From: Litchfieldia sinesaloumensis
GTDB taxonomy: Bacteria; Bacillota; Bacilli; Bacillales; Bacillaceae_L
Length of the DNA stretch: 64,000 nt
Direction of reading: 5' to 3'
Assembly: GCF_900156865.1 (NCBI RefSeq)
Contig: NZ_LT732529.1
Location: 2,606,460-2,670,459, forward strand
Shown here: positions 1-64,000 of the stretch, one piece after another
Layout: each line of letters starts with the position of its first letter
How positions within the stretch are numbered: position 1 is the stretch's first letter
Translations under genes and position numbers: made by a program
The notes under the pieces: model-generated
The model's input: the letters and a program-made list of their open reading frames with translations, nothing else
Databases searched by the model: none
Told to the model about the DNA's origin: nothing

Positions 1-1
1 A

Positions 2-151
2 TACATTGGCAAGATTTATAAGGAGACAAAAAGACGTCCTAAATTTGTGGTCGATATTGATACATTTAACCTAGGTGTCCCTGAAGATGTTGAATCCCCG
101 AAAGAGGGTGAACATCTGGTTGATTACAACTCATTATCTAAGAGCAACTAA
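2..151 (+). CDS. C-terminal tail of a GtrB-type (bactoprenol) glycosyltransferase, partial
   Basis: An open frame enters from the left edge and stops with TAA at 149-151, leaving 49 codons. The first residues (YIGKIYKETKRRPKF) match the tail that follows the last membrane helix in GtrB/DPM1-like family 2 glycosyltransferases, which load a sugar onto the undecaprenyl carrier. The next gene is a GtrA flippase-type protein, the usual partner, and it overlaps this one by about 30 bp. The catalytic domain lies outside the window, so the assignment rests on the tail and the neighbour. Confidence 0.6.
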   Translation, partial: YIGKIYKETKRRPKFVVDIDTFNLGVPEDVESPKEGEHLVDYNSLSKSN

Positions 152-521
152 TTCGTTTGTCCGTTTTTTGATGGTTGGGTTCTTGAATACGTTTGTTGGT
201 CTAACAAGTATTTTCTTTTTTCTAGAAATAGTAGGTTTATCCTATTGGCAATCAACATTTATAGGTAATTTGATTGGTGCGACTGTTAGCTACGTAATGA
301 ATAGGCGCTTTACCTTTAGTAGCAGAGCTTCATTTAAAAGGAGTATCCCATTGTTTCTTACAGTTATTATATGCTGCTATTTTCTTTCATTTTATTTGAG
401 TAAGACAGTCGCGGATTTCCTTTCTGAACAATTCACAAACCAAATAGCCATAATACTAGGTACAGGATTTTACACGATAACAAACTATATAGGCCAGAAA
501 TATATTGTCTTTTCAGAGTGA
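120..521 (+). CDS. GtrA-family membrane protein
   Basis: The frame is open from a GTG at 75, but I prefer the TTG at 120: an AGAGGGTGA ribosome site sits about 8 bases upstream, and translation then begins just before the first helix, giving 133 residues. Four hydrophobic segments follow (the first FVRFLMVGFLNTFVGL), with the family signature of a short loop NRRFTF after helix 2. GtrA proteins are thought to flip lipid-linked sugars across the membrane for glycosylation of wall polymers or other surface glycans. It overlaps the preceding glycosyltransferase gene, which implies translational coupling. The sugar and acceptor are unknown. Confidence 0.85.
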   Translation: MITTHYLRATNSFVRFLMVGFLNTFVGLTSIFFFLEIVGLSYWQSTFIGNLIGATVSYVMNRRFTFSSRASFKRSIPLFLTVIICCYFLSFYLSKTVADFLSEQFTNQIAIILGTGFYTITNYIGQKYIVFSE

Positions 522-573
522 AAAAGCACTTGACTTTTTGGGTTCAAATCCTCAAAGAAGAAGTGCTTTTTTC
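522..573 (+). terminator. Intrinsic terminator after gtrA
   Basis: The arms AAAAAGCACTT (from 521) and AAGTGCTTTTTT (561-572) form a hairpin with a T-run, beginning right at the gtrA stop codon. From here to 821 I see only the promoter region of the next operon. Confidence 0.75.
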
Positions 574-821
574 ATTGGTTCACCATTAGAATTCCGCAAC
601 ATTTCCTCTTTTCGAAACCAACCTAACAACCAACCTCATTTCGACAATTCATGCAGGAAAAATATTGGAAAAATGGACCTTTAGCCCCTTTACTAATAAC
701 TGCTACTTTTTTACCATTATTTAGAGTGATTAATTTACCCATGGAATGCTTTTAAAATAGGCTCAATACTAAGAAAGTTTAGTACGAATTATCTTGATAA
801 TCTATAAAGGAGTGAAGCTTT

Positions 822-2078
822 TTGTCACAAATATATATTAATACTACTGCGTTGAATGGAAATGTTCCGGGCTTAAGCCAATCTATTTCAAAGCTGTCAA
901 GTATTAAATCAAATGTACATTCTCTCAAGTATAGTATCGACCCTAAAATCTCAAGCCGTACTAATATCCAAAGCAGTTTGACGCATGCTGCTAGTAGTAT
1001 GCAGAATATTGAACGTGATTTAATTCAATTAAAATCATTTATTACAGACACAATCCAAAAGTATCAATCAGCTGAAAGTAAGGTATCTCAGAAAGGTAAA
1101 CAAATTGAAGATATGATTCAAGCGTATCGCAAAAACCTACTTCCAAGTAATTTATATGAATTCTATAACAATACTTGGGGAGTTGTGGATGGACTAATTA
1201 CAGCAGGAGCATATTCAGCAAGTGCTCTACTATACCAAGCACTAGGTTTTCAATTTGAGAAAATGGATAATGGTTTGTACCGATACGTTACGGCTGACAA
1301 GACTTTCAAGAAGTTTAATATACCGACCGGTCGTGTGGTAGACTTCATTGAACGGAACAAATATCTAAATACTGTCGCACGTTTTTTAGCAAAACCATCT
1401 TCCCTATTTTTCCATAAAAATAAGTCATTATCTGACTTAATCTACAATAAATTCACGAAACAATACCCGAAAACAGTAGTAAACTACGCCAATAATGTGA
1501 AGGCCATGATGATTGGGGCATCAGATGATGGTGCTAGAGGTGTAATGAATGTTGTTAAAAATAATGCGGGGGCTATGGCAAAAAATTCTCTTCGTTTCTT
1601 AAAGGGTAATGCTGTTCTTGCCGGCGGAATTACTCTTGTAACAGAAGGTATTGGAGCAACGATCAAAATTACAGAAAACTATGCCTTATATGGTAATGAT
1701 ATTGAAAAGTTAAAAACAGAAAACGCAAAAGTTGTTGGTGATGCAGCCTATAAAACAGTCGTCAATACAGCAGCATCAACAGCTGGTGCCGTCATCCTTG
1801 GTGGAGCATTTAGCGTACTCGGCCCTGTAGGTACTGTTGTCGGCGCTAGTGTTGGAGGATTCCTCGGTAGCCTTGTTGGTGATGCCATTACAAAAAATAC
1901 ACCAAAATGGGTAACAGACACCGCTGTTAAATTTAAAGACACCATTCATAAAGGAACAGAGTTTATTGGAAAAAGTGTAGATAAAGTAAAAGAAGGATTT
2001 AATGCTGTAAAAGAAAATGCTGCTAACTTGGTTGAGGGTGCTGGTAAGTTTTTTAGTAAATTTGGATTTGGAGGATAA
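822..2078 (+). CDS. WXG/LXG-like N-terminus with glycine-rich hydrophobic C-terminus (YfjB-like, possible type VII secretion substrate)
   Basis: 418 residues from a TTG start with AAAGGAG 10 bases upstream. Residues 1-100 are predicted long helices (SLTHAASSMQNIERDLIQLKSFITDTIQKYQSAESKV) resembling the helical hairpins of WXG100/LXG proteins. The middle has no motif I recognise. Residues about 305-355 are a glycine/alanine-rich hydrophobic stretch (AGAVILGGAFSVLGPVGTVVG) that looks like paired glycine-zipper membrane helices, followed by an amphipathic tail. Size and order with the next two genes recall Bacillus subtilis yfjB-yfjC-yfjD from memory. No WXG100 partner gene is visible upstream. 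A pore-forming or surface function is inference only. Confidence 0.55.
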   Translation: MSQIYINTTALNGNVPGLSQSISKLSSIKSNVHSLKYSIDPKISSRTNIQSSLTHAASSMQNIERDLIQLKSFITDTIQKYQSAESKVSQKGKQIEDMIQAYRKNLLPSNLYEFYNNTWGVVDGLITAGAYSASALLYQALGFQFEKMDNGLYRYVTADKTFKKFNIPTGRVVDFIERNKYLNTVARFLAKPSSLFFHKNKSLSDLIYNKFTKQYPKTVVNYANNVKAMMIGASDDGARGVMNVVKNNAGAMAKNSLRFLKGNAVLAGGITLVTEGIGATIKITENYALYGNDIEKLKTENAKVVGDAAYKTVVNTAASTAGAVILGGAFSVLGPVGTVVGASVGGFLGSLVGDAITKNTPKWVTDTAVKFKDTIHKGTEFIGKSVDKVKEGFNAVKENAANLVEGAGKFFSKFGFGG

Positions 2079-2080
2079 TA

Positions 2081-2854
2081 ATGATTATGCAGAAATTTTC
2101 ACTTTCCATAGAGGAGGTAATCTTCAGTTTTTACAGTGAAGGTTATTTTGAACAAGGGAATGCATTAAGACAAGTGTATTTTGGAGAAGTAAGTGACGAA
2201 AAATTAGAACTCATGTTGGAAACCGCCAATCGTTCGTTATTATCAAAAGACCTATTAATTTATAAAAATCGTAAATTTACATTGGTTGACGATTTGAAAG
2301 AAATCGTTATTTTCATTAACTCTGCGGAACAAACTGTTCGTGCATCTAAACATGGTGATCAAAACGATGAAGATGCAGCCTCTTACCACATAGGGGATAG
2401 CATGGTGATTAAACAATATACGAAATACGATGACCAAGTACATGTATTTGAAAAAATCACACATCAAAATGTAATCGATGACCTTGTAGAGTTCTTTCAT
2501 GTAGAGAAGGAAAAGCCATTGTCCAATTCGGTTCTCAATCTTACACAGGAAGAATTCGAAGGTTTACTAGAAATATTCAATAGTAATGATAAACAATTTG
2601 ACCTTCCACAGTTTGAAGGAGAAATGGACCAGTTTTTTAAAGTGTTATGGCAGTCAAAAGGCAAACTGAACACCCTAATGTTCATTGAATTTAGTGAAAA
2701 GAACGAACCAATCGTCGATACAGTAATCCTATTTACAGATAATAAAGAGAAAAACTATGAAATTGAAAAAGTTGGAGATAATTTCAACATTAAATTAAGT
2801 TCACGAACTTCTATGAATGAGCTTTTAAACAAATACACGAAAGTACCGCAGTAA
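2081..2854 (+). CDS. YfjC-like protein with EspG-reminiscent N-terminus; possible chaperone of the preceding gene product
   Basis: 257 residues, soluble and acidic. The start has GGAGG overlapping the end of the previous gene, only 2 bp after its stop, so the two are probably translated together. The N-terminal pattern (short helices, then SDEKLELMLETANRSLLSKDLL, then a strand) recalls the EspG-type chaperones that bind type VII substrates in actinobacteria, and the family I know as DUF5081. No catalytic motif is visible. Chaperone or immunity partner for the 418-residue protein is a reasonable guess from position. I cannot confirm the family without a profile search. Confidence 0.5.
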   Translation: MIMQKFSLSIEEVIFSFYSEGYFEQGNALRQVYFGEVSDEKLELMLETANRSLLSKDLLIYKNRKFTLVDDLKEIVIFINSAEQTVRASKHGDQNDEDAASYHIGDSMVIKQYTKYDDQVHVFEKITHQNVIDDLVEFFHVEKEKPLSNSVLNLTQEEFEGLLEIFNSNDKQFDLPQFEGEMDQFFKVLWQSKGKLNTLMFIEFSEKNEPIVDTVILFTDNKEKNYEIEKVGDNFNIKLSSRTSMNELLNKYTKVPQ

Positions 2855-2907
2855 AACGGATAGAAACTTTTCGATACGTTCCACTATGAAAGGATCGATG
2901 TTACTTT

Positions 2908-3441
2908 ATGAATAATTATCTGATACCAAAAAAAGAAGGTGTTGACCTCGTATATAAGAGTGGCGGGCTTGGCTGCTTATATATAGGGGTGGGAGTCGGA
3001 CTTATTGCCTCTATAATCGTCCTAATCATTGGTGCTACTCTTGGTACATTCAAAGGATATATTGGAATCATCATTGGCTTAATTGGTGTCCTATTTACAG
3101 GCGGTGCTATCCTGAGACTAGCCTCTGTTCTTTCGAAAAGTAAGGTATTACTTAAAGTGGAAGATGGATATTTAATAAACAGTAAAAATCGTGTACCTTT
3201 AACTGAAATCACGGATGTATATTACGGATGGCATGCTGAAAAATTAAGCGGTGGCGTCTTCCAAAACCTTGTTGTAACCACTACAAATCAAAAAAAACAC
3301 TACTATTCTTACTATAATTTAATTCCTGATCATATCATGAAACAACTAGTCGAGGAGTATATTCTACCTCACGCAAATCCTACTTGTAAGATGAATTGGG
3401 AGAAAAAACGAAAAAATTCTAGTGAGACTATTAAATTATAG
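2908..3441 (+). CDS. Two-helix membrane protein, YfjD/DUF5381-like
   Basis: 177 residues. Residues 20-45 and 50-75 are two strongly hydrophobic, glycine-rich helices. They are followed by a cytoplasmic PH-like beta-rich part (VLLKVEDGYLINSKNRVPLTEITDVYYG), a layout shared with B. subtilis YfjD-type proteins (DUF5381 from memory). It is third in the same-strand set starting at 822, 53 bp after the previous stop, and ends at a terminator. It probably belongs to the same membrane or secretion-related function, which is unknown. Confidence 0.5.
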   Translation: MNNYLIPKKEGVDLVYKSGGLGCLYIGVGVGLIASIIVLIIGATLGTFKGYIGIIIGLIGVLFTGGAILRLASVLSKSKVLLKVEDGYLINSKNRVPLTEITDVYYGWHAEKLSGGVFQNLVVTTTNQKKHYYSYYNLIPDHIMKQLVEEYILPHANPTCKMNWEKKRKNSSETIKL

Positions 3442-3463
3442 AGGCTGTTTTAATTGTGGAGAC

Positions 3464-3494
3464 AAAAAAAGCACTGTGATTAAGTGCTTTTTTT
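3464..3494. terminator. Bidirectional intrinsic terminator
   Basis: AAAAAAAGCACT (3464-3475) pairs perfectly with AGTGCTTTTTTT (3483-3494). A-runs and T-runs on both sides serve the plus-strand set ending at 3441 and the minus-strand carboxypeptidase, whose stop codon lies in the loop. Confidence 0.85.
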
Positions 3495-4655
3495 CATGTT
3501 CTTAATTGTTTTTTGAAGGTAAACAATACCTATACTTAAAAACACGACCATTAGGATGGCGGGTATTGGGTTCGTTTCATTTTGCTCTGCCGGAGTGATT
3601 TCAGCTCGTGTACTCATCGCTTCGTTTGGAATGTCCATTTTAAGTTGTTTCATTGAAAGCAATCTCCCGTCCTCACCCAATATTTGGAGTACCCCTTGAT
3701 CATTTAGAACCAATTCTATTTCTTCGTTTTTCTTTTTGGTGTAAGCAAGAGGCTTGTCCAAACGATAACTTGCATTCTTCTCATCGATAAACGGTTGCTC
3801 TTTTGTTACTTCTGCAACCTCGAAATTTTCGAAGCCATAATCAAAAAGCTCCACCGTATCCTCATATGCAATCTCTTTTCGATCTGCTTGTAACACAATA
3901 GCAATTAAAGACAATTCTCCCTGTTCAGCAGAAGTTGAAAGGGTATGACGTGATTCATTGACAAACCCCGTTTTCCCACCTGTCACACTTTCAAATGGGA
4001 TTTCGCCCCTTAGCATTAAATGGTGGCTGTGAAGAGTTGTATCCCAGCTCTCACCATCCCATTTTAATTCCTTCGTTCCAAAAATCTCACGAAAAACGGG
4101 ATTTTTCATTGCATATTTCGTGATTAAAGCAAGGTCATAAGCTGTTGTATAGTGTTCTTCATCAAATAAACCATGTGGATTTGTAAAATGAGTTTGCTCA
4201 ACTCCGACTTTTTCTTTTAAATAAGCGTTTATGGAATCTGCGAAGTCATCGACACTGCCATTAAGATGCTCCGCGATAGCAGTCCCAGCATCATTACCGG
4301 AATTAATTAACAAACCTTGAATGAGATTTTTTAACGTTACCTTCTCCCCTTCTTCCAGATAAACACGTGTGCCACCTGTATTGTAAGCATTGGCACTTAC
4401 CGTAACAAGGTCTTCAAGATTCCCTGTTTCAATCGCATAAATAGCAGTTGCCATTTTCGTTAAACTTGCAGGATACATTTTCGTTTTGCTATTCTTCTCG
4501 TATAATATAGAGCCTGTATGTGTATCTACTAACACAGCCGCTCCACTCTTTATATCAGGGACGTCTATTTGTTGACCAGTTTCAGCATAGACCTGAAAAG
4601 GCAAAAGACTAGACACCAAAACCACAAAAATCAAAATTAACTTTAGCTGTTTCAT
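3480..4655 (-). CDS. D-alanyl-D-alanine carboxypeptidase (serine-type, family S11; DacF/DacA-like)
   Basis: 391 residues. An N-terminal signal peptide ends near VYA (residue 24). The penicillin-binding motifs are all present: SLTK at 64-67 (catalytic Ser64), SGN at 119-121 and KTG at 228-230. A beta-rich C-terminal domain is followed by a hydrophobic anchor at about 366-382. The enzyme removes the terminal D-alanine from peptidoglycan stem peptides outside the membrane. The C-terminal transmembrane anchor in place of an amphipathic helix is slightly unusual for low-molecular-mass PBPs. It appears monocistronic; which B. subtilis paralogue it matches (dacA, dacB or dacF) cannot be settled here. 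Confidence 0.9.
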   Translation of the reverse strand: MKQLKLILIFVVLVSSLLPFQVYAETGQQIDVPDIKSGAAVLVDTHTGSILYEKNSKTKMYPASLTKMATAIYAIETGNLEDLVTVSANAYNTGGTRVYLEEGEKVTLKNLIQGLLINSGNDAGTAIAEHLNGSVDDFADSINAYLKEKVGVEQTHFTNPHGLFDEEHYTTAYDLALITKYAMKNPVFREIFGTKELKWDGESWDTTLHSHHLMLRGEIPFESVTGGKTGFVNESRHTLSTSAEQGELSLIAIVLQADRKEIAYEDTVELFDYGFENFEVAEVTKEQPFIDEKNASYRLDKPLAYTKKKNEEIELVLNDQGVLQILGEDGRLLSMKQLKMDIPNEAMSTRAEITPAEQNETNPIPAILMVVFLSIGIVYLQKTIKNMKKST

Positions 4656-4718
4656 TTTAAGTCACTACTCCCTTTGGGATAGATACTGCATATCCCATCA
4701 GTTTCTCTACATAAACAT

Positions 4719-4738
4719 AGGGACAGTTTCCTGTCCCC
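4719..4738. repeat. GGGACAG...CTGTCCC small palindromic repeat
   Basis: GGGACAG and CTGTCCC surround a 4-base spacer. The same motif, expanded, occurs at 61016-61045. Both copies sit in the 5' leader side of minus-strand genes. It resembles a small interspersed repeat common in Bacillaceae intergenic DNA. I do not treat it as coding. Confidence 0.5.
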
Positions 4739-4817
4739 GTCCAACGATTTTACAATTATAACTATTCGAATGTCAATTTGATTTTCTGACCTCGAATAAA
4801 ACGTATTATTAGGACAT

Positions 4818-5531
4818 TTATTTATGATAGGTGTAGATAGAACTCCATTCATGTATAAGATCTGTCGCTAATAAAGTTTCTTTTGCATATTTTTCGATCT
4901 TTAGCACGAGTTCTTTTTCATCTATTTGTCCTTCAAATTCGGGATTTACTTTATAGTACATATAGGTGCCAGTTTCATTTTGGCGAAACCGAACAAATGT
5001 GACAAAATCCTTTTCTCTATAAACAGAATAAAAGTAATCTTTGGCCTCTCCAAACAATTCGAAGTCAGTCCAAGTGTTTACCTTGTATCCCTCAGCTTCA
5101 GACATCGGTACAAGATGGAAATCTACTTTTACTTCAGTAAAAATATCAGCTATCTTAAAGTGTTCCACAACAATAATGGTATCTTCATTTAGTTCATATC
5201 CATCATTTTGTAGAGGTTTCTCCCAACTAAATATATGATCTTCAATAAATTCATCTAGGGTCGAATTTTCACCTTTTGCAATTCGATTACCAATTTCTCC
5301 TTGAATTTCGCCAAATCGAATTTCATAAAAATCAGTGATTTCGATATTTGCTTTATGTTCATTACGCTTAGTAATAACCTGTATGATATCGCCCTTTTCA
5401 CTTTTTTCCTGTTCTGGCAATTGATCATACCAAACCTTAGGAGTACAGGTGACCGTCTTCACACCTCGTAATACTTCTTCTAGAAGTCTTTCATCATATT
5501 CATCTCGACCCCAAAAATCGATTCGTTTCAT
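4818..5531 (-). CDS. ASCH-domain protein with a C-terminal domain of unknown function
   Basis: 237 residues. Residues 1-130 fit an ASCH fold (a PUA-like RNA-binding beta barrel): an N-terminal LRGVKTVTCTP loop, GDIIQV, a strand ITDFYEIRFGEI, and an acidic helix region (AKGENSTLDEFIEDH) as in stand-alone ASCH proteins. Residues 135-237 form a mixed alpha/beta part with several aromatics and no motif known to me. AGGAAGAGGTG precedes the start. ASCH proteins are proposed to act on RNA or as nucleoside-modifying hydrolases (YqfB-type amidohydrolases); the actual activity here is unknown. Confidence 0.7.
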   Translation of the reverse strand: MKRIDFWGRDEYDERLLEEVLRGVKTVTCTPKVWYDQLPEQEKSEKGDIIQVITKRNEHKANIEITDFYEIRFGEIQGEIGNRIAKGENSTLDEFIEDHIFSWEKPLQNDGYELNEDTIIVVEHFKIADIFTEVKVDFHLVPMSEAEGYKVNTWTDFELFGEAKDYFYSVYREKDFVTFVRFRQNETGTYMYYKVNPEFEGQIDEKELVLKIEKYAKETLLATDLIHEWSSIYTYHK

Positions 5532-5807
5532 TCAAATCACCTCTTCCTACAAATTAAATTATATAATGGAAATCAATTTAATTAAACAAAAAGTACAAAA
5601 AGCACGAGCGCATAAAAGTAGGGTAATCACTAATTCCACTGTATCTTTTTGTAAATGGTGATGTCACAAATCTTCTATTCAGTAAATATGTCTCACATTT
5701 TGCATTATTTTCAAGACATAAAATATAGCTGTTTCACACAAATTAAGAGAGGATTTACGAAGAAGCCATTCGTTTAATCCAAAAAAATTCGTCTGGGAGG
5801 GTTCCGT

Positions 5808-6152
5808 ATGAACAACAATAATCAGCAAATTCCAGCACAGGCACAAGCTGCTTTAAATCAGATTAAACAAACTGCCAAGCAGTTAGCTCAAACGGAGCAA
5901 ATGAATGCTCAACAATTTCAACAGAGCTCTTCACAGGTACAACAGGCTGCCCCTGGATTTGCAGGACGTGAATTGAATGCTGCTCAGCAGTTAAATCAGA
6001 TAGAGCAGTCCGCACAACAGCTCCAACAATCTGTTGGGCAACAACAATTCACTTCTAACGGTTCCTCTTTCAGTACTGAATTTGCTAGCGAAACCAATGC
6101 TGCAGAGGTTCGTAAACAGAACCAACAATCTCAAGCTAACCAAAATCGCTAG
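5808..6152 (+). CDS. sspE: Gamma-type small acid-soluble spore protein (SspE-like)
   Basis: 114 residues, extremely rich in Gln, Asn, Ala and Ser, with no Cys or Trp. A GPR-protease-type cleavage segment (STEFASETNAAEV) lies near residues 84-96, and the tail resembles the second Gln-rich repeat of SspE. Gamma-SASPs are stored in the forespore and digested at germination as an amino-acid reserve. Members often carry two such repeats; here only the C-terminal cleavage segment is clear, and the N-terminal half is a degenerate Gln-rich version. GGGAGGG precedes the ATG. Expression from a forespore sigma-G promoter is expected, but I found no convincing one. This gene marks the organism as an endospore former. 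Confidence 0.88.
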   Translation: MNNNNQQIPAQAQAALNQIKQTAKQLAQTEQMNAQQFQQSSSQVQQAAPGFAGRELNAAQQLNQIEQSAQQLQQSVGQQQFTSNGSSFSTEFASETNAAEVRKQNQQSQANQNR

Positions 6153-6164
6153 TCACCTTCTATA

Positions 6165-6200
6165 AAATACCCCCACAACTACAATTGGGGGTATTTTTTT
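6165..6200 (+). terminator. Intrinsic terminator after sspE
   Basis: AAAATACCCCC pairs with GGGGGTATTTT and is followed by a long T-run; an 11-bp stem 12 bases after the stop. Confidence 0.9.
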
Positions 6201-6225
6201 TGAATTAACTAGTGAACTAACTCAG

Positions 6226-6486
6226 TGGTTCATGATTTGATCGTTTGCGTTACCTTTCCTGAATCCGGTTCAGATATCCGGGCAAGTTTCGACCGCTTTC
6301 GTTACCTTCCTCGGCTCTTGCTCTGGCTTTCGGGAACGATTCCTTCGCTTTTGTTTCCTTCCACTACTCTTGCTCTGGCTTTCGGGAACGATTCCTTCAC
6401 TTGCGTTACCATTCCAAACTACGGCTCACTCAATCGGGTACGAACCGCTCGCTTACCTAACACTACGTCCTTATTCAAGTTGCGAT
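6226..6486. repeat. Tandem 52-bp-period degenerate repeat tract (locus 1)
   Basis: Motifs of the type CGGG(A/T/C)A followed by CGA and then CTTNCGTTACC recur at 6279, 6331, 6383 and 6435, spaced exactly 52 bases, with a weaker unit near 6227. A 32-base segment is identical at 6315-6346 and 6367-6398. 52 is not a multiple of 3, so the tract is unlikely to be coding despite one long open frame. A related tract with the same period lies at 36579-36760. Beyond it, 6487-6604 shows nothing I recognise. Confidence 0.75.
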
Positions 6487-6618
6487 TTGGAGATTTCCAC
6501 ACAAACAAACATCCCCTTTTAGTAATAAAATGGGCTAATTTCCCTCCCCTGATCCTTACATACAACGAAAGTAAACTACTCATACTACGATTGAAACGTT
6601 AAGAATGGAGTTGAGCAT

Positions 6619-6768
6619 ATGGGTAGAACAAAGCGTGGGAATGCAAATGCACAACGAAATAATAATGTAAAAAAAGGCAATCGTATTAGCGAAGAACTTG
6701 TTGAATTTGCTTCCTATACAGAGGTTGAGGCTGAAAAGCAAAACGTCCAAAAGAAGAAAAAGAAATAA
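6619..6768 (+). CDS. Small basic protein, possibly spore-associated (SspO- or YfhD-like)
   Basis: 49 codons with TGGAG 9 bases before the ATG and a strong terminator just after the stop, so the gene looks genuine. It starts MGRTKRGNANAQRNNNV and ends TEVEAEKQNVQKKKKK: basic ends around an acidic centre. The ending resembles SspO (TEAERQNNKKRKK) and the start resembles YfhD, both small Bacillus spore proteins, but I cannot choose between them. The neighbouring sspE gene fits a sporulation context. Confidence 0.6.
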   Translation: MGRTKRGNANAQRNNNVKKGNRISEELVEFASYTEVEAEKQNVQKKKKK

Positions 6769-6774
6769 AAATGT

Positions 6775-6800
6775 GGTCAGGGTCTCCCCTGACCTTTTCT
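6775..6800 (+). terminator. Intrinsic terminator after the 49-residue protein gene
   Basis: GGTCAGG pairs with CCTGACC, followed by TTTTCTTT, 6 bases after the stop codon. Confidence 0.8.
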
Positions 6801-6818
6801 TTATGGATTTATTCATGT

Positions 6819-6844
6819 TATAATTATCTTGAATTCAAGATAAT
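6819..6844. promoter_or_regulatory. Promoter -10 and MhqR-type operator of the ring-cleaving dioxygenase gene
   Basis: A TG-extended TATAAT (6819-6824) is overlapped by a perfect 22-bp palindrome at 6823-6844 with core ATCTTGAATTCAAGAT. From memory, the B. subtilis MhqR (MarR family) box is ATCTCGAATTCGAGAT, which differs by one symmetric base pair. Its position over the start region fits repression relieved by quinones or electrophiles. A nearly identical box lies before the mhqD-like gene. Confidence 0.75.
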
Positions 6845-6879
6845 TGAAGATAGAGTTTTTACGAAGGGGGAATATTCAA

Positions 6880-7845
6880 ATGGAATTATTAGGCTTACAT
6901 CATGTTTCGTTATTAACAGGCAAAGCAGAACGAAACTTTGAATTTTATACTAAAATTTTAGGATTGCGCCTCATAAAAAAAACAGTTAATCAAGATAATA
7001 TAGAATCTTATCACCTTTTTTATGGAGATGCAAAAGGTAGCCCTGGAACTGAAATTACCTTCTTTGATATTCCAGGACTTGGTCGTACACATCCAGGTGT
7101 ATCTAGTATTTCCTCTACCTCATTACGTGTAAAATCATCAGATTCCTTACATTTTTGGAAGAATCGCTTAGCACAATATGGGCTATCATCTGAGGAAGTA
7201 ACAGTAAGAGCTGGACGCGAAACATTAGCGTTTCAGGACTTTGAAGGAACAAAGCTCATTCTCGTTGCAGATAATGAAGATACAGGGGTTGCAGCAGGCG
7301 AACCATGGAAAGTTGAAGGCATTCCATTAGAGCACGCAATACTTGGACTCGGTCCTGTTACTTTAACGGTTGCTAATGCAGAGCCTACCATTCGTACATT
7401 AACCGATGTTTTGAGATTTAGAAAAGTTGGAAGCTATCCGTCTCTTGCTGGTGATTTTCCAGAGGTTTTAGTCTATGCGACTGGTGAAGGGGGTTCTGGG
7501 GCAGAAGTTCATATTGAAACCCGACCTGATTTACCAAGAGAACGCTTAGGCCGCGGTGGTGTACACCATGTAGCTTTCAGAATCCCTAATGAGGAGGAAT
7601 ATGAGCATTGGTTTACAAAAATAAGACAGACTCGACTTCCGAACTCTGGTAAGGTAGACCGCTATTATTTCAAAGCATTATATTTCAGAGAGCCAAACGG
7701 TATACTATTCGAACTATCCACTGATACTCCGGGATTTGATGTAGATGAACCGTTGGAGACATTGGGCGAAAAACTTGCCCTACCGGCATTCCTTGAGCCA
7801 AAGCGAAGTGAGATTGAAGCAAATTTACGGCCTTTGGATATATAA
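6880..7845 (+). CDS. mhqO: Ring-cleaving dioxygenase of the MhqO type (VOC superfamily)
   Basis: 321 residues from the ATG at 6880, which has AAGGGGG 10 bases upstream; the upstream TTG at 6844 lies in the operator and is rejected. Two glyoxalase/VOC modules are visible: MELLGLHHVSLLTG at the start and GGVHHVAFRIP near 225-235. The likely metal ligands are the His of each HHV motif and the Glu of GILFELSTD. MhqA/E/O proteins of B. subtilis are metal-dependent dioxygenases induced by hydroquinones and catechols. The MhqR-type palindrome and the convergent MhqD-like esterase support this. Which of mhqA, mhqE or mhqO is the true orthologue is uncertain. Confidence 0.85.
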   Translation: MELLGLHHVSLLTGKAERNFEFYTKILGLRLIKKTVNQDNIESYHLFYGDAKGSPGTEITFFDIPGLGRTHPGVSSISSTSLRVKSSDSLHFWKNRLAQYGLSSEEVTVRAGRETLAFQDFEGTKLILVADNEDTGVAAGEPWKVEGIPLEHAILGLGPVTLTVANAEPTIRTLTDVLRFRKVGSYPSLAGDFPEVLVYATGEGGSGAEVHIETRPDLPRERLGRGGVHHVAFRIPNEEEYEHWFTKIRQTRLPNSGKVDRYYFKALYFREPNGILFELSTDTPGFDVDEPLETLGEKLALPAFLEPKRSEIEANLRPLDI

Positions 7846-7850
7846 CACAA

Positions 7851-7886
7851 GAAACCCCTTGAATGTGCTATTCAAGGGGGTGTTTT
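7851..7886. terminator. Intrinsic terminator between convergent mhqO and mhqD
   Basis: ACCCCTTGAA (7854-7863) pairs with TTCAAGGGGG (7871-7880), followed by TGTTTT; a 10-bp stem. Confidence 0.85.
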
Positions 7887-7942
7887 CGTTCTTATATTCA
7901 ATACTTGGAAAACCTACCGAATCCCGTAGGTTATGACCTATT

Positions 7943-8548
7943 TCAGAATTGGTTCTTATACCATTCTGCTGCCGCTGCAACTTCTGTACCAGTCAACATA
8001 TGGCCATTATTTTCCCAATGAACCTTCACAATTGCATTTGCCTTCAACAGTAAGTCTTGTAGGTCAATTGTTTCTTGTGCAGGACAAATAGGATCATTCT
8101 TACCTGCAGTGATGAAAACTGGGGTACCGGTTAAATCAGGCAACTCAACATCACGTCTCGGTACCATTGGATGGTGAAGGATCGCTCCTTTTAGTGAATC
8201 TTTGTAGTGAAACAATAAGCTTCCTGCAATATTGGCTCCATTTGAGTACCCAATTGCCACGATATTATTTCGATCGAATGAATAAGTAGTTGCTGCCTCA
8301 TCAAGGAATTCATGTAACTCTTTCGTCCGGAATATAAGATCTTCTATATCAAATACCCCTTCAGCTAATCGACGAAAAAAGCGTGGCATGCCATTTTCTG
8401 ACACATTCCCTCTTACACTTAACACGGATGCTTCTTCATCAATATGTGTCGCTAATGGCAACAAGTCTGATTCAGTACCTCCAGTACCATGTAATAACAG
8501 AAGTGTTGGTTTTGTTTTATCTTTACCCTCACGGAAGATGTGCTTCAT
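7943..8548 (-). CDS. mhqD: Carboxylesterase/phospholipase-type alpha/beta hydrolase, MhqD-like
   Basis: 201 residues. The alpha/beta-hydrolase landmarks are present: LLLLHGTGG oxyanion loop (16-24), nucleophile elbow GYSNG with Ser102, acid Asp152 in AGKNDPICP and His183 in NNGHML. The length and the HGTGGTESDL start match B. subtilis MhqD, part of the MhqR regulon for quinone detoxification. The natural substrate is not established. An MhqR-type box and a TTGACA promoter lie upstream at 8621-8662, so it is probably co-regulated with the convergent dioxygenase though transcribed separately. Confidence 0.85.
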   Translation of the reverse strand: MKHIFREGKDKTKPTLLLLHGTGGTESDLLPLATHIDEEASVLSVRGNVSENGMPRFFRRLAEGVFDIEDLIFRTKELHEFLDEAATTYSFDRNNIVAIGYSNGANIAGSLLFHYKDSLKGAILHHPMVPRRDVELPDLTGTPVFITAGKNDPICPAQETIDLQDLLLKANAIVKVHWENNGHMLTGTEVAAAAEWYKNQF

Positions 8549-8620
8549 AATGATCCCTCCAAAAAATAAATGCTTTTTCTAGTATCCCCTAACAAGGAAT
8601 AAAAGATGGTTTAATTTAAA

Positions 8621-8662
8621 ATATCTTTAATTCAAGATAATATAATACACAACGTTTGTCAA
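8621..8662 (-). promoter_or_regulatory. Promoter and MhqR-type operator of mhqD
   Basis: On the minus strand TTGACA (8657-8662) is followed after 17 bases by TATCTT, which begins a near-perfect palindrome (8623-8638; ATCTTGAATTAAAGAT, one mismatch between arms). The sequence is the same as the operator at 6823-6844 apart from that mismatch. Confidence 0.7.
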
Positions 8663-8726
8663 TCAGTAGTGCATAAAACTAGGACAAGTCTCATATCTTT
8701 TTATAAATTGTTTTTGGAGGGCCAAT

Positions 8727-9218
8727 ATGCGACGAAAAATTAGGATTTTACCTTTGATATTAATTGGATTTTTAATTGGTTGTGCCTCAGCTTCTAAGAC
8801 CGCATCAGAGTTATATAGCGCCCTTGATCAAAACCTCTCACCACAAGATCAGCTTTTATTAGAAAATCTTCAAGGTCATGTGCAAAAGTTTAGTCAACTC
8901 AATAAAGAACTAAATATGTTATTGGACGAAATGAAAAAAGAGGATGAACTAGAGGCTGCGATTGAAACCATGCAAATCGCGAATGAGGAAGCAATGTATA
9001 TCTATAATCTAATTGAGCTCGATGATAAACCAAGTAATAAAAGTTTATCCACGTTAAGGAATTACGTACAAGCCTCAATAGAAACATATATGGAAGCGAT
9101 GAACACACATCTGAAGGGAATTACGACAGGAGATTCAAAACAAACGGATGAAGGCTATGAGGCCATTAAAAAAATTAACGAAGAAATTGATCAACTGCTA
9201 TCTACCATGGAAGGTTGA
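8727..9218 (+). CDS. Small helical lipoprotein of unknown function
   Basis: 163 residues with a basic start (MRRKIR), a hydrophobic stretch and a lipobox LIGC at about 16-19, so it should be lipid-anchored outside the membrane. The rest is alpha-helical, acidic and low in hydrophobics (LNKELNMLLDEMKKEDELEAAIETM), suggesting a helical bundle. I do not recognise the family. GGAGGG precedes the ATG. It lies 74 bp before the DUF3231 gene on the same strand and may be cotranscribed. Confidence 0.7.
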   Translation: MRRKIRILPLILIGFLIGCASASKTASELYSALDQNLSPQDQLLLENLQGHVQKFSQLNKELNMLLDEMKKEDELEAAIETMQIANEEAMYIYNLIELDDKPSNKSLSTLRNYVQASIETYMEAMNTHLKGITTGDSKQTDEGYEAIKKINEEIDQLLSTMEG

Positions 9219-9292
9219 AATAGCAGCCTTCTAGCATAAAAAAAGAATATTTATCCATACTACCTTTATATGAGTTTTGAGGAGGGTGCCTC

Positions 9293-10297
9293 ATGGACAA
9301 ACATAATGTTCGTTTATCAAGTGCTGAAATCGGTGGATTATGGACGACGTTTATTCAAGGTAGTATGACTATTACTTTAATCAAATATTTTCTACACCAT
9401 TTAAAAGATGAAGAAATTAAACCGCTGATGAAGGAGTCCTTTCAAATATACAGTGGACAAATGAAAGAGATTAGGCGGATATTTTCAGAAGAGAAGATAC
9501 CATTACCGGATGAATTTACAGACAAGGATCTAAATCTATCGGCACCACCCTTGTTTTATGATCCTTTTTCTTTAACTTTTATTTATGCTATGAGTCGGAT
9601 GAACATGGTCAATTTTAGTTTTTTGACTTCAAATACGGCAAGAGCAGATGTGCGGAAACTTTTTTCAAATTGCCTTTCTGATGCTTTAAAACAATATAAT
9701 GAAGCAACTGAATTGATGCTCGAAAAAGGCATTTATGATCGGCCACCAACTATTGTCTATCCGACTGATAATGAGTATATAGAAAAGAAATCTTACTTAA
9801 CAAAATTGATTGGTGACAAAAGACCATTAAACGTCATCGAAATCACCGATATGTTTTTTAATATCGAACGTAATTACTTTGCAATTGTCCTATGTATGGG
9901 GTTTATGCAGGTTGTAAAAGACAAAGAGGTTTTCGAGTTTATTAGAGAAGGAAAGAAAATATCTGAAAAACAAATAACCTTTATTAATGACTTATTAAAA
10001 AAGGAAAATCTTATGGGTAATATCTCCACCCCACTAGAGGTAACAGGCTCAACGGTTGCACCTTTTTCAGATAAGCTCGTTGTTACACTTTTCCACGCGC
10101 TCAATGGAATCGATATTACATTAATAAGCCATGCACAAGCACTATCGATGAGACCAGACCTTATAGCATTTTACACTAAAACAATCGCTGAGATTTTCCT
10201 TTATGCAAAAAAAGGATTCAATATCCTTGTTGAACGTGGTTGGATCCAGGAACCACCAAGTACAATTGACCGAATCAAATTGCAAAATAATAAATAG
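9293..10297 (+). CDS. DUF3231 protein (two tandem ferritin-like domains)
   Basis: 334 residues with an internal repeat: residues about 5-165 and 175-325 each contain a four-helix unit beginning with SSAEIGGLWTTFIQGSMT or a related LNVIEITDMFFNIERNYF. This is the layout of the Bacillales DUF3231 family, related to CotF-like spore proteins with a ferritin-like bundle. No conserved di-iron EXXH pair is apparent, so a structural role is more likely than catalysis. GAGGAGGG precedes the start. Function unknown; a spore or stress role is a guess. Confidence 0.75.
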   Translation: MDKHNVRLSSAEIGGLWTTFIQGSMTITLIKYFLHHLKDEEIKPLMKESFQIYSGQMKEIRRIFSEEKIPLPDEFTDKDLNLSAPPLFYDPFSLTFIYAMSRMNMVNFSFLTSNTARADVRKLFSNCLSDALKQYNEATELMLEKGIYDRPPTIVYPTDNEYIEKKSYLTKLIGDKRPLNVIEITDMFFNIERNYFAIVLCMGFMQVVKDKEVFEFIREGKKISEKQITFINDLLKKENLMGNISTPLEVTGSTVAPFSDKLVVTLFHALNGIDITLISHAQALSMRPDLIAFYTKTIAEIFLYAKKGFNILVERGWIQEPPSTIDRIKLQNNK

Positions 10298-10300
10298 ATA

Positions 10301-10332
10301 AAAACGACGTGTTCAATTGAACACGTCGTTTT
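10301..10332. terminator. Bidirectional intrinsic terminator, perfect 32-bp palindrome
   Basis: AAAACGACGTGTTCAA followed directly by its exact reverse complement. It serves the DUF3231 gene (plus) and the TRAP permease gene (minus). Confidence 0.9.
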
Positions 10333-10364
10333 GTGTGTGAATATACATCCCATTCCGTATTCAC

Positions 10365-12371
10365 TTAGCTCATAGACATCGTTGGTGCTTGAATGTCTTC
10401 TTTCGGACGTCGAGATTGGATAAATAAAATGGCCAGTAAGGCGACTACACCAGCTACTCCAAAATAAATACTCGGCGAAATCAGACTTAGACCTGCAACT
10501 AACAGGATGATGCGTTCCCATACAAACGCTCTTCTAATAAAGAACCCTACCATTGCTGTACTAATTCCTATCATCCCAATGATCGCTGTTGCGATAGAAA
10601 TAATCAAGAAAGGAATCTCATAATCAATTAAAAGCATTTGTGGGTTGATAACAAAGATAAACGGAATAATATAGGCAGCTGCCGCTAGCTTTGTTGCAGT
10701 AACACCTGTCATAAATGGATTTGCCCTTGCTAAACCAGCTCCAGCATAAGCAGCTAGACATACTGGAGGTGTGATATCTGCTACGATTCCAAAATAGAAA
10801 ACAAACATATGAGCAGCTAATACAGGTACATCTAATCCGAGGATTAGCGCCGGAGCAGCCATCGTCGCTGTGACAACATAGTTTGCTGTAGTTGGTAAGC
10901 CCATTCCAAGAATTAAACAAGCAATCATTGTGAAGAACAAGGTAAGAATTAAGCTTCCGCCACCTAAAGCAATAATGCCGTCGGCAATGCGGCCACCGAG
11001 ACCCGTTTGAACAACAACCCCAACTATGATCCCTGCAGACGCACAGGCTGCAATAACAGGCAACGCAACCCTTGCACCTTCTTCAAGTGTTCCAATTATA
11101 CTCTTTAAAGACATTCTTGTATCTTTACGAACAAGACTCACTAAGAATGAAACAAGAATCGCAACCAATGCAGCACGCATCGGTGTCCTTCCCGTCAATA
11201 ACGTATAAAAAATGACAATAAGAGGTAATAATAGATACCCTCGTTCTAGCATTAACTTCTTAGCTCTTGGTAATGTTTCCTTTGGAGAGCCAACAATTCC
11301 AACCTTTTTAGATTCATAATGAACCGCTAAAAATACACCTAGAAAATAAAGTGTGGCTGGGATAATGGCTACTAACATAATTTGGCTATAAGGGATATTT
11401 GTATAAGAAGCCATTATAAATGCTGCTGCTCCCATAATAGGTGGCATAATTTGCCCACCTGTTGACGCTGAAGCCTCTGCTGCTGCTGCAAACTCGGGTT
11501 TATAGCCGGCTTTTTTCATCATTGGAATCGTAAACGAACCCGACCCAACTGTGTTTGCAACTGAACTACCTGAAACCATACCTTGCATTGCACTGGCGAC
11601 AACCGCTGCCTTCGCTTGACCACCTGTAAAACGACCAGTGAGAGCAAACGCAATGTCATTAAAGAATTGCCCAACACCCGTTCGAATTAACATCACACCA
11701 AATAATAAGAATAAAAAGATAAAGGTCGACGAAACCTGAATTGGCGTACTATAGATTCCCTTCGTAGTTAAATACAAATCCGTTACCAACGTATTCCAAG
11801 AAAAGCCCCGGTGAGCAAATAGCTTTGTAGGAATTAGATTTCCATACAATGCATAAAGGATAGCTAAACTCGAAACGATAACAATCGGTAGACCAACACA
11901 TCTTCTTGCTGCTTCAAGGACAAGTAAAACCCCTAATGTTGCCACAATAAAATCTGGGGTCGTATAGCCAAAAACAATTCGCTCTGTTACAAGTTCTTCA
12001 TAAAATATTACGTTATAATAACCGACACCTAATGAGATTATCGCGAGTAGTACATCATACCAAGGTATACTTTTTTGTTTCCGATGAAGTCCCTTCTTTA
12101 TCGGGTAAAGAAGGAAAATCAAAGCCAAAGCTGTACCAAGATGGATTGGCCCTTGAATCCGTGCCTCAAAGGCACCACGATACCCTGTATAAAGATGGAA
12201 TAATGTGAGACCAACCGCCATTATTAATACGACCCATTTCCACCGACCTAAATCCCTTCGGTACGTACTCTCTCGGTCATACTTCTCAAGAATTTCCTCA
12301 GCTGATACATTTTCATTCTTTTGAGTAGGCTCGTTCGAATCTTTCATCTCCTTTTTCTTCCACCATTTCAT
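10365..12371 (-). CDS. TRAP transporter permease, fused small and large subunits (DctQM type)
   Basis: About 668 residues from the ATG at 12371, chosen over the GTG at 12383 because AGGTGG lies about 8 bases before it. An N-terminal cytoplasmic part with several helices (the small-subunit-like portion) is followed by the 12-helix DctM-like channel with GSGSFTIPMMKKAGY and TGGQIMPPIMGAAAFIMA. The fused form normally pairs with TAXI solute receptors, and one is encoded directly upstream. It would drive solute import using the sodium or proton gradient. The substrate is unknown; C4-dicarboxylates or amino acids such as glutamate are typical. Confidence 0.92.
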   Translation of the reverse strand: MKWWKKKEMKDSNEPTQKNENVSAEEILEKYDRESTYRRDLGRWKWVVLIMAVGLTLFHLYTGYRGAFEARIQGPIHLGTALALIFLLYPIKKGLHRKQKSIPWYDVLLAIISLGVGYYNVIFYEELVTERIVFGYTTPDFIVATLGVLLVLEAARRCVGLPIVIVSSLAILYALYGNLIPTKLFAHRGFSWNTLVTDLYLTTKGIYSTPIQVSSTFIFLFLLFGVMLIRTGVGQFFNDIAFALTGRFTGGQAKAAVVASAMQGMVSGSSVANTVGSGSFTIPMMKKAGYKPEFAAAAEASASTGGQIMPPIMGAAAFIMASYTNIPYSQIMLVAIIPATLYFLGVFLAVHYESKKVGIVGSPKETLPRAKKLMLERGYLLLPLIVIFYTLLTGRTPMRAALVAILVSFLVSLVRKDTRMSLKSIIGTLEEGARVALPVIAACASAGIIVGVVVQTGLGGRIADGIIALGGGSLILTLFFTMIACLILGMGLPTTANYVVTATMAAPALILGLDVPVLAAHMFVFYFGIVADITPPVCLAAYAGAGLARANPFMTGVTATKLAAAAYIIPFIFVINPQMLLIDYEIPFLIISIATAIIGMIGISTAMVGFFIRRAFVWERIILLVAGLSLISPSIYFGVAGVVALLAILFIQSRRPKEDIQAPTMSMS

Positions 12372-12421
12372 TCTCTCCACCACCTGTTAAATCGTATTAA
12401 ATGAAAAAAGACATCTTTGTG

Positions 12422-12458
12422 AAAAAAAGGGCTAGAACACAAAGTGTCAAGCCCTTCT
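12422..12458 (-). terminator. Hairpin with T-run between TAXI receptor and TRAP permease (attenuator-like)
   Basis: On the minus strand AAGGGCT and AGCCCTT (12427-12433 / 12450-12456) form the base of a stem extended by ACAC/GTGT, followed by seven Ts. It could let receptor mRNA exceed permease mRNA, as is common for binding-protein transporters. Confidence 0.65.
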
Positions 12459-12475
12459 TCGATCTATTGAAGCTA

Positions 12476-13483
12476 TCAATCTAAAATTCCAGCTTCTTTG
12501 TAATATTTTTCTGCACCAGGATGGATTGGTAAATCCCCTAAGCCACTAAGTGCATTTTCTTTTGTCATATGGGCTGCCTGTGCATGTGTATTTTCACTAG
12601 CTTTTTCAATCATTACTTTTGCAAGTTGGTAAGCAAGATCATCATCCACTGTGTCAGTATTTGCAACTAGAACTGCATATGCAGATACAACATTTGCATC
12701 TTCCTCTAACCACTCATAAGAGCCTGCTTTAATTGTATAGCCTGTGTAACCGCTAGATTCTTCAACTTTACCTAATTCAGATCCTGTTACTTCCAAGAAC
12801 TTTACATCACTAACGGAAGCTTGAAGTTCATCAATACCGGCATCTGGTAGTCCGAGTAGTCCAAATGAAGCATCAATAGTACCATCCTGAAGTTTCGATT
12901 TAGCATCACCGAAACCTTCTTGATATGCTTCATAGTCTCCGTCATTAATTCCATATGCCGCTAATACTGCTTTTGTCGCAGCTTGTGTTCCACTTCCTGG
13001 AGGTCCAATTGCTACTCTTTTTCCTTTTAGATCAGCAATCGTTTCAACACCCGTGCTTTCACGAGTAATAATTTGAAGTACTTCAGGGTAAATATGTCCA
13101 ATAAATGCGAAGTTCTCTACCTTCTTACCGTCAAAATCTCCGGTTCCATTAAGTGCATCATAAGCTGGTAGATTAACTGTCATCCCAAGGTCGAACTCAC
13201 CATTTGAAATTTTCGCAAGGTTTTCAACAGATGCACCTGATTCTGTTGAAGTTACGTTAACAGTTTCAATGTTCTTGTTCCATACATTCGCCATTTCTTG
13301 GCCAAGTGGAAAATACGTACCACCTTGGCTACCCGTACCCATAAGAAGGTCTGTTGTTTCTGACTTGCCATTCCCTTCTCCACCATCATCCTTGTCGTCA
13401 CCATTCGTGTTATCACTGCTACAAGCAGCAATGACTAAAACCAATGCTAGCAGCAAAGCAAGAAATGAGTACTTCTTAAGCAT
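12476..13483 (-). CDS. TAXI-family TRAP transporter solute receptor (lipoprotein)
   Basis: 335 residues using the ATG at 13483; the ATG two codons earlier is only 2 bases from the GGGGG ribosome site. A lipobox (LVIAAC) is followed by an Asp/Gly-rich linker. The TAXI signature LLMGTGSQGGTYFPLGQEMANVW begins soon after, with IATRES-like ligand contacts further on (GPPGSGTQAATKAVL). The protein binds solute outside the membrane and delivers it to the fused permease encoded 100 bp downstream. Confidence 0.92.
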   Translation of the reverse strand: MLKKYSFLALLLALVLVIAACSSDNTNGDDKDDGGEGNGKSETTDLLMGTGSQGGTYFPLGQEMANVWNKNIETVNVTSTESGASVENLAKISNGEFDLGMTVNLPAYDALNGTGDFDGKKVENFAFIGHIYPEVLQIITRESTGVETIADLKGKRVAIGPPGSGTQAATKAVLAAYGINDGDYEAYQEGFGDAKSKLQDGTIDASFGLLGLPDAGIDELQASVSDVKFLEVTGSELGKVEESSGYTGYTIKAGSYEWLEEDANVVSAYAVLVANTDTVDDDLAYQLAKVMIEKASENTHAQAAHMTKENALSGLGDLPIHPGAEKYYKEAGILD

Positions 13484-13561
13484 TTGCATTCCCCCTACTT
13501 ATATATTTTTTTATGTAGACCCTCAAAGTTGAGGTTTACTACTAAACTACCATTTTTAACT

Positions 13562-13585
13562 TAAATTGGTATATTTACCAATTTA
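13562..13585. promoter_or_regulatory. Perfect inverted repeat upstream of the TAXI-TRAP operon
   Basis: TAAATTGGTA, four bases, then TACCAATTTA: 10-bp perfect arms about 80 bp before the TAXI start. No T-run follows on either strand, so an operator is more likely than a terminator. The rest of 13586-13961 holds no gene I can support. Confidence 0.45.
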
Positions 13586-13899
13586 GAACCTATATTCCTA
13601 GGTTAACATATATTGTTTGTGGTTTGCAAAATTTTTATAATATTTACTTAATATCATTGTAATAATCCATGTTTAAAATATGCTCGATATTTATGATGAA
13701 AAAATTTTTTTAAACCATTTGAAACCTTTTGTAAATCTCTTCGTAAATATAATCAAATGCAATTTGGAGAGTGTATGCTCGATACTTTTATGAGTTTACG
13801 AGAATAATACCGAGTATATGCCGGAGCCTTCTACTATTTATTCAAACTTGTTGAATAAAGGTAATTCCATTTTTGGAGAAGATTAGGAAGAAAAACGGA

Positions 13900-13927
13900 T
13901 TGCATACTATATTTTATGTAGTACAAT
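13900..13927 (+). promoter_or_regulatory. Possible sigma-A promoter of the DUF4064 gene
   Basis: TTGCAT (13900-13905), 16 bases, TACAAT (13922-13927), ending 34 bases before the ATG. Two mismatches to consensus. Confidence 0.4.
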
Positions 13928-13961
13928 CAAAAAGGAATATTTTTTAAGGGGGAGCAATCAT

Positions 13962-14390
13962 ATGAAACGTACAGGTGAATTTGTATTAACAATTATTGGA
14001 GCTTGTTTTTTTGTATTTTTAACTTTATTTGGCTTCATGTTCGTAGGTTTAGGAGACAATAATGAATTTGCACAGGAAATGGAGAGCATTGCTGCGGAAG
14101 ATCCGACTCTTGAAGGTGTCGATATGGGGGCCCTTACGGAGATGGTAACAGCTGGTGGCTGGTATTTCATTGTCGTTAGTATTTTGGCAATCATTCTTGG
14201 TATCGTATCCCTATTTCTTCTTAAAGGAAACAAGCGACCAAAAGCTGCAGGTATCATATTAATTGTTGTCGCAGTACTTAGTACGCTTGCAACATTCCTA
14301 GTCTCAATTATTGCTAGTATTCTGTACCTCATTGCGGGTATCCTATGTCTCGTGCGTAAGCAAAAGGAAACATTTAATACTGAATACTAA
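13962..14390 (+). CDS. DUF4064 membrane protein
   Basis: 142 residues: four hydrophobic helices, with an extracellular acidic loop between the first two (NNEFAQEMESIAAEDPTLEGV). This matches the DUF4064 family of Firmicute membrane proteins of unknown function. AAGGGGGAG precedes the start. Its natural terminator, shared with the opposing BCCT gene, has been split by the insertion sequence at 14421, so its transcript may now run into or stop within the element. Confidence 0.75.
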   Translation: MKRTGEFVLTIIGACFFVFLTLFGFMFVGLGDNNEFAQEMESIAAEDPTLEGVDMGALTEMVTAGGWYFIVVSILAIILGIVSLFLLKGNKRPKAAGIILIVVAVLSTLATFLVSIIASILYLIAGILCLVRKQKETFNTEY

Positions 14391-14513
14391 TGAAAAAAGC
14401 TTGAAGGTTTTTAATCTCCTTGGACTAATCTAAAATAGTGAGACAATATAAAACACCTCCAAAATGGCAATACTTGAGATAAGTATTGTGACATTATTCG
14501 GAGGTGTTTTTGC

Positions 14514-14834
14514 GTGGGCAAAAAAACTGTATATACAAAAGAGATTAAATGGGCGGTAGTAAGAGATAAGCTTGAAGGAAAATTAACAACACGGGAAATT
14601 ATGAACAAATACAAAATCAAAAATAAAACTCAAATTGAAACTTGGATGAGATGGTACAAGAATGGAGAATTGTATCGGTTTGATCAGCCAATTGGTAAAC
14701 AATATACATTTGGGCATGGACCCGATTCTTTAAGTAAGGACGAGCGAATAAGTAATCAACTAACTCACCTAAAAATGGAGAATGAAATTCTAAAAAAGTA
14801 TATTGCGATGAGAAAGGAGTCGATAAAGGGCTAG
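14514..14834 (+). CDS. IS150-type transposase OrfA (helix-turn-helix)
   Basis: 106 residues starting at GTG or nearby after CGGAGGTG. Contains an N-terminal HTH of the IS3 type (AVVRDKLEGKLTTREIMNKYKIKNKTQIETWMRWYKNG) and a C-terminal leucine-zipper-like helix (LTHLKMENEILKKYIAMRK). It binds the element ends. Its last codons overlap the OrfB frame at a slippery A6G at 14792-14798, used to make the OrfAB fusion. Confidence 0.9.
   Translation: MGKKTVYTKEIKWAVVRDKLEGKLTTREIMNKYKIKNKTQIETWMRWYKNGELYRFDQPIGKQYTFGHGPDSLSKDERISNQLTHLKMENEILKKYIAMRKESIKG
14792..14819 (+). promoter_or_regulatory. Programmed -1 frameshift signal (A AAA AAG) with downstream Shine-Dalgarno-like site
   Basis: The heptamer AAAAAAG at 14792-14798 is in the correct phase (A_AAA_AAG) of orfA. 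After a -1 slip the reading continues without a stop into orfB (VYCDEKGVDKGLVVQLVEQ). AAAGGAG follows at 14813-14819. Confidence 0.75.
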
Positions 14835-15679
14835 TAGTACAATTGGTTGAACAATTTCGTGAAAAATATACCGTTACTTCCATTTTAAAAGTTTTAGGGA
14901 TTCCACGTGCTAGCTATTATCGTTGGACTAAAGGGTTTGGTGAATATCGGAATGAACATGAAGATTTAATTATTGAAATCTGTAAGGCTACTAAATATAG
15001 AAATGGTCATAGGAAAATTAGAGCTATTCTAAAGCGAGTACATCATATTCATCTTAATAGGAACACAGTTCAAAACATTATGCAGAAGCATCATTTGCAG
15101 TGTAAGGTGAAACCAAAACGCAAGTGGAAATCGCAGGGAGAAAGTGAAGTCATTGTACCTAATATTCTTAATCGTGATTTTAGTGCAAGTAAACCAAATG
15201 AGAAGTGGGTAACGGACATTACGTATATCCAGTATGGCAGCGAAACATTATATCTGTCTACGATTATGGATTTGTATAATAATGAAATCGTAGCTTATAA
15301 GATTTATAATCATCAACAAACCCCATTAGTGATTGATACGTTAGAAGAAGCTTTGAACAAAAGGAATAATCCCAAAGGGATTATCATTCACACCGATCAA
15401 GGAAGTGTGTATACATCATTTACATACCAGAATTACCTTAAGGAACATCATTTGGTAAGTAGTATGTCCAGACGTGGAAACTGTTGGGATAATGCGGTGA
15501 TAGAATCATTTCACTCTAATTTAAAGACAGAGGAATTTCAGTATTCTAAGTTTAATTCATTGACAAATTTTATCGTAGCATCGAAAATTGACAACTATTT
15601 GTACCACTATAACGAGAATAGAATACAAGAAAAATTAGGCTACCTCACTCCAAAAGAATTCGGAATGAAAGCAGCCTAA
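14798..15679 (+). CDS. IS150-type transposase OrfB (DDE integrase domain), read by -1 frameshift
   Basis: The frame is open from 14798. The only independent start is a TTG at 14843, poorly placed relative to AAAGGAG, so synthesis as an OrfAB fusion is likely. It contains an HTH_21 segment (KATKYRNGHRKIRAIL) and the rve domain with the catalytic triad: Asp in WVTDITYI, Asp in IIHTDQGSVYTS, Glu in NAVIESFHSNLK. All are intact, so the transposase should be active. Confidence 0.9.
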   Translation, partial: VYCDEKGVDKGLVVQLVEQFREKYTVTSILKVLGIPRASYYRWTKGFGEYRNEHEDLIIEICKATKYRNGHRKIRAILKRVHHIHLNRNTVQNIMQKHHLQCKVKPKRKWKSQGESEVIVPNILNRDFSASKPNEKWVTDITYIQYGSETLYLSTIMDLYNNEIVAYKIYNHQQTPLVIDTLEEALNKRNNPKGIIIHTDQGSVYTSFTYQNYLKEHHLVSSMSRRGNCWDNAVIESFHSNLKTEEFQYSKFNSLTNFIVASKIDNYLYHYNENRIQEKLGYLTPKEFGMKAA

Positions 15680-15723
15680 AATGGTGTTTTATATGTGTCT
15701 CATTTAGCTAGGTAAGTTCACCT

Positions 15724-17235
15724 TCAAGCTTTTTTCTTTTGTTTTTTCGGTGGTCTAGGTTCTTTTTGAATCATTTTGACGAAAGAAAAAATGATAATAA
15801 ACAAAATTATAGTCATAGGTAGCGCAGATATTAGTGAAGCAGTCTGTAATGCATTCAATCCTCCTGCTATCAATAGTACTGCAGCAATCGCTGCCATTAG
15901 GGTTCCCATTATGATTTTTACAGGAAGTCCCGGAGACAAGCTACCCCGTGATGTCATGCTCGATAGTATATAAGTTGCCGAGTCTGCAGATGTCACTAAA
16001 AATGTAAAAATCAACAAAATCGATAATAATGATAATACGTTTGAAAATGGTAAATGGGAATATGTTTCAAAAAGAGCGATCGTAACATCTTCATTAACCG
16101 CTTCAGCTATGGATGTTCCATTCATTAAATCACTATGAAGGGCTGTACCTCCAAATGTAGCAATCCACAAACACGCGATAAGAGGAGGAACAATTAATAC
16201 TCCAATAATAAACTCCCGAATCGTTCGTCCCTTTGACACACGTGCAATAAATGCCCCAACAAATGGTGACCAAGCGATTGCCCAAGCCCAGTAGAAAATG
16301 GTCCAATCACGTACCCAAGTCCCACCTCGATATGGAGTGAGCCGAAGACTATATTCTATGAATTTATTCAAGTAATCACCTAGTGCTAACGTAAATGCAT
16401 TTAAAATAAACACTGATGGTCCCGCAAAGAAAACGAACAAAAGTAACACTAGACATAACCCTAAATTTAAGTTGCTCAACCATCGTATTCCTTTATTTAA
16501 TCCTGTACTTGAGGAAAGTAAATAGAGAACTAAAATGACAAGTGTTAGTCCTAATTGCAACCAGATGGAGTTTGGAATTTGGAAGACTGATTTGAGTCCT
16601 CCCGCCATTTGCAAGATTCCTAATCCTAAAGAGGTTGCAATTCCCATAACTGTAGCAATTACAGCAAAGGAATCAATTGTATTTTTCACTATGGGATTGG
16701 AACCAAAAGCTGGCTCTACAGCAGTTGATACAAGCCCGTCTTTTCCGCGCCTGAACTGCAAAAATGCAATCATTAGGCCTACAATAGCAAACACTGACCA
16801 CTGACTAACCCCCCAGTGAAAAAAGGAATAACCCATAGCAACTCGAGCTGTTGCCTCTGTTTGGGGATCTAAGTTCACGAATGGCGGAGTAAAAAAGTGA
16901 CTCATCGGTTCAGCAACTCCCCAGAAAACAAGTCCTGCACCAAATCCAGCGGAAAATAGCATCCCAATCCATGTGAAGAATGGAAACTCCGGCTTTGAGT
17001 CTTGTGAACCGAGTCTAATCTTCCCAAATTTACTAATGGCAAGCGCAATTAAAAAGACGACAAAAATAAAAACAGAAAGTAGATAAAACCAGCCAAAATT
17101 TGTGGTTGTAAATAAAAATAGAGCTTCAGCAACTTCTCCAAATCTATTCGGAGCAACCGCTCCTAGAATAACAAGGATAAATATAATAATGGCTGAAATC
17201 AAAAAGACTGGATTGCGAAATGTTTCGTTTTTCAT
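15724..17235 (-). CDS. BCCT-family osmolyte (betaine/carnitine/choline-type) transporter
   Basis: 503 residues, 12 predicted helices and a short basic C-terminal tail (PRPPKKQKKKA). Family landmarks are present: GMLFSAGFGAGLVFWGVAEP and the substrate-site helix FHWGVSQWSVFAI, then WTIFYWAWAIAWSPFVGAFIARVSKGR. It should be a sodium- or proton-coupled importer of trimethylammonium or related osmoprotectants. The choice between glycine betaine, choline and ectoine cannot be made by eye. The stop codon lies only 3 bp from the insertion sequence, inside the old terminator arm; the coding region is intact, but its terminator is gone. Confidence 0.92.
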   Translation of the reverse strand: MKNETFRNPVFLISAIIIFILVILGAVAPNRFGEVAEALFLFTTTNFGWFYLLSVFIFVVFLIALAISKFGKIRLGSQDSKPEFPFFTWIGMLFSAGFGAGLVFWGVAEPMSHFFTPPFVNLDPQTEATARVAMGYSFFHWGVSQWSVFAIVGLMIAFLQFRRGKDGLVSTAVEPAFGSNPIVKNTIDSFAVIATVMGIATSLGLGILQMAGGLKSVFQIPNSIWLQLGLTLVILVLYLLSSSTGLNKGIRWLSNLNLGLCLVLLLFVFFAGPSVFILNAFTLALGDYLNKFIEYSLRLTPYRGGTWVRDWTIFYWAWAIAWSPFVGAFIARVSKGRTIREFIIGVLIVPPLIACLWIATFGGTALHSDLMNGTSIAEAVNEDVTIALFETYSHLPFSNVLSLLSILLIFTFLVTSADSATYILSSMTSRGSLSPGLPVKIIMGTLMAAIAAVLLIAGGLNALQTASLISALPMTIILFIIIFSFVKMIQKEPRPPKKQKKKA

Positions 17236-17303
17236 TGTATTTCCTTTCCTCTTTTTTAGTCGTCTTAGTTTTTCACATGGGTGGAAGAAAATACATTGCT
17301 ACT

Positions 17304-17334
17304 AAAAAAGACTTGCCAACAATGACAAGTCTAA
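17304..17334 (-). terminator. Intrinsic terminator after patB
   Basis: On the minus strand AGACTTG and CAAGTCT form a 7-bp stem followed by TTTTTT. Confidence 0.75.
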
Positions 17335-17339
17335 ATCTA

Positions 17340-18512
17340 TTATCTATTTTTTATTGCTTGAGCAAATCGTTTTAAACCTTCTTCTAATAATGTTCTTGGG
17401 CAGGCGATGTTGATTCTTGTGAAGCCCTCCCCTTCTTTTCCGAAAATGTACCCTTCGTCAAATGCTACTTTTCCTTGTTTTTGGATGACATTCTCCAGTT
17501 CCTTCGAGTCCAGTCCAAACTCTCGACAGTCCAACCACACGAGATAGGTTGCTTCAGGTTCAATCACCTTTACCTCAGGAATATTTGACTTGATATACTC
17601 TTTAAGAAAATCTAGATTTCCTTTTAAATAGTCAAGAAGTTGGTCAAGCCATTCGTCGCCTTCCTCGTAAGCTGCAATTAGTCCAGTAACACCAAAAGTA
17701 TTCGTGATACTTAGAAAGGCCTCCTCCACCGCTTGATTAAAGCGTTCCCGATATTCTTTTTTAGGTATGATGATATTTGATGTTTGTAATCCTGCAAGAT
17801 TAAATGTCTTACTAGGTGCTGTACAAGTAATGGAAGACTGGGCAAATTGATCCGAAATCGCAGCAAATGGTGTATGTACATTCCCCTTATAAACCAAGTC
17901 AAAGTGGATTTCATCAGAGACTATCAAGATGTTGTGATTCAAACAAATTTCACCAAGCTTTGTTAATTCATCCTTTGTCCATACACGTCCGACAGGATTA
18001 TGTGGATTAGAAAGAATGATCATTTTTACATCCGTATCGATTTTCTTCTCAAGGTCGTCAAAATCCATGGAGTAGCGACCATTTTCATATCGTAAAGGAT
18101 TATTCACAATCTCTCGACCATTTTTTTCAATAACACTCATGAAGGGATAATAAACAGGCTGTTGAATCAGGATCTTATCACCAGGGCTGGTAAAGGTTTG
18201 AACAATAATATGTAATGCTGGTACGACTCCTGGACTAAAACAAATCCAATCCTTGTCTATATTCCAATTATGCCGACGCTTCATCCAACCGACTGTTGCT
18301 TCATAATAAGCTGCTGGTCTTGTTGTGTATCCAAAGATTCCGTGCTCTGCTCGCTTTTGAATAGCATCGATGACAGGTTGTGGGGATTTAAAATCCATGT
18401 CAGCAACCCACATGGGAAGTATCTCTTTATCACCAAATACGTTCTCAACCTCATCCCACTTAACAGAATTCGTTTGCATCCGATTTATCGATTCATCAAA
18501 GTTATACTTCAC
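17340..18512 (-). CDS. patB: PatB/MalY-type PLP-dependent cysteine-S-conjugate (cystathionine) beta-lyase
   Basis: 390 residues, fold-type I aminotransferase. Visible: ILPMWVADMDF at 31-41 (typical of MalY/PatB), SNPHNPVGR at 168-176, Asp200 (SDEIH) that binds the pyridine nitrogen, and the Schiff-base Lys235 in APSKTFNLAG. Enzymes of this group cleave C-S bonds of cystathionine and cysteine conjugates. The start is a GTG with GGAGGG upstream. It follows the peptide deformylase gene by 19 bp on the same strand, so the two are likely cotranscribed. Confidence 0.9.
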   Translation of the reverse strand: MKYNFDESINRMQTNSVKWDEVENVFGDKEILPMWVADMDFKSPQPVIDAIQKRAEHGIFGYTTRPAAYYEATVGWMKRRHNWNIDKDWICFSPGVVPALHIIVQTFTSPGDKILIQQPVYYPFMSVIEKNGREIVNNPLRYENGRYSMDFDDLEKKIDTDVKMIILSNPHNPVGRVWTKDELTKLGEICLNHNILIVSDEIHFDLVYKGNVHTPFAAISDQFAQSSITCTAPSKTFNLAGLQTSNIIIPKKEYRERFNQAVEEAFLSITNTFGVTGLIAAYEEGDEWLDQLLDYLKGNLDFLKEYIKSNIPEVKVIEPEATYLVWLDCREFGLDSKELENVIQKQGKVAFDEGYIFGKEGEGFTRINIACPRTLLEEGLKRFAQAIKNR

Positions 18513-18531
18513 GCCAATCCCTCCAATATAA

Positions 18532-19113
18532 TTAGTACAAGCTTTTTATTTCGACATTTTCAGGAAGCTTAAATGGATTTTCTTTGTTGATATGATCGTA
18601 AAACATAATTCCATTAAGATGGTCAATTTCATGTTGGAATACAATAGAAGCATATCCTTTTAAACGGAGTGAAATCTCTTTTCCATTGAGATCAAAAGCT
18701 TTCACTTTAATTTTTTCATATCTAGGCACATAGCCTTCTACTGGGCGATCAACTGAAAGACACCCTTCTCCTTCAGGTAAATAAGTCATCGAAACGGAAT
18801 GACTAATAATCTTCGGATTCACTACATGGTATTCATGTAATTTGTCATCAAAGTCCGTAAAATATGTTACAAACATGCGCTTATCCAAGCCGACTTGGTT
18901 TGCTGATAAGCCAACTCCAGGACGTAAACCATGTTTTTTCGCAAGCTCTGGATCCTGGCTATTTTTCACATAATTCATCATACTGATTAACGTTTCTTTG
19001 TCTTTCTCTACAATTGGGATTGGTACCTCTGTCGTTTTCTTTGCCAAAAGTGGATGTCCCTCTCTTACAATATCCTTCATCGTAAGTATGTAATCTGATT
19101 TATAGTAATACAT
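18532..19113 (-). CDS. defB: Peptide deformylase (DefB/YkrB-like)
   Basis: 193 residues. The three deformylase motifs are present: GVGLSANQ (67-73, with Ser in place of the usual first Ala), EGCLSV with metal ligand Cys118, and QHEIDH with His161, catalytic Glu162 and His165. The enzyme removes the N-formyl group from nascent proteins using a bound metal. The insertions (VKNSQDPELAKKHGLRPG) are those of the longer Gram-positive type 2 enzymes such as B. subtilis DefB. The ribosome site is weak (GAAAAG). Confidence 0.93.
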   Translation of the reverse strand: MYYYKSDYILTMKDIVREGHPLLAKKTTEVPIPIVEKDKETLISMMNYVKNSQDPELAKKHGLRPGVGLSANQVGLDKRMFVTYFTDFDDKLHEYHVVNPKIISHSVSMTYLPEGEGCLSVDRPVEGYVPRYEKIKVKAFDLNGKEISLRLKGYASIVFQHEIDHLNGIMFYDHINKENPFKLPENVEIKSLY

Positions 19114-19224
19114 TTCTTTTCATCTGCCTTTTCACTTTATCATGTCTTAATCTTATATTTTCCTTTTGCTAATGTCTATTGATAAACAGTTTTCCACAAT
19201 ACAGGAGATGTATTATACCAAAAG

Positions 19225-19251
19225 AAAAAAGCCACCAAAACTTGTGGCCTT
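19225..19251 (-). terminator. Intrinsic terminator after the SGNH hydrolase gene
   Basis: On the minus strand AAGGCCAC and GTGGCTT pair (19244-19251 / 19229-19235), followed by TTTTTC. Confidence 0.75.
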
Positions 19252-19928
19252 CAATTTGTATTATATTGTTTAAAAGTAGAAAAAATCTCGCTACTCATTG
19301 TTTTGTAGCCTTTACCTGTCAAATGAATTCCATCATCACTAATGAAATCCGTTACGTCTCCTAACTGCATCATTGCGGCTCGAACATCAATTTTTGGAAC
19401 ATGTAATTGTTCTGCAAGTAAATTCAAACTCCGGTTATATAATCCATGCCAATGCTCTATCCCACCCTGTAGACTAATCCAATGACTAATTGAGCTACCA
19501 TAGTTTTGGGCTAGTAACCGATAATATCTGACGGGATCAAGAGGCGGCAATGTCATCAAAACAGGCGTGATATTCGCTTCTTTTATTCTATGAATCAGTT
19601 GTTTTAGGTTTTCCATATAACGCTCAATTGGAACAATTGGCTGATGCTCATCTTCTGGTTTTTCAGCCACTTCATTCCACTTAAAGTTGCAATCATTACC
19701 ACCGATATTTATAATCACGAAATCAGGTTGTTCAGCAATAACGTCTTTCTCCACTCGTGACAATAATAAATCGGAATTATCATTAAAAACGCCTTTATTT
19801 AAAACAGTAACCTGCTCGGGCGCTATTTGCTGTAAAAAGGCTGGGTAATTTTCTTTTAAAATTCGCATGCGACCTTTTACAAATGATACCCCTCTAGTTA
19901 AACTATCACCAAAACATACAACTTTCAT
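19251..19928 (-). CDS. SGNH/GDSL hydrolase (lipase- or esterase-like)
   Basis: 225 residues from the ATG at 19928 with GTGGTGA just upstream; the GTG 12 bases earlier lies in that ribosome site. SGNH blocks are clear: block I FGDSLTRG with nucleophile Ser9, block III INIGGND (oxyanion Asn) and block V DGIHLTGKG with the Asp/His pair. There is no signal peptide, so it acts in the cytoplasm. The substrate is unknown; relatives deacylate phospholipids, acyl-CoA or sugar esters. Confidence 0.88.
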   Translation of the reverse strand: MKVVCFGDSLTRGVSFVKGRMRILKENYPAFLQQIAPEQVTVLNKGVFNDNSDLLLSRVEKDVIAEQPDFVIINIGGNDCNFKWNEVAEKPEDEHQPIVPIERYMENLKQLIHRIKEANITPVLMTLPPLDPVRYYRLLAQNYGSSISHWISLQGGIEHWHGLYNRSLNLLAEQLHVPKIDVRAAMMQLGDVTDFISDDGIHLTGKGYKTMSSEIFSTFKQYNTN

Positions 19929-20084
19929 ATATATCACCACTTAATCATTTATTAAGAACACTATATAACGTAGTTATCAATACTACATATAATCATATAC
20001 CCATTCCAACACGTAGTCAATATTTACTTTATGTTTATTGTTAGGTAAACTAAAGAGGAATTTATTAAAAAAGAGGTTATTACT

Positions 20085-20651
20085 TTGAACATAGACGTGA
20101 ATAAAAATATTTATTTAGAAGATATCCCACAAATTGATTTATATATGGATCAGGTTATTCAACTTTTTGAAAACACCTTTCACTCAACGAAAAGAAATGA
20201 AGATGAGAAAATCCTCACCAAAACAATGATCAATAACTACGCAAAAGGGAAGCTACTCATACCAATTAAAAACAAAAAGTATTCTAAGGATCATTTAATC
20301 TTGTTAAGTCTGATTTATCAACTTAAAAGCGGTCTGTCAATCAATGACATTAAGGCAACGTTGGATGGAATCAATCAACGACTAACAAATGAAGAAGACT
20401 TTGACCTCGAGGCTTTTTATAAGAGCTATCTAGCTCTCCATAATAAAAATGCGGCTGAATTCAAAGAGAATATTGATATTAAAGTAAACGATGTTGTGGA
20501 TGTATTGGGGTCCAATGATGATGAACATCTTAAGAAAGTGCTCTTGATATTATCCTTTATTACAGCTAGTCAATTTTATCGCCGGGCTGCTGAATCATTG
20601 GTTGATGAACTGACAATAAATGAGCTGGATGAAAAAAAGAAAAGTGAATAG
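20085..20651 (+). CDS. DUF1836 protein (possible MerR-like DNA-binding regulator)
   Basis: 188 residues from a TTG with AGAGG upstream. The family pattern is recognisable: IPQIDLYMDQV near the start, then KILTKTMINNYAKGKLL and KKYSKDHLILLSLIYQLKSGLSINDIK, a winged-helix-like segment at residues 45-105. DUF1836 proteins of Firmicutes are uncharacterised, and their N-terminal half resembles MerR DNA-binding domains. The gene stands alone; its targets are unknown. Confidence 0.75.
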   Translation: MNIDVNKNIYLEDIPQIDLYMDQVIQLFENTFHSTKRNEDEKILTKTMINNYAKGKLLIPIKNKKYSKDHLILLSLIYQLKSGLSINDIKATLDGINQRLTNEEDFDLEAFYKSYLALHNKNAAEFKENIDIKVNDVVDVLGSNDDEHLKKVLLILSFITASQFYRRAAESLVDELTINELDEKKKSE

Positions 20652-20719
20652 TACGTTTTTGGATAAAATATAGCATACTCATCTTACGAATGCTTTTACC
20701 GCTTTTTATACGTAGAAAT

Positions 20720-20830
20720 CATGCGCAAGTGGATAAATTTTACATTTATTGCTGTTTACCGAACTGAATTTTCCTATTTATTGGTTTTGCGCATGGTTTG
20801 CTAGAGGCATCCTATATTAGACCATGCGCA
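20720..20830. repeat. Intergenic inverted and direct repeats around CATGCGCA
   Basis: TGCGCATGG (20788-20796) and CCATGCGCA (20822-20830) form an inverted repeat. CATGCGCA also occurs at 20720, and TGGATAAATTT follows both outer copies. A structured interspersed element is possible; there is no coding potential. Confidence 0.45.
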
Positions 20831-20875
20831 TTCCCTATTTTCTCCGAAACCTGGATAAATTTCCACATTCCCTCT

Positions 20876-21934
20876 TTACTCTACACTTTGAATTAGCTCA
20901 TTCATCATTTCCTTATCCATCGGGCCCACGATTTTTTTCCGAACAATCCCTTTAGAGTCAATTAGATAGCTAGTCGGAATCGCATGGGCTTGATAGATTT
21001 GTCCAATGTCTCCTTGCTCATCTAGCATGACTGGAAAGCTCAGCCCATACTCCTCTACAAATTTTTCAACATCTGAACTCTTTTTTTCTGCTGTTGTTAA
21101 ATTTACGGATAATAGGATGACATCGGAATCTTTATGTTCTACATAGAAATCTTCCATATGCGGCATCTCAGCCTTACAAGGTGGGCACCAACTTGCCCAG
21201 AAGTTTAATATAACTCTCTTTCCTCGATATGCCGAAAGTTTGGCTTCTTCCCCGCTGATTGTTTTTAAGATAAAATCAGGAGCAAGTTGTCCTTCTGCAA
21301 TCCCTACTTCAAGGTCTTCAGTTTCTACATGTCCTACTGGATTCGCGGATGAAATATGGCTGCTGATTGGCCACGCGACCAGCCCTGTTAATGCCACGAT
21401 TAGTGCTGACTTTTTGAACACCTGAAACACGTCCTTTTTTTGTTGTCCTATCCTATATAATGTCAACAATAAAAGAAAGAATGCGCTCATTGCTTTTATA
21501 AAATGGAGGGGCATCTGTTCCTGCAACCAAAATAAAGTTAGCAAATCATAGAACATTAAAGCTGATAGACTCATGATAAGCATCGATAGAATGAGTAGTG
21601 ATGGCTGAATCGTCTTCTTTTTTAAGTGATACAAAAAGTATAAGAGTGTAATAATAACTGCAATAATCAATCCTTTTGTACCACCAGTAAAATACAACAA
21701 CGACAACGGGCTTTTTGTCACAAGTTTCGGATCTAGAAGCAACAAGCTCCCTTTCCAGACAAGAAATCCAATAAAAATACCATTCGTAAGGAGATTGAGA
21801 ATACTTTTGATGTGATCCTTTGATGTCTTATTTGTTAACCATATTCGTACAACAATTATCCCTAGAATTAGACCAATCGCTAGTATAACCCACTTTGTCA
21901 TGATGGCTAATGAGCCAATTTGTATTAAATGCAT
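20876..21934 (-). CDS. Membrane-anchored TlpA/ResA-like thiol-disulfide oxidoreductase with Lgt-like N-terminal membrane domain
   Basis: 352 residues. Residues 1-190 contain about six hydrophobic helices; the opening (IQIGSLAIMTKWVILAIGLILG) and the GG-containing third segment recall the start of prolipoprotein diacylglyceryl transferase (Lgt), though without its catalytic residues. Residues 210-350 are a thioredoxin fold with NFWASWCPPC (Cys250, Cys253), FPVMLDEQG and the cis-Pro loop AIPTSYLID. It should reduce disulfides outside the membrane, as in cytochrome c maturation or sporulation. GAGGAGG precedes the start. The fusion is unusual. Confidence 0.8.
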   Translation of the reverse strand: MHLIQIGSLAIMTKWVILAIGLILGIIVVRIWLTNKTSKDHIKSILNLLTNGIFIGFLVWKGSLLLLDPKLVTKSPLSLLYFTGGTKGLIIAVIITLLYFLYHLKKKTIQPSLLILSMLIMSLSALMFYDLLTLFWLQEQMPLHFIKAMSAFFLLLLTLYRIGQQKKDVFQVFKKSALIVALTGLVAWPISSHISSANPVGHVETEDLEVGIAEGQLAPDFILKTISGEEAKLSAYRGKRVILNFWASWCPPCKAEMPHMEDFYVEHKDSDVILLSVNLTTAEKKSSDVEKFVEEYGLSFPVMLDEQGDIGQIYQAHAIPTSYLIDSKGIVRKKIVGPMDKEMMNELIQSVE

Positions 21935-22088
21935 CCTAAACCTCCTCTATTTCATTGTATATATTATACCGCACAGGGTATAATGTTGGCGAATAATAAC
22001 CATTTTGTTAAATGTAGCATAGTGACGTATGTATCTAAATCTACTAACAGCTTTTAGTTAAAGATTCATTAATTATTGGAGGGCAATC

Positions 22089-22424
22089 ATGAGAGAATTT
22101 TTAGAATTAACATCCGTGGATACAGTTAAACATTTTATTGAAGAACATCCGCTATCTTTTTTATTCATATCAAGAACAAACTGTAGTGTTTGCCATGCAT
22201 TACTGCCGCAGGTTAAGGATGTAATGGAGGATTTCCCTACGATTCAACTTGGTTATATAAATGCCGATCATGTTGAAGAGATTGCAGGTTATTTTTCTAT
22301 TTTTACCGTGCCAGTGCTACTTTTATTTGTGGAGGGTAAGGAATTTCTAAGAGAAGCACGGTTTGTACCGATGGAACCCTTTAAAGAAAAGATTGAAAAA
22401 ATTTATAGTAATTACACAGATTAA
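22089..22424 (+). CDS. Thioredoxin-family protein, cytoplasmic
   Basis: 111 residues. A thioredoxin fold with active site NCSVC (Cys32, Cys35) and cis-proline segment FTVPVLLLF near residue 76. The CSVC dipeptide differs from the CGPC of housekeeping thioredoxins and is like the Bacillus YtpP/YbdE-type paralogues. No signal peptide. GGAGGG precedes the start. It is divergent from the TlpA-like gene with about 150 bp between them, so both could answer to the same redox signal. Confidence 0.82.
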   Translation: MREFLELTSVDTVKHFIEEHPLSFLFISRTNCSVCHALLPQVKDVMEDFPTIQLGYINADHVEEIAGYFSIFTVPVLLLFVEGKEFLREARFVPMEPFKEKIEKIYSNYTD

Positions 22425-22525
22425 TATAAGAGATAAATACCTTGTCGAAGATTTTACCTTAGCCTCAGTATAAATAAATTAGTGGCAGTATTTTAATCAT
22501 AGTGGCAGTAAGTTGTAAAATCCAT

Positions 22526-22563
22526 AAAAAACGAGGCCCATCACAAGGATGTGCCTCGTTTTT
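22526..22563. terminator. Bidirectional intrinsic terminator
   Basis: AAAAACGAGGC (22526-22536) pairs with GCCTCGTTTTT (22553-22563). It serves the thioredoxin gene and the MMPL gene, which stops 3 bp further on. A direct repeat AGTGGCAGTA lies just before it. Confidence 0.85.
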
Positions 22564-22565
22564 CT

Positions 22566-25500
22566 TTAATTTGTTGGTCGTTTAAATGGCCACCAGTTGG
22601 CAATTCCGAAGTTTTTAACCATGACCGGTATAAATAACGGCAGAATAACAAATGCGTACAGCATCAGACCTACGAGTGTAATGGATGCAATTTGGAGCAA
22701 AGATAGCATTCCGGATGGCATCATCGCTGCAAATGTTCCACCAAGTATGATGGCTGCTGATATAATTACCGTCCCCATCTTCCTCATGGATAACAGCATC
22801 GCTTCTGCTACTGGCATGTTACGGTACTCGTTAAAGCGATCCATTAAGAAAATACTGTAATCGACACCGAGTGCAACAAGAATAACAAATGCAAAGAATG
22901 GTACTGCCCAACTAATTCCACTATAACCAAGAATATTAACAAAGATAACTTCATTAATTGCCATTGATGTGTAATAGGTTAATATCAATGAACCGATAAT
23001 ATAGATTGGCATGATTAAAGAACGGAACAAGAAAATCAGAATCAGCGCAATACCGATAAACATCAATACAATTGTGCGTGAGTAATCCTGTTCAGACATT
23101 TTACTTAAATCAGTATTGGTGCTGGTGATACCACCTAGGGCTACATCAGCATTTTCTAGTTTTGTATCTTTCGTTGCTCGAGCAACTGCTTCTTCGATGT
23201 CATCGATTCGGGCCATTGCTTCGTTTGAGTATGGGTTTGCTTCAAAAATCACATCGAAGGTCATTACCTTTCGATCCTTAGACATATATACATCTAAGAC
23301 TTGTGCAAAATCTTCACTCTCAAGAACTTCTTCTGGCATATAAAATGCATTCAATTCTTCAGAGTTTGATAGATTTGACAAATACTCTTGAGCAGAACCT
23401 AACCCATCGGACACTTGTTCAAGACCGTCCGCACTTTGAGTGAGGCCTTCTGTTAATTGTGTTAATTGACCACCTAGTCCTCCGAAACCATCAAGTAACT
23501 GTTTTTGACCGTCGCTAATTCCAGCTAAGCCATTCGTGAGTTGAGGCATTCCTTGAACAATTTGTCCTTGGCCATCAGCTGCTTGCACAAGTCCACTCTT
23601 AAGCTCTTCCAAACCTGCAATAAGTTGGCCTAGTCCTTCAGGTAGCGCAGCTTGTTCCTTCAGCAATTGTTCAAATCCAGCATTGGCCTGGCTTAATCCA
23701 GTATTCGTTTTAGATAGATGCCCATTCAATTCCTTAACCCCAGCAGATAGAGCAGGAATTCCTTGTTGTAGTCGTTCTATGCCATCTCTTAATCCAACAT
23801 AAAATAGATCTGCAGCAACTCCTACATGTCTACTTTCGAAGTCATCAAATCCTTGTGGTGTAAGCTGATTCAACTGAGTAGACATTTCATCCAAGTTAGA
23901 AGCAACTCCTGAATATTGTTCAAGTAGGGTAGCAATCCCAGCTTGTGAGGCTTTATATCCGACGAGAAGCTCATTATTATAATAGTTTAATAGCTCTTCT
24001 GCACCGGATTTCGCTTCATCTACTTTAGCAATCATTGTATCAATTCCAGTTGTACCGCTGCGGATACCTGACTCGATTTTTGATAAATTTGTTTGTATTT
24101 CAGTCAGACCAGATTGCATTTGATTTGTACCAGTGATTAACTCACCAATACCTTCAGTAGCTGTATTAAGCTCGGGCTCTGATTTTGCAAGTTCGCTACC
24201 TGCTTCTTCGAGTCCTTCCTTGATTTGAGTCAACCCGTCTTTTCCTTCGCCAAGACCTTCCTCAAGTGTTTTTGCCTGATTTGCAACAAATAAATCCTCA
24301 ATTGGTTCACCTGTTGGTCTTGTGACAGAGCGTACGGAGTCAACAAGGTCTACTTTTTCCACTTCACGACTAATTTTTTCGGCTAATTCGATATACTCGG
24401 TAGAGTCCATTTCTTCATCATTTTTCAAAACGATTTGAGTGGGCATGGATTCACCAGGTCTAAAGCTGTCAGAGATTGCATTGAAAGCTTTAATCGAGTC
24501 CACATCTCCACTTAATTCTTCTAATGAGTTATATGACAATTCTCCATCATATACGATTAAGAACGGAGTGACAATCGCCGCAACAAGTAGTAACGACAAC
24601 AGTGGACGCCCCAATGAAAAGCGACCTGCAATCGCCCAAATTCTACTGTCTCCATGATCTAGATTCTTTTTAGATGGCCAGAATAGCTTCTTCCCTAATA
24701 CAGCCATGAAGAAAGGAACGATTGTAAATAATGCACCTAATAATAGGGCAACACCTACTGCAACAGCTACTGCTGACTGGTATAAAATAAATTGGGAAAA
24801 ACCAATAGCAGCGAACCCAATCATTACAGCAATACCACTGAATAAAACGGTGCGACCGGCATTCTTATATGTTTCAATTATCGCTTCTGGTAAACTCTCT
24901 CGATTAGAAAGTTCCTCCTTAAAACGACTCAATAGTAAAATACAGTAATCCGTTCCAATTCCAAACAGTACAGCAACTAAGAATATTTGCGTGTACGTTG
25001 AGATTGGAAAGTCAAACTTATCAACTAACATCGATACAATCGACTGTGACGCAAGATATGCAAATCCAACGGTCACGAGTGGGATAATTGGTGCAACTAC
25101 CGATTTAAAAACAAGTAAAAGAACAATTAGGATAAAGACAACAGTAATGCCTTCCGTCTTTTTCAAGCCTTCTTGTGAGCTTGTTACAAGATCCTCACTA
25201 ATGAGCCATTCACTCGTGTAAAAGTGGTCGACTTTTACGTCTTCGATCGTTTCGTATAGTAGTTCACTAACCTCTTTTGGCTCACGTTCGTTCCAACTTA
25301 CTGTTACAGATGCTAGAATTGCTTTTCCATCCTCAGAAACAAGCTGTTCTGTTAATGTCTCTTCGTTAAAATGTGTCAGAATTTCAGTGATTCCAATCTC
25401 CTCTTTATTTTCCTCTAGAAGGCGAATCGCTCTTTCTGCTTCTTTTATTTCATCGTCAGTTAGTTTCTTCTCATCATGGAACACAAGTGCAACCTGCGTT

Positions 25501-25697
25501 TCATCGTCTCCGCCCTCTTCGGCTTTGGCATCATTTAAAATTTGTCCTGCAATGGAGGATGAATATTCCTCTGGAACCGTTATTTGTCCTTTTTCGCGCA
25601 CAAGATCGCCCATATTCGGAGCTGCCAAGAATAACCCAGCGACAACTGCAATCCATGCAATTAGGACAAACCATTTCCGTTTTATGATAAAATTCAT
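22566..25697 (-). CDS. MMPL/RND-family efflux protein (YdgH-like)
   Basis: 1,043 residues. The layout is duplicated: one helix, a large extracellular domain, a six-helix bundle (about 175-370), a second large extracellular region, and another helix bundle near the end. Motifs include ALGVDYSIFLMDRF and FGIGTDYCILLLSRF in the paired helix 4 segments, whose Asp residues carry protons. Residues about 480-780 are long heptad-like repeats (GLTQIKEGLEEAG, GLGQLIAGLEELKSGL) as in YhgE/Pip-type proteins. It likely exports lipids or hydrophobic drugs. Only 2 bp separate it from the upstream MarR gene, so it is presumably controlled by that repressor. Confidence 0.9.
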   Translation of the reverse strand: MNFIIKRKWFVLIAWIAVVAGLFLAAPNMGDLVREKGQITVPEEYSSSIAGQILNDAKAEEGGDDETQVALVFHDEKKLTDDEIKEAERAIRLLEENKEEIGITEILTHFNEETLTEQLVSEDGKAILASVTVSWNEREPKEVSELLYETIEDVKVDHFYTSEWLISEDLVTSSQEGLKKTEGITVVFILIVLLLVFKSVVAPIIPLVTVGFAYLASQSIVSMLVDKFDFPISTYTQIFLVAVLFGIGTDYCILLLSRFKEELSNRESLPEAIIETYKNAGRTVLFSGIAVMIGFAAIGFSQFILYQSAVAVAVGVALLLGALFTIVPFFMAVLGKKLFWPSKKNLDHGDSRIWAIAGRFSLGRPLLSLLLVAAIVTPFLIVYDGELSYNSLEELSGDVDSIKAFNAISDSFRPGESMPTQIVLKNDEEMDSTEYIELAEKISREVEKVDLVDSVRSVTRPTGEPIEDLFVANQAKTLEEGLGEGKDGLTQIKEGLEEAGSELAKSEPELNTATEGIGELITGTNQMQSGLTEIQTNLSKIESGIRSGTTGIDTMIAKVDEAKSGAEELLNYYNNELLVGYKASQAGIATLLEQYSGVASNLDEMSTQLNQLTPQGFDDFESRHVGVAADLFYVGLRDGIERLQQGIPALSAGVKELNGHLSKTNTGLSQANAGFEQLLKEQAALPEGLGQLIAGLEELKSGLVQAADGQGQIVQGMPQLTNGLAGISDGQKQLLDGFGGLGGQLTQLTEGLTQSADGLEQVSDGLGSAQEYLSNLSNSEELNAFYMPEEVLESEDFAQVLDVYMSKDRKVMTFDVIFEANPYSNEAMARIDDIEEAVARATKDTKLENADVALGGITSTNTDLSKMSEQDYSRTIVLMFIGIALILIFLFRSLIMPIYIIGSLILTYYTSMAINEVIFVNILGYSGISWAVPFFAFVILVALGVDYSIFLMDRFNEYRNMPVAEAMLLSMRKMGTVIISAAIILGGTFAAMMPSGMLSLLQIASITLVGLMLYAFVILPLFIPVMVKNFGIANWWPFKRPTN

Positions 25698-25699
25698 GG

Positions 25700-26161
25700 T
25701 TACTCGACCACCTTGTTGTTTTTATTGTTAAGTAAAATATCATTCAGCTTTCCATACGTTTTTAGAAATTGAACAATTTCTGCTTCTGAAAATTCACCAA
25801 TGATTGTCTCTACAAGCTTATGAACCCGCTCCTCAGTCTTTGAAAACAACTCATTTCCTTTGTCTGATAACGTTAAATAGACTAGTCGTCGGTCATTTTC
25901 ATCGCGCGTTCTCTCAATTAATCCCTTTTCGTAAAGGCGGTTTATAATGGCCGTGATTGCACTTTTTTTCACTTCAAAAACATCTGCAAGCTCAGTCGAT
26001 GTACACGAACCCACTTTATTTATGTAGCGAAGTGTATAATGCTGGTCATTTGTGAGGTCACTCCCAATTTGCTCTTTTATGAGTGAATCAGCAATGGTAT
26101 TCACCGAAAATGAAACTTGAAGATACAAATCAACCAATTCTTTAATATTTGTTTTACTCAT
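25700..26161 (-). CDS. MarR-family transcriptional repressor (YdgG-like) of the MMPL efflux gene
   Basis: 153 residues from the ATG at 26161; an upstream GTG lies inside the GAGGTG ribosome site. A winged-helix MarR domain: CTSTELADVFEVKKSAITAIINRLYEKGLIERTRDENDRRLVYLTLSDKG at about 50-105. MarR proteins bind palindromes as dimers and release them on binding phenolics or lipophilic drugs. The arrangement matches B. subtilis ydgG-ydgH. A perfect 27-bp palindrome sits just downstream of its -10 box, consistent with autorepression. Confidence 0.9.
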   Translation of the reverse strand: MSKTNIKELVDLYLQVSFSVNTIADSLIKEQIGSDLTNDQHYTLRYINKVGSCTSTELADVFEVKKSAITAIINRLYEKGLIERTRDENDRRLVYLTLSDKGNELFSKTEERVHKLVETIIGEFSEAEIVQFLKTYGKLNDILLNNKNNKVVE

Positions 26162-26197
26162 TAACACTTTCACCTCTTTTCATATAAGTTCACGTAC

Positions 26198-26261
26198 TTA
26201 ATAGTTAAACTGTTTAACTATTAACATGGATAACTATAATCATCACCCATTTAAAAGTCAA
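26198..26261 (-). promoter_or_regulatory. Promoter and palindromic operator of the MarR-MMPL operon
   Basis: Minus strand: TTGACT (26256-26261), 17 bases, TATAGT (26233-26238), then a perfect palindrome 26198-26224 whose arms are TTAATAGTTAAAC around a central base. It covers roughly +3 to +30 and ends 36 bp before the ATG. Confidence 0.8.
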
Positions 26262-26296
26262 CAAAAAAAACATCCCTCTACATGTAGAGAGATGTG
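26262..26296 (-). terminator. Intrinsic terminator after the YfjL-like gene
   Basis: CATCCCTCTACA pairs with TGTAGAGAGATG (one mismatch), followed on the minus strand by eight Ts. Confidence 0.8.
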
Positions 26297-26307
26297 GTTG
26301 AATTCAT

Positions 26308-27048
26308 TTATTGGTCAATCACTTCAACATCCTTCATTTGTAACTCTGTATCACTCGCAAATGATATGTGATATTTCACATAACCATTATCATCTTTTAC
26401 ATATTTTGCATTCGGATCATCGATGATGTTCCCATTAATAGTGACTGATTCGTAGTTATAGTTATTTTCATTTAGCACCTTTTGAATAGCCTTAGCATCT
26501 GTAAAAACATCTTCCTTTGTAGACTTAGTCGAATCTAACACAATATGCATATAAATTGGCTTTTCAAGTTTCATACCCTTATTCCAGGTCGTATTTATAT
26601 CATACGTACCTTGTTGAACTTCTAGCGAAACGCTGATTCCTTTTACAACTGGAACGGTTTGCTGTAATAATCCAGTTATTTCTGCTTGTGCTTCTGTACT
26701 TAATTTTTCCATAAGAGGTTCATCTAAATTCTCTGTGTATATCGAATCTATAGTCACATACGGCTTGACGAATCCCCTCACCGCAAACTCATATTCATTT
26801 GGTCCTTTTTTTTCGGAAGTACCACCAATTTCAATCACATTGAAATCATAGGTCGAAAACTTAAAATTATAGAAACCTTCTTCGATTCTGAATTCACGGT
26901 TCGGATATGTTTCTTCTAAATAATTTTCTAGTACCTTGTTTGCGTAGAATTTACTAATTGGATTACCGTTAAAGGAATGATAAAAATACAAAACAATTAA
27001 CACCAATACGCTAATAATGACACTGTAAATAACCTTTCGTTTTTTCAC
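26308..27048 (-). CDS. YfjL-like membrane-anchored protein
   Basis: 246 residues: one N-terminal membrane helix (VIYSVIISVLVLIVLYFY) followed by NGNPISKFYANKVLENYLEETYPNREFRIEEGFYNFKF, the beginning I associate with the Bacillus YfjL family. The remainder is an extracellular alpha/beta domain. It starts with a GTG that overlaps the anti-sigma gene stop by 4 bases, and is the last gene of an ECF sigma operon, so it may sense or respond to envelope stress. Function unknown. Confidence 0.7.
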   Translation of the reverse strand: MKKRKVIYSVIISVLVLIVLYFYHSFNGNPISKFYANKVLENYLEETYPNREFRIEEGFYNFKFSTYDFNVIEIGGTSEKKGPNEYEFAVRGFVKPYVTIDSIYTENLDEPLMEKLSTEAQAEITGLLQQTVPVVKGISVSLEVQQGTYDINTTWNKGMKLEKPIYMHIVLDSTKSTKEDVFTDAKAIQKVLNENNYNYESVTINGNIIDDPNAKYVKDDNGYVKYHISFASDTELQMKDVEVIDQ

Positions 27049-27626
27049 TTATCCTCACCGTTCCTTATTTTAAGATATAAAAATCCAATTATGTTGCCAA
27101 TAAAGGCAAATAGATAATGAATTAACGTAACTATGATGGAGCCCATTACGGATTGAAACAAAAATTGCCCAAATGAAACTGTACCGTCTATATGTCCGTT
27201 CAAGTAGTGTCCGATATCATCGCCAATTGACCATATAAAAATAGGGATAAATGAAATATATAAGACGATTTTCATATCTTTGTAAAACAGATACGTGAGG
27301 AAGCCTAGTACTGTATACCATAAAATAAAGCCGAAGCTATCATTGAGTAAGGATGTTTGAATTGCTAGATAAAATGACAGTCCAACAAAAATCAGTTGAT
27401 AAAGTGCGAGCCTTCGTTTTATTTTTGTGATCATTTTATCATGATGAACAGTCGATTGGATTTCTTCCTTTTCTAGTGGTGTAGTCGTTTGCCTTACTAG
27501 TTTTTGGAGTTCATCACTGTCCTGAATTTGCTCCTCGAGCCAATTAGCCGTGTCTTCACTTAAAAGACCCTCATTATATAGTGGAAGCAGGTCTTCTATA
27601 ATTGCTTGTTCACGATGATCCTTCAT
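27045..27626 (-). CDS. Putative membrane anti-sigma factor
   Basis: 193 residues using the ATG at 27626 with GGAGGG upstream. The N-terminal segment AIIEDLLPLYNEGLLSEDTANWLEEQ looks like the zf-HC2 anti-sigma domain, but its zinc-binding His and Cys residues are absent. About four hydrophobic helices follow. It overlaps the ECF sigma gene by 17 bp and the next gene by 4 bp. It should hold the sigma factor at the membrane; the missing zinc site suggests a signal other than thiol oxidation. Confidence 0.7.
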   Translation of the reverse strand: MKDHREQAIIEDLLPLYNEGLLSEDTANWLEEQIQDSDELQKLVRQTTTPLEKEEIQSTVHHDKMITKIKRRLALYQLIFVGLSFYLAIQTSLLNDSFGFILWYTVLGFLTYLFYKDMKIVLYISFIPIFIWSIGDDIGHYLNGHIDGTVSFGQFLFQSVMGSIIVTLIHYLFAFIGNIIGFLYLKIRNGEDK

Positions 27627-28110
27627 AATATCCCTCCATTTCCTTATGAAGCTTGAGCTTAGCTCGGTGAAATGTAACTCTTGCAAAGTTTTCGCTTTTT
27701 CCAAGTAAGCTCCCAATCTCTTTAAATGATAATTCCCCATAGATTCTTAGGGTCACAATTTCCTTCGAAACATCATCTAATCGATTTATATACACCAGTA
27801 GATTCTGCTTTACTTCTTTGTTAAGTACTTCCTCCTCAGGTGTGGTCGATTGTCCAGTTTCTTTTTTGAGCATCTCAGTTAACTCATTTTTATATTTCTT
27901 TGAGCGGTAATGTTTTAACAACCGATTCCTTGCAATTGCAAATAGCCATGTCTGGATTGTGGATTGCCCTGAATAGGTGTGTATGCTCTTAATCGCTTCA
28001 TAAAATACCTCCTGGGTCAGGTCCTCGGCCAATTCTTTGCTAGAGGTCTTTATAAAGAAAAAAGCATATATTCGTGGTTGTATTTCTTTATATAAGTCCT
28101 CAAGCTCCAA
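27610..28110 (-). CDS. ECF-type RNA polymerase sigma factor
   Basis: 166 residues from the TTG at 28110, which follows AAGGGGGAAGG; the ATG at 28167 lacks a ribosome site. Region 2 is at residues about 8-75 (AEDLTQEVFYEAIKSIHTYSGQSTIQTWLFAIARNRLLKHYR), region 4 at about 105-155 (LDDVSKEIVTLRIYGELSFKEIGSLLGKSENFARVTFHRAKLKL). First gene of a three-gene sigma/anti-sigma/YfjL-like operon. A TGTAAC-like -35 element upstream could mean autoregulation, but I am not certain of it. Confidence 0.9.
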   Translation of the reverse strand: MELEDLYKEIQPRIYAFFFIKTSSKELAEDLTQEVFYEAIKSIHTYSGQSTIQTWLFAIARNRLLKHYRSKKYKNELTEMLKKETGQSTTPEEEVLNKEVKQNLLVYINRLDDVSKEIVTLRIYGELSFKEIGSLLGKSENFARVTFHRAKLKLHKEMEGYYEGSS

Positions 28111-28340
28111 TTCCCTTCCCCCTTTTACGTTTTTCTTATTCACTAAATTAGTACCCTGGAATTTCATTTCGTTACAAACAATTTTAAATTATATTGCTAG
28201 TTTGAGAACATCATTTTAATAAATAAACACATTATCGTTTTTTTGATATAGAGAAAATTGGTTAGCAAGATTGTCCAATGTTGTGCATATGAATGTAGTA
28301 CTGCTTCTGGTTGACTATAAAAAAAGTTGAGGTAATGTAA

Positions 28341-29357
28341 ATGATTATTGGATTATTAGTGATTCTTATCTTTGTTCTACTTTTACCGTTTTCCATCAAA
28401 TCTGTTGAGAAGAATTTAGAAATGTTCCTCTTTTTTATGGGGCTTCTCGCTGCGGTTGTAGGTGGGGTATTTAGCAGTAAACTATTCGTTGGGGCTGCAA
28501 TAGACCCTATTAAGATTACCTTAGCTGTATTAGTTGCTGGTTTACTGTTCAAATGGTTTCAATCACCATTACAAAGATCCATTATTGGCTTGAGTCGAAG
28601 AATCCCGTTTCGCTTGTTTATCGGGGGAGTTGTTGTCTTTTTAGGACTCATTTCAAGTGTAATAACCGCCATCATTGCAGCACTGGTGTTAGTACTAATA
28701 GCCTCTTCACTAAAGTTAGAGCGTTCATCTATGATTCGTTTTGTAATCATTGCCTGCTTTTCAATTGGTATGGGGGCTGCATTAACACCAATTGGTGAAC
28801 CTTTATCAACGATTGCCATTAGTAAACTTAATGAAGAGTTTTTCTTTTTAATAAAATTGATAGGTCCACAAATTTTTGTTTCACTCTTTATTTTTGGCTT
28901 ATTGGCATTCTTTGTAGTAGATCCACCAAAACGAATGAAGGCAAAACCTGAAAAAGAGTCGGATTCGGAGACGTATGAGGATATTTTCGTACGAGCCTTA
29001 AAGATTTATTTCTTCGTCATGGGGCTAACCTTGTTGGGTGCAGGATTTGAGCCAATGATCAATCAGTACTTTATTGGACTCGACCCGATGTTGCTTTACT
29101 GGGTAAATATCATATCTTCAACACTTGATAACGCTACACTCGCCGCTGCAGAAATCAGTCCTGAAATGGACCATTTTACCATTCAATCCATTTTACTAGG
29201 ATTATTAATTAGTGGTGGGATGCTTATCCCAGGGAATATCCCAAACATTATTGCAGCAGGAAAGCTAAAAATCACAAGTAAGGAGTGGGCAAAGTTTGGT
29301 TTCCCATTGGGACTATGTGTCATGATAGCTTATTTCCTTATCATTTATTTACTATGA
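28341..29357 (+). CDS. DUF1646 family ion-transporter-like membrane protein
   Basis: 338 residues, about ten hydrophobic helices. Recognisable segments: GAALTPIGEPLSTIAISKL and NIISSTLDNATLAAAEISPEM, plus GGMLIPGNIPNIIAAGKL, the paired re-entrant motifs of the ion-transporter superfamily (compare NhaD and ArsB, with TP-G-P and DNA). Probably a sodium/proton or anion antiporter; direction and substrate are not known. GAGG precedes the ATG. It is monocistronic with a long hairpin terminator. Confidence 0.75.
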   Translation: MIIGLLVILIFVLLLPFSIKSVEKNLEMFLFFMGLLAAVVGGVFSSKLFVGAAIDPIKITLAVLVAGLLFKWFQSPLQRSIIGLSRRIPFRLFIGGVVVFLGLISSVITAIIAALVLVLIASSLKLERSSMIRFVIIACFSIGMGAALTPIGEPLSTIAISKLNEEFFFLIKLIGPQIFVSLFIFGLLAFFVVDPPKRMKAKPEKESDSETYEDIFVRALKIYFFVMGLTLLGAGFEPMINQYFIGLDPMLLYWVNIISSTLDNATLAAAEISPEMDHFTIQSILLGLLISGGMLIPGNIPNIIAAGKLKITSKEWAKFGFPLGLCVMIAYFLIIYLL

Positions 29358-29362
29358 AAAAA

Positions 29363-29426
29363 GCCTAATTTTGTACTGTGCCAAAGTCTACATGACTTTT
29401 GTGACGCAGTACAAAATTAGGCATTT
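29363..29426. terminator. Long bidirectional hairpin terminator
   Basis: GCCTAATTTTGTACTG (29363-29378) pairs perfectly with 29407-29422. A smaller hairpin lies in the loop, and A/T runs flank it on both sides. It lies between the convergent DUF1646 and DUF1284 genes. Confidence 0.8.
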
Positions 29427-29843
29427 TCAATTTACTTCTCTTAATCCCTTGCCGTCGATAACATCCTGTACTCCTTCCTCGCAAACACCATAAGTTCGCC
29501 ATGAACACGATTCGCAGACTGATTGAATATCCGTTGGGATTACGTTTTTCTGGATGAGTGATTCAATATCCTCCCACCTCATTATCTGTCCAATTCGGAG
29601 GCCCACTTTTTTCAGTATATTAGCATCCCTTTCATAGATGGAGGCATTTTGGCAATGGTATTCACCGGTATTCGGATATTTTTCACATAAATGATCTGGC
29701 CCGTTTACAATTTTAACAAGTGTCTTTGGGTTATTTCGTAGTGTTTGATGTATAATAGTCATATTTTCAACATACTCTCGAGAATATCCCATTCCCCTGT
29801 AGCCTAAAAGACAAAACAAATGATGCCCACGTAGTTTGTACAT
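29427..29843 (-). CDS. DUF1284 cysteine-rich protein (possible metal or Fe-S protein)
   Basis: 138 residues from the second ATG, at 29843; the first is directly against GGGGG. The opening KLRGHHLFCLLGYRGMGYS is the DUF1284 signature. Conserved Cys/His positions (HHLFC, HLCEKYP, CESCSWRTYGVC) suggest an iron-sulfur or zinc site. Function unknown; the gene stands alone. Confidence 0.8.
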   Translation of the reverse strand: MYKLRGHHLFCLLGYRGMGYSREYVENMTIIHQTLRNNPKTLVKIVNGPDHLCEKYPNTGEYHCQNASIYERDANILKKVGLRIGQIMRWEDIESLIQKNVIPTDIQSVCESCSWRTYGVCEEGVQDVIDGKGLREVN

Positions 29844-29933
29844 TCTCATCCCCCTACACTTATTGTTAACTTAAATAGTTTTATGGTTAACATATATTTT
29901 ACCTTAAATTCCAAAGTAGAGAAAGAACAAATA

Positions 29934-30046
29934 CGCAAGCGCCTTGATCAGTCCCGACAAGCATAAGACGGGACGAGAAGGTTGTTCTTTGACCTTCTTG
30001 ATGGATTGGCTTACGACCTCGAAAGGCTAGGCACTGGAGCTGGATG
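29934..30046. repeat. Bacillaceae-type intergenic repeat with stable hairpins
   Basis: The block contains GCGCCTTGATCAGTCCCGAC, GTCCCG/CGGGAC arms around GACAAGCATAAGA, then GAAGGT...ACCTTC, and ends CTGGAGCTGGATG. I recognise this from many Bacillus-group genomes as an interspersed, higher-GC intergenic element found near gene ends. It is non-coding here. The flanking 29850-29933 and 30047-30100 show nothing else. Confidence 0.65.
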
Positions 30047-30100
30047 CAGAAAATCATGTGCAAGTAATCCATACGTTTAATTTTACACTTACCTAAACCA

Positions 30101-30126
30101 CAAAAAACACCGCATTAAACGGTGCT
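30101..30126 (-). terminator. Intrinsic terminator after the cation exchanger gene
   Basis: On the minus strand CACCG and CGGTG close a small loop and are followed by TTTTTTG. The stem is short. Confidence 0.55.
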
Positions 30127-31083
30127 TTATCCTCGCATAATAATAAATACCATATAGACTATGTACGCAACAGCAAGAATAATCCCTTCAGATTTAGCAA
30201 TTTGAAATTTTGTTCTCGAAAAAACAAACAACAAAATAGTTAAGAGAAGCATTAAAATAACATCCAAAAACATCTTTCCGTCAACAGGTAAAGGTGAAAT
30301 AACTGACGCTGCTCCTAACACAAAGAGAATGTTAAAGATATTACTGCCTACTATATTTCCTAAGGCAATTTCACTTTGTTTTTTGATTGCTGCTGTAATC
30401 GATGTCACCAACTCTGGTAGGGATGTACCAACTGCGACAATGGTTAATCCCACAAGAGTTTCACTCATTCCAAACGAATATGCAATTTTTATACTATTAT
30501 TCACTACTAAATCCCCACCAAAGATAATCGCTGCTAATCCACCTACAGTGAGAAGAATATATTTGCCCCATTTTTTCTCAATAATCACTTCTTCTTCTTG
30601 AACAGTTGAATTTCGATTATTTCTGGCAGCCTCCAAAATGTAATACATGAACACAGAAAAAAACAATAAGAGAATAATCCCCTCTGTACGGGTAATCGCA
30701 TTAAATTCCGCGTTTTGTAATACCATATCCCCCATTAATACGAATAACGCAACACTTGCTAAGAACGTAAATGGTATCTCCTTTTGTAGTGTTGTATTTT
30801 CGACTTTTAATGGATTTAACAATGCGGTTATCCCTACTACGAATGTAATATTGAAGATATTACTTCCTATAACATTACCAACTGCCACATCTGCATTTCC
30901 TTCCATTGCTGCAATAATACTTACTGTAGCTTCGGGTGAACTCGTTCCAAAGGCGACAATGGTAAGCCCAACAAGTATTGGAGGAACCTTGAGTAGCGCT
31001 GCAATTTTCGAGGAACCTTCAACAAAATAGTCAGCACCTTTTATTAATAATGCAAAGCCAATTAATAGCAATAGATAAGTCAT
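30127..31083 (-). CDS. Calcium/sodium antiporter (CaCA family, YrbG-like)
   Basis: 318 residues, about ten helices in two inverted halves. The alpha repeats are clear: VGLTIVAFGTSSPEATVS with GNVIGSNIFNITFVVG (about 38-85), and VGLTIVAVGTSLPELVTS with GNIVGSNIFNILFVLG (about 208-255). The acidic residues of GTSSPE and GTSLPE form the ion site. Exchange of sodium for calcium or another cation across the membrane is expected. GGGGGAGG precedes the ATG. Confidence 0.93.
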   Translation of the reverse strand: MTYLLLLIGFALLIKGADYFVEGSSKIAALLKVPPILVGLTIVAFGTSSPEATVSIIAAMEGNADVAVGNVIGSNIFNITFVVGITALLNPLKVENTTLQKEIPFTFLASVALFVLMGDMVLQNAEFNAITRTEGIILLLFFSVFMYYILEAARNNRNSTVQEEEVIIEKKWGKYILLTVGGLAAIIFGGDLVVNNSIKIAYSFGMSETLVGLTIVAVGTSLPELVTSITAAIKKQSEIALGNIVGSNIFNILFVLGAASVISPLPVDGKMFLDVILMLLLTILLFVFSRTKFQIAKSEGIILAVAYIVYMVFIIMRG

Positions 31084-31299
31084 GTATCCTCCCCCTCATT
31101 TTGTTAAACCTGCTCTTACTATATTTCCCAATGAGTTACATTTATACTTCAACTTATGAGTGAGTTTTTTATACTTTTAGAATAATCACTCCCTTCTAAA
31201 CAACTAACTAGAAAAATATGGTACCATATATTGGAGTCCCTGAAAATATCGTTGTTGTCACAAATGCCAATTGAAATTCGCCAAGAGGAGTTTACCGTT

Positions 31300-32322
31300 A
31301 TGCATTTAGGAAAAATGAATATAAATACGTTTATCGATGACTTTAGTAAGCAGAGCCAATTTTCAGGAGTTATTCTTGCAAAACAAGAAATTGAAATATT
31401 AGTTCAAGCAGCATATGGATATTCAAATAGAGCTGAAGAAATGAAAAACATAGTGAACACAAAGTTTGGAATTGCATCTGGATGTAAGCTATTTACAGCG
31501 ATCGCAATTTGCCAATTGATTGAAAAAGGGTTACTTACCCCACAAACGAGATTAAAAGATTGCTTAGCTATCAAGTTTCCACACTTTGATGTGAACATTA
31601 ACGTCCATCATTTGTTAACTCATACCTCTGGTGTCCCTGACTACTTCGACGAAGATGTAATGGACGATTTTGAGGAACTTTGGAAACAAAATCCGATGTA
31701 CCTTATTCGTGAATTAAAGGATTTCCTCCCCTTATTCCAGCATAACAGCATGATGTTTGAACCTGGTGAAAGATTTCACTATAACAATGCCGGCTATATC
31801 TTATTAGGATTAATCATTGAGCAAATAGCAGGAAAGTCCTTTACAGATTATGTAATCGAGAACATTTTTAAACCATGTGGAATGGAGGACTCAGGATATT
31901 TTTCTCTCGACAATCTTCCGAAAAATACCGCGATTGGTTATATCGATAATGAAGAAGGATCATGGCGTACAAATATGTACTCCATTCCAATTAAAGGTGG
32001 ATCTGATGGGGGTGCTTTCGTTACAGCACCTGACATGATGAGATTGTGGGATGCTCTTTTACACCATAAGCTTGTAAGTAAGGAAACGACTAACCTGCTT
32101 TTAACACCTCATGTACATGCCGAGGAAGATGAATATTATGGGTATGGGGTTTGGATTAGTAAAAGGGATTCCGATATTTATAAATATCATGTGATGGGCT
32201 ATGACCCAGGTGTGAGCTTTGCTTCGTCACACTATCCAGCTTCAGGTCTAACACTAGTTATTCCTTCAAATCAATCATACGGGCCACATGATGTAACCGA
32301 TGTTATTGAGGAACATATATAA
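31300..32322 (+). CDS. Serine hydrolase of the beta-lactamase/penicillin-binding-protein-like family
   Basis: 340 residues from the ATG at 31300, which has AGAGGAG at good distance; a TTG at 31231 is not needed. Class C-type motifs: SGCK with nucleophile Ser60 and Lys63, then YNNAGY (Tyr-x-Asn) and KGGSDGGAF as the third box. There is no signal peptide, so it acts in the cytoplasm, like several Bacillus esterase or D-amino-peptide hydrolases. Substrate unknown. Confidence 0.85.
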   Translation: MHLGKMNINTFIDDFSKQSQFSGVILAKQEIEILVQAAYGYSNRAEEMKNIVNTKFGIASGCKLFTAIAICQLIEKGLLTPQTRLKDCLAIKFPHFDVNINVHHLLTHTSGVPDYFDEDVMDDFEELWKQNPMYLIRELKDFLPLFQHNSMMFEPGERFHYNNAGYILLGLIIEQIAGKSFTDYVIENIFKPCGMEDSGYFSLDNLPKNTAIGYIDNEEGSWRTNMYSIPIKGGSDGGAFVTAPDMMRLWDALLHHKLVSKETTNLLLTPHVHAEEDEYYGYGVWISKRDSDIYKYHVMGYDPGVSFASSHYPASGLTLVIPSNQSYGPHDVTDVIEEHI

Positions 32323-32325
32323 TAA

Positions 32326-32362
32326 AAAATGAGGTCAGGATTCTCCTGGCCTCATTTGTTTT
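32326..32362. terminator. Intrinsic terminator between convergent genes
   Basis: AAATGAGGTCAGGA pairs with TCCTGGCCTCATTT, with T/A runs on both sides, between the serine hydrolase and PepSY genes. Confidence 0.8.
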
Positions 32363-32367
32363 AGTTA

Positions 32368-32898
32368 TTAGTCACGATCATTATCGTCATCGTTATCATC
32401 ATCTGAATCAATTTCCTTCTCTAAAATCGTTCCATCTAGAGCTGAAATTTCAAATTCGACTTCTTTTCCTTCATACTTCATTTCAATTTCGTAGTGGAAA
32501 TCATCGTCTAATTCTACTTCAGTGATTTTACCTGGTGTGTCATTTTTTGCAATTGAGATAGCTTGTTCTTTTGAGATTTTAACTGACTTTACAGCTTTTT
32601 CTGAACGGTTTCGGTCATCATCACGATCATCATCAACTCTTACAACTTCACCAGTTGTAGCATTGATTTCTACCTCAGCATCATCATGTGTACCTTCTAG
32701 TTCTACTTCATAAATAACCTCGCCATTCTCTCGATCTAGCTCAATTTCCTCAACATGTGCTCCTTTTATCTCTTGAATTGCAATTTCTTCTGCTTTAGAA
32801 AATGGAACATTCACTTCTTTAGCAAAAGCGCCAACTCCTGCTGCTCCGCCTAATACTACTGCTCCAACAATTCCTAGTACTACAAGTTTTTTCTTCAT
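32368..32898 (-). CDS. Secreted PepSY-domain protein with Asp-rich tail (YkoI-like)
   Basis: 176 residues: signal peptide (LGIVGAVVLGGAAGVGAFA), then two PepSY domains, about 32-92 (KAEEIAIQEIKGAHVEEIELDRENGEVIYEVEL) and 105-165 (SKEQAISIAKNDTPGKITEVELDDDFHYEIEM). The linker and C-terminus are runs of Asp and Arg. PepSY domains are proposed inhibitors of, or accessory parts for, extracytoplasmic peptidases. It follows the two-component genes in the order seen in B. subtilis ykoG-ykoH-ykoI/J. The poly-Asp tail may bind divalent metals. Confidence 0.85.
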   Translation of the reverse strand: MKKKLVVLGIVGAVVLGGAAGVGAFAKEVNVPFSKAEEIAIQEIKGAHVEEIELDRENGEVIYEVELEGTHDDAEVEINATTGEVVRVDDDRDDDRNRSEKAVKSVKISKEQAISIAKNDTPGKITEVELDDDFHYEIEMKYEGKEVEFEISALDGTILEKEIDSDDDNDDDNDRD

Positions 32899-33068
32899 CT
32901 TTGTTTCCTCCTTTATTTAATCTATCTTCATAATAGACAATGAAAATGAGGAAACTAGGATTATAAAATGAGAATTTGATGAGAAACATATGAGTTGTTC
33001 TCAAAATCAACTACGTCTTGCATATCCATGCAAATCTTTGCCTAGATCATACGAATGACAGAATAAAG

Positions 33069-33815
33069 TTAATCATCATCATCATCATCAGATAGAATTG
33101 ATTTTACTTCACCTGAAATCGAATGTACTTGTACCGTATAGTCTTCACCTTGTGCATCTTCAATTTCAATAAAATAGTAGAGATGTCCTGCTTCTTCTTC
33201 AAGGTCAACATCGTCCACCTCTCCTTTTACATGTTGAAGCGCAATCTCAATTGCCTGTTGTTCTGAAATTCGCTGTGTAGTCTTGGCTGGTGGTTCAGGT
33301 GTAGTAGGCTGAGTCTCAGGTGGGTTCTGGGGTTGGGTTTTATTCTCTACTACATCCACAATCTTTCCAGTTGCTGTCTCTAACTTATATGTTGCTTCTG
33401 TATCACCTTTTATAACAGTCGCATAATAATACGTTTGTTCTTGTTCATCTTTCTTTTCAATTGTTTTAATTTTTCCAGCCTGCTCTTTTTCTAAAATATC
33501 CCGAATCTCAGACTCCGTTTTTTCGCGTGGCTCCTGTGAAAGCTGCGTGAGATTTGTAACGTCACCTGTTTTTTGGTGAACCTCAATTTCATACATACCT
33601 GTTTTATCGATTTCAAATTTTATTTTATAAACGTCGCCATCTCGGCTTACTTCCGTATTTTGCCCATTATACATTTTTTCAACAAGGTCGACGGCATCAT
33701 TCTCAGTTAAAGGCTCTGCAGATGTAAAGGTCTTTGTTAACTGCCAAATGATAAAGGTCGCGACCAGAATGCCCACTATGGCAAGAATACCAGTACGTAG
33801 TGTTGGTTTCTTCAT
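33069..33815 (-). CDS. Membrane-anchored PepSY-domain protein with poly-Asp end (YkoJ-like)
   Basis: 248 residues from the ATG at 33815; the GTG at 33824 is in the GGTGGAGTG ribosome site. An N-terminal helix (GILAIVGILVATFIIWQL) anchors three successive PepSY-like units (about 40-95, 100-155, 180-240), with a Pro/Thr/Gln-rich linker (QPQNPPETQPTTPEPP) before the last. It ends SDDDDDD, encoded by a run of ATC triplets in the plus strand. Same operon as the histidine kinase, 52 bp downstream. Confidence 0.83.
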   Translation of the reverse strand: MKKPTLRTGILAIVGILVATFIIWQLTKTFTSAEPLTENDAVDLVEKMYNGQNTEVSRDGDVYKIKFEIDKTGMYEIEVHQKTGDVTNLTQLSQEPREKTESEIRDILEKEQAGKIKTIEKKDEQEQTYYYATVIKGDTEATYKLETATGKIVDVVENKTQPQNPPETQPTTPEPPAKTTQRISEQQAIEIALQHVKGEVDDVDLEEEAGHLYYFIEIEDAQGEDYTVQVHSISGEVKSILSDDDDDD

Positions 33816-33867
33816 TGAATTCACTCCACCATTTTTTAATTCAATTTTACCTGCTTTTTATGAGAAT

Positions 33868-35226
33868 TTAATGAGAATTCTCATCGGGAAGAAGAATATT
33901 GGCTGTAGTTCCTTCACCTTCTACACTTTCAAGAAAGAGGCTCACTCCGATAGCATCTGCTAATTCTCTTGCTAATGAAAGCCCTAAACCATAGCCCCCT
34001 GTTTTTCTTGCTCTAGCTTTATCAACCCGGTAAAAACGGTCAAACACTTTCCCAACATCTTGCTGTGGAATCCCAATTCCTTGGTCAATTATTTTAATGC
34101 TTGGTCTATTACGTTCCTGACCAATCACCACGATAATGCGTTCCTCACTGTACTTTAAGGCATTTTCCATTAAGATATAGAATACCTGTTTAAGCTTTTG
34201 CTTATCCGTCTTGACTACTGACTCTTCTTCCACAATCACTGAGATTTCACGTTTGTAGCCTTCACGGAATGACGTCACTGATTCATTTACAAGCTGAAGT
34301 AAAGGTAAGCTTTCAATATTTAGTTTCCATTGCTCTTCATGTTTCGCTAGTAGTAAGAGCTGCTGAGTTAATTCCCTCATATGCACCGCTTCAGACTGAA
34401 TTGCATCAACCGCTTCTTGAAAAAGATTTGGATCAGTCTGTCCCCTACGTTTTAAAAGACTTGCATACGAATCAATAACGGTTAATGGTGTTTTCAATTC
34501 ATGAGATGCATTCGAGACAAAATTCTCTTGTTTTTCAAAGTTCACCTCAAGCAAATCCATCATTTCATTAAAAGTTTGACCCATTTCATGTAACTCGTCG
34601 TTTGATTCCTTTGATATTTCTATTCGTTTATATTGACCACTTTTTCGTATTTCCCTCATCGTTTGTATCATGGTCGAAATAGGCTGTGTAATTATATTAC
34701 TCAGCACTCTTGTTGACACTAGGACAGGTATCATTGCAATCAAGGTAACAGCTAGTAAGACTAGACTCAATGTTTTTAAGTTTTCATCTGTTTGTGAAAG
34801 GTCTTCTACCAATTGAAGTTCAGCCACTTCGCCATTTTGCCAAATGATTGGCAATGAGATAAATGCATATGGTCTTCCATCGAATTCAACGATTTGTTTG
34901 CTCTGCGCCTTTTGATAGGTAATTGGAAAGTCATTTAACACACTCTGCTCAGGAACATATGCCTGCGGTCCCCTTTTTCCATCTATGTACACTACCCGTA
35001 GCATTCCGTTAAGAGGTATATAGGTACGAAGAAGTGTTTCTGCAGAGACGGTATTAATAGATGCCGTTATCCCATTTAATGCTCGTACGCTTTGCGCATG
35101 TGTACGCTCCAGTTCATTTTGAAACATCATATGCCTAAACGTAAAATAAGACGCAACATTAATAAGTATTAACAAAATAATAAACAATACGGCTGTGAAC
35201 AAGTTGATTCGTTTTCGTAATTTCAT
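33868..35226 (-). CDS. Sensor histidine kinase of a PepSY-linked two-component system (YkoH-like)
   Basis: 452 residues: membrane helix 10-32, extracellular sensor about 33-150, second helix about 152-172, HAMP, then NASHELKTPLT with phospho-acceptor His242, N box ENALKYS, G1 DQGIGIP and G2 GGYGLGLSLA. It starts with ATG overlapping the response-regulator stop by 4 bases. The signal is unknown; the secreted PepSY neighbours suggest an envelope, metal or protease-related stimulus. Confidence 0.92.
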   Translation of the reverse strand: MKLRKRINLFTAVLFIILLILINVASYFTFRHMMFQNELERTHAQSVRALNGITASINTVSAETLLRTYIPLNGMLRVVYIDGKRGPQAYVPEQSVLNDFPITYQKAQSKQIVEFDGRPYAFISLPIIWQNGEVAELQLVEDLSQTDENLKTLSLVLLAVTLIAMIPVLVSTRVLSNIITQPISTMIQTMREIRKSGQYKRIEISKESNDELHEMGQTFNEMMDLLEVNFEKQENFVSNASHELKTPLTVIDSYASLLKRRGQTDPNLFQEAVDAIQSEAVHMRELTQQLLLLAKHEEQWKLNIESLPLLQLVNESVTSFREGYKREISVIVEEESVVKTDKQKLKQVFYILMENALKYSEERIIVVIGQERNRPSIKIIDQGIGIPQQDVGKVFDRFYRVDKARARKTGGYGLGLSLARELADAIGVSLFLESVEGEGTTANILLPDENSH

Positions 35227-35930
35227 TTCGATTCCTTCATGACATAGCCTACACCACGTACGGTATGGATTAATGGGATTTCATATGGTTTATCCATTTT
35301 ATTTCGTAAGTAGCGAATATACACATCGACTATGTTTGTATCCCCATAATAATCGTAGCCCCATACAGCATTTAATAATTGTTCCCTATTTAACACCTGG
35401 CGGGGGTGCTTCATTAAATAAGCAAGCAACTCAAATTCGCGAGGTGTTAGTTCAATTGCGTCGTCACTTCGTATTACTTCGTGTGTCGTTTCATTTAGTT
35501 TTAAATCTCCAATGATGAGCCAGTCTTCAACTCGGTCATGCGCTGGTGTATCCTGACTCTGGTTACTTCTTAACGCCACCCGTATTCTCGCCAACAGTTC
35601 TTCAATCTGAAATGGCTTCGTCACATAGTCATTAGCCCCTAAATCAAGTCCTGACACCTTATCCTCAACCGAGTCTTTTGCAGTTAACAGGATGACGGGT
35701 GTTTGTTCGTTTCCAGCACGAATTCGTCTTAATACCTCAATTCCACTCAAGCCAGGCAGCATGACATCAAGGAGGACTAGGTCCCACGATTCCTCTTGAA
35801 ACTTCTGCAAGCCCATACCCCCATCAAAGGCTTTGCCTGTTTCATATCCTTCATATGTTAATTCGAGTTCCAAGACTCGTGCAATTTTCTCCTCATCTTC
35901 CACAATTAAAATACGTTGTTTCTGCGTCAA
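35223..35930 (-). CDS. OmpR-family response regulator (YkoG-like)
   Basis: 235 residues from a TTG with GAGGG upstream. Receiver domain 1-120 with acidic pocket (VEDEE), phospho-acceptor Asp55 in LLDVMLPG, Thr/Lys in LLTAK and TKPF; winged helix about 145-230 (LTPREFELLAYLMKHPRQVLNREQLLNAVWGY). First gene of the operon with the kinase and the two PepSY genes, which it most likely controls. Confidence 0.93.
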   Translation of the reverse strand: MTQKQRILIVEDEEKIARVLELELTYEGYETGKAFDGGMGLQKFQEESWDLVLLDVMLPGLSGIEVLRRIRAGNEQTPVILLTAKDSVEDKVSGLDLGANDYVTKPFQIEELLARIRVALRSNQSQDTPAHDRVEDWLIIGDLKLNETTHEVIRSDDAIELTPREFELLAYLMKHPRQVLNREQLLNAVWGYDYYGDTNIVDVYIRYLRNKMDKPYEIPLIHTVRGVGYVMKESK

Positions 35931-36011
35931 ATCTTTCCCTCATTTCCTATGTATCTATTTATTGCTCCTACTCACATTTTACCCTAAAACTGATAACTAC
36001 TACACTAAATG

Positions 36012-36060
36012 GAAAGTACCTGTTTACCATAAGACTTAATACCCACGGTAACAGGTACGT
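36012..36060 (-). terminator. Hairpin downstream of the 39-residue protein gene
   Basis: GTACCTGTTTACCATAAG and the facing GGTAACAGGTAC form a stem of about 12-15 bp with one bulge. There is no strong T-run on the minus strand, so termination is possible but not certain. Confidence 0.45.
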
Positions 36061-36069
36061 TTATAAAAT

Positions 36070-36189
36070 CTACTCTTCCTCAATTTCTTCTTCTTCAGAT
36101 CGTGGTCTTCTTCCCCAAAAGAACTCCCATGCATCTACACGTTGAGACTCCTGCTCATCACGAGTTTCGTTTTCTTTATTATCGGCCAA
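36070..36189 (-). CDS. Small acidic protein of 39 residues
   Basis: A TTG start placed 5 bases after GAGGAGGTG, an excellent ribosome site, and a clean stop. The protein MADNKENETRDEQESQRV continues through a conserved-looking WEFFWGRRPR and ends in a run of Glu. I do not recognise the family. The strong ribosome site and the hydrophobic WEFFW core within an otherwise charged peptide argue that it is real. Confidence 0.55.
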   Translation of the reverse strand: MADNKENETRDEQESQRVDAWEFFWGRRPRSEEEEIEEE

Positions 36190-36333
36190 ACCAAACACCT
36201 CCTCGCTATATCCTATTCATTTAGGCGGCTTCTGTTTGGGAATCTGCCCATATGTAATAAAATTTCTATGTAGATAATCGCTGTAAAAAATTGTATACTA
36301 AACATGTAAATATTACGAAGAGGTGATGAGAAG

Positions 36334-36537
36334 ATGGCAAAATCAAATGCTCGTAAAAAACGTGAGAAACTAGTTCGCGAAGGAAAGCGAAATCCAGAAA
36401 ACAGTAGAAGCCCATTTGCATTAATCGACTTACAATCTAGAATGACAAAAACAAAGAAGGATCATTTATACCGCACCAAACATAAGAACCAATCATTTAC
36501 CGATGGAAATGATGGTTCTTTTTATTTTTGTGGCTAA
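36334..36537 (+). CDS. brfA: BrfA-like ribosome rescue factor (YqkK), with a terminator inside the reading frame
   Basis: 67 codons, basic N-terminus (MAKSNARKKREKLVREGKRN), ending HKNQSFTDGNDGSFYFCG; GAGGTG precedes the ATG. This matches my memory of B. subtilis YqkK/BrfA, which recruits RF2 to free ribosomes stalled on mRNA without a stop codon. A 13-bp stem with one bulge (36484-36497 / 36508-36520) followed by TTTTTATTTTT lies within the last 18 codons, upstream of the stop. Most transcripts would therefore be non-stop and their product degraded by the tmRNA system. That is the published way BrfA is kept off unless trans-translation fails. Confidence 0.83.
   Translation: MAKSNARKKREKLVREGKRNPENSRSPFALIDLQSRMTKTKKDHLYRTKHKNQSFTDGNDGSFYFCG
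36484..36530 (+). terminator. Intrinsic terminator embedded in the brfA coding region
   Basis: AAGAACC(A)ATCATT pairs with AATGATGGTTCTT; the U-tract spans 36519-36529. The brfA stop codon is at 36535-36537, so termination here removes it. Confidence 0.85.
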
Positions 36538-36578
36538 TAATGGTTTGTGTATCTGATTTGGATGCTGTGTCAGAATAT

Positions 36579-36760
36579 TGGGTACGATTCTATCTCTTGC
36601 GTTACTCTTAACTCCGCTTTCTCTCTCGAACGGGAACGATTCTGCCTCTTGCGTTACTCTTAGCACCGCTGCCTCTTGCGATTGGGCACGAAACCCTTCT
36701 TGAATTACTGTCTACTTCATTACCTCCTTTTCTCCGTTTAATCAGGCACAAACCCTTCTC
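36579..36760. repeat. Tandem 52-bp-period degenerate repeat tract (locus 2)
   Basis: TGGGTACGATTC, CGGGAACGATTC and TTGGGCACGAAAC begin at 36579, 36631 and 36683 (period 52), with a fourth, shifted unit near 36743. CTCTTGCGTTACTCTTA occurs twice, 52 bases apart. Same period and shared core words as the tract at 6226-6486, 30 kb away. It fills most of the 325-bp gap after brfA; no gene is seen in 36761-36863. Confidence 0.7.
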
Positions 36761-36863
36761 TTCTTACTAGAATATTGTAGTTTTCTATTATAGTCTGTTT
36801 ATAAATCTAGTAATTTGGAAAGAAATAGAATAATGTAAATTTTTTCTATAAGGAGAAATATGT

Positions 36864-37331
36864 GTGACAACAAATACTAGAAGAAAACTAATTAATTCTG
36901 GGAGTTTTATTTTTGGATTTGGTTTCTTAGGAGCACTCGATGGAATCATCTTTCATCAGTTGCTACAGTGGCATAGTGTTTATATGGCGACAGATCGCCC
37001 TGGGCAAATTATGAGTGATGGACTCTTTCATTTCGCCGTTACTATTACTCTTATAGTGGGCGGGGTTCTACTATGGTTAGCAGGTAATCCAGGTAATCTA
37101 TCAAAGGGCATTCGTTTGCTAGTAGGATGGTTCTTAATTGGGGGCGGCGTGTTTAATCTGGTTGAAGGAATTATCAATCACCATCTTCTTCAGATTCATC
37201 GAGTCAAACCCGGGGACCCTAACGCGTTAGCGTATGACTTAGCATTTCTTGGACTTGGATTGTTATTGATCATAATCGGCTATGTAATTAAGCAGAAGAA
37301 AGATGTACAAGGATCAGCCGTTAGTACGTGA
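36864..37331 (+). CDS. DUF2243 membrane protein
   Basis: 155 residues from a GTG with AAGGAG upstream. Four helices with conserved His residues at their edges (GIIFHQLLQWHSVY, DGLFHFAV, EGIINHHLLQIHRV), the pattern of DUF2243. The repeated H-x-L-L-Q-x-H motif suggests metal or heme binding in the membrane. It is followed after 14 bp by a secreted His-containing protein gene and the two probably work together. Function unknown. Confidence 0.82.
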   Translation: MTTNTRRKLINSGSFIFGFGFLGALDGIIFHQLLQWHSVYMATDRPGQIMSDGLFHFAVTITLIVGGVLLWLAGNPGNLSKGIRLLVGWFLIGGGVFNLVEGIINHHLLQIHRVKPGDPNALAYDLAFLGLGLLLIIIGYVIKQKKDVQGSAVST

Positions 37332-37345
37332 CTTAGGAGGAAGTA

Positions 37346-37795
37346 ATGTATAGAATTGTTAGTTTCATTGTTATTTTTACAATCGTTTCAATGATGCTTC
37401 ATCTTCATAACCAAAACAGTCACTACAGTGCAGCAAACCACGAAATGATGCACCAAGAAAATCAAATCATCATTCCTTCTAAACACCTGGCTCCCACTAT
37501 AATTGGTATGGTAAAGCAAGACCCAGGTGGAACATGGTATTTAGAAGTTCATACTGAGAATTTCACCTTCAAACCAGAAAAGGCTGGTTCTGAAGAAATT
37601 ACCTTTAATGAAGGACATGCCCATATTTATCTAAACGGAAAAAAAGTAAATCGTTTATATGGAAAGTTCTTTCATTTAGACAAATTACCCTCTGGAACAC
37701 ATAATATAAAAGTTACACTTAATGGAAACAATCATGGGGTTTTCGTGGTCAATGGTGAGGAAATTGCGCATACAGAAACCATTAAAATACCATAA
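37346..37795 (+). CDS. Secreted/membrane-anchored beta-sandwich protein linked to DUF2243
   Basis: 149 residues. An N-terminal hydrophobic segment (IVSFIVIFTIVSMMLHL), a His/Met-rich linker (HNQNSHYSAANHEMMHQEN), then a beta-rich domain with EVHTENFTFKPEK, NEGHAHIYLNGKKV and SGTHNIKVTLNGNNHGVF. The His- and Met-rich linker and GHAH motif suggest metal (copper?) binding outside the cell. It lies directly after the DUF2243 gene (AGGAGG ribosome site) and ends at a strong terminator that is also the left boundary repeat of the island. Confidence 0.7.
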   Translation: MYRIVSFIVIFTIVSMMLHLHNQNSHYSAANHEMMHQENQIIIPSKHLAPTIIGMVKQDPGGTWYLEVHTENFTFKPEKAGSEEITFNEGHAHIYLNGKKVNRLYGKFFHLDKLPSGTHNIKVTLNGNNHGVFVVNGEEIAHTETIKIP

Positions 37796-37797
37796 AA

Positions 37798-37826
37798 AAT
37801 GCTGACACGTTAATGTCAGCATTTTT
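37798..37826. repeat. Left copy of a 29-bp direct repeat (terminator palindrome) bounding the polysaccharide island
   Basis: Hairpin ATGCTGACA/TGTCAGCAT around CGTTAA plus five Ts, identical over 29 bases to 54896-54924 and in the same orientation. It acts as the terminator of the preceding gene. Between here and 37921 there is only the terminator region of the GH59 gene. Confidence 0.9.
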
Positions 37827-37921
37827 TTCTAAACTCTCTAAACTAAATATTTCGTTTTTATGGGACAGTATGGTCTAGCTTTCCAAAGGCTTTACTTTTC
37901 ATAAAAAAACAGAACAAACTA

Positions 37922-40900
37922 TTATTCATCTGTTTTATTTGTTTCTAATCCCTGTACCGCCGTTTGTAAATTTAATTTTGCAATTACAACTTGTTCCAAT
38001 GTACTTTGTGGATTCTTAAGGACAGCTTTTGCATGTTGCAAAGCTTTATGGAATGTTTTCCAACTATCTTTCGTATAGTCTTTATGACTTTTCCCTTTAT
38101 GCTCTTCGTAAAGTGACTCCAACGCTTCCTTATTTACTTCCACTTTATTTCGTCCTTCAATTACATCAATACCATCTATTATAAAGGTACCACCCTTTAC
38201 AACTACTTTTGTCGTATGCTTGCTATCTAAAAGTCCACGAATATTATATGATGTTTGTCTATCTCCTTTTGAATTAATTCTGTAATCTGAGTCAATTAAA
38301 ATATCATCTACATAAACGTCAATTAGAGCGTCTGATGTAGATCCAAATAAATTGAAACCTGAACCTTCAAAAGAGAAAATCATGCTACTGCTAGGGCCTT
38401 CATATTTAGGTGAACTGTAAATATTTACTCCACGATAATCCATGAAGGTATCTAATCTCTCATTATCCTTAAGGGAGACCTTCAAAGTATGTGGCTTCTC
38501 CTCAAGCCCCCTAATAGAAAACCTTATGCCAGTATTGGAATCTACTGCATGATTGCCTAAGTCTTCACCATCAAGTTCAAAATTATATTTCGATTTTTCT
38601 CCAGTTCCCGCCAAATAATCAATTCCCGAACCTGTGAAATTAATTAAAATATAAGGATCATCATCAAAGTTTGCCCAGGCATTTGTATTGTTTGAACCCC
38701 ACACATTGTTCTTCCTAAAAGCATATACGGTATTGTCTTTATCACCGATTAAACTTTCATCATCTTGAATTTTAACAATCTCATTTGCACCCAATTTTTT
38801 AACAGCCAGTATAGGATCTGTGGTTTCGATCTCAACTTTTGTTAAACTAGTCCAACTTTCCTTAGCTACAACTTTTAGAGTATGTTCTTTATCTTCAAGA
38901 TTGTCTACTGACCATACCATTTTTTCCATACTGCTGTTATTGATGTAGCTTGCTTCTCCAACCAATTCGTCATCTAAAAAGATATCAGCTCTACCGTTAT
39001 TAGGATTTGCTTCTCCAAATAACCTGATTTCAGTTCCCTTAAATTTTAGTTCAAAGTAAGCTCCATCTGACCCCCAAGCATTCCCACTATTGGATGACCA
39101 ATTACCGGAGTAAAAAATTTTATTTAATGTTCCTTGGACAGTTGTAGAATCTCTATGTCCAACAGTTATGCCATTCCAAACCGGGATATTAGTCCTAGCT
39201 GTCATTTGAGTACGATTATAATGGGCATAACCCGCTTGATTATATTCCCAATCCCCTACATACCCAATTGGATACCATTTATCTGAGTTGTTAAGAGCTT
39301 CTTCTTCCGTTTCATATTTTTTCCCTTGTGCACTATCATATTTACTTGATTCATAGGTGTATCCCTTAATAGGCTCAATTAAAAGATTATCAAAAAGTGT
39401 TTCATAATAACCAGAACCTATGACCACTCGCCCTGCCATTACCGTCGAATCCTCGTCAGTGTATGTGGCTAACTCCTTTTCGTCCAAATAAAGCGTAAAA
39501 TTATTTTCTCTTGCTTCAAAGCCTAGTTTATGCCAAACTTTGTTATCAAATTTTTCTACTACTCCACTTTTTACAACATTTCCTAGTTTAAGAATTTCGT
39601 ATTTACCGTTTGAGTAAATACGTGCATTATATGGTGCATATGAGTCAGTTCCTCCAGCCTTCACTTGCCTAACACCAATTAATGCGTAATTACTTCTTCC
39701 TTCTACTTCAGGTGTATGTGTATCCAGCAAGAAATCATAGGAGACTTTATAATTGACCCAACGATGATCTCCTATTGTTGTATTCGGATTACTATTTGAC
39801 GCTGATCCGTCTCTTCCTCCCCAAACTGCCCAGTCAGCACCTATAATGTCATGGGAAATTTTCTGTTGAAGCATACTACCGTGTTTTTTTGCTTCAGGTA
39901 TTTTAATTTCAGTTCGTACTGCACTGCCACTTTTAACAGGCTTAGTTGCATTTTTAACAACTTCAAAGGCCCCTAATTGGTCGGTTGTATATCGCGGTGT
40001 ACCTCCACGTCGTTCAATATAATCTCTACCCTTTTCATCCGTTGAATATTTATCATATTCAAAGTCATCTTTATATGGTAATGGCATAATTGTATCTTTT
40101 GCTAAATCAACAGGTTGTGATTGATACTCAAAATCTTCAACTTCTGATTCCTTGTCCAATGTTGTGATAGTCATAATTGAATACGGCTTTACCTCTATTT
40201 CATATTCACCGTTTTCGGGATGAATCGTATTAATATTTTTGAACCAGTTTGCATCATAACTCTCTCCTGCATCAGGTCCTCTTGTTTCCCACACATAGAT
40301 TGGTGCATTTTCTTTTCCATTCAGATTTTTTGCTTGTATTTTATATTTACGTGTTTGTTTTGTGTTATTTGCAAATACGGTTGTATAGTCATCCGTATTA
40401 GGATCTTTTAATGTTAGGTAGTTATGTGTACTTGTGTCAACATCTACCCCTCCATCAAAAAAGGCCCCGTCACTAAATGTAGCATCTTTAATATACATCC
40501 AGCGCTCGTTTTCTGGGGTGGAACGATCGTCATATCCTACAAAATTCATCACATGCCTTACACCTTGTAACCCTCCGTCTACTTCATAAAAACCAGACCA
40601 TGGGTCAAATGCGCTAATTAAATGTTTAGGATTATATGCTGCTCCTTCATAAAAGGATGCAACTGACGGTTGAAAATCAAATGAAACAGCATTTAATGGA
40701 TGTTGCCCCGCTCCTGTCCATGTATAGACTGAGATGATTCGTGATGTTACATCGATGATTCCTGCCTTTCCACCAAGACCATTATAATGAGGCTCCATCT
40801 TTTCACGATAACGTGCATTAATCATTGGTGCTATCCCCTCAGACACCCATATTTCTTTTGGTTGATCGCCTTCAGAGATTAATTTATTTTGTAATTGTGT

Positions 40901-41725
40901 TAGTTCATTGGATCCTGTGATACCATAATGTGAACTAATCACGTCTATTTCATCTATCAGGTCAGGATTCTCAAGTAACGTACGGCTTATAGTTGACGTA
41001 TCACGGTATCCATCTGCGGCAACTAATTTTATATCTTTATAATCCTTATCATAATTGGGCTCTTGTTTAATTTTCGTAGTGAAATACTTCAGCCATTCTA
41101 TCTCGTTTCTACCATTATTATTTTGTGCCCTCTCATTTTGTGAGATGCCTATATAATCTAATTTAAATCCAAACTCTTCGTATACTGCGTCAATTGTCTG
41201 TTTATACCATTGATAACGATTTTCATACTCCTTGTTCTCGGCACCTTCCCAAGTAAAACGAGGTTCTCCCCATCGAAGAATTTCAGTTGTTATATCTGGA
41301 TTTATTGATTTCGCATCTGCTGCAAATTGAAAACCAGCACCTCTAAGTACATTTGCAGGTTCATCTGCATATCGCATTGTTGCTGGCTCAGTTCCTGAAG
41401 ATGAATTAACATCAGCTCCTAATTCCACTTTAACATGCGTCAAACCAGCTCCTGTGTCTCTGTTAAATAGTTGATTCATAATCTCCCAATATTTCTCTGG
41501 GTGTTCTTCCTTATAATCTAGTAGTAATCTTGATGTATTATTTGCCGTTACCGTTCCAAAGCCTTTAAAACGATTATATTCATCCATATTATTTCCATCA
41601 ATCGTGATTGTCTTTGTTATGACATCAGCTTTGGCTTCTGTAGAATCGATGATTGCAATTGATCCAATAAGCATGGTTGTTATACACAAAGAACCAATGA
41701 GTTTTTTTAACTTATTTTTTGCCAT
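37922..41725 (-). CDS. Secreted multi-domain GH59 (galactocerebrosidase-like) glycoside hydrolase
   Basis: 1,267 residues. Signal peptide (to about residue 33), TIM barrel about 48-430, beta-sandwich about 430-570, then a concanavalin-like lectin domain to about 790. This is the same order as animal GALC, with matching stretches such as KGFGTVTANNTSRLLLDY, HVKVELGADVNSSSGTEP and LPYKDDFEYD. Likely acid/base Glu198 (IGISQNERA) and nucleophile Glu296 (IWVSEGIAP). After these come three repeated beta-domains (KFKGTEIRLFGE, NFTGSGIDYLAG, SFEGSGFNLFGS) that look like carbohydrate-binding modules, and a C-terminal FIVAR-type helical domain. It probably releases beta-linked galactose from a polymer outside the cell. 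Separate transcription unit with a cre-like site and a palindrome upstream. Confidence 0.82.
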   Translation of the reverse strand: MAKNKLKKLIGSLCITTMLIGSIAIIDSTEAKADVITKTITIDGNNMDEYNRFKGFGTVTANNTSRLLLDYKEEHPEKYWEIMNQLFNRDTGAGLTHVKVELGADVNSSSGTEPATMRYADEPANVLRGAGFQFAADAKSINPDITTEILRWGEPRFTWEGAENKEYENRYQWYKQTIDAVYEEFGFKLDYIGISQNERAQNNNGRNEIEWLKYFTTKIKQEPNYDKDYKDIKLVAADGYRDTSTISRTLLENPDLIDEIDVISSHYGITGSNELTQLQNKLISEGDQPKEIWVSEGIAPMINARYREKMEPHYNGLGGKAGIIDVTSRIISVYTWTGAGQHPLNAVSFDFQPSVASFYEGAAYNPKHLISAFDPWSGFYEVDGGLQGVRHVMNFVGYDDRSTPENERWMYIKDATFSDGAFFDGGVDVDTSTHNYLTLKDPNTDDYTTVFANNTKQTRKYKIQAKNLNGKENAPIYVWETRGPDAGESYDANWFKNINTIHPENGEYEIEVKPYSIMTITTLDKESEVEDFEYQSQPVDLAKDTIMPLPYKDDFEYDKYSTDEKGRDYIERRGGTPRYTTDQLGAFEVVKNATKPVKSGSAVRTEIKIPEAKKHGSMLQQKISHDIIGADWAVWGGRDGSASNSNPNTTIGDHRWVNYKVSYDFLLDTHTPEVEGRSNYALIGVRQVKAGGTDSYAPYNARIYSNGKYEILKLGNVVKSGVVEKFDNKVWHKLGFEARENNFTLYLDEKELATYTDEDSTVMAGRVVIGSGYYETLFDNLLIEPIKGYTYESSKYDSAQGKKYETEEEALNNSDKWYPIGYVGDWEYNQAGYAHYNRTQMTARTNIPVWNGITVGHRDSTTVQGTLNKIFYSGNWSSNSGNAWGSDGAYFELKFKGTEIRLFGEANPNNGRADIFLDDELVGEASYINNSSMEKMVWSVDNLEDKEHTLKVVAKESWTSLTKVEIETTDPILAVKKLGANEIVKIQDDESLIGDKDNTVYAFRKNNVWGSNNTNAWANFDDDPYILINFTGSGIDYLAGTGEKSKYNFELDGEDLGNHAVDSNTGIRFSIRGLEEKPHTLKVSLKDNERLDTFMDYRGVNIYSSPKYEGPSSSMIFSFEGSGFNLFGSTSDALIDVYVDDILIDSDYRINSKGDRQTSYNIRGLLDSKHTTKVVVKGGTFIIDGIDVIEGRNKVEVNKEALESLYEEHKGKSHKDYTKDSWKTFHKALQHAKAVLKNPQSTLEQVVIAKLNLQTAVQGLETNKTDE

Positions 41726-41911
41726 GCAAAGATTTCTCCTTTCCCTATTCTTATTAATTTTGTTAAAACTATTTACTAAGAATTTTTTCTTCCCCTCCTC
41801 TATTAAACGTGATTATGTTAGCTGGGGAGATATCTCCTACCAGTTCTAACCATCGTTCTTATTTGACCATCCTAAAAGGCCCATTCGCTATTTAGCGTTT
41901 TATAGGACTTT

Positions 41912-41953
41912 TGTATTATCTGATTTTTCAGATAATACATGGATACGCTTTCA
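41912..41953 (-). promoter_or_regulatory. Palindrome and cre-like site upstream of the GH59 gene
   Basis: A perfect 12-bp inverted repeat (TGTATTATCTGA, TTTT, then its complement; 41912-41939) directly abuts TGGATACGCTTTCA (41940-41953), which fits the CcpA cre consensus with one mismatch. The palindrome lacks a T-run on the minus strand, so it is more likely an operator than a terminator. The rest of 41726-42036 has no gene. Confidence 0.5.
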
Positions 41954-42030
41954 TTATTTCACATTCCTTATCATCTTCTATACTAATTTATTGACTACAT
42001 TTACTACTTTTTTTACATGTTCTATTATTT

Positions 42031-42063
42031 AAAAAAGAACCTGTCTTTTTAGACAGGCTCTTA
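42031..42063 (-). terminator. Intrinsic terminator after the heparinase II/III-like gene
   Basis: AAGAACCTGTCT pairs with AGACAGGCTCTT (one mismatch), followed on the minus strand by TTTTTTA. Confidence 0.85.
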
Positions 42064-42072
42064 TACTAAAAT

Positions 42073-43902
42073 TCATAAATAGGTAAAAGTAAATTCTACT
42101 GCAATAAATTCATCTGCTTCCTTCACAATAAAATCAAGTATAAAGAAATTTTCAGTTTCACCAAAGTGATTAATAAACTCTTGTGGTCGTAAAACAAATT
42201 CTAGTTGGTTGGCATCATACGTTATTTTTAGTTTTTGCTCCCCTTCTACTAGAATAATTCCACCATTCAATTTCGCGATTTTAAGTGCAGGAGTAATAAA
42301 ACGTTCTACAATGGATATAGGGGGGATAGTAAACTGGAATGTATCTCTTAAAATTAAACTAGTAACCTTCTTATTCCATTTAAATTCTCTTGTTAGCCCA
42401 TGTAATGTATCAACATTATACGTTTTCTCCAGATTCATTACTATTTCGTCAATATCTTCCCCTGTTTTTACATTCTTTATAGTAGCAAAACTTGACCGAC
42501 CTTCAACTTGATAAGAGTTATTAATTATAGGTACAGAATGCCCTTGTGAACCGTTACATACGAATGTATATCTCTCAGCACCGAAATAACCATCACAATA
42601 CATTCCACTCCCCAAATCTTTTAATAGAGTTTCACCTTGCTTCTGTAAGATAAAATGTCCCACATCATTATGATTATGTGGTTCATCATTGTGTCCTCCT
42701 TTACAAGCAAAGACCGAGTCATCGTATCTAGATATAAACCATTGGGAACTCGGTAGATAAAATGTATCATTCTTCCACGGATTCCCCACTTCATCTGCAT
42801 TAAACCATAGTAGATTTCGAATGGCAGGTGCCCACCTACTACAATGATCTTCTGTATAGTGCGCTCTTAGGCCAATCTCTGGTACTTCAAAATCAGGATA
42901 CAGTCGTTTAAGATAGTGACTAACCCCTAGAAATACAGATGCTGTCTGAGTGGAATCAGAAAAATTAACAACTTGGTCCTTATAAGTGAAGCATTTTTGC
43001 TGAAAAAGGGAGATTTGATGGACTTTTTCTGACTGAAATAAATCAATGGAATTTGCTGTTTTTTTCTTGAGTAAATCTGCAAAATACACAAAGTATCCGA
43101 AACCGTATTGCCAGTAACCGTACCCCTCCAAACACGCCCCATCATCATTAAAACCTTCTAAGTAGTATTCAATTGCACTTAATACACGTCCCAAAATGGA
43201 TGAAAGCATTTCTTCATCCTTAACTAGATGTATAGCGGCCGAACCAATCGAACCACCACAAACCGCAGCCCAGTTATGTGTGGACGTTTCCCACTCAAAA
43301 TTTGTTTGGTTACAAAATGGTAGTAAGACTCTTTTATATACTTCTTCAGTCATCCTCCGTTTTACTAACGGATCAATAAGATTCTCACCAATTTTTAATA
43401 TTTCGCTAAGTGTAAATGCCGTCTCAGCAGAAAATAAGTCAATCGTATAAATAGGTTGATAAATACTCCCATCAACCACATCCTCAATTTCACTTTCCAA
43501 TTCTTTTCTATTAGTAAGGTGTGCAGGCAATGCCCATGTATATTCATTACAAATGGACCAAATGGTATTGTGTAATTCTTGAAGATACTCAGGTTCACTC
43601 GGCTCAAGCAAAGCCATGATGGCAAAAGTATTCAACCTTTTTCTTTTTTCAAAATATACCCGCTCATATTCCAGACGCAAACCGGAATCTCTAAAAATGG
43701 TAAACATTGAAAATGTAGGTTCCTCAATCGGTTTCCCCAGCAATCGGTTTGCTTCAATCCTAATTTCATCAAGTAAAGGCTGATAAGCTGCCTTTTTCTT
43801 AATTGAACTAAACCAACAATCCTGCTCATTTTGTGAGGAGAATAACAAAGAATAATGACTATTAGTTAATAAACGCTTAATTTCTCCCGCATATAAAGAC
43901 AT
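42073..43902 (-). CDS. Heparinase II/III-family protein (probable polysaccharide lyase)
   Basis: 609 residues, no signal peptide, so cytoplasmic. Residues 1-380 form an (alpha/alpha) toroid with THNWAAVCGGSIGSAAIHL and CLEGYGYWQYGFGYFVYFADLL; residues about 390-600 are a beta-sandwich with the family motif GGHNDEPHNHNDVGHFILQ and a GAERYTF segment. Heparinase II/III-type lyases (PL12, PL15, PL17, PL21 and relatives) cleave uronate-containing glycans by beta-elimination, leaving unsaturated uronyl ends. Those ends are exactly what the GH88 enzyme of this locus removes. Intracellular location implies action on imported oligosaccharides. The CAZy family cannot be fixed by eye. Confidence 0.82.
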   Translation of the reverse strand: MSLYAGEIKRLLTNSHYSLLFSSQNEQDCWFSSIKKKAAYQPLLDEIRIEANRLLGKPIEEPTFSMFTIFRDSGLRLEYERVYFEKRKRLNTFAIMALLEPSEPEYLQELHNTIWSICNEYTWALPAHLTNRKELESEIEDVVDGSIYQPIYTIDLFSAETAFTLSEILKIGENLIDPLVKRRMTEEVYKRVLLPFCNQTNFEWETSTHNWAAVCGGSIGSAAIHLVKDEEMLSSILGRVLSAIEYYLEGFNDDGACLEGYGYWQYGFGYFVYFADLLKKKTANSIDLFQSEKVHQISLFQQKCFTYKDQVVNFSDSTQTASVFLGVSHYLKRLYPDFEVPEIGLRAHYTEDHCSRWAPAIRNLLWFNADEVGNPWKNDTFYLPSSQWFISRYDDSVFACKGGHNDEPHNHNDVGHFILQKQGETLLKDLGSGMYCDGYFGAERYTFVCNGSQGHSVPIINNSYQVEGRSSFATIKNVKTGEDIDEIVMNLEKTYNVDTLHGLTREFKWNKKVTSLILRDTFQFTIPPISIVERFITPALKIAKLNGGIILVEGEQKLKITYDANQLEFVLRPQEFINHFGETENFFILDFIVKEADEFIAVEFTFTYL

Positions 43903-43960
43903 CTCGGTTCCCCCATATACTTTATTACCGCTAATTAAACACTATCTCTTCCAATAATAA

Positions 43961-43996
43961 AAATACGTCCTCCCTCAAATGCAAGAAGACGTTTTA
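43961..43996 (-). terminator. Weak hairpin terminator between DUF2264 and heparinase-like genes
   Basis: ACGTCCTC faces GAAGACGT (one G-T pair), with ATTTTTATTA following on the minus strand. It may reduce read-through into the downstream gene. Confidence 0.55.
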
Positions 43997-44028
43997 GATA
44001 TATAATGATAAATGTCTATTTAAAGTAC

Positions 44029-45885
44029 CTATCTTCTATTAATTTCAATTTTATCACTGTAAGGTAAACGGATGACTAGCCGATCAGGCATAATATTCAC
44101 TTCTGGTGTTTCATTCCATTCACTTACTGTAGTATTATTTAGTGCCTCACCATATACAGCACTAACAAGCCAATTACTACCAGTTAGAATTTTTGTTTTC
44201 GCAGTTGGAATAATCGTACGAGAATGTAGTAGATTTGTGTTTGCATTTGGATATATGAGTTCCGTTTTACCATCAGCTTGAAGACACTTGATACCAGAAG
44301 CACCCCATGGCATATATGCGATGCATCCCTTTTCGCTCTCAGTAAAATCAAGTGATACATTGCTGTTCTTACCCTCAAGTCCTAGGGCAAAACCACCTTC
44401 TGCACAATCAAGTTCTCTATTTGAATGAATACTATGAATCCTCACATGCCACGGAACTCCTGGAATAATCCATGTCATGATTTCAACATCATGCCAAGGC
44501 TTCCAGCGCGTATATATATAATTATCTTCTATAACAAATTCCTCACTACATCTTTTTACTCGGTAAATATTATCTCCTTCACTTAATGCAAGTGTAGAAT
44601 CAAATGCACCTTGTGCCAAGCCCCATTCAGCTCTTGGTACACTAAATCCAAAAGTATTTGAGTAGACAAATTTTTCGTATTTGGCAGATGTATGGGTATG
44701 ATCATTTGTTGACCGATGACCAGAATTAAAAGCCATAATATGTTCATTTTTTTCATCATGATAAATGATGAAATGTGGTTCTTTTTGAACAGATTTAGCT
44801 TTTAATGTGGGGTAGCTTTCTTCTTCTACTCCCCAAAAAGGATGTTCTTCAGGCAATGCCAAAGGTAAGAAAGACTTTAGAGACCAATATGGAGAACCTG
44901 GAGAATTATAATTTTCACCGACTATTAAATTCGGGTATGTATATCCGATTGTCAGAATTCCGCTATCATTAAAGATTGGTTGTTTCATCCACCATCTTAT
45001 ATTTCTTAGTAATAAACCCTTCATAACTCCTAATGGAAATGGTTCAATTCCTGCATATATAGCCGCACTCCAAAATGCAGACTGAGCAAAGCGATATGTC
45101 ATACTTCGACCATATGGAATAGAAGAACCATCAGCAGAAGACCAATAGATGAAATCCTTCGCAAAAGCTTCTGCCCGTTCCTTATAAACCTGAGCGCGCG
45201 ATGAATCTTCATGTTCCATTAGTCTTGCATATATAAGAGAGAAATAGTGAATTGCAAAAGGAATATAGTAATCTGAATGCCCACCTTCTCCATCAGAATA
45301 CCAACCATTTGATATATAAAAGTCATCTATTCGATTTAAATTGGTTTCTATAACCTCTTTTTCAAAGTGTTGACCAACATTTTTCAGTCCCAAGTTAACT
45401 AATACCGGGAAGAATAACCAGTTGCAATCCCATACTTTGTATTTATTAATTTGACGTAACCAATTCGCAAAATTATTCTTCTCTTCCACCGATAGTGGAT
45501 CCCATACTTTTTCCGGGATCAGGAGAAGAGCTAGACCAAAGGCCGCCATTTCAACTATGCGTTGATCATATTCATTAATATCGCCCCAATATTCTTCGTG
45601 ATTGGGATTTGTTCCATTTCTAATTCCTTGAAGGTGCACTTCCCAGAGATCATAGTTCTCACTTGTATTCACAAGATATGGAACTAGTCCCCACAAAATT
45701 CTCGAAAACCCTTCCATCTCAGCAATAGAGTCAGAATATGCAGCACTTGTATTCCCTAGTTTTAGTCGAGCCAATCCCTTACTGTAAAAGGGTTTTATTG
45801 GATCGCATATTTGCTTTAGTAAAATACAAAAGTCTTCTCTTGTTTTAATAGGATTCGTTTTTATGGGTGAATGATAAGTATTCAT
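44029..45885 (-). CDS. DUF2264 family protein (probable uronate-active glycoside hydrolase)
   Basis: 618 residues, no signal peptide. The DUF2264 N-terminal signature is clear: YSKGLARLKLGNTSAAYSD, AEMEGFSRILWGLVP, then WGDINEYDQRIVEMAAFGLALLL and DCNWLFFPVLVNLGL, an (alpha/alpha) barrel about 1-380, with a beta-rich C-terminal half (SGHRSTNDHTHTSAKYEKFVYS). Some DUF2264 proteins have, to my recollection, been reclassified as beta-glucuronidases (GH154), which would suit this locus; this needs checking. AAGGAG precedes the ATG. It lies 51 bp after the GH88 stop in the same operon. Confidence 0.78.
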   Translation of the reverse strand: MNTYHSPIKTNPIKTREDFCILLKQICDPIKPFYSKGLARLKLGNTSAAYSDSIAEMEGFSRILWGLVPYLVNTSENYDLWEVHLQGIRNGTNPNHEEYWGDINEYDQRIVEMAAFGLALLLIPEKVWDPLSVEEKNNFANWLRQINKYKVWDCNWLFFPVLVNLGLKNVGQHFEKEVIETNLNRIDDFYISNGWYSDGEGGHSDYYIPFAIHYFSLIYARLMEHEDSSRAQVYKERAEAFAKDFIYWSSADGSSIPYGRSMTYRFAQSAFWSAAIYAGIEPFPLGVMKGLLLRNIRWWMKQPIFNDSGILTIGYTYPNLIVGENYNSPGSPYWSLKSFLPLALPEEHPFWGVEEESYPTLKAKSVQKEPHFIIYHDEKNEHIMAFNSGHRSTNDHTHTSAKYEKFVYSNTFGFSVPRAEWGLAQGAFDSTLALSEGDNIYRVKRCSEEFVIEDNYIYTRWKPWHDVEIMTWIIPGVPWHVRIHSIHSNRELDCAEGGFALGLEGKNSNVSLDFTESEKGCIAYMPWGASGIKCLQADGKTELIYPNANTNLLHSRTIIPTAKTKILTGSNWLVSAVYGEALNNTTVSEWNETPEVNIMPDRLVIRLPYSDKIEINRR

Positions 45886-45920
45886 TAAAAAGAGTCACTC
45901 CTTATTACCCTTTAAATAAA

Positions 45921-45934
45921 TTTAAGCGCTCACT
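45921..45934 (-). promoter_or_regulatory. Possible cre (CcpA) site before the DUF2264 gene
   Basis: TTTAAGCGCTCACT, one mismatch to the degenerate cre consensus, in the gap between the GH88 and DUF2264 genes. A chance match cannot be excluded. Confidence 0.35.
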
Positions 45935-45936
45935 TA

Positions 45937-47064
45937 TTACCAAAATAGTTCACTATTACCCTTTAAAATTGCAAGGCCTTCTACAAAATAATAATCTCCA
46001 TAAATAAGCGGGACATCTAAATTCTTGCCCTCCGGAAAATGACTAGTACCACTAAGAATCAAGCCATCCTGACTTGGATTATCCCAATCGCCATAGTTTT
46101 CGTACAATGATTTTAGAATGTTAATACCGGTAGTTTCATAGATTTTGGCTTCTGAAGTTGGGACCTGTTTAGCAATTAGTAGCAATCCACATGCAGCAAT
46201 TGCTCCTGCAGAAGAATCACGGTACTTCGTAACCCCTTCTGGTATTCTAAAATCCCAATAGGGTACATAATCATCAGGTAAATTTGCAATAAAGAAATGA
46301 GCAACTTTTTTAGCTGCTTGTAAATACTTTTCCTCTTTTGTATTTTTATAGAGTAAAGACATTCCATAAATTGCCCAACCTGCACCTCTTGACCATGCTG
46401 ATTCAGGAGCATACCCCTGGCCCCCGATTGCCTCAATCCTTTCACCACTTTCAGGGTCGAAACGAATGATATGATGGACAGCGCCATCCTCTTGAATAAA
46501 ATGAGCTAATACGGTCTCACCGTGTCTTTTAGCTACATGACTAAATCTCGGATCACCTGTGACTTCGGTCGCCCAAAACAATAGTGATAAATTCATTAAG
46601 CAATCAATAATGGCCCAACCAGAATTATCCTCTCCTTCATACCAAGGATTCCATGCACGAATATAGTTTCCAGATGTATTAAAGCGCCCCATCAGCAAAT
46701 TCGCGACTAGGAGCGCACGTCTTTTGGAATCCTCATTCCCAGTAATCTTAAATCCTGCCACACTTGTTAATGTCCAGATAAAACCCATATCGTGGTCGAG
46801 CTTATAATAATCTGTAATCACATTATCGAGTTTCTCTTCACACTTTTCAGCAATTTCTTTATACGACTCATCCTTATTATTTCTGTATAATAACCAAAGT
46901 AAGCCTGGCCAAAATCCTGCTGTCCACCAATGAGGTGCTTCTAATTGATAATCACCATTCACACATGCATGTGGAAAATTTGCACCAATTTTTTTACTTG
47001 TTCTATTTATCTTTTTATTCACCTTTATCCAAGCTTGTTCTACCCATTCTAAGTTGTTAGTCAT
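45937..47064 (-). CDS. GH88 unsaturated glucuronyl hydrolase
   Basis: 375 residues from the ATG at 47064 (AAGGGTGA ribosome site); upstream in-frame ATGs lie inside the regulator gene and are rejected. (alpha/alpha)6 barrel with GH88 motifs HWWTAGFWPGLLWLLYRN, LDHDMGFIWT (the catalytic Asp region), IIDCLMNLSLLFWATEVTG, GYAPESAWSRGAGWAIYG and YRDSSAGAIAACGLLLIA. It hydrates and removes the 4,5-unsaturated uronic acid left at the non-reducing end by lyases, in the cytoplasm. This GH88 replaces the GH105 enzyme of the B. subtilis yes locus, which suggests a substrate other than rhamnogalacturonan. Confidence 0.9.
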   Translation of the reverse strand: MTNNLEWVEQAWIKVNKKINRTSKKIGANFPHACVNGDYQLEAPHWWTAGFWPGLLWLLYRNNKDESYKEIAEKCEEKLDNVITDYYKLDHDMGFIWTLTSVAGFKITGNEDSKRRALLVANLLMGRFNTSGNYIRAWNPWYEGEDNSGWAIIDCLMNLSLLFWATEVTGDPRFSHVAKRHGETVLAHFIQEDGAVHHIIRFDPESGERIEAIGGQGYAPESAWSRGAGWAIYGMSLLYKNTKEEKYLQAAKKVAHFFIANLPDDYVPYWDFRIPEGVTKYRDSSAGAIAACGLLLIAKQVPTSEAKIYETTGINILKSLYENYGDWDNPSQDGLILSGTSHFPEGKNLDVPLIYGDYYFVEGLAILKGNSELFW

Positions 47065-47119
47065 ACCAATCACCCTTTTTTTGTTTTTAAAAATCAGCCC
47101 TAATCTAAAAAAGTAAGAT

Positions 47120-48733
47120 TTATGCTCTTTCCCCTCTATATTCATTGGGGGTAATTCCAACATAGTTTTTAAATACTTTAATGAAATAACTTTGGTTGTC
47201 ATAACCAAGTCTTTCGCAAATCCGTCCGACTGGATCAATGGTTTGCTCTAGTAGTTCTTTCGCTCTATTAACCTTTGACTTAGTAACATATTCAACAAAG
47301 GTTTCTCCAATCTCTTTTTTAAACAATCGGCTAAAGTAACTGGGATTTAAGAATAGGTGTCCCGCAACTTCATCAAGACTAATTTTCTTTTCAATGTTAA
47401 TAGATACGTATTTACATGCTTCAATGACTTCCTTACGTCGAGTATGAGAGGTAACCTCCCCAATGGCGAACAATAGCGAATCAAAATATTTAACTAACCA
47501 CTCTTGCAATTCATAGACTGATTCAATACCCAGTACTTCTTCATGCAAAACCTCAACTGTATAAGTAGATCCAAAAAATTGTAATGCCTTTAATTTCACC
47601 TTAAGATCTAACAGTAACTTTAATACCCATTCCTTTACCACATCAGAAGAATACTCTTTATCCTGAAAAATCTCTATCCATTGATTTACTAAAGGGAGTA
47701 CTTTCTTTAAATCCTTTTCCAAAATAAGATTTCTTATTTCAACTGACGCTACATCGTACCAAGAGTATAAACCTTCTGTAATATTTGGCTTAGCTTGTTT
47801 TTGTTGAATCTCGCCTCTCTTCATATAGAAGCGTTGATTTGGACTATTTAGCAAACTCTCACACGTAGTTTTGAAAGATCTTTGGCTTTCGATAACAGTT
47901 CCGATAATAAATGAGATTGAGATATTTAAAGTATGTAACACTTTTCTTTGAATTTTAAATAAAAACTCAGTTGCCATACTAACTGAGTCGGACTTTAAAG
48001 TCTTCCTATAAGGAAAGAATAGGAACGATTCTTTATCATGAAAAGTAAAATGTACTGCTTTGCTATCACTAAATTCTTTAAGCTCCTCCCCGATTACATT
48101 TTGAATAGAAAATAGTAAAGTTTCCTCTGATCCGTAGTTTTTCAATGCTGCCCGATAATCCTGAATAAAGCAAAGGGCCGGTATATACTTTGTATTTTTT
48201 ATATCTAAACCTAGTGAATAAGCTTCTGTATACCACTCTTCACGGTTATAAATTGGTTGATGAATGGTCTTTCGAAGAAAGTCTTGTTTGATTGCTTCTT
48301 TATTTCGCTCAACAATATGCTCTATTTCAATCTCTTTTCGTTTTTTTAAGTCTTCAATGTCAAGATGTTCTTTGATCTTAAGGAGTAGGGAGATTAAGTC
48401 AACTGGATTTAGGGTATCTTTTAAGATGTAATCCTTAACATTAAGTCTAATGGCTTGTTGAGCGTAATCAAAATCACTATGACAGGTTAATACACATACC
48501 TGGATATTTTCTTTCATTTTTTTTACCTTTTCAATTAACTGAATACCATTCATTTTAGGCATACCAATATCAGTTATCAGAATATCAGGCATATCTGTCA
48601 TTGCATACTGCAGCGCACTTGCTCCGTTTTCATGTGTACTTTGAAGTTCTAAACCAAGCTCTTCCCATTCTATGGTCTCAGACAACAACTCTAAAACAGG
48701 ATAATCATCATCTACTAGCATCACTTTATACAT
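47120..48733 (-). CDS. YesN-type response regulator with AraC DNA-binding domain
   Basis: 537 residues from the ATG at 48733 (GGGAGGG upstream), overlapping the kinase gene end by 8 bp. Receiver 1-120 (VMLVDDD, Asp55 in ILITDIGMPKMNG, Lys in YILKD); long middle region about 130-430 of unknown fold; C-terminal AraC domain about 438-535 with two HTHs (SLDEVAGHLFLNPSYFSRLFKKEIGETF and DPVGRICERLGYDNQSYFIKVFKNYVGITPNEYR). In the YesM/YesN family it activates the neighbouring transporter and hydrolase genes when the oligosaccharide is sensed outside. Confidence 0.92.
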   Translation of the reverse strand: MYKVMLVDDDYPVLELLSETIEWEELGLELQSTHENGASALQYAMTDMPDILITDIGMPKMNGIQLIEKVKKMKENIQVCVLTCHSDFDYAQQAIRLNVKDYILKDTLNPVDLISLLLKIKEHLDIEDLKKRKEIEIEHIVERNKEAIKQDFLRKTIHQPIYNREEWYTEAYSLGLDIKNTKYIPALCFIQDYRAALKNYGSEETLLFSIQNVIGEELKEFSDSKAVHFTFHDKESFLFFPYRKTLKSDSVSMATEFLFKIQRKVLHTLNISISFIIGTVIESQRSFKTTCESLLNSPNQRFYMKRGEIQQKQAKPNITEGLYSWYDVASVEIRNLILEKDLKKVLPLVNQWIEIFQDKEYSSDVVKEWVLKLLLDLKVKLKALQFFGSTYTVEVLHEEVLGIESVYELQEWLVKYFDSLLFAIGEVTSHTRRKEVIEACKYVSINIEKKISLDEVAGHLFLNPSYFSRLFKKEIGETFVEYVTKSKVNRAKELLEQTIDPVGRICERLGYDNQSYFIKVFKNYVGITPNEYRGERA

Positions 48734-50549
48734 TAGAACTGTTCCCTCCCCTAGAAATAAGCATAAGAATCTTCGTTCCCTTTCCTTCAACACTCGTTAT
48801 TTTCATCGTAAAGGCCTCGCCAAATGTCATACGCATTCTTTCATATACATTCGATAAGCCTAGGCTTGAGAAACCTTTCTTATTCGAAACATTAACGATG
48901 TCCGTCTTAACAGTTAGCTGTTGGTTAACATATGATAAAGTTTCTTCGTCCATGCCTTGCCCATTATCTTCAACGTTAATAATAAAGTCATTTCCTCTAA
49001 CATAGGCTTCAAGAGTAATAGTACCGGTACCTTGGTTTAAGCCATGAATAATTGAATTTTCAATAATAGGTTGTAAAATAAATCGTGGGAATTCTTCCAT
49101 GTGAGCAGTAGGTGAAACGTTTACTACGAGCTCGACCTGTTCCTTTTGTCTCATATTCATTATTTTTACAAAGTCCTCGACGATTTCCACTTCATCCTTA
49201 AAAGGAATCATTCCTTTATCCTTATCTATCGTCATACGTAATAATTTGGATAAGGAGCTAATCATTTCAGCGCTCTCATAATCTCCTTTTCTCATAACTT
49301 TCATTCGAATTGAATTTAATACATTAAAAAGGAAATGGGGATTAATTTGGGCCTGTAACATAGCAAATTCTGCCTTACGCTTTCTGATTTGTGTTTCTGT
49401 AATCTCTCTAATCATTTCGTTAATTCGATCGAGCATAGAATCAAAAGAATGGGCAAGTCGCCCAATTTCATCCTTGGTCCTTATTTGGGAACGAACTTTT
49501 AAATTACCACTTTGTACTCTTTCTACAACATTTCCCAAGCGTACCAGTGGTTTCGTTATTGTTTGAAGTAGATATGTTAATAGTAGAATAAAAATAATAA
49601 ATGAGATCACTTGTGCAATAAATACTTTATTAAAAATTGAATTTAATTTGGATATTGAATGATTATATTGGGCTATAGATACTAGTTCCCAACCATTATA
49701 AGGAATTTTATGATTACTATATAAATAGTCTTGATTTAAAATTTTAATAATGTTCGGGAAACTTTTCTCGCTAAGTTGGCTGATATACGGTGAAGCCTCT
49801 CCAATTCTACTGTTATCAGGATGTGATATGATTTGGTTTCCAGAATCCACCAACATCATTTCAGTTCCTCCAGGCATACTTTTAAAGGCTTGATTAATTT
49901 TATCCTCTAAGAGAGTCACAATGACATATCCATATATTTCAAAATTTGAATCTCGAAGAGTTCTTGCTACCGAAATTTGATATGGATGAAGTTTTTGATC
50001 GGATTTAAACACCGTTGGTTGGGAACCAATCCATATCGTCTCATACCCATACGAATCTTCTAATTCTTTAAACCATGATTCATTAAATAAATTTTCTGGA
50101 TTATACTCCCATGTTGAGTAATTTGTATAATGTTTTCCGTTTTTTAGCAAAATCGTAACATATGATTTTTCACCCAATAATGTAATATTTTCGATTGTTT
50201 TTATAACCTTTGAATGTTCCATATAATCCTGGTAATCATCTTCTGGGACATATTCATTTATATTTTCTATCTTTGCATTTTCCTTTAGGATCATATTTAT
50301 CTCAGAATCTAGTTGGACAAAATTCGCAGCGTAGAGCATGTCATCAAAAATTTTTGTTACATATTCTCCTGCAAGTTTAAGTTCCCGATTTGCATTTAGT
50401 ATCGCCTGCTCTTTCAAGGCATCTTTTGTATAATAACTATAAAAATAAAGTGTTATTATAGTTGGTATTACAATACATATAACAGTTGTTAAAATAACTT
50501 TAAAACGAAAAGAACGGGGCGACAGCATTTGCTGTATCCGTTTCCACAT
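48726..50549 (-). CDS. YesM-type sensor histidine kinase
   Basis: 607 residues: helix about 16-38, extracellular double-Cache-like sensor about 40-300, helix about 305-328, HAMP, then His_kinase with AQINPHFLFNVLNSIRMKV (phospho-acceptor His) near 395 and an ATPase domain with QPIIENSIIHGL and VEDNGQGMD. It pairs with the overlapping AraC-type regulator and would sense the glycan or its fragments outside the cell. Part of the island regulatory pair. Confidence 0.92.
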   Translation of the reverse strand: MWKRIQQMLSPRSFRFKVILTTVICIVIPTIITLYFYSYYTKDALKEQAILNANRELKLAGEYVTKIFDDMLYAANFVQLDSEINMILKENAKIENINEYVPEDDYQDYMEHSKVIKTIENITLLGEKSYVTILLKNGKHYTNYSTWEYNPENLFNESWFKELEDSYGYETIWIGSQPTVFKSDQKLHPYQISVARTLRDSNFEIYGYVIVTLLEDKINQAFKSMPGGTEMMLVDSGNQIISHPDNSRIGEASPYISQLSEKSFPNIIKILNQDYLYSNHKIPYNGWELVSIAQYNHSISKLNSIFNKVFIAQVISFIIFILLLTYLLQTITKPLVRLGNVVERVQSGNLKVRSQIRTKDEIGRLAHSFDSMLDRINEMIREITETQIRKRKAEFAMLQAQINPHFLFNVLNSIRMKVMRKGDYESAEMISSLSKLLRMTIDKDKGMIPFKDEVEIVEDFVKIMNMRQKEQVELVVNVSPTAHMEEFPRFILQPIIENSIIHGLNQGTGTITLEAYVRGNDFIINVEDNGQGMDEETLSYVNQQLTVKTDIVNVSNKKGFSSLGLSNVYERMRMTFGEAFTMKITSVEGKGTKILMLISRGGNSSNV

Positions 50550-50624
50550 AACATCAACCTCCTAGTTGAAGAAAGATGAGGGCAGAATCGGTTTTTACGC
50601 CCCTTACTATTATTCTATCAACAA

Positions 50625-51986
50625 TTATTTATTATTGTCGATTATCTCCTGAGCTCGTTCTTGCGTTGCCTTAATTGTTGCTTCAATATCTTGATCGCCT
50701 AGTATCAGTTTTTCATACTCCTCATTAACTACTTTATATAGTTCAGATTGATATGAAACTGGTGGAATAATCTTAGATGACTTCGCGCTTTGTAATACTT
50801 TTACTAGTGAATCCCTATCTACCTTTTCTGGGTTAACAGTACCTGCAAGAATACCGTCAACTATTTCACCAAGCTCATCTTGGCTTACACCATTCCATGA
50901 TGGAATATTTTTCCCTTGTACCATTTGCCCCTCAGAAGTATACCAACGTATAAATGTATATGCCTCTTCCTTATGCTCAGAATTTGCAGCTACTGACATA
51001 AAGTCAGTTGTTACAGGTGTATAACCGCCTTCATCTCCTGCATCGTTCTTAGGGTATGGAGCTACTGCTACATTAAATTCAAGTGGGAACTGCTCCGTTC
51101 CACCTAATTCAGTGTTCATCCAGCTTCCAATAACAATGGTACTAGAGTCTTGGTTAAAGAACTGATTTCGATAGTGTAGCTTTTGTGAAATAATATCTGT
51201 ATATGGAACTGAAGACTTGTCTTCTTTCTCCATTTGAACACGCATTTCTAGTGTTTTACGGAAAAGTGGACTATCAAAGTTTGATGTGCCATCTGCTTTA
51301 ACAAACTCAGTATTTTCTTCTTCACTTGCAAGTGCTAGTTTCATGAACTCCATCCAACCACCACCTTGAGGACCATGGAAATATGTTCCGTAATGATCAT
51401 CAGTAGTTAGTTTTTTTGCATAATCCATGAACTCATCCCAAGTCCAATCTGTCGGAACTTCTAGACCTGCTTCATCTAAATGATCCTTATTTAATAGGAC
51501 ATACCAAGGATTAAACTTACCAGGTAGAGCATAATATTTTCCATCAATTGTAGTATCTACCTTGTATTCTTCGTTTAATTTATAGCCGTCTTTTTCAATA
51601 AACTCATCGATGGGGGCAACCATACCTAGTGCTACGCGCTGAGCATAACTAGCTGGATCACTAAACATCAATACATCAAGTTGTTCTCCAGAAGCAGCTG
51701 CTAAGTCTAGCTTTTGAAGCGATTCTTGTGTGTCACCTTTTTCACTCAAAATAACGAGGTCCACATCTATGTTAGGGTACTCCTCTTCAAAAGCGGCAAT
51801 GGTTTCCTTCCAGTTATAGCTTTCTTCGTTACCATGAGTATGAAACTTAATGGTAACTGCTTCTTCCGTCTTTTTACTTGTGTCTTTTTCGTTAGATGAG
51901 CTTTCTTCCCCTCCACCACTACATCCAGCTAATACTCCAATTAGCAAGGATGATGCTAAAAGTGATAACCAAAATTTCTTTTTCAT
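50625..51986 (-). CDS. Extracellular sugar-binding lipoprotein of an ABC importer (YesO-like)
   Basis: 453 residues: lipobox LLIGVLAGC (Cys near 22), Ser/Glu/Lys linker, then a family 1 solute-binding protein with VTIKFHTHGNEESYNWKETIAAFEEEYPNIDVDLV, GKYYALPGKFNPWYVLLNKDHL and the aromatic-rich ligand cleft. It should capture oligosaccharides released by the secreted enzyme and deliver them to the two permeases encoded upstream. No ATPase gene is present; a shared MsmX-type ATPase elsewhere in the genome is expected, as for the yes and msm transporters. Confidence 0.92.
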   Translation of the reverse strand: MKKKFWLSLLASSLLIGVLAGCSGGGEESSSNEKDTSKKTEEAVTIKFHTHGNEESYNWKETIAAFEEEYPNIDVDLVILSEKGDTQESLQKLDLAAASGEQLDVLMFSDPASYAQRVALGMVAPIDEFIEKDGYKLNEEYKVDTTIDGKYYALPGKFNPWYVLLNKDHLDEAGLEVPTDWTWDEFMDYAKKLTTDDHYGTYFHGPQGGGWMEFMKLALASEEENTEFVKADGTSNFDSPLFRKTLEMRVQMEKEDKSSVPYTDIISQKLHYRNQFFNQDSSTIVIGSWMNTELGGTEQFPLEFNVAVAPYPKNDAGDEGGYTPVTTDFMSVAANSEHKEEAYTFIRWYTSEGQMVQGKNIPSWNGVSQDELGEIVDGILAGTVNPEKVDRDSLVKVLQSAKSSKIIPPVSYQSELYKVVNEEYEKLILGDQDIEATIKATQERAQEIIDNNK

Positions 51987-52035
51987 AAAACGTATCCCCC
52001 TTTTACTTTATTATCGCTCTCCATTTCTGAAAAGA

Positions 52036-52070
52036 AAGCCTTTACAAATCGAATTATAGCAAAGGCTTTA
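52036..52070 (-). terminator. Hairpin between permease and binding-protein genes (attenuator, or promoter region)
   Basis: AAAGCCTTT and AAAGGCTTT enclose a 16-base loop that contains, on the minus strand, TATAAT. It may attenuate permease transcripts and also carry a separate promoter for the binding-protein gene. Confidence 0.5.
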
Positions 52071-52129
52071 CCACTTTAAATGGAAATAATTTTACTTATA
52101 TTGCGAATAATTTTACATTTATACCAGCA

Positions 52130-52963
52130 TCATCCCTTTACTCCACCCAATGCAATACCTTCAATTACCTGTTTTTGACCAATGATAAAGACGATGATTA
52201 ATGGAAGAATTGCTGATACTGCAGCAGCCATTATTAGGGAGTAAAATTCACCATTGATTGTTGTAAACTTTTGCATAGCCAACTGTATTGTATATAAAGC
52301 ATCCGTCCGTAAGAAGATTAATGGATTTTGGTAATCATTCCATGTCCATATAAATCGTAGAATCGCATATGTTGCAACAGCAGGCCTTACAATTGGTAGC
52401 GCAACTGACCAGAAAATCCTAAAATGACCTGCTCCGTCAATTTTAGCCGCTTCTATATACTCATTTGAAATAGTCATAAAGAATTGACGTAACATAAATG
52501 TCCCTAAGACGCTAAAACTTCCTAATAGAATAAGTCCTAAATGGCTATCAAATAAACCAATATTACGATAAAGAATAAATTGTGGAACTAAGCTAGCTTG
52601 AGGTGGAACCATATACGTTGCTAATACTATTAAAAATAACCATTTTCCGGCTGGAAACTTAACTTTTGAAAATCCATAAGCTGCAAAAGCTGATACTGCA
52701 GCAGAAACCACAGTTGTTAAAACAGCCACCTTTATTGAGTTCCAATAGTAGGTATAGAATGGATAATCACCAAACCAGACTTCCTTATAATTATTCAATC
52801 CATTCCACCGTTCAGGAATCCATTGTATCGGAAACTTAAATACATCCGCTTCAATTTTAAAAGAGGTGGATAGCATCCAAACAAAAGGTAACAAGAACAT
52901 GATACTAGCCATGAATACAATAATTGTAATTATTACTTTCTTTATATCAATTTGCTTTTTCAT
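52130..52963 (-). CDS. ABC sugar transporter permease, MalG/YesQ type
   Basis: 277 residues from the ATG at 52963, which follows GGGGGGATATT. Six helices, with the ATPase-contact EAA loop as EYIEAAKIDGAGHFRIFWSVALPIVRPAV near residues 180-210. The ending GIALGGVKG is typical of MalG-like subunits. Forms the membrane channel with the preceding permease, 10 bp upstream. Confidence 0.93.
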   Translation of the reverse strand: MKKQIDIKKVIITIIVFMASIMFLLPFVWMLSTSFKIEADVFKFPIQWIPERWNGLNNYKEVWFGDYPFYTYYWNSIKVAVLTTVVSAAVSAFAAYGFSKVKFPAGKWLFLIVLATYMVPPQASLVPQFILYRNIGLFDSHLGLILLGSFSVLGTFMLRQFFMTISNEYIEAAKIDGAGHFRIFWSVALPIVRPAVATYAILRFIWTWNDYQNPLIFLRTDALYTIQLAMQKFTTINGEFYSLIMAAAVSAILPLIIVFIIGQKQVIEGIALGGVKG

Positions 52964-52973
52964 AATATCCCCC

Positions 52974-53915
52974 CTAATAATTAACCCACTTCTTCTGTCC
53001 AATCCATTGGAATAACGTAATAACAAGCACGATAAAGAATAGAACAACAGCCATTGCTGACGATAAGCCTATATCAAGGTTAACAAAAGCAGTATCGTAT
53101 AAGTGCCAAACTAGCATACTTGTCGAATGCATTGGCCCACCTTTAGTAAGTACAGCTATTAAATCAAAAACTTTAAAGGTAGAAATAATTCCAGTGATGA
53201 GTAAGAAGAAAGATGTTGGTGACACCATTGGAAATGTAATCGTTTTAAATTTAACCCATGCGTTTGCGCCATCCATATCGGCGGCTTCATATAATTCTTT
53301 TGGAATAGACTGAAGACCCGCAATGTAGATGATTAGATTAAATCCGACTGAAATCCAAATTTGAATTAACATGACTGAGATTAAGGCGAAGTCTGGATCG
53401 GCAATCCATTTTGGCGGATCCGTTACACCTAAAGCCATTAATGTCTGATTTATTGGTCCAGCAGATGGATGAAATAACACTTGCCAAACTACAGCGATTG
53501 CCACAACACTCGAGATATATGGCATAAAAAATGCAACTTTAAAATAGCTCTTCATATAAACGTTCTTATCAATGATTACAGCTAAGAATAATGAAAAAAT
53601 CATACAAATTGGAACTGTTAATAAAAAGAGACCGTTGTTTAAAAGAGACTTTATAAATACTTTATCCCCAAAAATCTCCTTAAAGTTTTCAAACCCTATC
53701 CATTTCAACTGATCAATATTTTGGATAAACTTCCAATCTGCAAAACTGAGAATGAAAGTTGCAAAGATTGGTAGTAACACAAGTACTGAAACACCTATTA
53801 GCATAGGTGATACAAATAAAAAACCGGCTAAACTTTCATCTTTTTTAAATTTAGATTTTTTCTTATTTGAGAAAGTAACTTTTGAGGATGTCGTTACTTC
53901 TACCTTTGTACTCAC
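52974..53915 (-). CDS. ABC sugar transporter permease, MalF/UgpA/YesP type
   Basis: 313 residues from a GTG at 53915 with AGAGAGGTGA upstream, preferred to the ATG at 53945. Six helices; a Ser/Lys-rich cytoplasmic start (TFSNKKKSKFKKDESLAG); EAA loop ELYEAADMDGANAWVKFKTITFPMVSPTSFF near residues 215-245. First gene of the permease-permease-binding-protein set; a terminator separates it from the YesL-like gene. Confidence 0.93.
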   Translation of the reverse strand: MSTKVEVTTSSKVTFSNKKKSKFKKDESLAGFLFVSPMLIGVSVLVLLPIFATFILSFADWKFIQNIDQLKWIGFENFKEIFGDKVFIKSLLNNGLFLLTVPICMIFSLFLAVIIDKNVYMKSYFKVAFFMPYISSVVAIAVVWQVLFHPSAGPINQTLMALGVTDPPKWIADPDFALISVMLIQIWISVGFNLIIYIAGLQSIPKELYEAADMDGANAWVKFKTITFPMVSPTSFFLLITGIISTFKVFDLIAVLTKGGPMHSTSMLVWHLYDTAFVNLDIGLSSAMAVVLFFIVLVITLFQWIGQKKWVNY

Positions 53916-54033
53916 TAAAACATCACCTCTCTTAGTAATATACAATTATTATAGGGAAGATAGATTCACAATACTTAACAGTATTTTGTGTAAAAATGCA
54001 AAATTTTTTACACATTTATTATTTCTTGAAATC

Positions 54034-54082
54034 AAAAAACACACTATAAATTCCACAATACTTATTGGGAAACAGTGTGTTT
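54034..54082 (-). terminator. Intrinsic terminator after the YesL-like gene
   Basis: AAACACACT and AGTGTGTTT enclose a 28-base loop; a T-run (TTTTTTG) follows on the minus strand. It separates DUF624 from the ABC genes. Confidence 0.7.
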
Positions 54083-54106
54083 ATTGTCTATTCAAAATTA
54101 AAGGGG

Positions 54107-54727
54107 TCATTCACCTTTAGGTGTAACGCTAGTAAATAGAGAGTATGAAAGATACATTAATGCAAAGCTTATACCACTTCCGAGAAAAAGAATACCCACA
54201 CCCGGAAACAGTAAACCAAGAAAGACACATGTAACTACAGAAATGATCATAACAAAGGTCCGAAACGGAAATGATGCTCCAAGCAGTAGAGCAGACTTAA
54301 GATAATGAAAAATCGACCCTTCAAAATGAACGTATACAGGAAAAATATAAATTAGCACAACAGTTAATAGCATGGCACATATTATGAAGCAGCCCAACAT
54401 GAAATAATAGAATGTACCTTGCATTGAATTAATTAACACCCAATCAATATACATAAGTGTAAACACAGTCATAAATAATAGCCATAAGAGATTTGCTTTT
54501 CTAAATTCCCTTTTATAAATAGACCAAAATGTTGAAAGTATTGAAAATTCACTTTCCCCTAAAATCCATTTCCGGACAATGGAAAACAGAGCTATAGTTG
54601 AAGGAGCAAAACCAAAAACAATGAATCCGACTAAGGTGAAAGCGACCCATAATACATTGACACATGCAAATTTTGTAATCCATTCACAAACTCGGAATAA
54701 ACCTCCCATCAAACCACTTGTTTGCAT
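54107..54727 (-). CDS. DUF624 membrane protein, YesL-like
   Basis: 206 residues from the ATG at 54727 (GGAGGGG upstream). Six hydrophobic segments; opening GGLFRVCEWITKFACVNVLW and PSTIALFSIVRKWILGE are the DUF624 pattern. YesL-like proteins are nearly always encoded with carbohydrate ABC transporters of the YesOPQ type, but their role is unknown. It is the right-most gene of the island, 166 bp from the boundary repeat. Confidence 0.88.
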   Translation of the reverse strand: MQTSGLMGGLFRVCEWITKFACVNVLWVAFTLVGFIVFGFAPSTIALFSIVRKWILGESEFSILSTFWSIYKREFRKANLLWLLFMTVFTLMYIDWVLINSMQGTFYYFMLGCFIICAMLLTVVLIYIFPVYVHFEGSIFHYLKSALLLGASFPFRTFVMIISVVTCVFLGLLFPGVGILFLGSGISFALMYLSYSLFTSVTPKGE

Positions 54728-54895
54728 CACGACCCCTCCCTTATGGAAATAATAGATGAAAAATCAGTACTCCAAATATTACTTTTTTTACTCTTTTAAC
54801 AACAAAATTGACTTTTTAACTAAATAAAGCTTTCCATAGATATATAAATCATATTATCCAGTTAAATTCTGAGGGGTTGTCCTTATTTACAGAAG

Positions 54896-54924
54896 AATGC
54901 TGACACGTTAATGTCAGCATTTTT
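54896..54924. repeat. Right copy of the 29-bp direct repeat bounding the island
   Basis: Identical to 37798-37826 over 29 bases, same orientation. It is also the terminator of the DUF438 gene, whose stop codon is at 54933. Confidence 0.9.
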
Positions 54925-54932
54925 CCGTAAGC

Positions 54933-56159
54933 CTATGATAGGATTCTTTTTTCTCCTTCGAGTTCCTTGATTGGCGCAATATTCTGGGTAAACTCTAACG
55001 TACCGACGTATTCCCCATCCTCATCACGAACAGCGAAATATCGGATGTACACATATTTCCCTTTTGCTTGAATCCAGAAATCCTCGGTATCTTTTCTTCC
55101 CGCTTTAAAGTCATCTAGTAAATCTTCGACGACGTGAACACTTCTTGGTGGATGACAGTTTTGAACCGTTCTACCAATGACCGCCTTTGTTCTTGCAAAG
55201 ATACGCTCTTTGCCTTTGGAGAAGTAACGCACAACATCATCCTTGTCTATAAACGTTATATCAACCGGTAAGTGGTTTAGAATTAATTCTAGTTGTTTAA
55301 GGGATAAAATCCCTGTTTCCATTTTAATAAATCCTTTTGTAGCGATGTCCTCTTCTTCTATAACACTTCTTTCAGGCTTCCAATCATCTGGAGAAATCAA
55401 ACAAAAGCCGATTTCATCACTTTCATGAGCCATTTTTAACCATTCGTCCTCAGTTAAATTATTTAAGGACATTGGAAAAAGGATATTTTCCTCACGATAT
55501 ATCATTTCATCAATTTGATCGACAACAAAGTTGATCACCTCTACAACAGACTGTTTATCCCCGTCATAATCAGTAAGATTTTTTTTCGCATCTTTTATTG
55601 CATCAACAATAAAGTCGTCAATCTTCCACATCATATTTGTTGGCCCGTAAATTCCATACCTTTCTAAGTACGGGAATAGAAGTTGTTCTTTTCGTTCAAA
55701 ATGCTTTCTGATATCCATCAGTAGATTACAATCACTGAGCAATGTAAATCTGTTATCATTATTATCATCTTCTTCAAAAGCGTCCAAATGCTTCTTAACT
55801 TTATCATTAATTAGCGTTTCAAGTGCTCTATTTTCAAGCTTAAACGTATACACAGGATGTCCAGGTTGTTCTTCTGGGCGACTGTTTATTGTATCTTCTA
55901 TAAGATCCTTAAAGATTTCCCGATGCTTTAAACAAATCTCGGTAGCATCTTGTCCCTTGAGATTTTCTTCATTCACTAGCGCATGTTGGATTCTCGTCAC
56001 TTCACCAATCGTTATATAGCCCACTTTATCTTTTAAATGGGATTTTACCTCGTCAACAGATTTACCATTATGTAAATCAAAAAAGCTTTGTTTAATAATA
56101 GCTTCTCTTTCCATATCACTGATTTTATGTTGCTCTCGATTATTAATTAGTTCACTCAC
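54933..56159 (-). CDS. DUF438-hemerythrin-PAS protein (oxygen, NO or redox sensor or protection)
   Basis: 408 residues from the GTG at 56159 with AAAGGAG upstream. Residues about 15-85 are DUF438 (LFDLHNGKSVDEVKSHLKDKVGYIT-type), about 105-265 a hemerythrin-like four-helix domain (HREIFKDL, HLDAFEEDDNNDNR, IRKHFERKEQLLFPYLE, REENILFPM), and about 285-400 a PAS domain (PVDITFIDKDDVVRYFSKGKERIFAR, NCHPPRSVHVVEDLLDDF). The His/Glu pattern fits a di-iron site. An FNR/CRP-type box upstream suggests expression at low oxygen. Function is not firmly known; relatives are linked to nitric-oxide and Fe-S repair. Confidence 0.85.
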   Translation of the reverse strand: MSELINNREQHKISDMEREAIIKQSFFDLHNGKSVDEVKSHLKDKVGYITIGEVTRIQHALVNEENLKGQDATEICLKHREIFKDLIEDTINSRPEEQPGHPVYTFKLENRALETLINDKVKKHLDAFEEDDNNDNRFTLLSDCNLLMDIRKHFERKEQLLFPYLERYGIYGPTNMMWKIDDFIVDAIKDAKKNLTDYDGDKQSVVEVINFVVDQIDEMIYREENILFPMSLNNLTEDEWLKMAHESDEIGFCLISPDDWKPERSVIEEEDIATKGFIKMETGILSLKQLELILNHLPVDITFIDKDDVVRYFSKGKERIFARTKAVIGRTVQNCHPPRSVHVVEDLLDDFKAGRKDTEDFWIQAKGKYVYIRYFAVRDEDGEYVGTLEFTQNIAPIKELEGEKRILS

Positions 56160-56205
56160 AGTAATTTCTCCTTTCAAAATGCTGTGTAATTCATCTGTTA
56201 TGATG

Positions 56206-56248
56206 AAAATAGCATAGATTCGGGAAAAACTTTGTGATGCGCATCACA
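56206..56248 (-). promoter_or_regulatory. FNR/CRP-type box and promoter of the DUF438 gene
   Basis: TGTGATGCGCATCACA (56233-56248) is a perfect 16-bp palindrome matching TGTGA-N6-TCACA. TATTTT on the minus strand (56206-56211) is centred about 32 bases downstream, the spacing of an activator site near -41. Confidence 0.7.
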
Positions 56249-56261
56249 TCAAAAAAAGAAA

Positions 56262-56279
56262 GACTCACATAAGTGAGCC
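56262..56279 (-). terminator. Intrinsic terminator after the HesB-like gene
   Basis: CTCAC/GTGAG stem around ATAA, followed on the minus strand by a T-rich run. Confidence 0.65.
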
Positions 56280-56576
56280 TCACGGTTTCGGATATTGATA
56301 CTCTAATTCATCTTTATCTGCATTGTAATCGACGATAAGATTATGTCCATTAAAGAACCAAATATCGTCCTCTTCTACATAAAATTCAATGTCATTCACT
56401 TTTTGACTTGTATGTACTTGGATAGGTTCATCGTGAGTGGAAAAGGCGAGTGAGTACTTTTCTTGTACGGGACTACTTCCGTAAAACATTGGATAGAATC
56501 GTACAGAATCCCCTTCTTTTACACTTATATCCTCTTTAAACCACTTTACAGCTGCTTCACTTATTGTCATTTCCAT
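56280..56576 (-). CDS. HesB/IscA-fold protein lacking cysteines (YneR-like)
   Basis: 98 residues: ISEAAVKWFKEDISVKEGDSVRFYPMFYGSSPVQEKYSLAFSTHDEP then VNDIEFYVEEDDIWFFNGHNLIVDY, the short HesB-like fold of B. subtilis YneR. The three Cys of IscA are missing, so it is unlikely to carry an Fe-S cluster in the usual manner. Role unknown. Confidence 0.82.
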   Translation of the reverse strand: MEMTISEAAVKWFKEDISVKEGDSVRFYPMFYGSSPVQEKYSLAFSTHDEPIQVHTSQKVNDIEFYVEEDDIWFFNGHNLIVDYNADKDELEYQYPKP

Positions 56577-56713
56577 GTGTATGAAACCTCCATTTGCGTC
56601 CTTCTGATATTTTGTACAGAAATATAGACTTTATTACTTAATAGTACTAAAGTTTACCTCTATACAAAAGCAACTAATATGTGAAAGTTTTTTCAAACTG
56701 TGATACGACTACA

Positions 56714-56752
56714 AAAAAGTGCACGCAGTCGATACTGACTACGTGCACTTAC
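56714..56752 (-). terminator. Intrinsic terminator after the cstA operon
   Basis: AAGTGCACG and CGTGCACTT flank an inner AGTCGATACTGACT hairpin; TTTTTTG follows on the minus strand. Confidence 0.85.
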
Positions 56753-56759
56753 TTTTCAC

Positions 56760-56909
56760 TTATAGTAGGACAAAGGTGATTGTAGCACCAATAATGATTA
56801 CTACACTCACGATTTTCCCATAAAGGGGTACTTTGTCATTTTTGTTTTGGTTGACCTTCTGTTCCTGATCCTCGACTACCTTTCGATACTCTGGACTACA
56901 GCAACCCAT
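56760..56909 (-). CDS. Small membrane protein coupled to CstA
   Basis: 49 residues. The ATG follows the cstA stop codon with no gap (TAAATG), so it is translated by coupling. It begins MGCCSPEYRKVVEDQEQKV, a soluble Cys-Cys head, and ends with one helix (IVSVVIIIGATITFVLL). I recall similar short proteins beside cstA in other Bacillus genomes, without an assigned role. Too short for many annotation pipelines; the terminator just after its stop supports it. Confidence 0.75.
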   Translation of the reverse strand: MGCCSPEYRKVVEDQEQKVNQNKNDKVPLYGKIVSVVIIIGATITFVLL

Positions 56910-58361
56910 TTAAGCCACCCGGTTATAATTCGAAATATCTACTTCAAGTGGTAGGTTTGCCGCACGAGCTTTCCGTGCTTGACGGAAGAATAATACAAGT
57001 AGGACTACCGTTCCTGCAAAACCACCGTACCAAGAGATATCCATTGGTAAGCGGAAACCGATTTGTGCATTTAGGATATACGTGATAACCATCGTTAGCA
57101 TAAATGTTCCTGGAATAAGTGAAATCCAGTAGTTCTTTCTTGCAATGTACAGATACATTGCTCCTACGAATAAAGCTATAACGGCTGTAGCTTGGTTCGC
57201 CCAGCTAAAGTATCTCCAAAGGATGTTAAAGTCAATCTGTGTCAGAACAACTGAGATTGCGAATAATGGAATGGCAATCCATAGACGACTAGAAATTTTC
57301 TTCTGAGCTAAGTTAATATATTCTGCAATAATCATACGTGCACTACGGAATGCAGTATCACCAGAAGTGATTGGTAGTACAATAACCCCTAGTACTGCTA
57401 ACGTTCCACCAATTGCTCCAAGCATTAGTGTTGAAACTTCACTAACAATTGCTCCAGGTCCACCAGCTGCAAGAAGTTCTTGTAAGCCACCATAACCATC
57501 AAATAAGCTCATTGCTGCAGCAGCCCAGATCATTGCGATAATACCTTCAGCAATCATCATACCGTAGAAAATTTTGCGACCTTGACTTTCTTTTTGAGTA
57601 GTACGTGAAATGATTGGTGTTTGTGTTGCATGGAATCCAGATAGAGCACCACAAGTGATAGTAAAGAATAATAAAGGGAAGATTGGTGCATTATCAGGAT
57701 GGAAATTTGATAATGACAACTCTGGAATTGGCGCACCTTTTACTACTAGTCCAATACCAATACCAACTGCACTAATTAATAGGATTGCTCCAAACCAAGG
57801 ATAAAGACGACCAATGATTTTATCTACTGGTAATAAAGTAGCCAAAATATAATAGATAAAGATTGCAGCAATAAGAATCCCTAACGCAACTTTTCCATCT
57901 AGTAATAGATTCAGAAGACTTGCTGGTGTTGAAACGAAAACAGTACCAACTAGTAATAATAATAGAACAGCAAATGCGTTAACTACGTGCTTCATCGCTT
58001 TACCTAAGAATTTGGTTGCAAGCTCTGGTAAGTGAGCACCTTTGTTACGAATCGAGATCATCCCAGTTAAATAGTCATGAACCGCTCCTGCAAAAATACA
58101 GCCAACAACGATCCAAATAAACGCAACTGGTCCGTAAAGCGCTCCCATAATTGGTCCGAATACTGGTCCAGTTCCTGCAATATTTAGTAACTGAATTAAT
58201 GAATTCTTCTTCGTACTCATTGGAATATAGTCCACACCGTCTGCATTTACATAAGCTGGTGTAGTACGCTCTTCCTTTACACCAAATACTTTTTCCACGT
58301 ATTTTCCATACGTAAAGTATCCAATGATTAACAAGGCAATACTCGCTAAAAATGTAATCAT
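56910..58361 (-). CDS. cstA: CstA-family carbon-starvation/pyruvate transporter
   Basis: 483 residues, shorter than E. coli CstA (about 700), as is common in Bacillus. Many helices; signatures GTGPVFGPIMGALYGPVAFIWIVVG, FFTITCGALSGFHATQTPIISRTT, ITSGDTAFRSARMIIAE and FSWANQATAVIALF. CstA and BtsT proteins import pyruvate or peptides. A LytS/LytTR two-component system is encoded just upstream, the same class (BtsSR, YpdAB, LytST) that controls such transporters. A cre-like site at 58396 fits catabolite repression. Confidence 0.92.
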   Translation of the reverse strand: MITFLASIALLIIGYFTYGKYVEKVFGVKEERTTPAYVNADGVDYIPMSTKKNSLIQLLNIAGTGPVFGPIMGALYGPVAFIWIVVGCIFAGAVHDYLTGMISIRNKGAHLPELATKFLGKAMKHVVNAFAVLLLLLVGTVFVSTPASLLNLLLDGKVALGILIAAIFIYYILATLLPVDKIIGRLYPWFGAILLISAVGIGIGLVVKGAPIPELSLSNFHPDNAPIFPLLFFTITCGALSGFHATQTPIISRTTQKESQGRKIFYGMMIAEGIIAMIWAAAAMSLFDGYGGLQELLAAGGPGAIVSEVSTLMLGAIGGTLAVLGVIVLPITSGDTAFRSARMIIAEYINLAQKKISSRLWIAIPLFAISVVLTQIDFNILWRYFSWANQATAVIALFVGAMYLYIARKNYWISLIPGTFMLTMVITYILNAQIGFRLPMDISWYGGFAGTVVLLVLFFRQARKARAANLPLEVDISNYNRVA

Positions 58362-58395
58362 ATCATTTCCCCCTTATTCCCTTTATTTAATAGAA

Positions 58396-58409
58396 TGAAT
58401 GCGTTTACA
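58396..58409 (-). promoter_or_regulatory. cre-like (CcpA) site upstream of cstA
   Basis: TGAATGCGTTTACA, one mismatch to TGNAANCGNWNNCA, about 35 bp before the cstA start. Confidence 0.5.
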
Positions 58410-58466
58410 AACATTATAGTATGTTAATTGAAGAATAGGAGATTTTGAGATTAAAAGGTAGAAATT

Positions 58467-58482
58467 TGACAATAACGTGTCA
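58467..58482. promoter_or_regulatory. TGACA-N6-TGTCA inverted repeat between the regulator and cstA genes
   Basis: Possible operator in the cstA leader, about 106-121 bp before its start; a binding site for the LytTR regulator has not been identified with confidence. Confidence 0.3.
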
Positions 58483-58512
58483 GATTCGTGAACTAAAGTG
58501 CACAACTCCCTT

Positions 58513-59244
58513 TTAGATTTCTAATTTAGCTCGTAATGCCTTCACATAATTTCGGCTGACCGAAAGTTGTTCTTTTCGACCTTCAATTTCTAACTGATAG
58601 GCACCATTAAACCACGGTGTGAGACGATTAACATATTTTAAATTAACTAGGAAGCTCTTATGAATTCGGAAAAAGCCAAATGACTCTAGTCTGCTTTCCA
58701 AATCCTTAAGTTGTGTTTTCGAGTCGAATTCTCCGACTCTTGTAATTAGCTTCGTTATCTTCTCATCTCTCACAATATACAAAATATCTTTGGGTTCTAG
58801 GTAAATAATCTCACCGCCCAAATCAATAGCCAGTTTACCAGTTTGTTTTCCCTTTTCCTTCTCTTCTGGTGTGTGGAAATGCTTTTCGATTCGATTTACC
58901 GTTTCTTCTAATTGTTCCTCATCAAATGGTTTTAATAAATAATCAATGGCATTATAACGAAATGCTTCCACTGCAAATTCAGGGTAGGCAGTTGCAAACA
59001 CAATAAGTGGTGGCTTTTTCAAATCCATTAGAGCCTTTGCTGCTTCCATCCCGTTCGTCCTAGGCATCTCTACGTCCAAAAATACAACATCTGGTTGGAG
59101 TTGAATCGCCTTTAATATTGCAGCTTCCCCTGAATCTGCTTCCCCGACTATTTGAATGGCTGGATATGTCTCTAATAAGTGTGACAATTCATCACGACTA
59201 TATAATTCATCATCAACTATGAGTGTTTTTATTTTTGTTTCCAT
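58513..59244 (-). CDS. LytTR-family response regulator
   Basis: 243 residues. Receiver 1-120 with TLIVDDE and Asp57 in VVFLDVEMPRTNG, Lys in YLLKPFDEEQ; LytTR DNA-binding domain about 140-240 (IIYLEPKDILYIVRDEKITKLITRVGEF, FFRIHKSFLVNLKYVNRLTPWFNGAYQLEI). Starts right after the kinase stop with AAAGGAGG inside the kinase gene. Presumed activator of cstA, 150 bp downstream. Confidence 0.93.
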   Translation of the reverse strand: METKIKTLIVDDELYSRDELSHLLETYPAIQIVGEADSGEAAILKAIQLQPDVVFLDVEMPRTNGMEAAKALMDLKKPPLIVFATAYPEFAVEAFRYNAIDYLLKPFDEEQLEETVNRIEKHFHTPEEKEKGKQTGKLAIDLGGEIIYLEPKDILYIVRDEKITKLITRVGEFDSKTQLKDLESRLESFGFFRIHKSFLVNLKYVNRLTPWFNGAYQLEIEGRKEQLSVSRNYVKALRAKLEI

Positions 59245-59245
59245 A

Positions 59246-60982
59246 TTAAATAGCCTCCTTTAGTGGGATTGAAAATGCAATTTCAGTTCCTTTATTTACT
59301 TCACTTTTAATGACCAATGCGCAACTATCACCAAACAGCATCGTGAGCCTTCGATTAACATTGTATAAAGCAACACCGCTTCCCGTTTCCGATTTTATCG
59401 GGGTGAGGCAAATTTCATTTGCTCGTTCTTTACTCATCCCCATTCCATTGTCCTCTACCTTCACATAAACACAGTCAAGACCTTTTTGAATGGTAATGAA
59501 TACATGGAAATCGCCATCCTGATTCTTCATTCCATGCTTAACCGCATTTTCAACAATCGGTTGGAGTGTTAACGGAGGAATCTGTTGGTATAGTGCAGCT
59601 TCTTCAACCTGATAATGTACCTTCAGTTTGTCAACAAACCTAGTTTCTTCTATTTCTAAATAGGCTTTAACCTGTCGCAATTCTTGTTCCAATGTTGTTA
59701 CATTTTGTGTTGTCACAGTTAGATTTTGACGTAAAAAATGTGATAACGAAACGAGGAGTTTCCTAGCTTTTGTAGGATCTCTTCTTACTAAAGAAAGAAT
59801 CGTATTAAGTGTATTAAAAAGAAAATGTGGACTTATTTGAGCCTGAAGCACTTTGATTTCTGCTTCCTTTGCAAGTTGAAATGCCTTGTCAGCTTCTGCA
59901 ATCTCAAGCTGATTACTTAAGAGTGAACTCAAACCTGAAATAAGTTCAGTGACAACAGATGTGATTTCCTTTTCTGAACGAAAGTAGAATTTTAAAGTTC
60001 CAATTATTTCATCTCTGCGTTTCAACGGGGCTATCACGACCGCACCAAGTGGACAGTCCTCATTTCGACATTGAATACTCTCCTTGTTTGCGATAACAAT
60101 TTTCCCGTTATGGATTACTTCCTGTGTAATTTGCGTTTGAATTGGCATTTGAGAACGATGATGTTCATCTCCAAGACCTACATGTGCTAGAATTTCATTT
60201 TTATTTGTCATGGCAACAGCTGTTGCTTGTATTTCATCTTGAATAATATTGCAGACTGCTTGTGCCGTTTCACGATTCAGACCATTTCGTAAATAAGCAA
60301 GCGTCTTGTCTGCTATTCGAAGTGTTTTTTGAGCTTGGACAGCACCCACACGTTCACCTTCGTTAATCACACTTTTAATAATCATAAGGAAGACAGCGCA
60401 TCCAAGTCCGTTCGCAACAATCATGGGAATCCCAATGATTTCTACTAAAGCCCACGCTTTTTCAAATGGACGTGAGAACAGTAGGATAACTAACATTTGT
60501 AAGGCTTCTGCAGAGGCAGCAATTATAAATGCAGTACTTAACTTCACATGTTTATTTTTCTTATAAAAATAACCGGAAACCAAGCCGGCAATGATAGAGG
60601 CAAAACCACAGGAGAATGCAGTAAATCCACCTAAGGTGAAACGGTGTACTCCAGCAATCAAGCCTGCACCCAAACCTACCTTGTAGCCTCCAAGTAGTCC
60701 AGCTAGAACAACACCTATAACCCGTGAATTAGCCAATGCCTCATCTGAAGTAAGCGCCGATGCCCACCGATCAAATTGAAGACTTTCCGTATTAAGACTG
60801 AGACCCGTATACGTACCAATAATGCCGAAAAAGCCAAAGAAAACAATAGAGACTAGCTTTTGCCATCGATTTAACTCATCCTGGTACATCATTCCTCTAA
60901 AAAACTTCAATCTTGTCAAAATAAATGCGATCGCAACAATAATCCCTAATCGCTCCAGCATCGTAATCAAAAGTACAAACAT
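59246..60982 (-). CDS. LytS-type sensor histidine kinase (5TMR-LYT, GAF, His_kinase, HATPase)
   Basis: 578 residues from the ATG at 60982 (AAAGGAG upstream); an upstream start would read through the GGGACAGG repeat. Five to six helices 1-205 of the LytS sensor type (NSRVIGVVLAGLLGGYKVGLGAGLIAGVHRFTLGG), GAF-like about 220-350 with CRNEDCPLGA, then AQISPHFLFNTLNTILSLVRRDP with the phospho-acceptor His and QPIVENAVKHGM / VEDNGMGMS. Likely senses extracellular pyruvate or a related metabolite, by analogy with BtsS and LytS. Confidence 0.92.
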   Translation of the reverse strand: MFVLLITMLERLGIIVAIAFILTRLKFFRGMMYQDELNRWQKLVSIVFFGFFGIIGTYTGLSLNTESLQFDRWASALTSDEALANSRVIGVVLAGLLGGYKVGLGAGLIAGVHRFTLGGFTAFSCGFASIIAGLVSGYFYKKNKHVKLSTAFIIAASAEALQMLVILLFSRPFEKAWALVEIIGIPMIVANGLGCAVFLMIIKSVINEGERVGAVQAQKTLRIADKTLAYLRNGLNRETAQAVCNIIQDEIQATAVAMTNKNEILAHVGLGDEHHRSQMPIQTQITQEVIHNGKIVIANKESIQCRNEDCPLGAVVIAPLKRRDEIIGTLKFYFRSEKEITSVVTELISGLSSLLSNQLEIAEADKAFQLAKEAEIKVLQAQISPHFLFNTLNTILSLVRRDPTKARKLLVSLSHFLRQNLTVTTQNVTTLEQELRQVKAYLEIEETRFVDKLKVHYQVEEAALYQQIPPLTLQPIVENAVKHGMKNQDGDFHVFITIQKGLDCVYVKVEDNGMGMSKERANEICLTPIKSETGSGVALYNVNRRLTMLFGDSCALVIKSEVNKGTEIAFSIPLKEAI

Positions 60983-61015
60983 CGCATATGCTCCTTTTTG
61001 TACAAAAGTGGTTGG

Positions 61016-61045
61016 GACAAAGGGACAGGTCCCCTGTCCCAAATC
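61016..61045. repeat. GGGACA/TGTCCC interspersed repeat (second copy)
   Basis: GGGACAAAGGGACAGG followed by CCCCTGTCCC, related to the element at 4719-4738. Both lie just 5' of minus-strand genes. Confidence 0.5.
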
Positions 61046-61063
61046 ACCTGAGGTGAATTTGAA

Positions 61064-62056
61064 CTAAACCTGCCCTTCTATCCCTCTTATTTTAATTGGG
61101 AGACCGCTTTGCGCTGATTCTAGGGCACTAACTGTAACTATTTGTGTTCGATAGGCATCTTGATAGTTCGAAAGAATTCTAGAAGTATCACCTGTGCGAA
61201 CTGCGTGAAGGAATGCTTCATTTTCTATGAGATAAGGATTCTCAGAACGAAATACTTTTTCTACTTTACTAGTGGGTTCACTAATGGTTACTTGACCTGG
61301 TTGCCAAGTAACCATTCCCTGGTCTGTAAAATAGTTCATGTTAACCTGGGATACCCCTTCTGGAAGAATACACGTATTTGAGAGTTGAGCAACTACACCA
61401 CTTTCCAGTTTCATAGTTACAGATCCAATGTCATGTACGGTAACTTGATCAAACTTCTCCTTCATCACTCGATTCCCAAACGCTGCATATACCTCTTCAA
61501 CTTCTCCGGCAATATACCGCACTAAATCTACGATATGAGTTGTTTGCTCAATGAATTGACCACCGGACCCTTCTTGTTTTCTCCACCACGGTACTTGGGG
61601 CATACTTCCCATCCAAGAACCTGAAACGAGACCAATCGTATGATTCTCCATCTCTTCTTTTAACCGTTGAACAGATTGGCTGTATCTGAAGTGATATCCG
61701 ACTGATGTAATCAATGACTTTTTCTTCACTTCATCTACTATGGATTTTGGTGTTTGTACATCGACACCGAGTGGTTTTTCGACCATGAAAGGGATACCCC
61801 GTTCGATTAGTTGTTGCTCGATTTCACCATGTGCAAAAGGAGGTACACATATATACACCGCATCTAGTTTTTCCTTATCAAGCATCTCAGTTAACTGACC
61901 GTAACTCTTAGCACCATAATCCTTTGCCATTAACTCAGCTTTTTCTACACTGCTTCCACAAATGGCTTGGACTTGTACTCCATCCATTTTTGACAACATA
62001 TCTGCATGCTTCTTACTAAACCATCCTGTTCCTATTACCCCTACTTTTAATGGCAT
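61064..62056 (-). CDS. Gfo/Idh/MocA-family NAD(P)-dependent sugar dehydrogenase
   Basis: 330 residues. Rossmann start VGVIGTGWFSKKHADML, then VYICVPPFAH, EKPLGVD (the catalytic EKP motif, near 94-96), a GYHFRYSQS segment, GGQFIEQTTHIVDLVRYIAGEVEEV with the family Asp/His pair, and DIGSVTMKLESGVV. Oxidises or epimerises a sugar or inositol derivative. It is divergent from the isomerase gene; the two may form one catabolic pathway. Confidence 0.92.
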   Translation of the reverse strand: MPLKVGVIGTGWFSKKHADMLSKMDGVQVQAICGSSVEKAELMAKDYGAKSYGQLTEMLDKEKLDAVYICVPPFAHGEIEQQLIERGIPFMVEKPLGVDVQTPKSIVDEVKKKSLITSVGYHFRYSQSVQRLKEEMENHTIGLVSGSWMGSMPQVPWWRKQEGSGGQFIEQTTHIVDLVRYIAGEVEEVYAAFGNRVMKEKFDQVTVHDIGSVTMKLESGVVAQLSNTCILPEGVSQVNMNYFTDQGMVTWQPGQVTISEPTSKVEKVFRSENPYLIENEAFLHAVRTGDTSRILSNYQDAYRTQIVTVSALESAQSGLPIKIRGIEGQV

Positions 62057-62112
62057 TTGGCTTCTCCTCCAATTTACGGGTTATTTTTTGAGAATAGAAT
62101 ATCCAAAGTTTA

Positions 62113-62126
62113 TGTTAGCGCTTAAT
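62113..62126. promoter_or_regulatory. cre-like/LacI-type palindrome in the divergent promoter region
   Basis: TGTTAGCGCTTAAT has the central palindrome TTAGCGCTTAA. It lies about 57 bp before the Gfo/Idh start within the 293-bp gap shared with the isomerase gene. Two mismatches to cre. Confidence 0.35.
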
Positions 62127-62349
62127 TTTTTTTTATTATCTATAATTGTACTAGATAAAACCACTTTGTTGTGTCTTTTTTTGATTAACTTGGTGTTGTA
62201 TTTCTTTTTATGAATACTCGTTAGGTTCACCTATTATTTAATACTCATAGCCAAATAGTCTATATTCTAGTTAAATCCTCTATTTTTATTTTAAAAGTTG
62301 AAACATACAATGGAATCAAATAGGAAATTTCTTTGAAAAGAGGGAGAAG

Positions 62350-63108
62350 ATGAGAAAGATACCGGTGGCTGTTCAGATGTTTACATTGCGTGAGGAGTGC
62401 GAGAAAGATTTCTTTAGGACGTTAAAAAAAGTAGCTGACTTGGGGTTTGATGGTGTAGAACTTGCCGGCTATGGTGGACATTCTGTATTAGAAGTCAAGG
62501 AAATGCTAGATAAGCTTGGTCTACAAGTAGCAGGTAATCATGTACCATTACAAGAATTGCAAACTAACTTAACGAAGGTTATCGAAGAACAGAAGTTACT
62601 TAACAATCAGTATCTTGTTTGCCCCTTTTTATTACCAGACCGACGTACTGAAGAAGATTATAAAAAGCTTGTTCCTTTTTTAAACGTGGCGGGGGAAATT
62701 TGCAAACGAGAAGGGATTACGCTTTGCTACCACAACCATGACTTTGAACTAGAAACCCTATCTGATGGAAGAACTGCTTTAGATACTATATATATGGACA
62801 CGAATCCTGAATATGTAAAAGCAGAGTTTGATGTATATTGGTTAACTAAAGCATCCGAGAACCCAGTTGATTGGTTAAGACGCTATAAGGACCGCACTCC
62901 ATTAGTTCATTTGAAAGATATGACAGTAGATGAAGAAAAATTCTTTGCTGAACTCGGTACTGGTGGCGTCAATCTAGAAGCCATTTTAAAGCGCGGGGAA
63001 GAAAACGAAGTCAATTGGTGGGTCATTGAACAGGATGTATGCAGACGTGACCCTTTAGAAAGTATTGAAAGAAGTATTCGCTATTTAAAAAATACGGTAG
63101 CTAGTTAA
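62350..63108 (+). CDS. Sugar phosphate isomerase/epimerase (xylose-isomerase-like TIM barrel)
   Basis: 252 residues. IPVAVQMFTLREECEKDFFRTLKKVADLGFDGVELAGYGG (1-43), LCYHNHDFELE near 127-137 with metal ligands, VKAEFDVYWL with Glu and Asp near 157-160, PLVHLKDM near 180, WWVIEQDVC near 223. These are the metal-binding residues of AP_endonuc_2-type isomerases (IolE, IolH, YcjR). GAGGGAGAAG precedes the ATG. Probably acts with the divergent Gfo/Idh/MocA dehydrogenase. Confidence 0.9.
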   Translation: MRKIPVAVQMFTLREECEKDFFRTLKKVADLGFDGVELAGYGGHSVLEVKEMLDKLGLQVAGNHVPLQELQTNLTKVIEEQKLLNNQYLVCPFLLPDRRTEEDYKKLVPFLNVAGEICKREGITLCYHNHDFELETLSDGRTALDTIYMDTNPEYVKAEFDVYWLTKASENPVDWLRRYKDRTPLVHLKDMTVDEEKFFAELGTGGVNLEAILKRGEENEVNWWVIEQDVCRRDPLESIERSIRYLKNTVAS

Positions 63109-63123
63109 TTAGCATTTTACGAA

Positions 63124-63164
63124 TGGAACCCAAGATTGGCGCATACAACCAACTTGGGTTCTCC
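63124..63164. terminator. Intrinsic terminator between isomerase and AraC genes
   Basis: GAACCCAAGATTGG pairs with CCAACTTGGGTTC, followed by TCCTTTTT; stem about 13 bp with one bulge. Confidence 0.85.
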
Positions 63165-63167
63165 TTT

Positions 63168-63944
63168 TTAAGCTTCTAATCGTCGATAAACCCCTGGTGG
63201 AACCCCATATTTCTTTTTAAAGACTTTGTGAAAATATGGATAACTCCCAAAGCCGCATTCCTCCGCAATTTGTTCGAGTTTCATAGTTGTATATTTCATT
63301 CGCTCAATCGCTGTATTCAATCGAATCTCTTGTACATATTCAATCATTGTTTTTCCAACACTTTCTTTAAAAAGATGAACAGATCTCGAGAGGCTTAGTT
63401 GAACATGGTCCGCAACGTCTTCTACCTTAATTGCGGTTGTTGCATGTTCTTCAATATAACGCATCATCCTTGTCACCTTATATGGATACGGATAGGTTGG
63501 AACAATTTCATCCATTGTTTCCTCTAAGGTTAGACAGAGAGACCTTAACAAGTAATCAATTAGTTCATGATTTTGATTGGTTTGTGGCCGTCGTTTTGCG
63601 ACAATCACCTGATTCCACAATGAAAGGAGTTTTCCGTCGAGATCGATATGGTAGATGCTTTCCTTTTCAGTACGTTTCCACCACTCATCTATCCAATCTC
63701 CTTGACAGGCAATATGGTAATCTCCACTCTTATTACCCTCTTCTACTAAAATCTCATATTGATCACCAGGTTTTAGGAATAATAAATCCCCTTTTTCAAG
63801 TCGGAGGTTTTGACCTTTTACAACGACCTCGCAACTCCCTTCAGTTTGAAGCCGGATTAAGTACGCAGGAAACCCTTCTTTATGTACAGATCGATACCCC
63901 TTTGTGTGAAACGAATATCCACAAAAGAAAATGTTTGTCTTCAT
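63168..63944 (-). CDS. AraC-family transcriptional regulator with cupin sensor
   Basis: 258 residues. An N-terminal cupin-like arm (VVVKGQNLRLEKGDLLFLKPGDQYEI) for effector binding, then an AraC domain about 155-256 with HTHs VEDVADHVQLSLSRSVHLFKESVGKTMIEYVQEIRL and MKLEQIAEECGFGSYPYFHKVFKKKYGVPPGVYRR. Likely regulates the neighbouring dehydrogenase and isomerase genes in response to their sugar; the inducer is unknown. Confidence 0.9.
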   Translation of the reverse strand: MKTNIFFCGYSFHTKGYRSVHKEGFPAYLIRLQTEGSCEVVVKGQNLRLEKGDLLFLKPGDQYEILVEEGNKSGDYHIACQGDWIDEWWKRTEKESIYHIDLDGKLLSLWNQVIVAKRRPQTNQNHELIDYLLRSLCLTLEETMDEIVPTYPYPYKVTRMMRYIEEHATTAIKVEDVADHVQLSLSRSVHLFKESVGKTMIEYVQEIRLNTAIERMKYTTMKLEQIAEECGFGSYPYFHKVFKKKYGVPPGVYRRLEA

Positions 63945-64000
63945 AACATTCTCCTTTTCTCAAAAAGTAGCAAAATAGTATATGTTTTTATAATATCATC

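Follow-up and report, generated by a model that had tools for sequence, protein, structure and literature searches.

Comparison of a 64,000-nt stretch of the Litchfieldia sinesaloumensis chromosome (hereafter the window) with its closest relatives shows that, in the relatives, the genes for a 149-aa protein and a DUF438/hemerythrin/PAS protein share one predicted bidirectional intrinsic terminator, and that, in the host lineage, a preassembled 17-kb operon predicted to act on glycans occupies that terminator, with 29-bp copies of it on either side. Polarised by the relatives, the arrangement is, on the evidence of sequence comparison, a real insertion at a terminator accompanied by duplication of that terminator, and an unusual variant of the direct-repeat-bounded island. 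As to mechanism, we tentatively favor in-place duplication of the recipient's terminator through a staggered break around the hairpin, to which we assign a probability of about 0.45.

The left terminator copy (37798..37826, unstranded) comprises 29 nt, with arms AATGCTGACA and TGTCAGCATT enclosing the loop CGTTAA, and is positioned downstream of the 149-aa gene on the plus strand and of the inserted operon on the minus strand. The right copy (54896..54924, unstranded) repeats these 29 nt immediately downstream of the DUF438 gene. The two are identical at 29/29 positions and directly oriented, as an earlier model-generated annotation (the sequence-only reading) had claimed, and extension to 32 nt retains 97% identity. 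Folding predicts a hairpin on both strands for each copy (z -6.5 to -8.2), while the right copy lacks a clean T-run toward DUF438 (CATTCTTCTG, compared with CATTTTTTATG in the relatives). If the 29-bp hairpin were a generic repeat, it should recur at many loci; allowing at most 3 mismatches, however, the window holds 2 matches against a mean of 0.00 in 100 shuffles, and the whole genome (4,556,449 b in 3 contigs) holds the 24-nt hairpin in exactly two places, 37798-37826 and 54896-54924. Among direct-repeat pairs spaced 0.5-100 kb in the surrounding 464 kb, outside an rRNA/tRNA-like cluster excluded by eye, the 29-bp pair is the longest, followed by a runner-up of 23 bp; a random 464-kb sequence of the same composition is expected to contain about 1e-6 pairs of 29-mers within 100 kb.

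The uninterrupted junction, which the sequence-only reading had predicted in related genomes, was recovered in three members of the genus (G001, G002, and G003), that is, in 3/3 relatives retaining both neighbors. In the window, the left neighbors are a DUF2243 membrane protein gene (36864..37331, plus strand), syntenic in all three, and the 149-aa gene (37346..37795, plus strand), which stops 3 nt before the ATGCTGACA hairpin; the DUF438 gene (54933..56177, minus strand) ends beside the right hairpin. The empty sites present the DUF2243 and 149-aa genes, a single hairpin reading ATGCTGACA-TTGAGC-TGTCAGCAT in window orientation, and then the DUF438 gene, with convergent stops 38 nt apart, as against 39 nt in the collapsed window site. 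The two genes therefore converge on one bidirectional terminator precisely as collapsing the repeats had implied. Against the 20-kb loci of these relatives, the window aligns piecewise in two blocks, one running from about 25-28 kb to 37826 and the other spanning 54893 to 61 kb; the two overlap in the relative by 32 nt, corresponding to the duplicated hairpin.

Beyond these three genomes, the flanks are unevenly retained. The DUF438 protein is 80-84% identical across seven same-genus relatives, its gene being found in 7/8 other genus genomes (missing from G004) and in 14/17 in the family. A search of nine genus genomes, including the host, with the 149-aa protein returned 72-74% identity in three relatives and 30-34% in the others. 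In G005-G008, one variant hairpin comes after DUF438, and no 149-aa gene is present there. The host, G001-G003, and G007 have identical hairpin arms, whereas the loop varies, being CGTTAA in the host and TTGAGC in G001-G003; the arms, too, are altered in G005, G006, and G008. In G007 (locus L098), the DUF438 stop is followed by a single hairpin and then, judged by eye, by the apparent last ~22 nt of the 149-aa gene. Nor do all relatives carry the island in place: no homolog of its DUF2264 protein was matched at E<=1e-60 in any of the other eight genus genomes. In a tree built from three genes of the locus, the host falls with G001-G003 (support 0.95) within the genus, and G007 is placed deepest, with weak support of only 0.68. 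With the host nested within the genus, the uninterrupted junction is most simply read as ancestral and the insertion as a derived gain. Accordingly, the earlier proposal, in which the segment entered at one ancestral terminator and the site was duplicated, is borne out by the one-hairpin site of all three relatives.

The inserted segment (37827..54895, unstranded) spans 17,069 nt between the repeats and carries ten minus-strand genes. In order of transcription, these encode a DUF624 protein (54107..54730), two ABC importer permeases (52974..53945 and 52130..53047), the solute-binding protein of an ABC importer (50625..51986), a dCache sensor histidine kinase (48726..50549), a response regulator with an AraC-type output domain (47120..48793), a GH88 unsaturated glucuronyl hydrolase (45937..47238, start codon uncertain), a DUF2264 protein (44029..45885), a 609-aa heparinase II/III-like lyase (42073..43902), and a GH59 protein with C-terminal lectin and FIVAR domains (37922..41725). 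The PDB relatives of the GH88 protein are unsaturated glucuronyl hydrolases (E 2e-71), and those of the DUF2264 protein include the glucuronate dehydratases 9o4u and 9nwf together with 8oi4, labelled a beta-galactosidase. The lyase had no Pfam match and is related to PDB 8r75/8r6z (E ~1e-29), and NCBIfam returned no match for seven proteins. The leader/promoter region (54731..54895, minus strand) contains, by eye, a AGTAAAAAAAGTA-like stretch common to homologous operons. Collectively, the gene content suggests breakdown of a uronic-acid-containing glycan, and the view of the segment as one functional module holds, in that it forms a ten-gene glycan operon with its own importer and two-component system.

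The sequence-only reading had also reported neither an integrase nor a transposase inside the island, and our scan of the ten operon ORFs, which covered sense ORFs of 90 aa or more, likewise detected no integrase, transposase, or recombinase domain. Only 95 nt separate the operon end from the left hairpin and 165 nt the operon start from the right one, so that neither gap has room for a mobility gene of the usual size. Composite transposon or IS features are missing too, with no transposase domain and no long flanking repeats, the repeat being 29 bp. Composition had been suggested as an island marker and was rejected, since GC is 34-36% inside and 34-41% in the rest of the window and hence not distinctive.

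A scan of genome contigs recovered 29 loci. In Litchfieldia salsa, the host gene order is kept for nine genes, DUF624 being the one not found; Bacillus sp. PS06 has nine genes in order, with GH59 some 13 kb off; and Metabacillus loci carry most of the module, partly reshuffled. The operon is hence absent from close relatives and syntenic in more distant taxa, as in a horizontally acquired catabolic island. In a six-protein comparison, the host operon is 71-75% identical to its eight nearest counterparts, and its tree position is weakly supported; on both counts we name no donor. Relatives of the DUF2264 protein below 60% identity occur on 263 plasmid records, many from Rhizobium/Sinorhizobium, with the best ten listed at 41-43%, and no DNA-level match to the island was found in 72,556 plasmid records. 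A phage carrier was discarded, as the GH59 query matched two phage records only across its C-terminal FIVAR stretch. In L. salsa, the operon is flanked by copies of a ~146-bp hairpin repeat that proved generic, with at least 42 matches in that genome (40 candidates scored out of 212). The counts for this repeat are at least 42 in G015 (40 candidates scored out of 212) and at least 41 in G016 (40 out of 260), with 13 weak partial matches in the genome of the window.

The window contains a second insert of 2.95 kb (~521-3494) with the same architecture and a different terminator. Its left hairpin (521..572, unstranded) pairs AAAAAGCACTT with AAGTGCTTTTTT across a long loop, and its right hairpin (3464..3494, unstranded; AAAAAAAGCACT GTGATT AAGTGCTTTTTTT) resembles the single copy of the relatives. 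The insert proper (573..3463, unstranded) has genes for GtrA and a D-Ala-D-Ala carboxypeptidase as its neighbors and carries ORFs at 822-2078, 2081-2854, and 2908-3441; the last encodes a DUF5381 protein, the 418-aa and 257-aa proteins had no family match over the cut-off, and no recombinase domain was found in the ORFs scanned. At the homologous site, G001, G002, and G003 lack the insert (3/3) and have one terminator, AGCACT-loop-AAGTGCT. The two copies in the host have diverged to a 12-nt exact repeat with different loops, which makes this case either older or less certain than the first.

To place both cases against a background, we compared 864 kb of the host chromosome with a whole contig of G001 (C33), of which 352 kb aligned, and found 32 clean indels (at least 1 kb on one side and at most 150 nt on the other). 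Two of the 32, the island and the second insert, have hairpins with an identical stem of at least 8 bp at both ends, compared with none of 992 control pairings of mismatched ends drawn from the same 32 (one had a common stem of at least 6 bp). This gives p 0.001-0.003, but the island had been chosen beforehand, and therefore only the second case counts as independent evidence; taken alone, at 1/31, it yields p 0.03 against 0/992 (stem of at least 8) and p 0.06 against 1/992 (stem of at least 6). None of the other 30 indels provided a third instance of twin terminators, and none appeared among 12 pairwise indel rows (about nine distinct events) within the G001-G003 clade. For the suggested new general mode of exchange, there is one further case in the window and no third in either survey. 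Among hairpin pairs, twins (identical stem of at least 9 bp with at least four G/C) make up 2 of 2,466 pairs spaced 1-20 kb and 5 of 50,735 pairs more than 20 kb apart; this excess of near twins (p 0.04) was set aside as weak, the count including the island itself and leaving out the second case, whose stem has too few G/C. The indel survey also recovered a 1.6-kb insert in G001 (C33, about 369.4-371.1 kb; near 11784-13459 in locus L130), bounded by direct repeats of 53 bp that overlap a tRNA-Arg gene. It is likely a classic integration remnant, and its recovery indicates that the survey is able to find classic integration.

Both copies of the island terminator share a lineage-specific loop, which makes copying of the recipient's own terminator a simpler account than import, and we infer that the second copy was made in place, as a target duplication. 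In the mechanism that we favor, the palindromic terminator would be cut in a staggered manner, with a nick at either base of the hairpin, as host structure-specific nucleases might make in an extruded cruciform; incoming operon DNA would be joined to both cut ends, and fill-in would copy the hairpin on each side. Cuts at the hairpin bases followed by fill-in are expected to duplicate the ~26-nt palindrome plus TTT, which is what is duplicated here. Such a break would require neither a mobility gene nor a particular stem and hence also fits the second insert. The left copy would preserve termination for both the 149-aa gene and the incoming operon, and the right copy, its T-run weakened, would still set DUF438 apart from the operon. 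Against this account stand the diverged copies of the second case and the altered arms of G005, G006, and G008. At the right junction (window 54877-54940), we also observed near-complementarity between the insert side and the chromosomal flank, which extends the hairpin outward, with 10/12 positions pairable, a degree reached by 0.16% of random flanks and spotted post hoc. The simple staggered-cut model does not predict this complementarity; it may be a sign of fold-back synthesis or have arisen by chance.

Among the alternatives, site-specific integration fares best, even if we judge it unlikely. Here, a tyrosine recombinase acting in trans, or since lost, would have used the terminator as attB and a circle of the operon with a matching attP. 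Direct repeats of 29 bp, a conserved intergenic site, and its single copy in the empty sites would all be accounted for. Arms of ~10 bp around 6 bp within a 29-bp repeat make a plausible core for a tyrosine recombinase, and the arms and 6-nt center of the terminator have this geometry; the tRNA-Arg insert, moreover, shows that the usual signature of this route is present in the same scan. It is countered by the lack of a recombinase domain in the scanned ORFs of either insert, by an attP that would need the same lineage-specific loop, and by the unrelated stems of the two inserts, which would require two specificities. As in integrase-borne islands and ICEs at tRNA 3' or other gene ends, a single site has given rise to direct repeats around foreign DNA, the site is empty in relatives, and the target would still function; unlike them, the target is an intrinsic terminator and the cargo a catabolic operon without a detected recombinase. 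Of four Phage_integrase matches in the host genome, two are of XerC/D size, one is in a 191-aa open frame, and one is beside groL, near 3892 kb (locus L190, around 9800-11107), where direct repeats copy the 3' end of groL and mark a likely integrated element. As its repeats are the groL 3' end, this resident element uses a different site from the 17-kb insert, and action of its integrase in trans was rejected. A casposon or Cas1-type insertion was likewise rejected, no Cas1 being found in the host genome (0/1) with a control query found in 9/14 genomes. Nothing in the genome comes within 3 mismatches of the B. subtilis dif sequence, so that the host's own dif was not located; the hairpin is unlike the B. 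subtilis sequence.

We regard homologous recombination through the ~29-bp terminator as somewhat more doubtful. Under this explanation, which comes closest to the wording of the sequence-only reading, a Campbell-type or transformation event would have drawn on a close relative carrying the operon beside the same terminator, yielding identical copies without a mobility gene. Recombination has a lower length limit close to 29 bp. The route presupposes a nearly conspecific donor whose hairpin had the same loop, however, and leaves the first insertion unexplained. A search with the exact arms and any 6-nt loop found the hairpin in 12 of 66 loci, all of them own or empty-site loci, and none of the island-homolog loci carries this hairpin as an exact match, several being short or not reaching both operon ends. 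In particular, the uronic-acid glycan operons of Litchfieldia and Metabacillus have the same genes and no ATGCTGACA hairpin, some of these loci also stopping short of both ends. Use of terminators as homology common to donor and recipient finds no support among the homologs examined, and the identity of a species-varying loop in both copies, together with the absence of the island's DNA from the plasmid records above, speaks against it as well.

It is highly improbable that the operon is ancestral and was lost from the relatives by deletion between terminator repeats. A precedent comes from Haloquadratum walsbyi, where strain-specific DNA lies between direct repeats of which the other strain has one copy, with no transposase, and where such indels between short repeats are read as deletions (PMC3119063). 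Those repeats are of 4-20 bp, in contrast to the 29-bp, whole-hairpin repeat and polarised gain described here; given a host nested in the genus, loss would demand about four independent events on the three-gene locus tree, and old copies should differ in the loop, as the orthologs do. A still slimmer chance attaches to coincidence or an assembly artifact, with two similar terminators of separate origin, one carried in by the operon: identical stems do occur among distant hairpin pairs at the low rate given above, whereas for the 17-kb island, and for this first case only, coincidence is refuted by 29/29 identity that includes the loop and by an expectation of ~1e-6 pairs, and misassembly is opposed by both copies residing in one 4.55-Mb contig, with both flanks aligning through the hairpin.

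Other elements share the type of target. Group IIC introns insert at intrinsic terminators, whereas the 17-kb insert has neither an Rfam match at gathering scores in 37300-55300 nor a reverse transcriptase domain in the operon ORFs scanned. For IS elements reported to target REP sequences, an extragenic palindrome is again the insertion target, but it is broken by the element, with direct repeats of 0, 2, or 6 bp (PMC1525189); here, the palindrome is intact on both sides and no transposase was found. Among the titles and abstract openings of the best-ranked literature matches, there was no report of islands flanked by duplicated terminators.

Staggered opening and copying of a terminator, as favored for the island, invites the wider and rather speculative proposal, which we hold to be doubtful, that foreign operons are captured at the palindromic bidirectional terminators of convergent gene pairs, through host-driven, integrase-free opening of the hairpin and its copying in full at each end of the incoming DNA. 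Were this so, the island would be insulated and could be removed without a scar by recombination through the repeats; were it a regular route, large operons could enter between convergent genes without mobility genes and leave the neighbors unharmed. Its signature would be twin terminators with identical loops and a single copy in relatives, which island finders based on tRNA genes or integrases would miss. One more twin pair in the host's own genome (C3 2797562/2807071, 9.5 kb apart, with 11-bp GGGATACT stems) was rejected as a candidate, as the G001 contig has no such hairpin and a search for an empty site gave none. This pair encloses a catabolic-looking operon, with ORFs that by eye appear Tct-like, DhaK/L-like, and PdxA-like.
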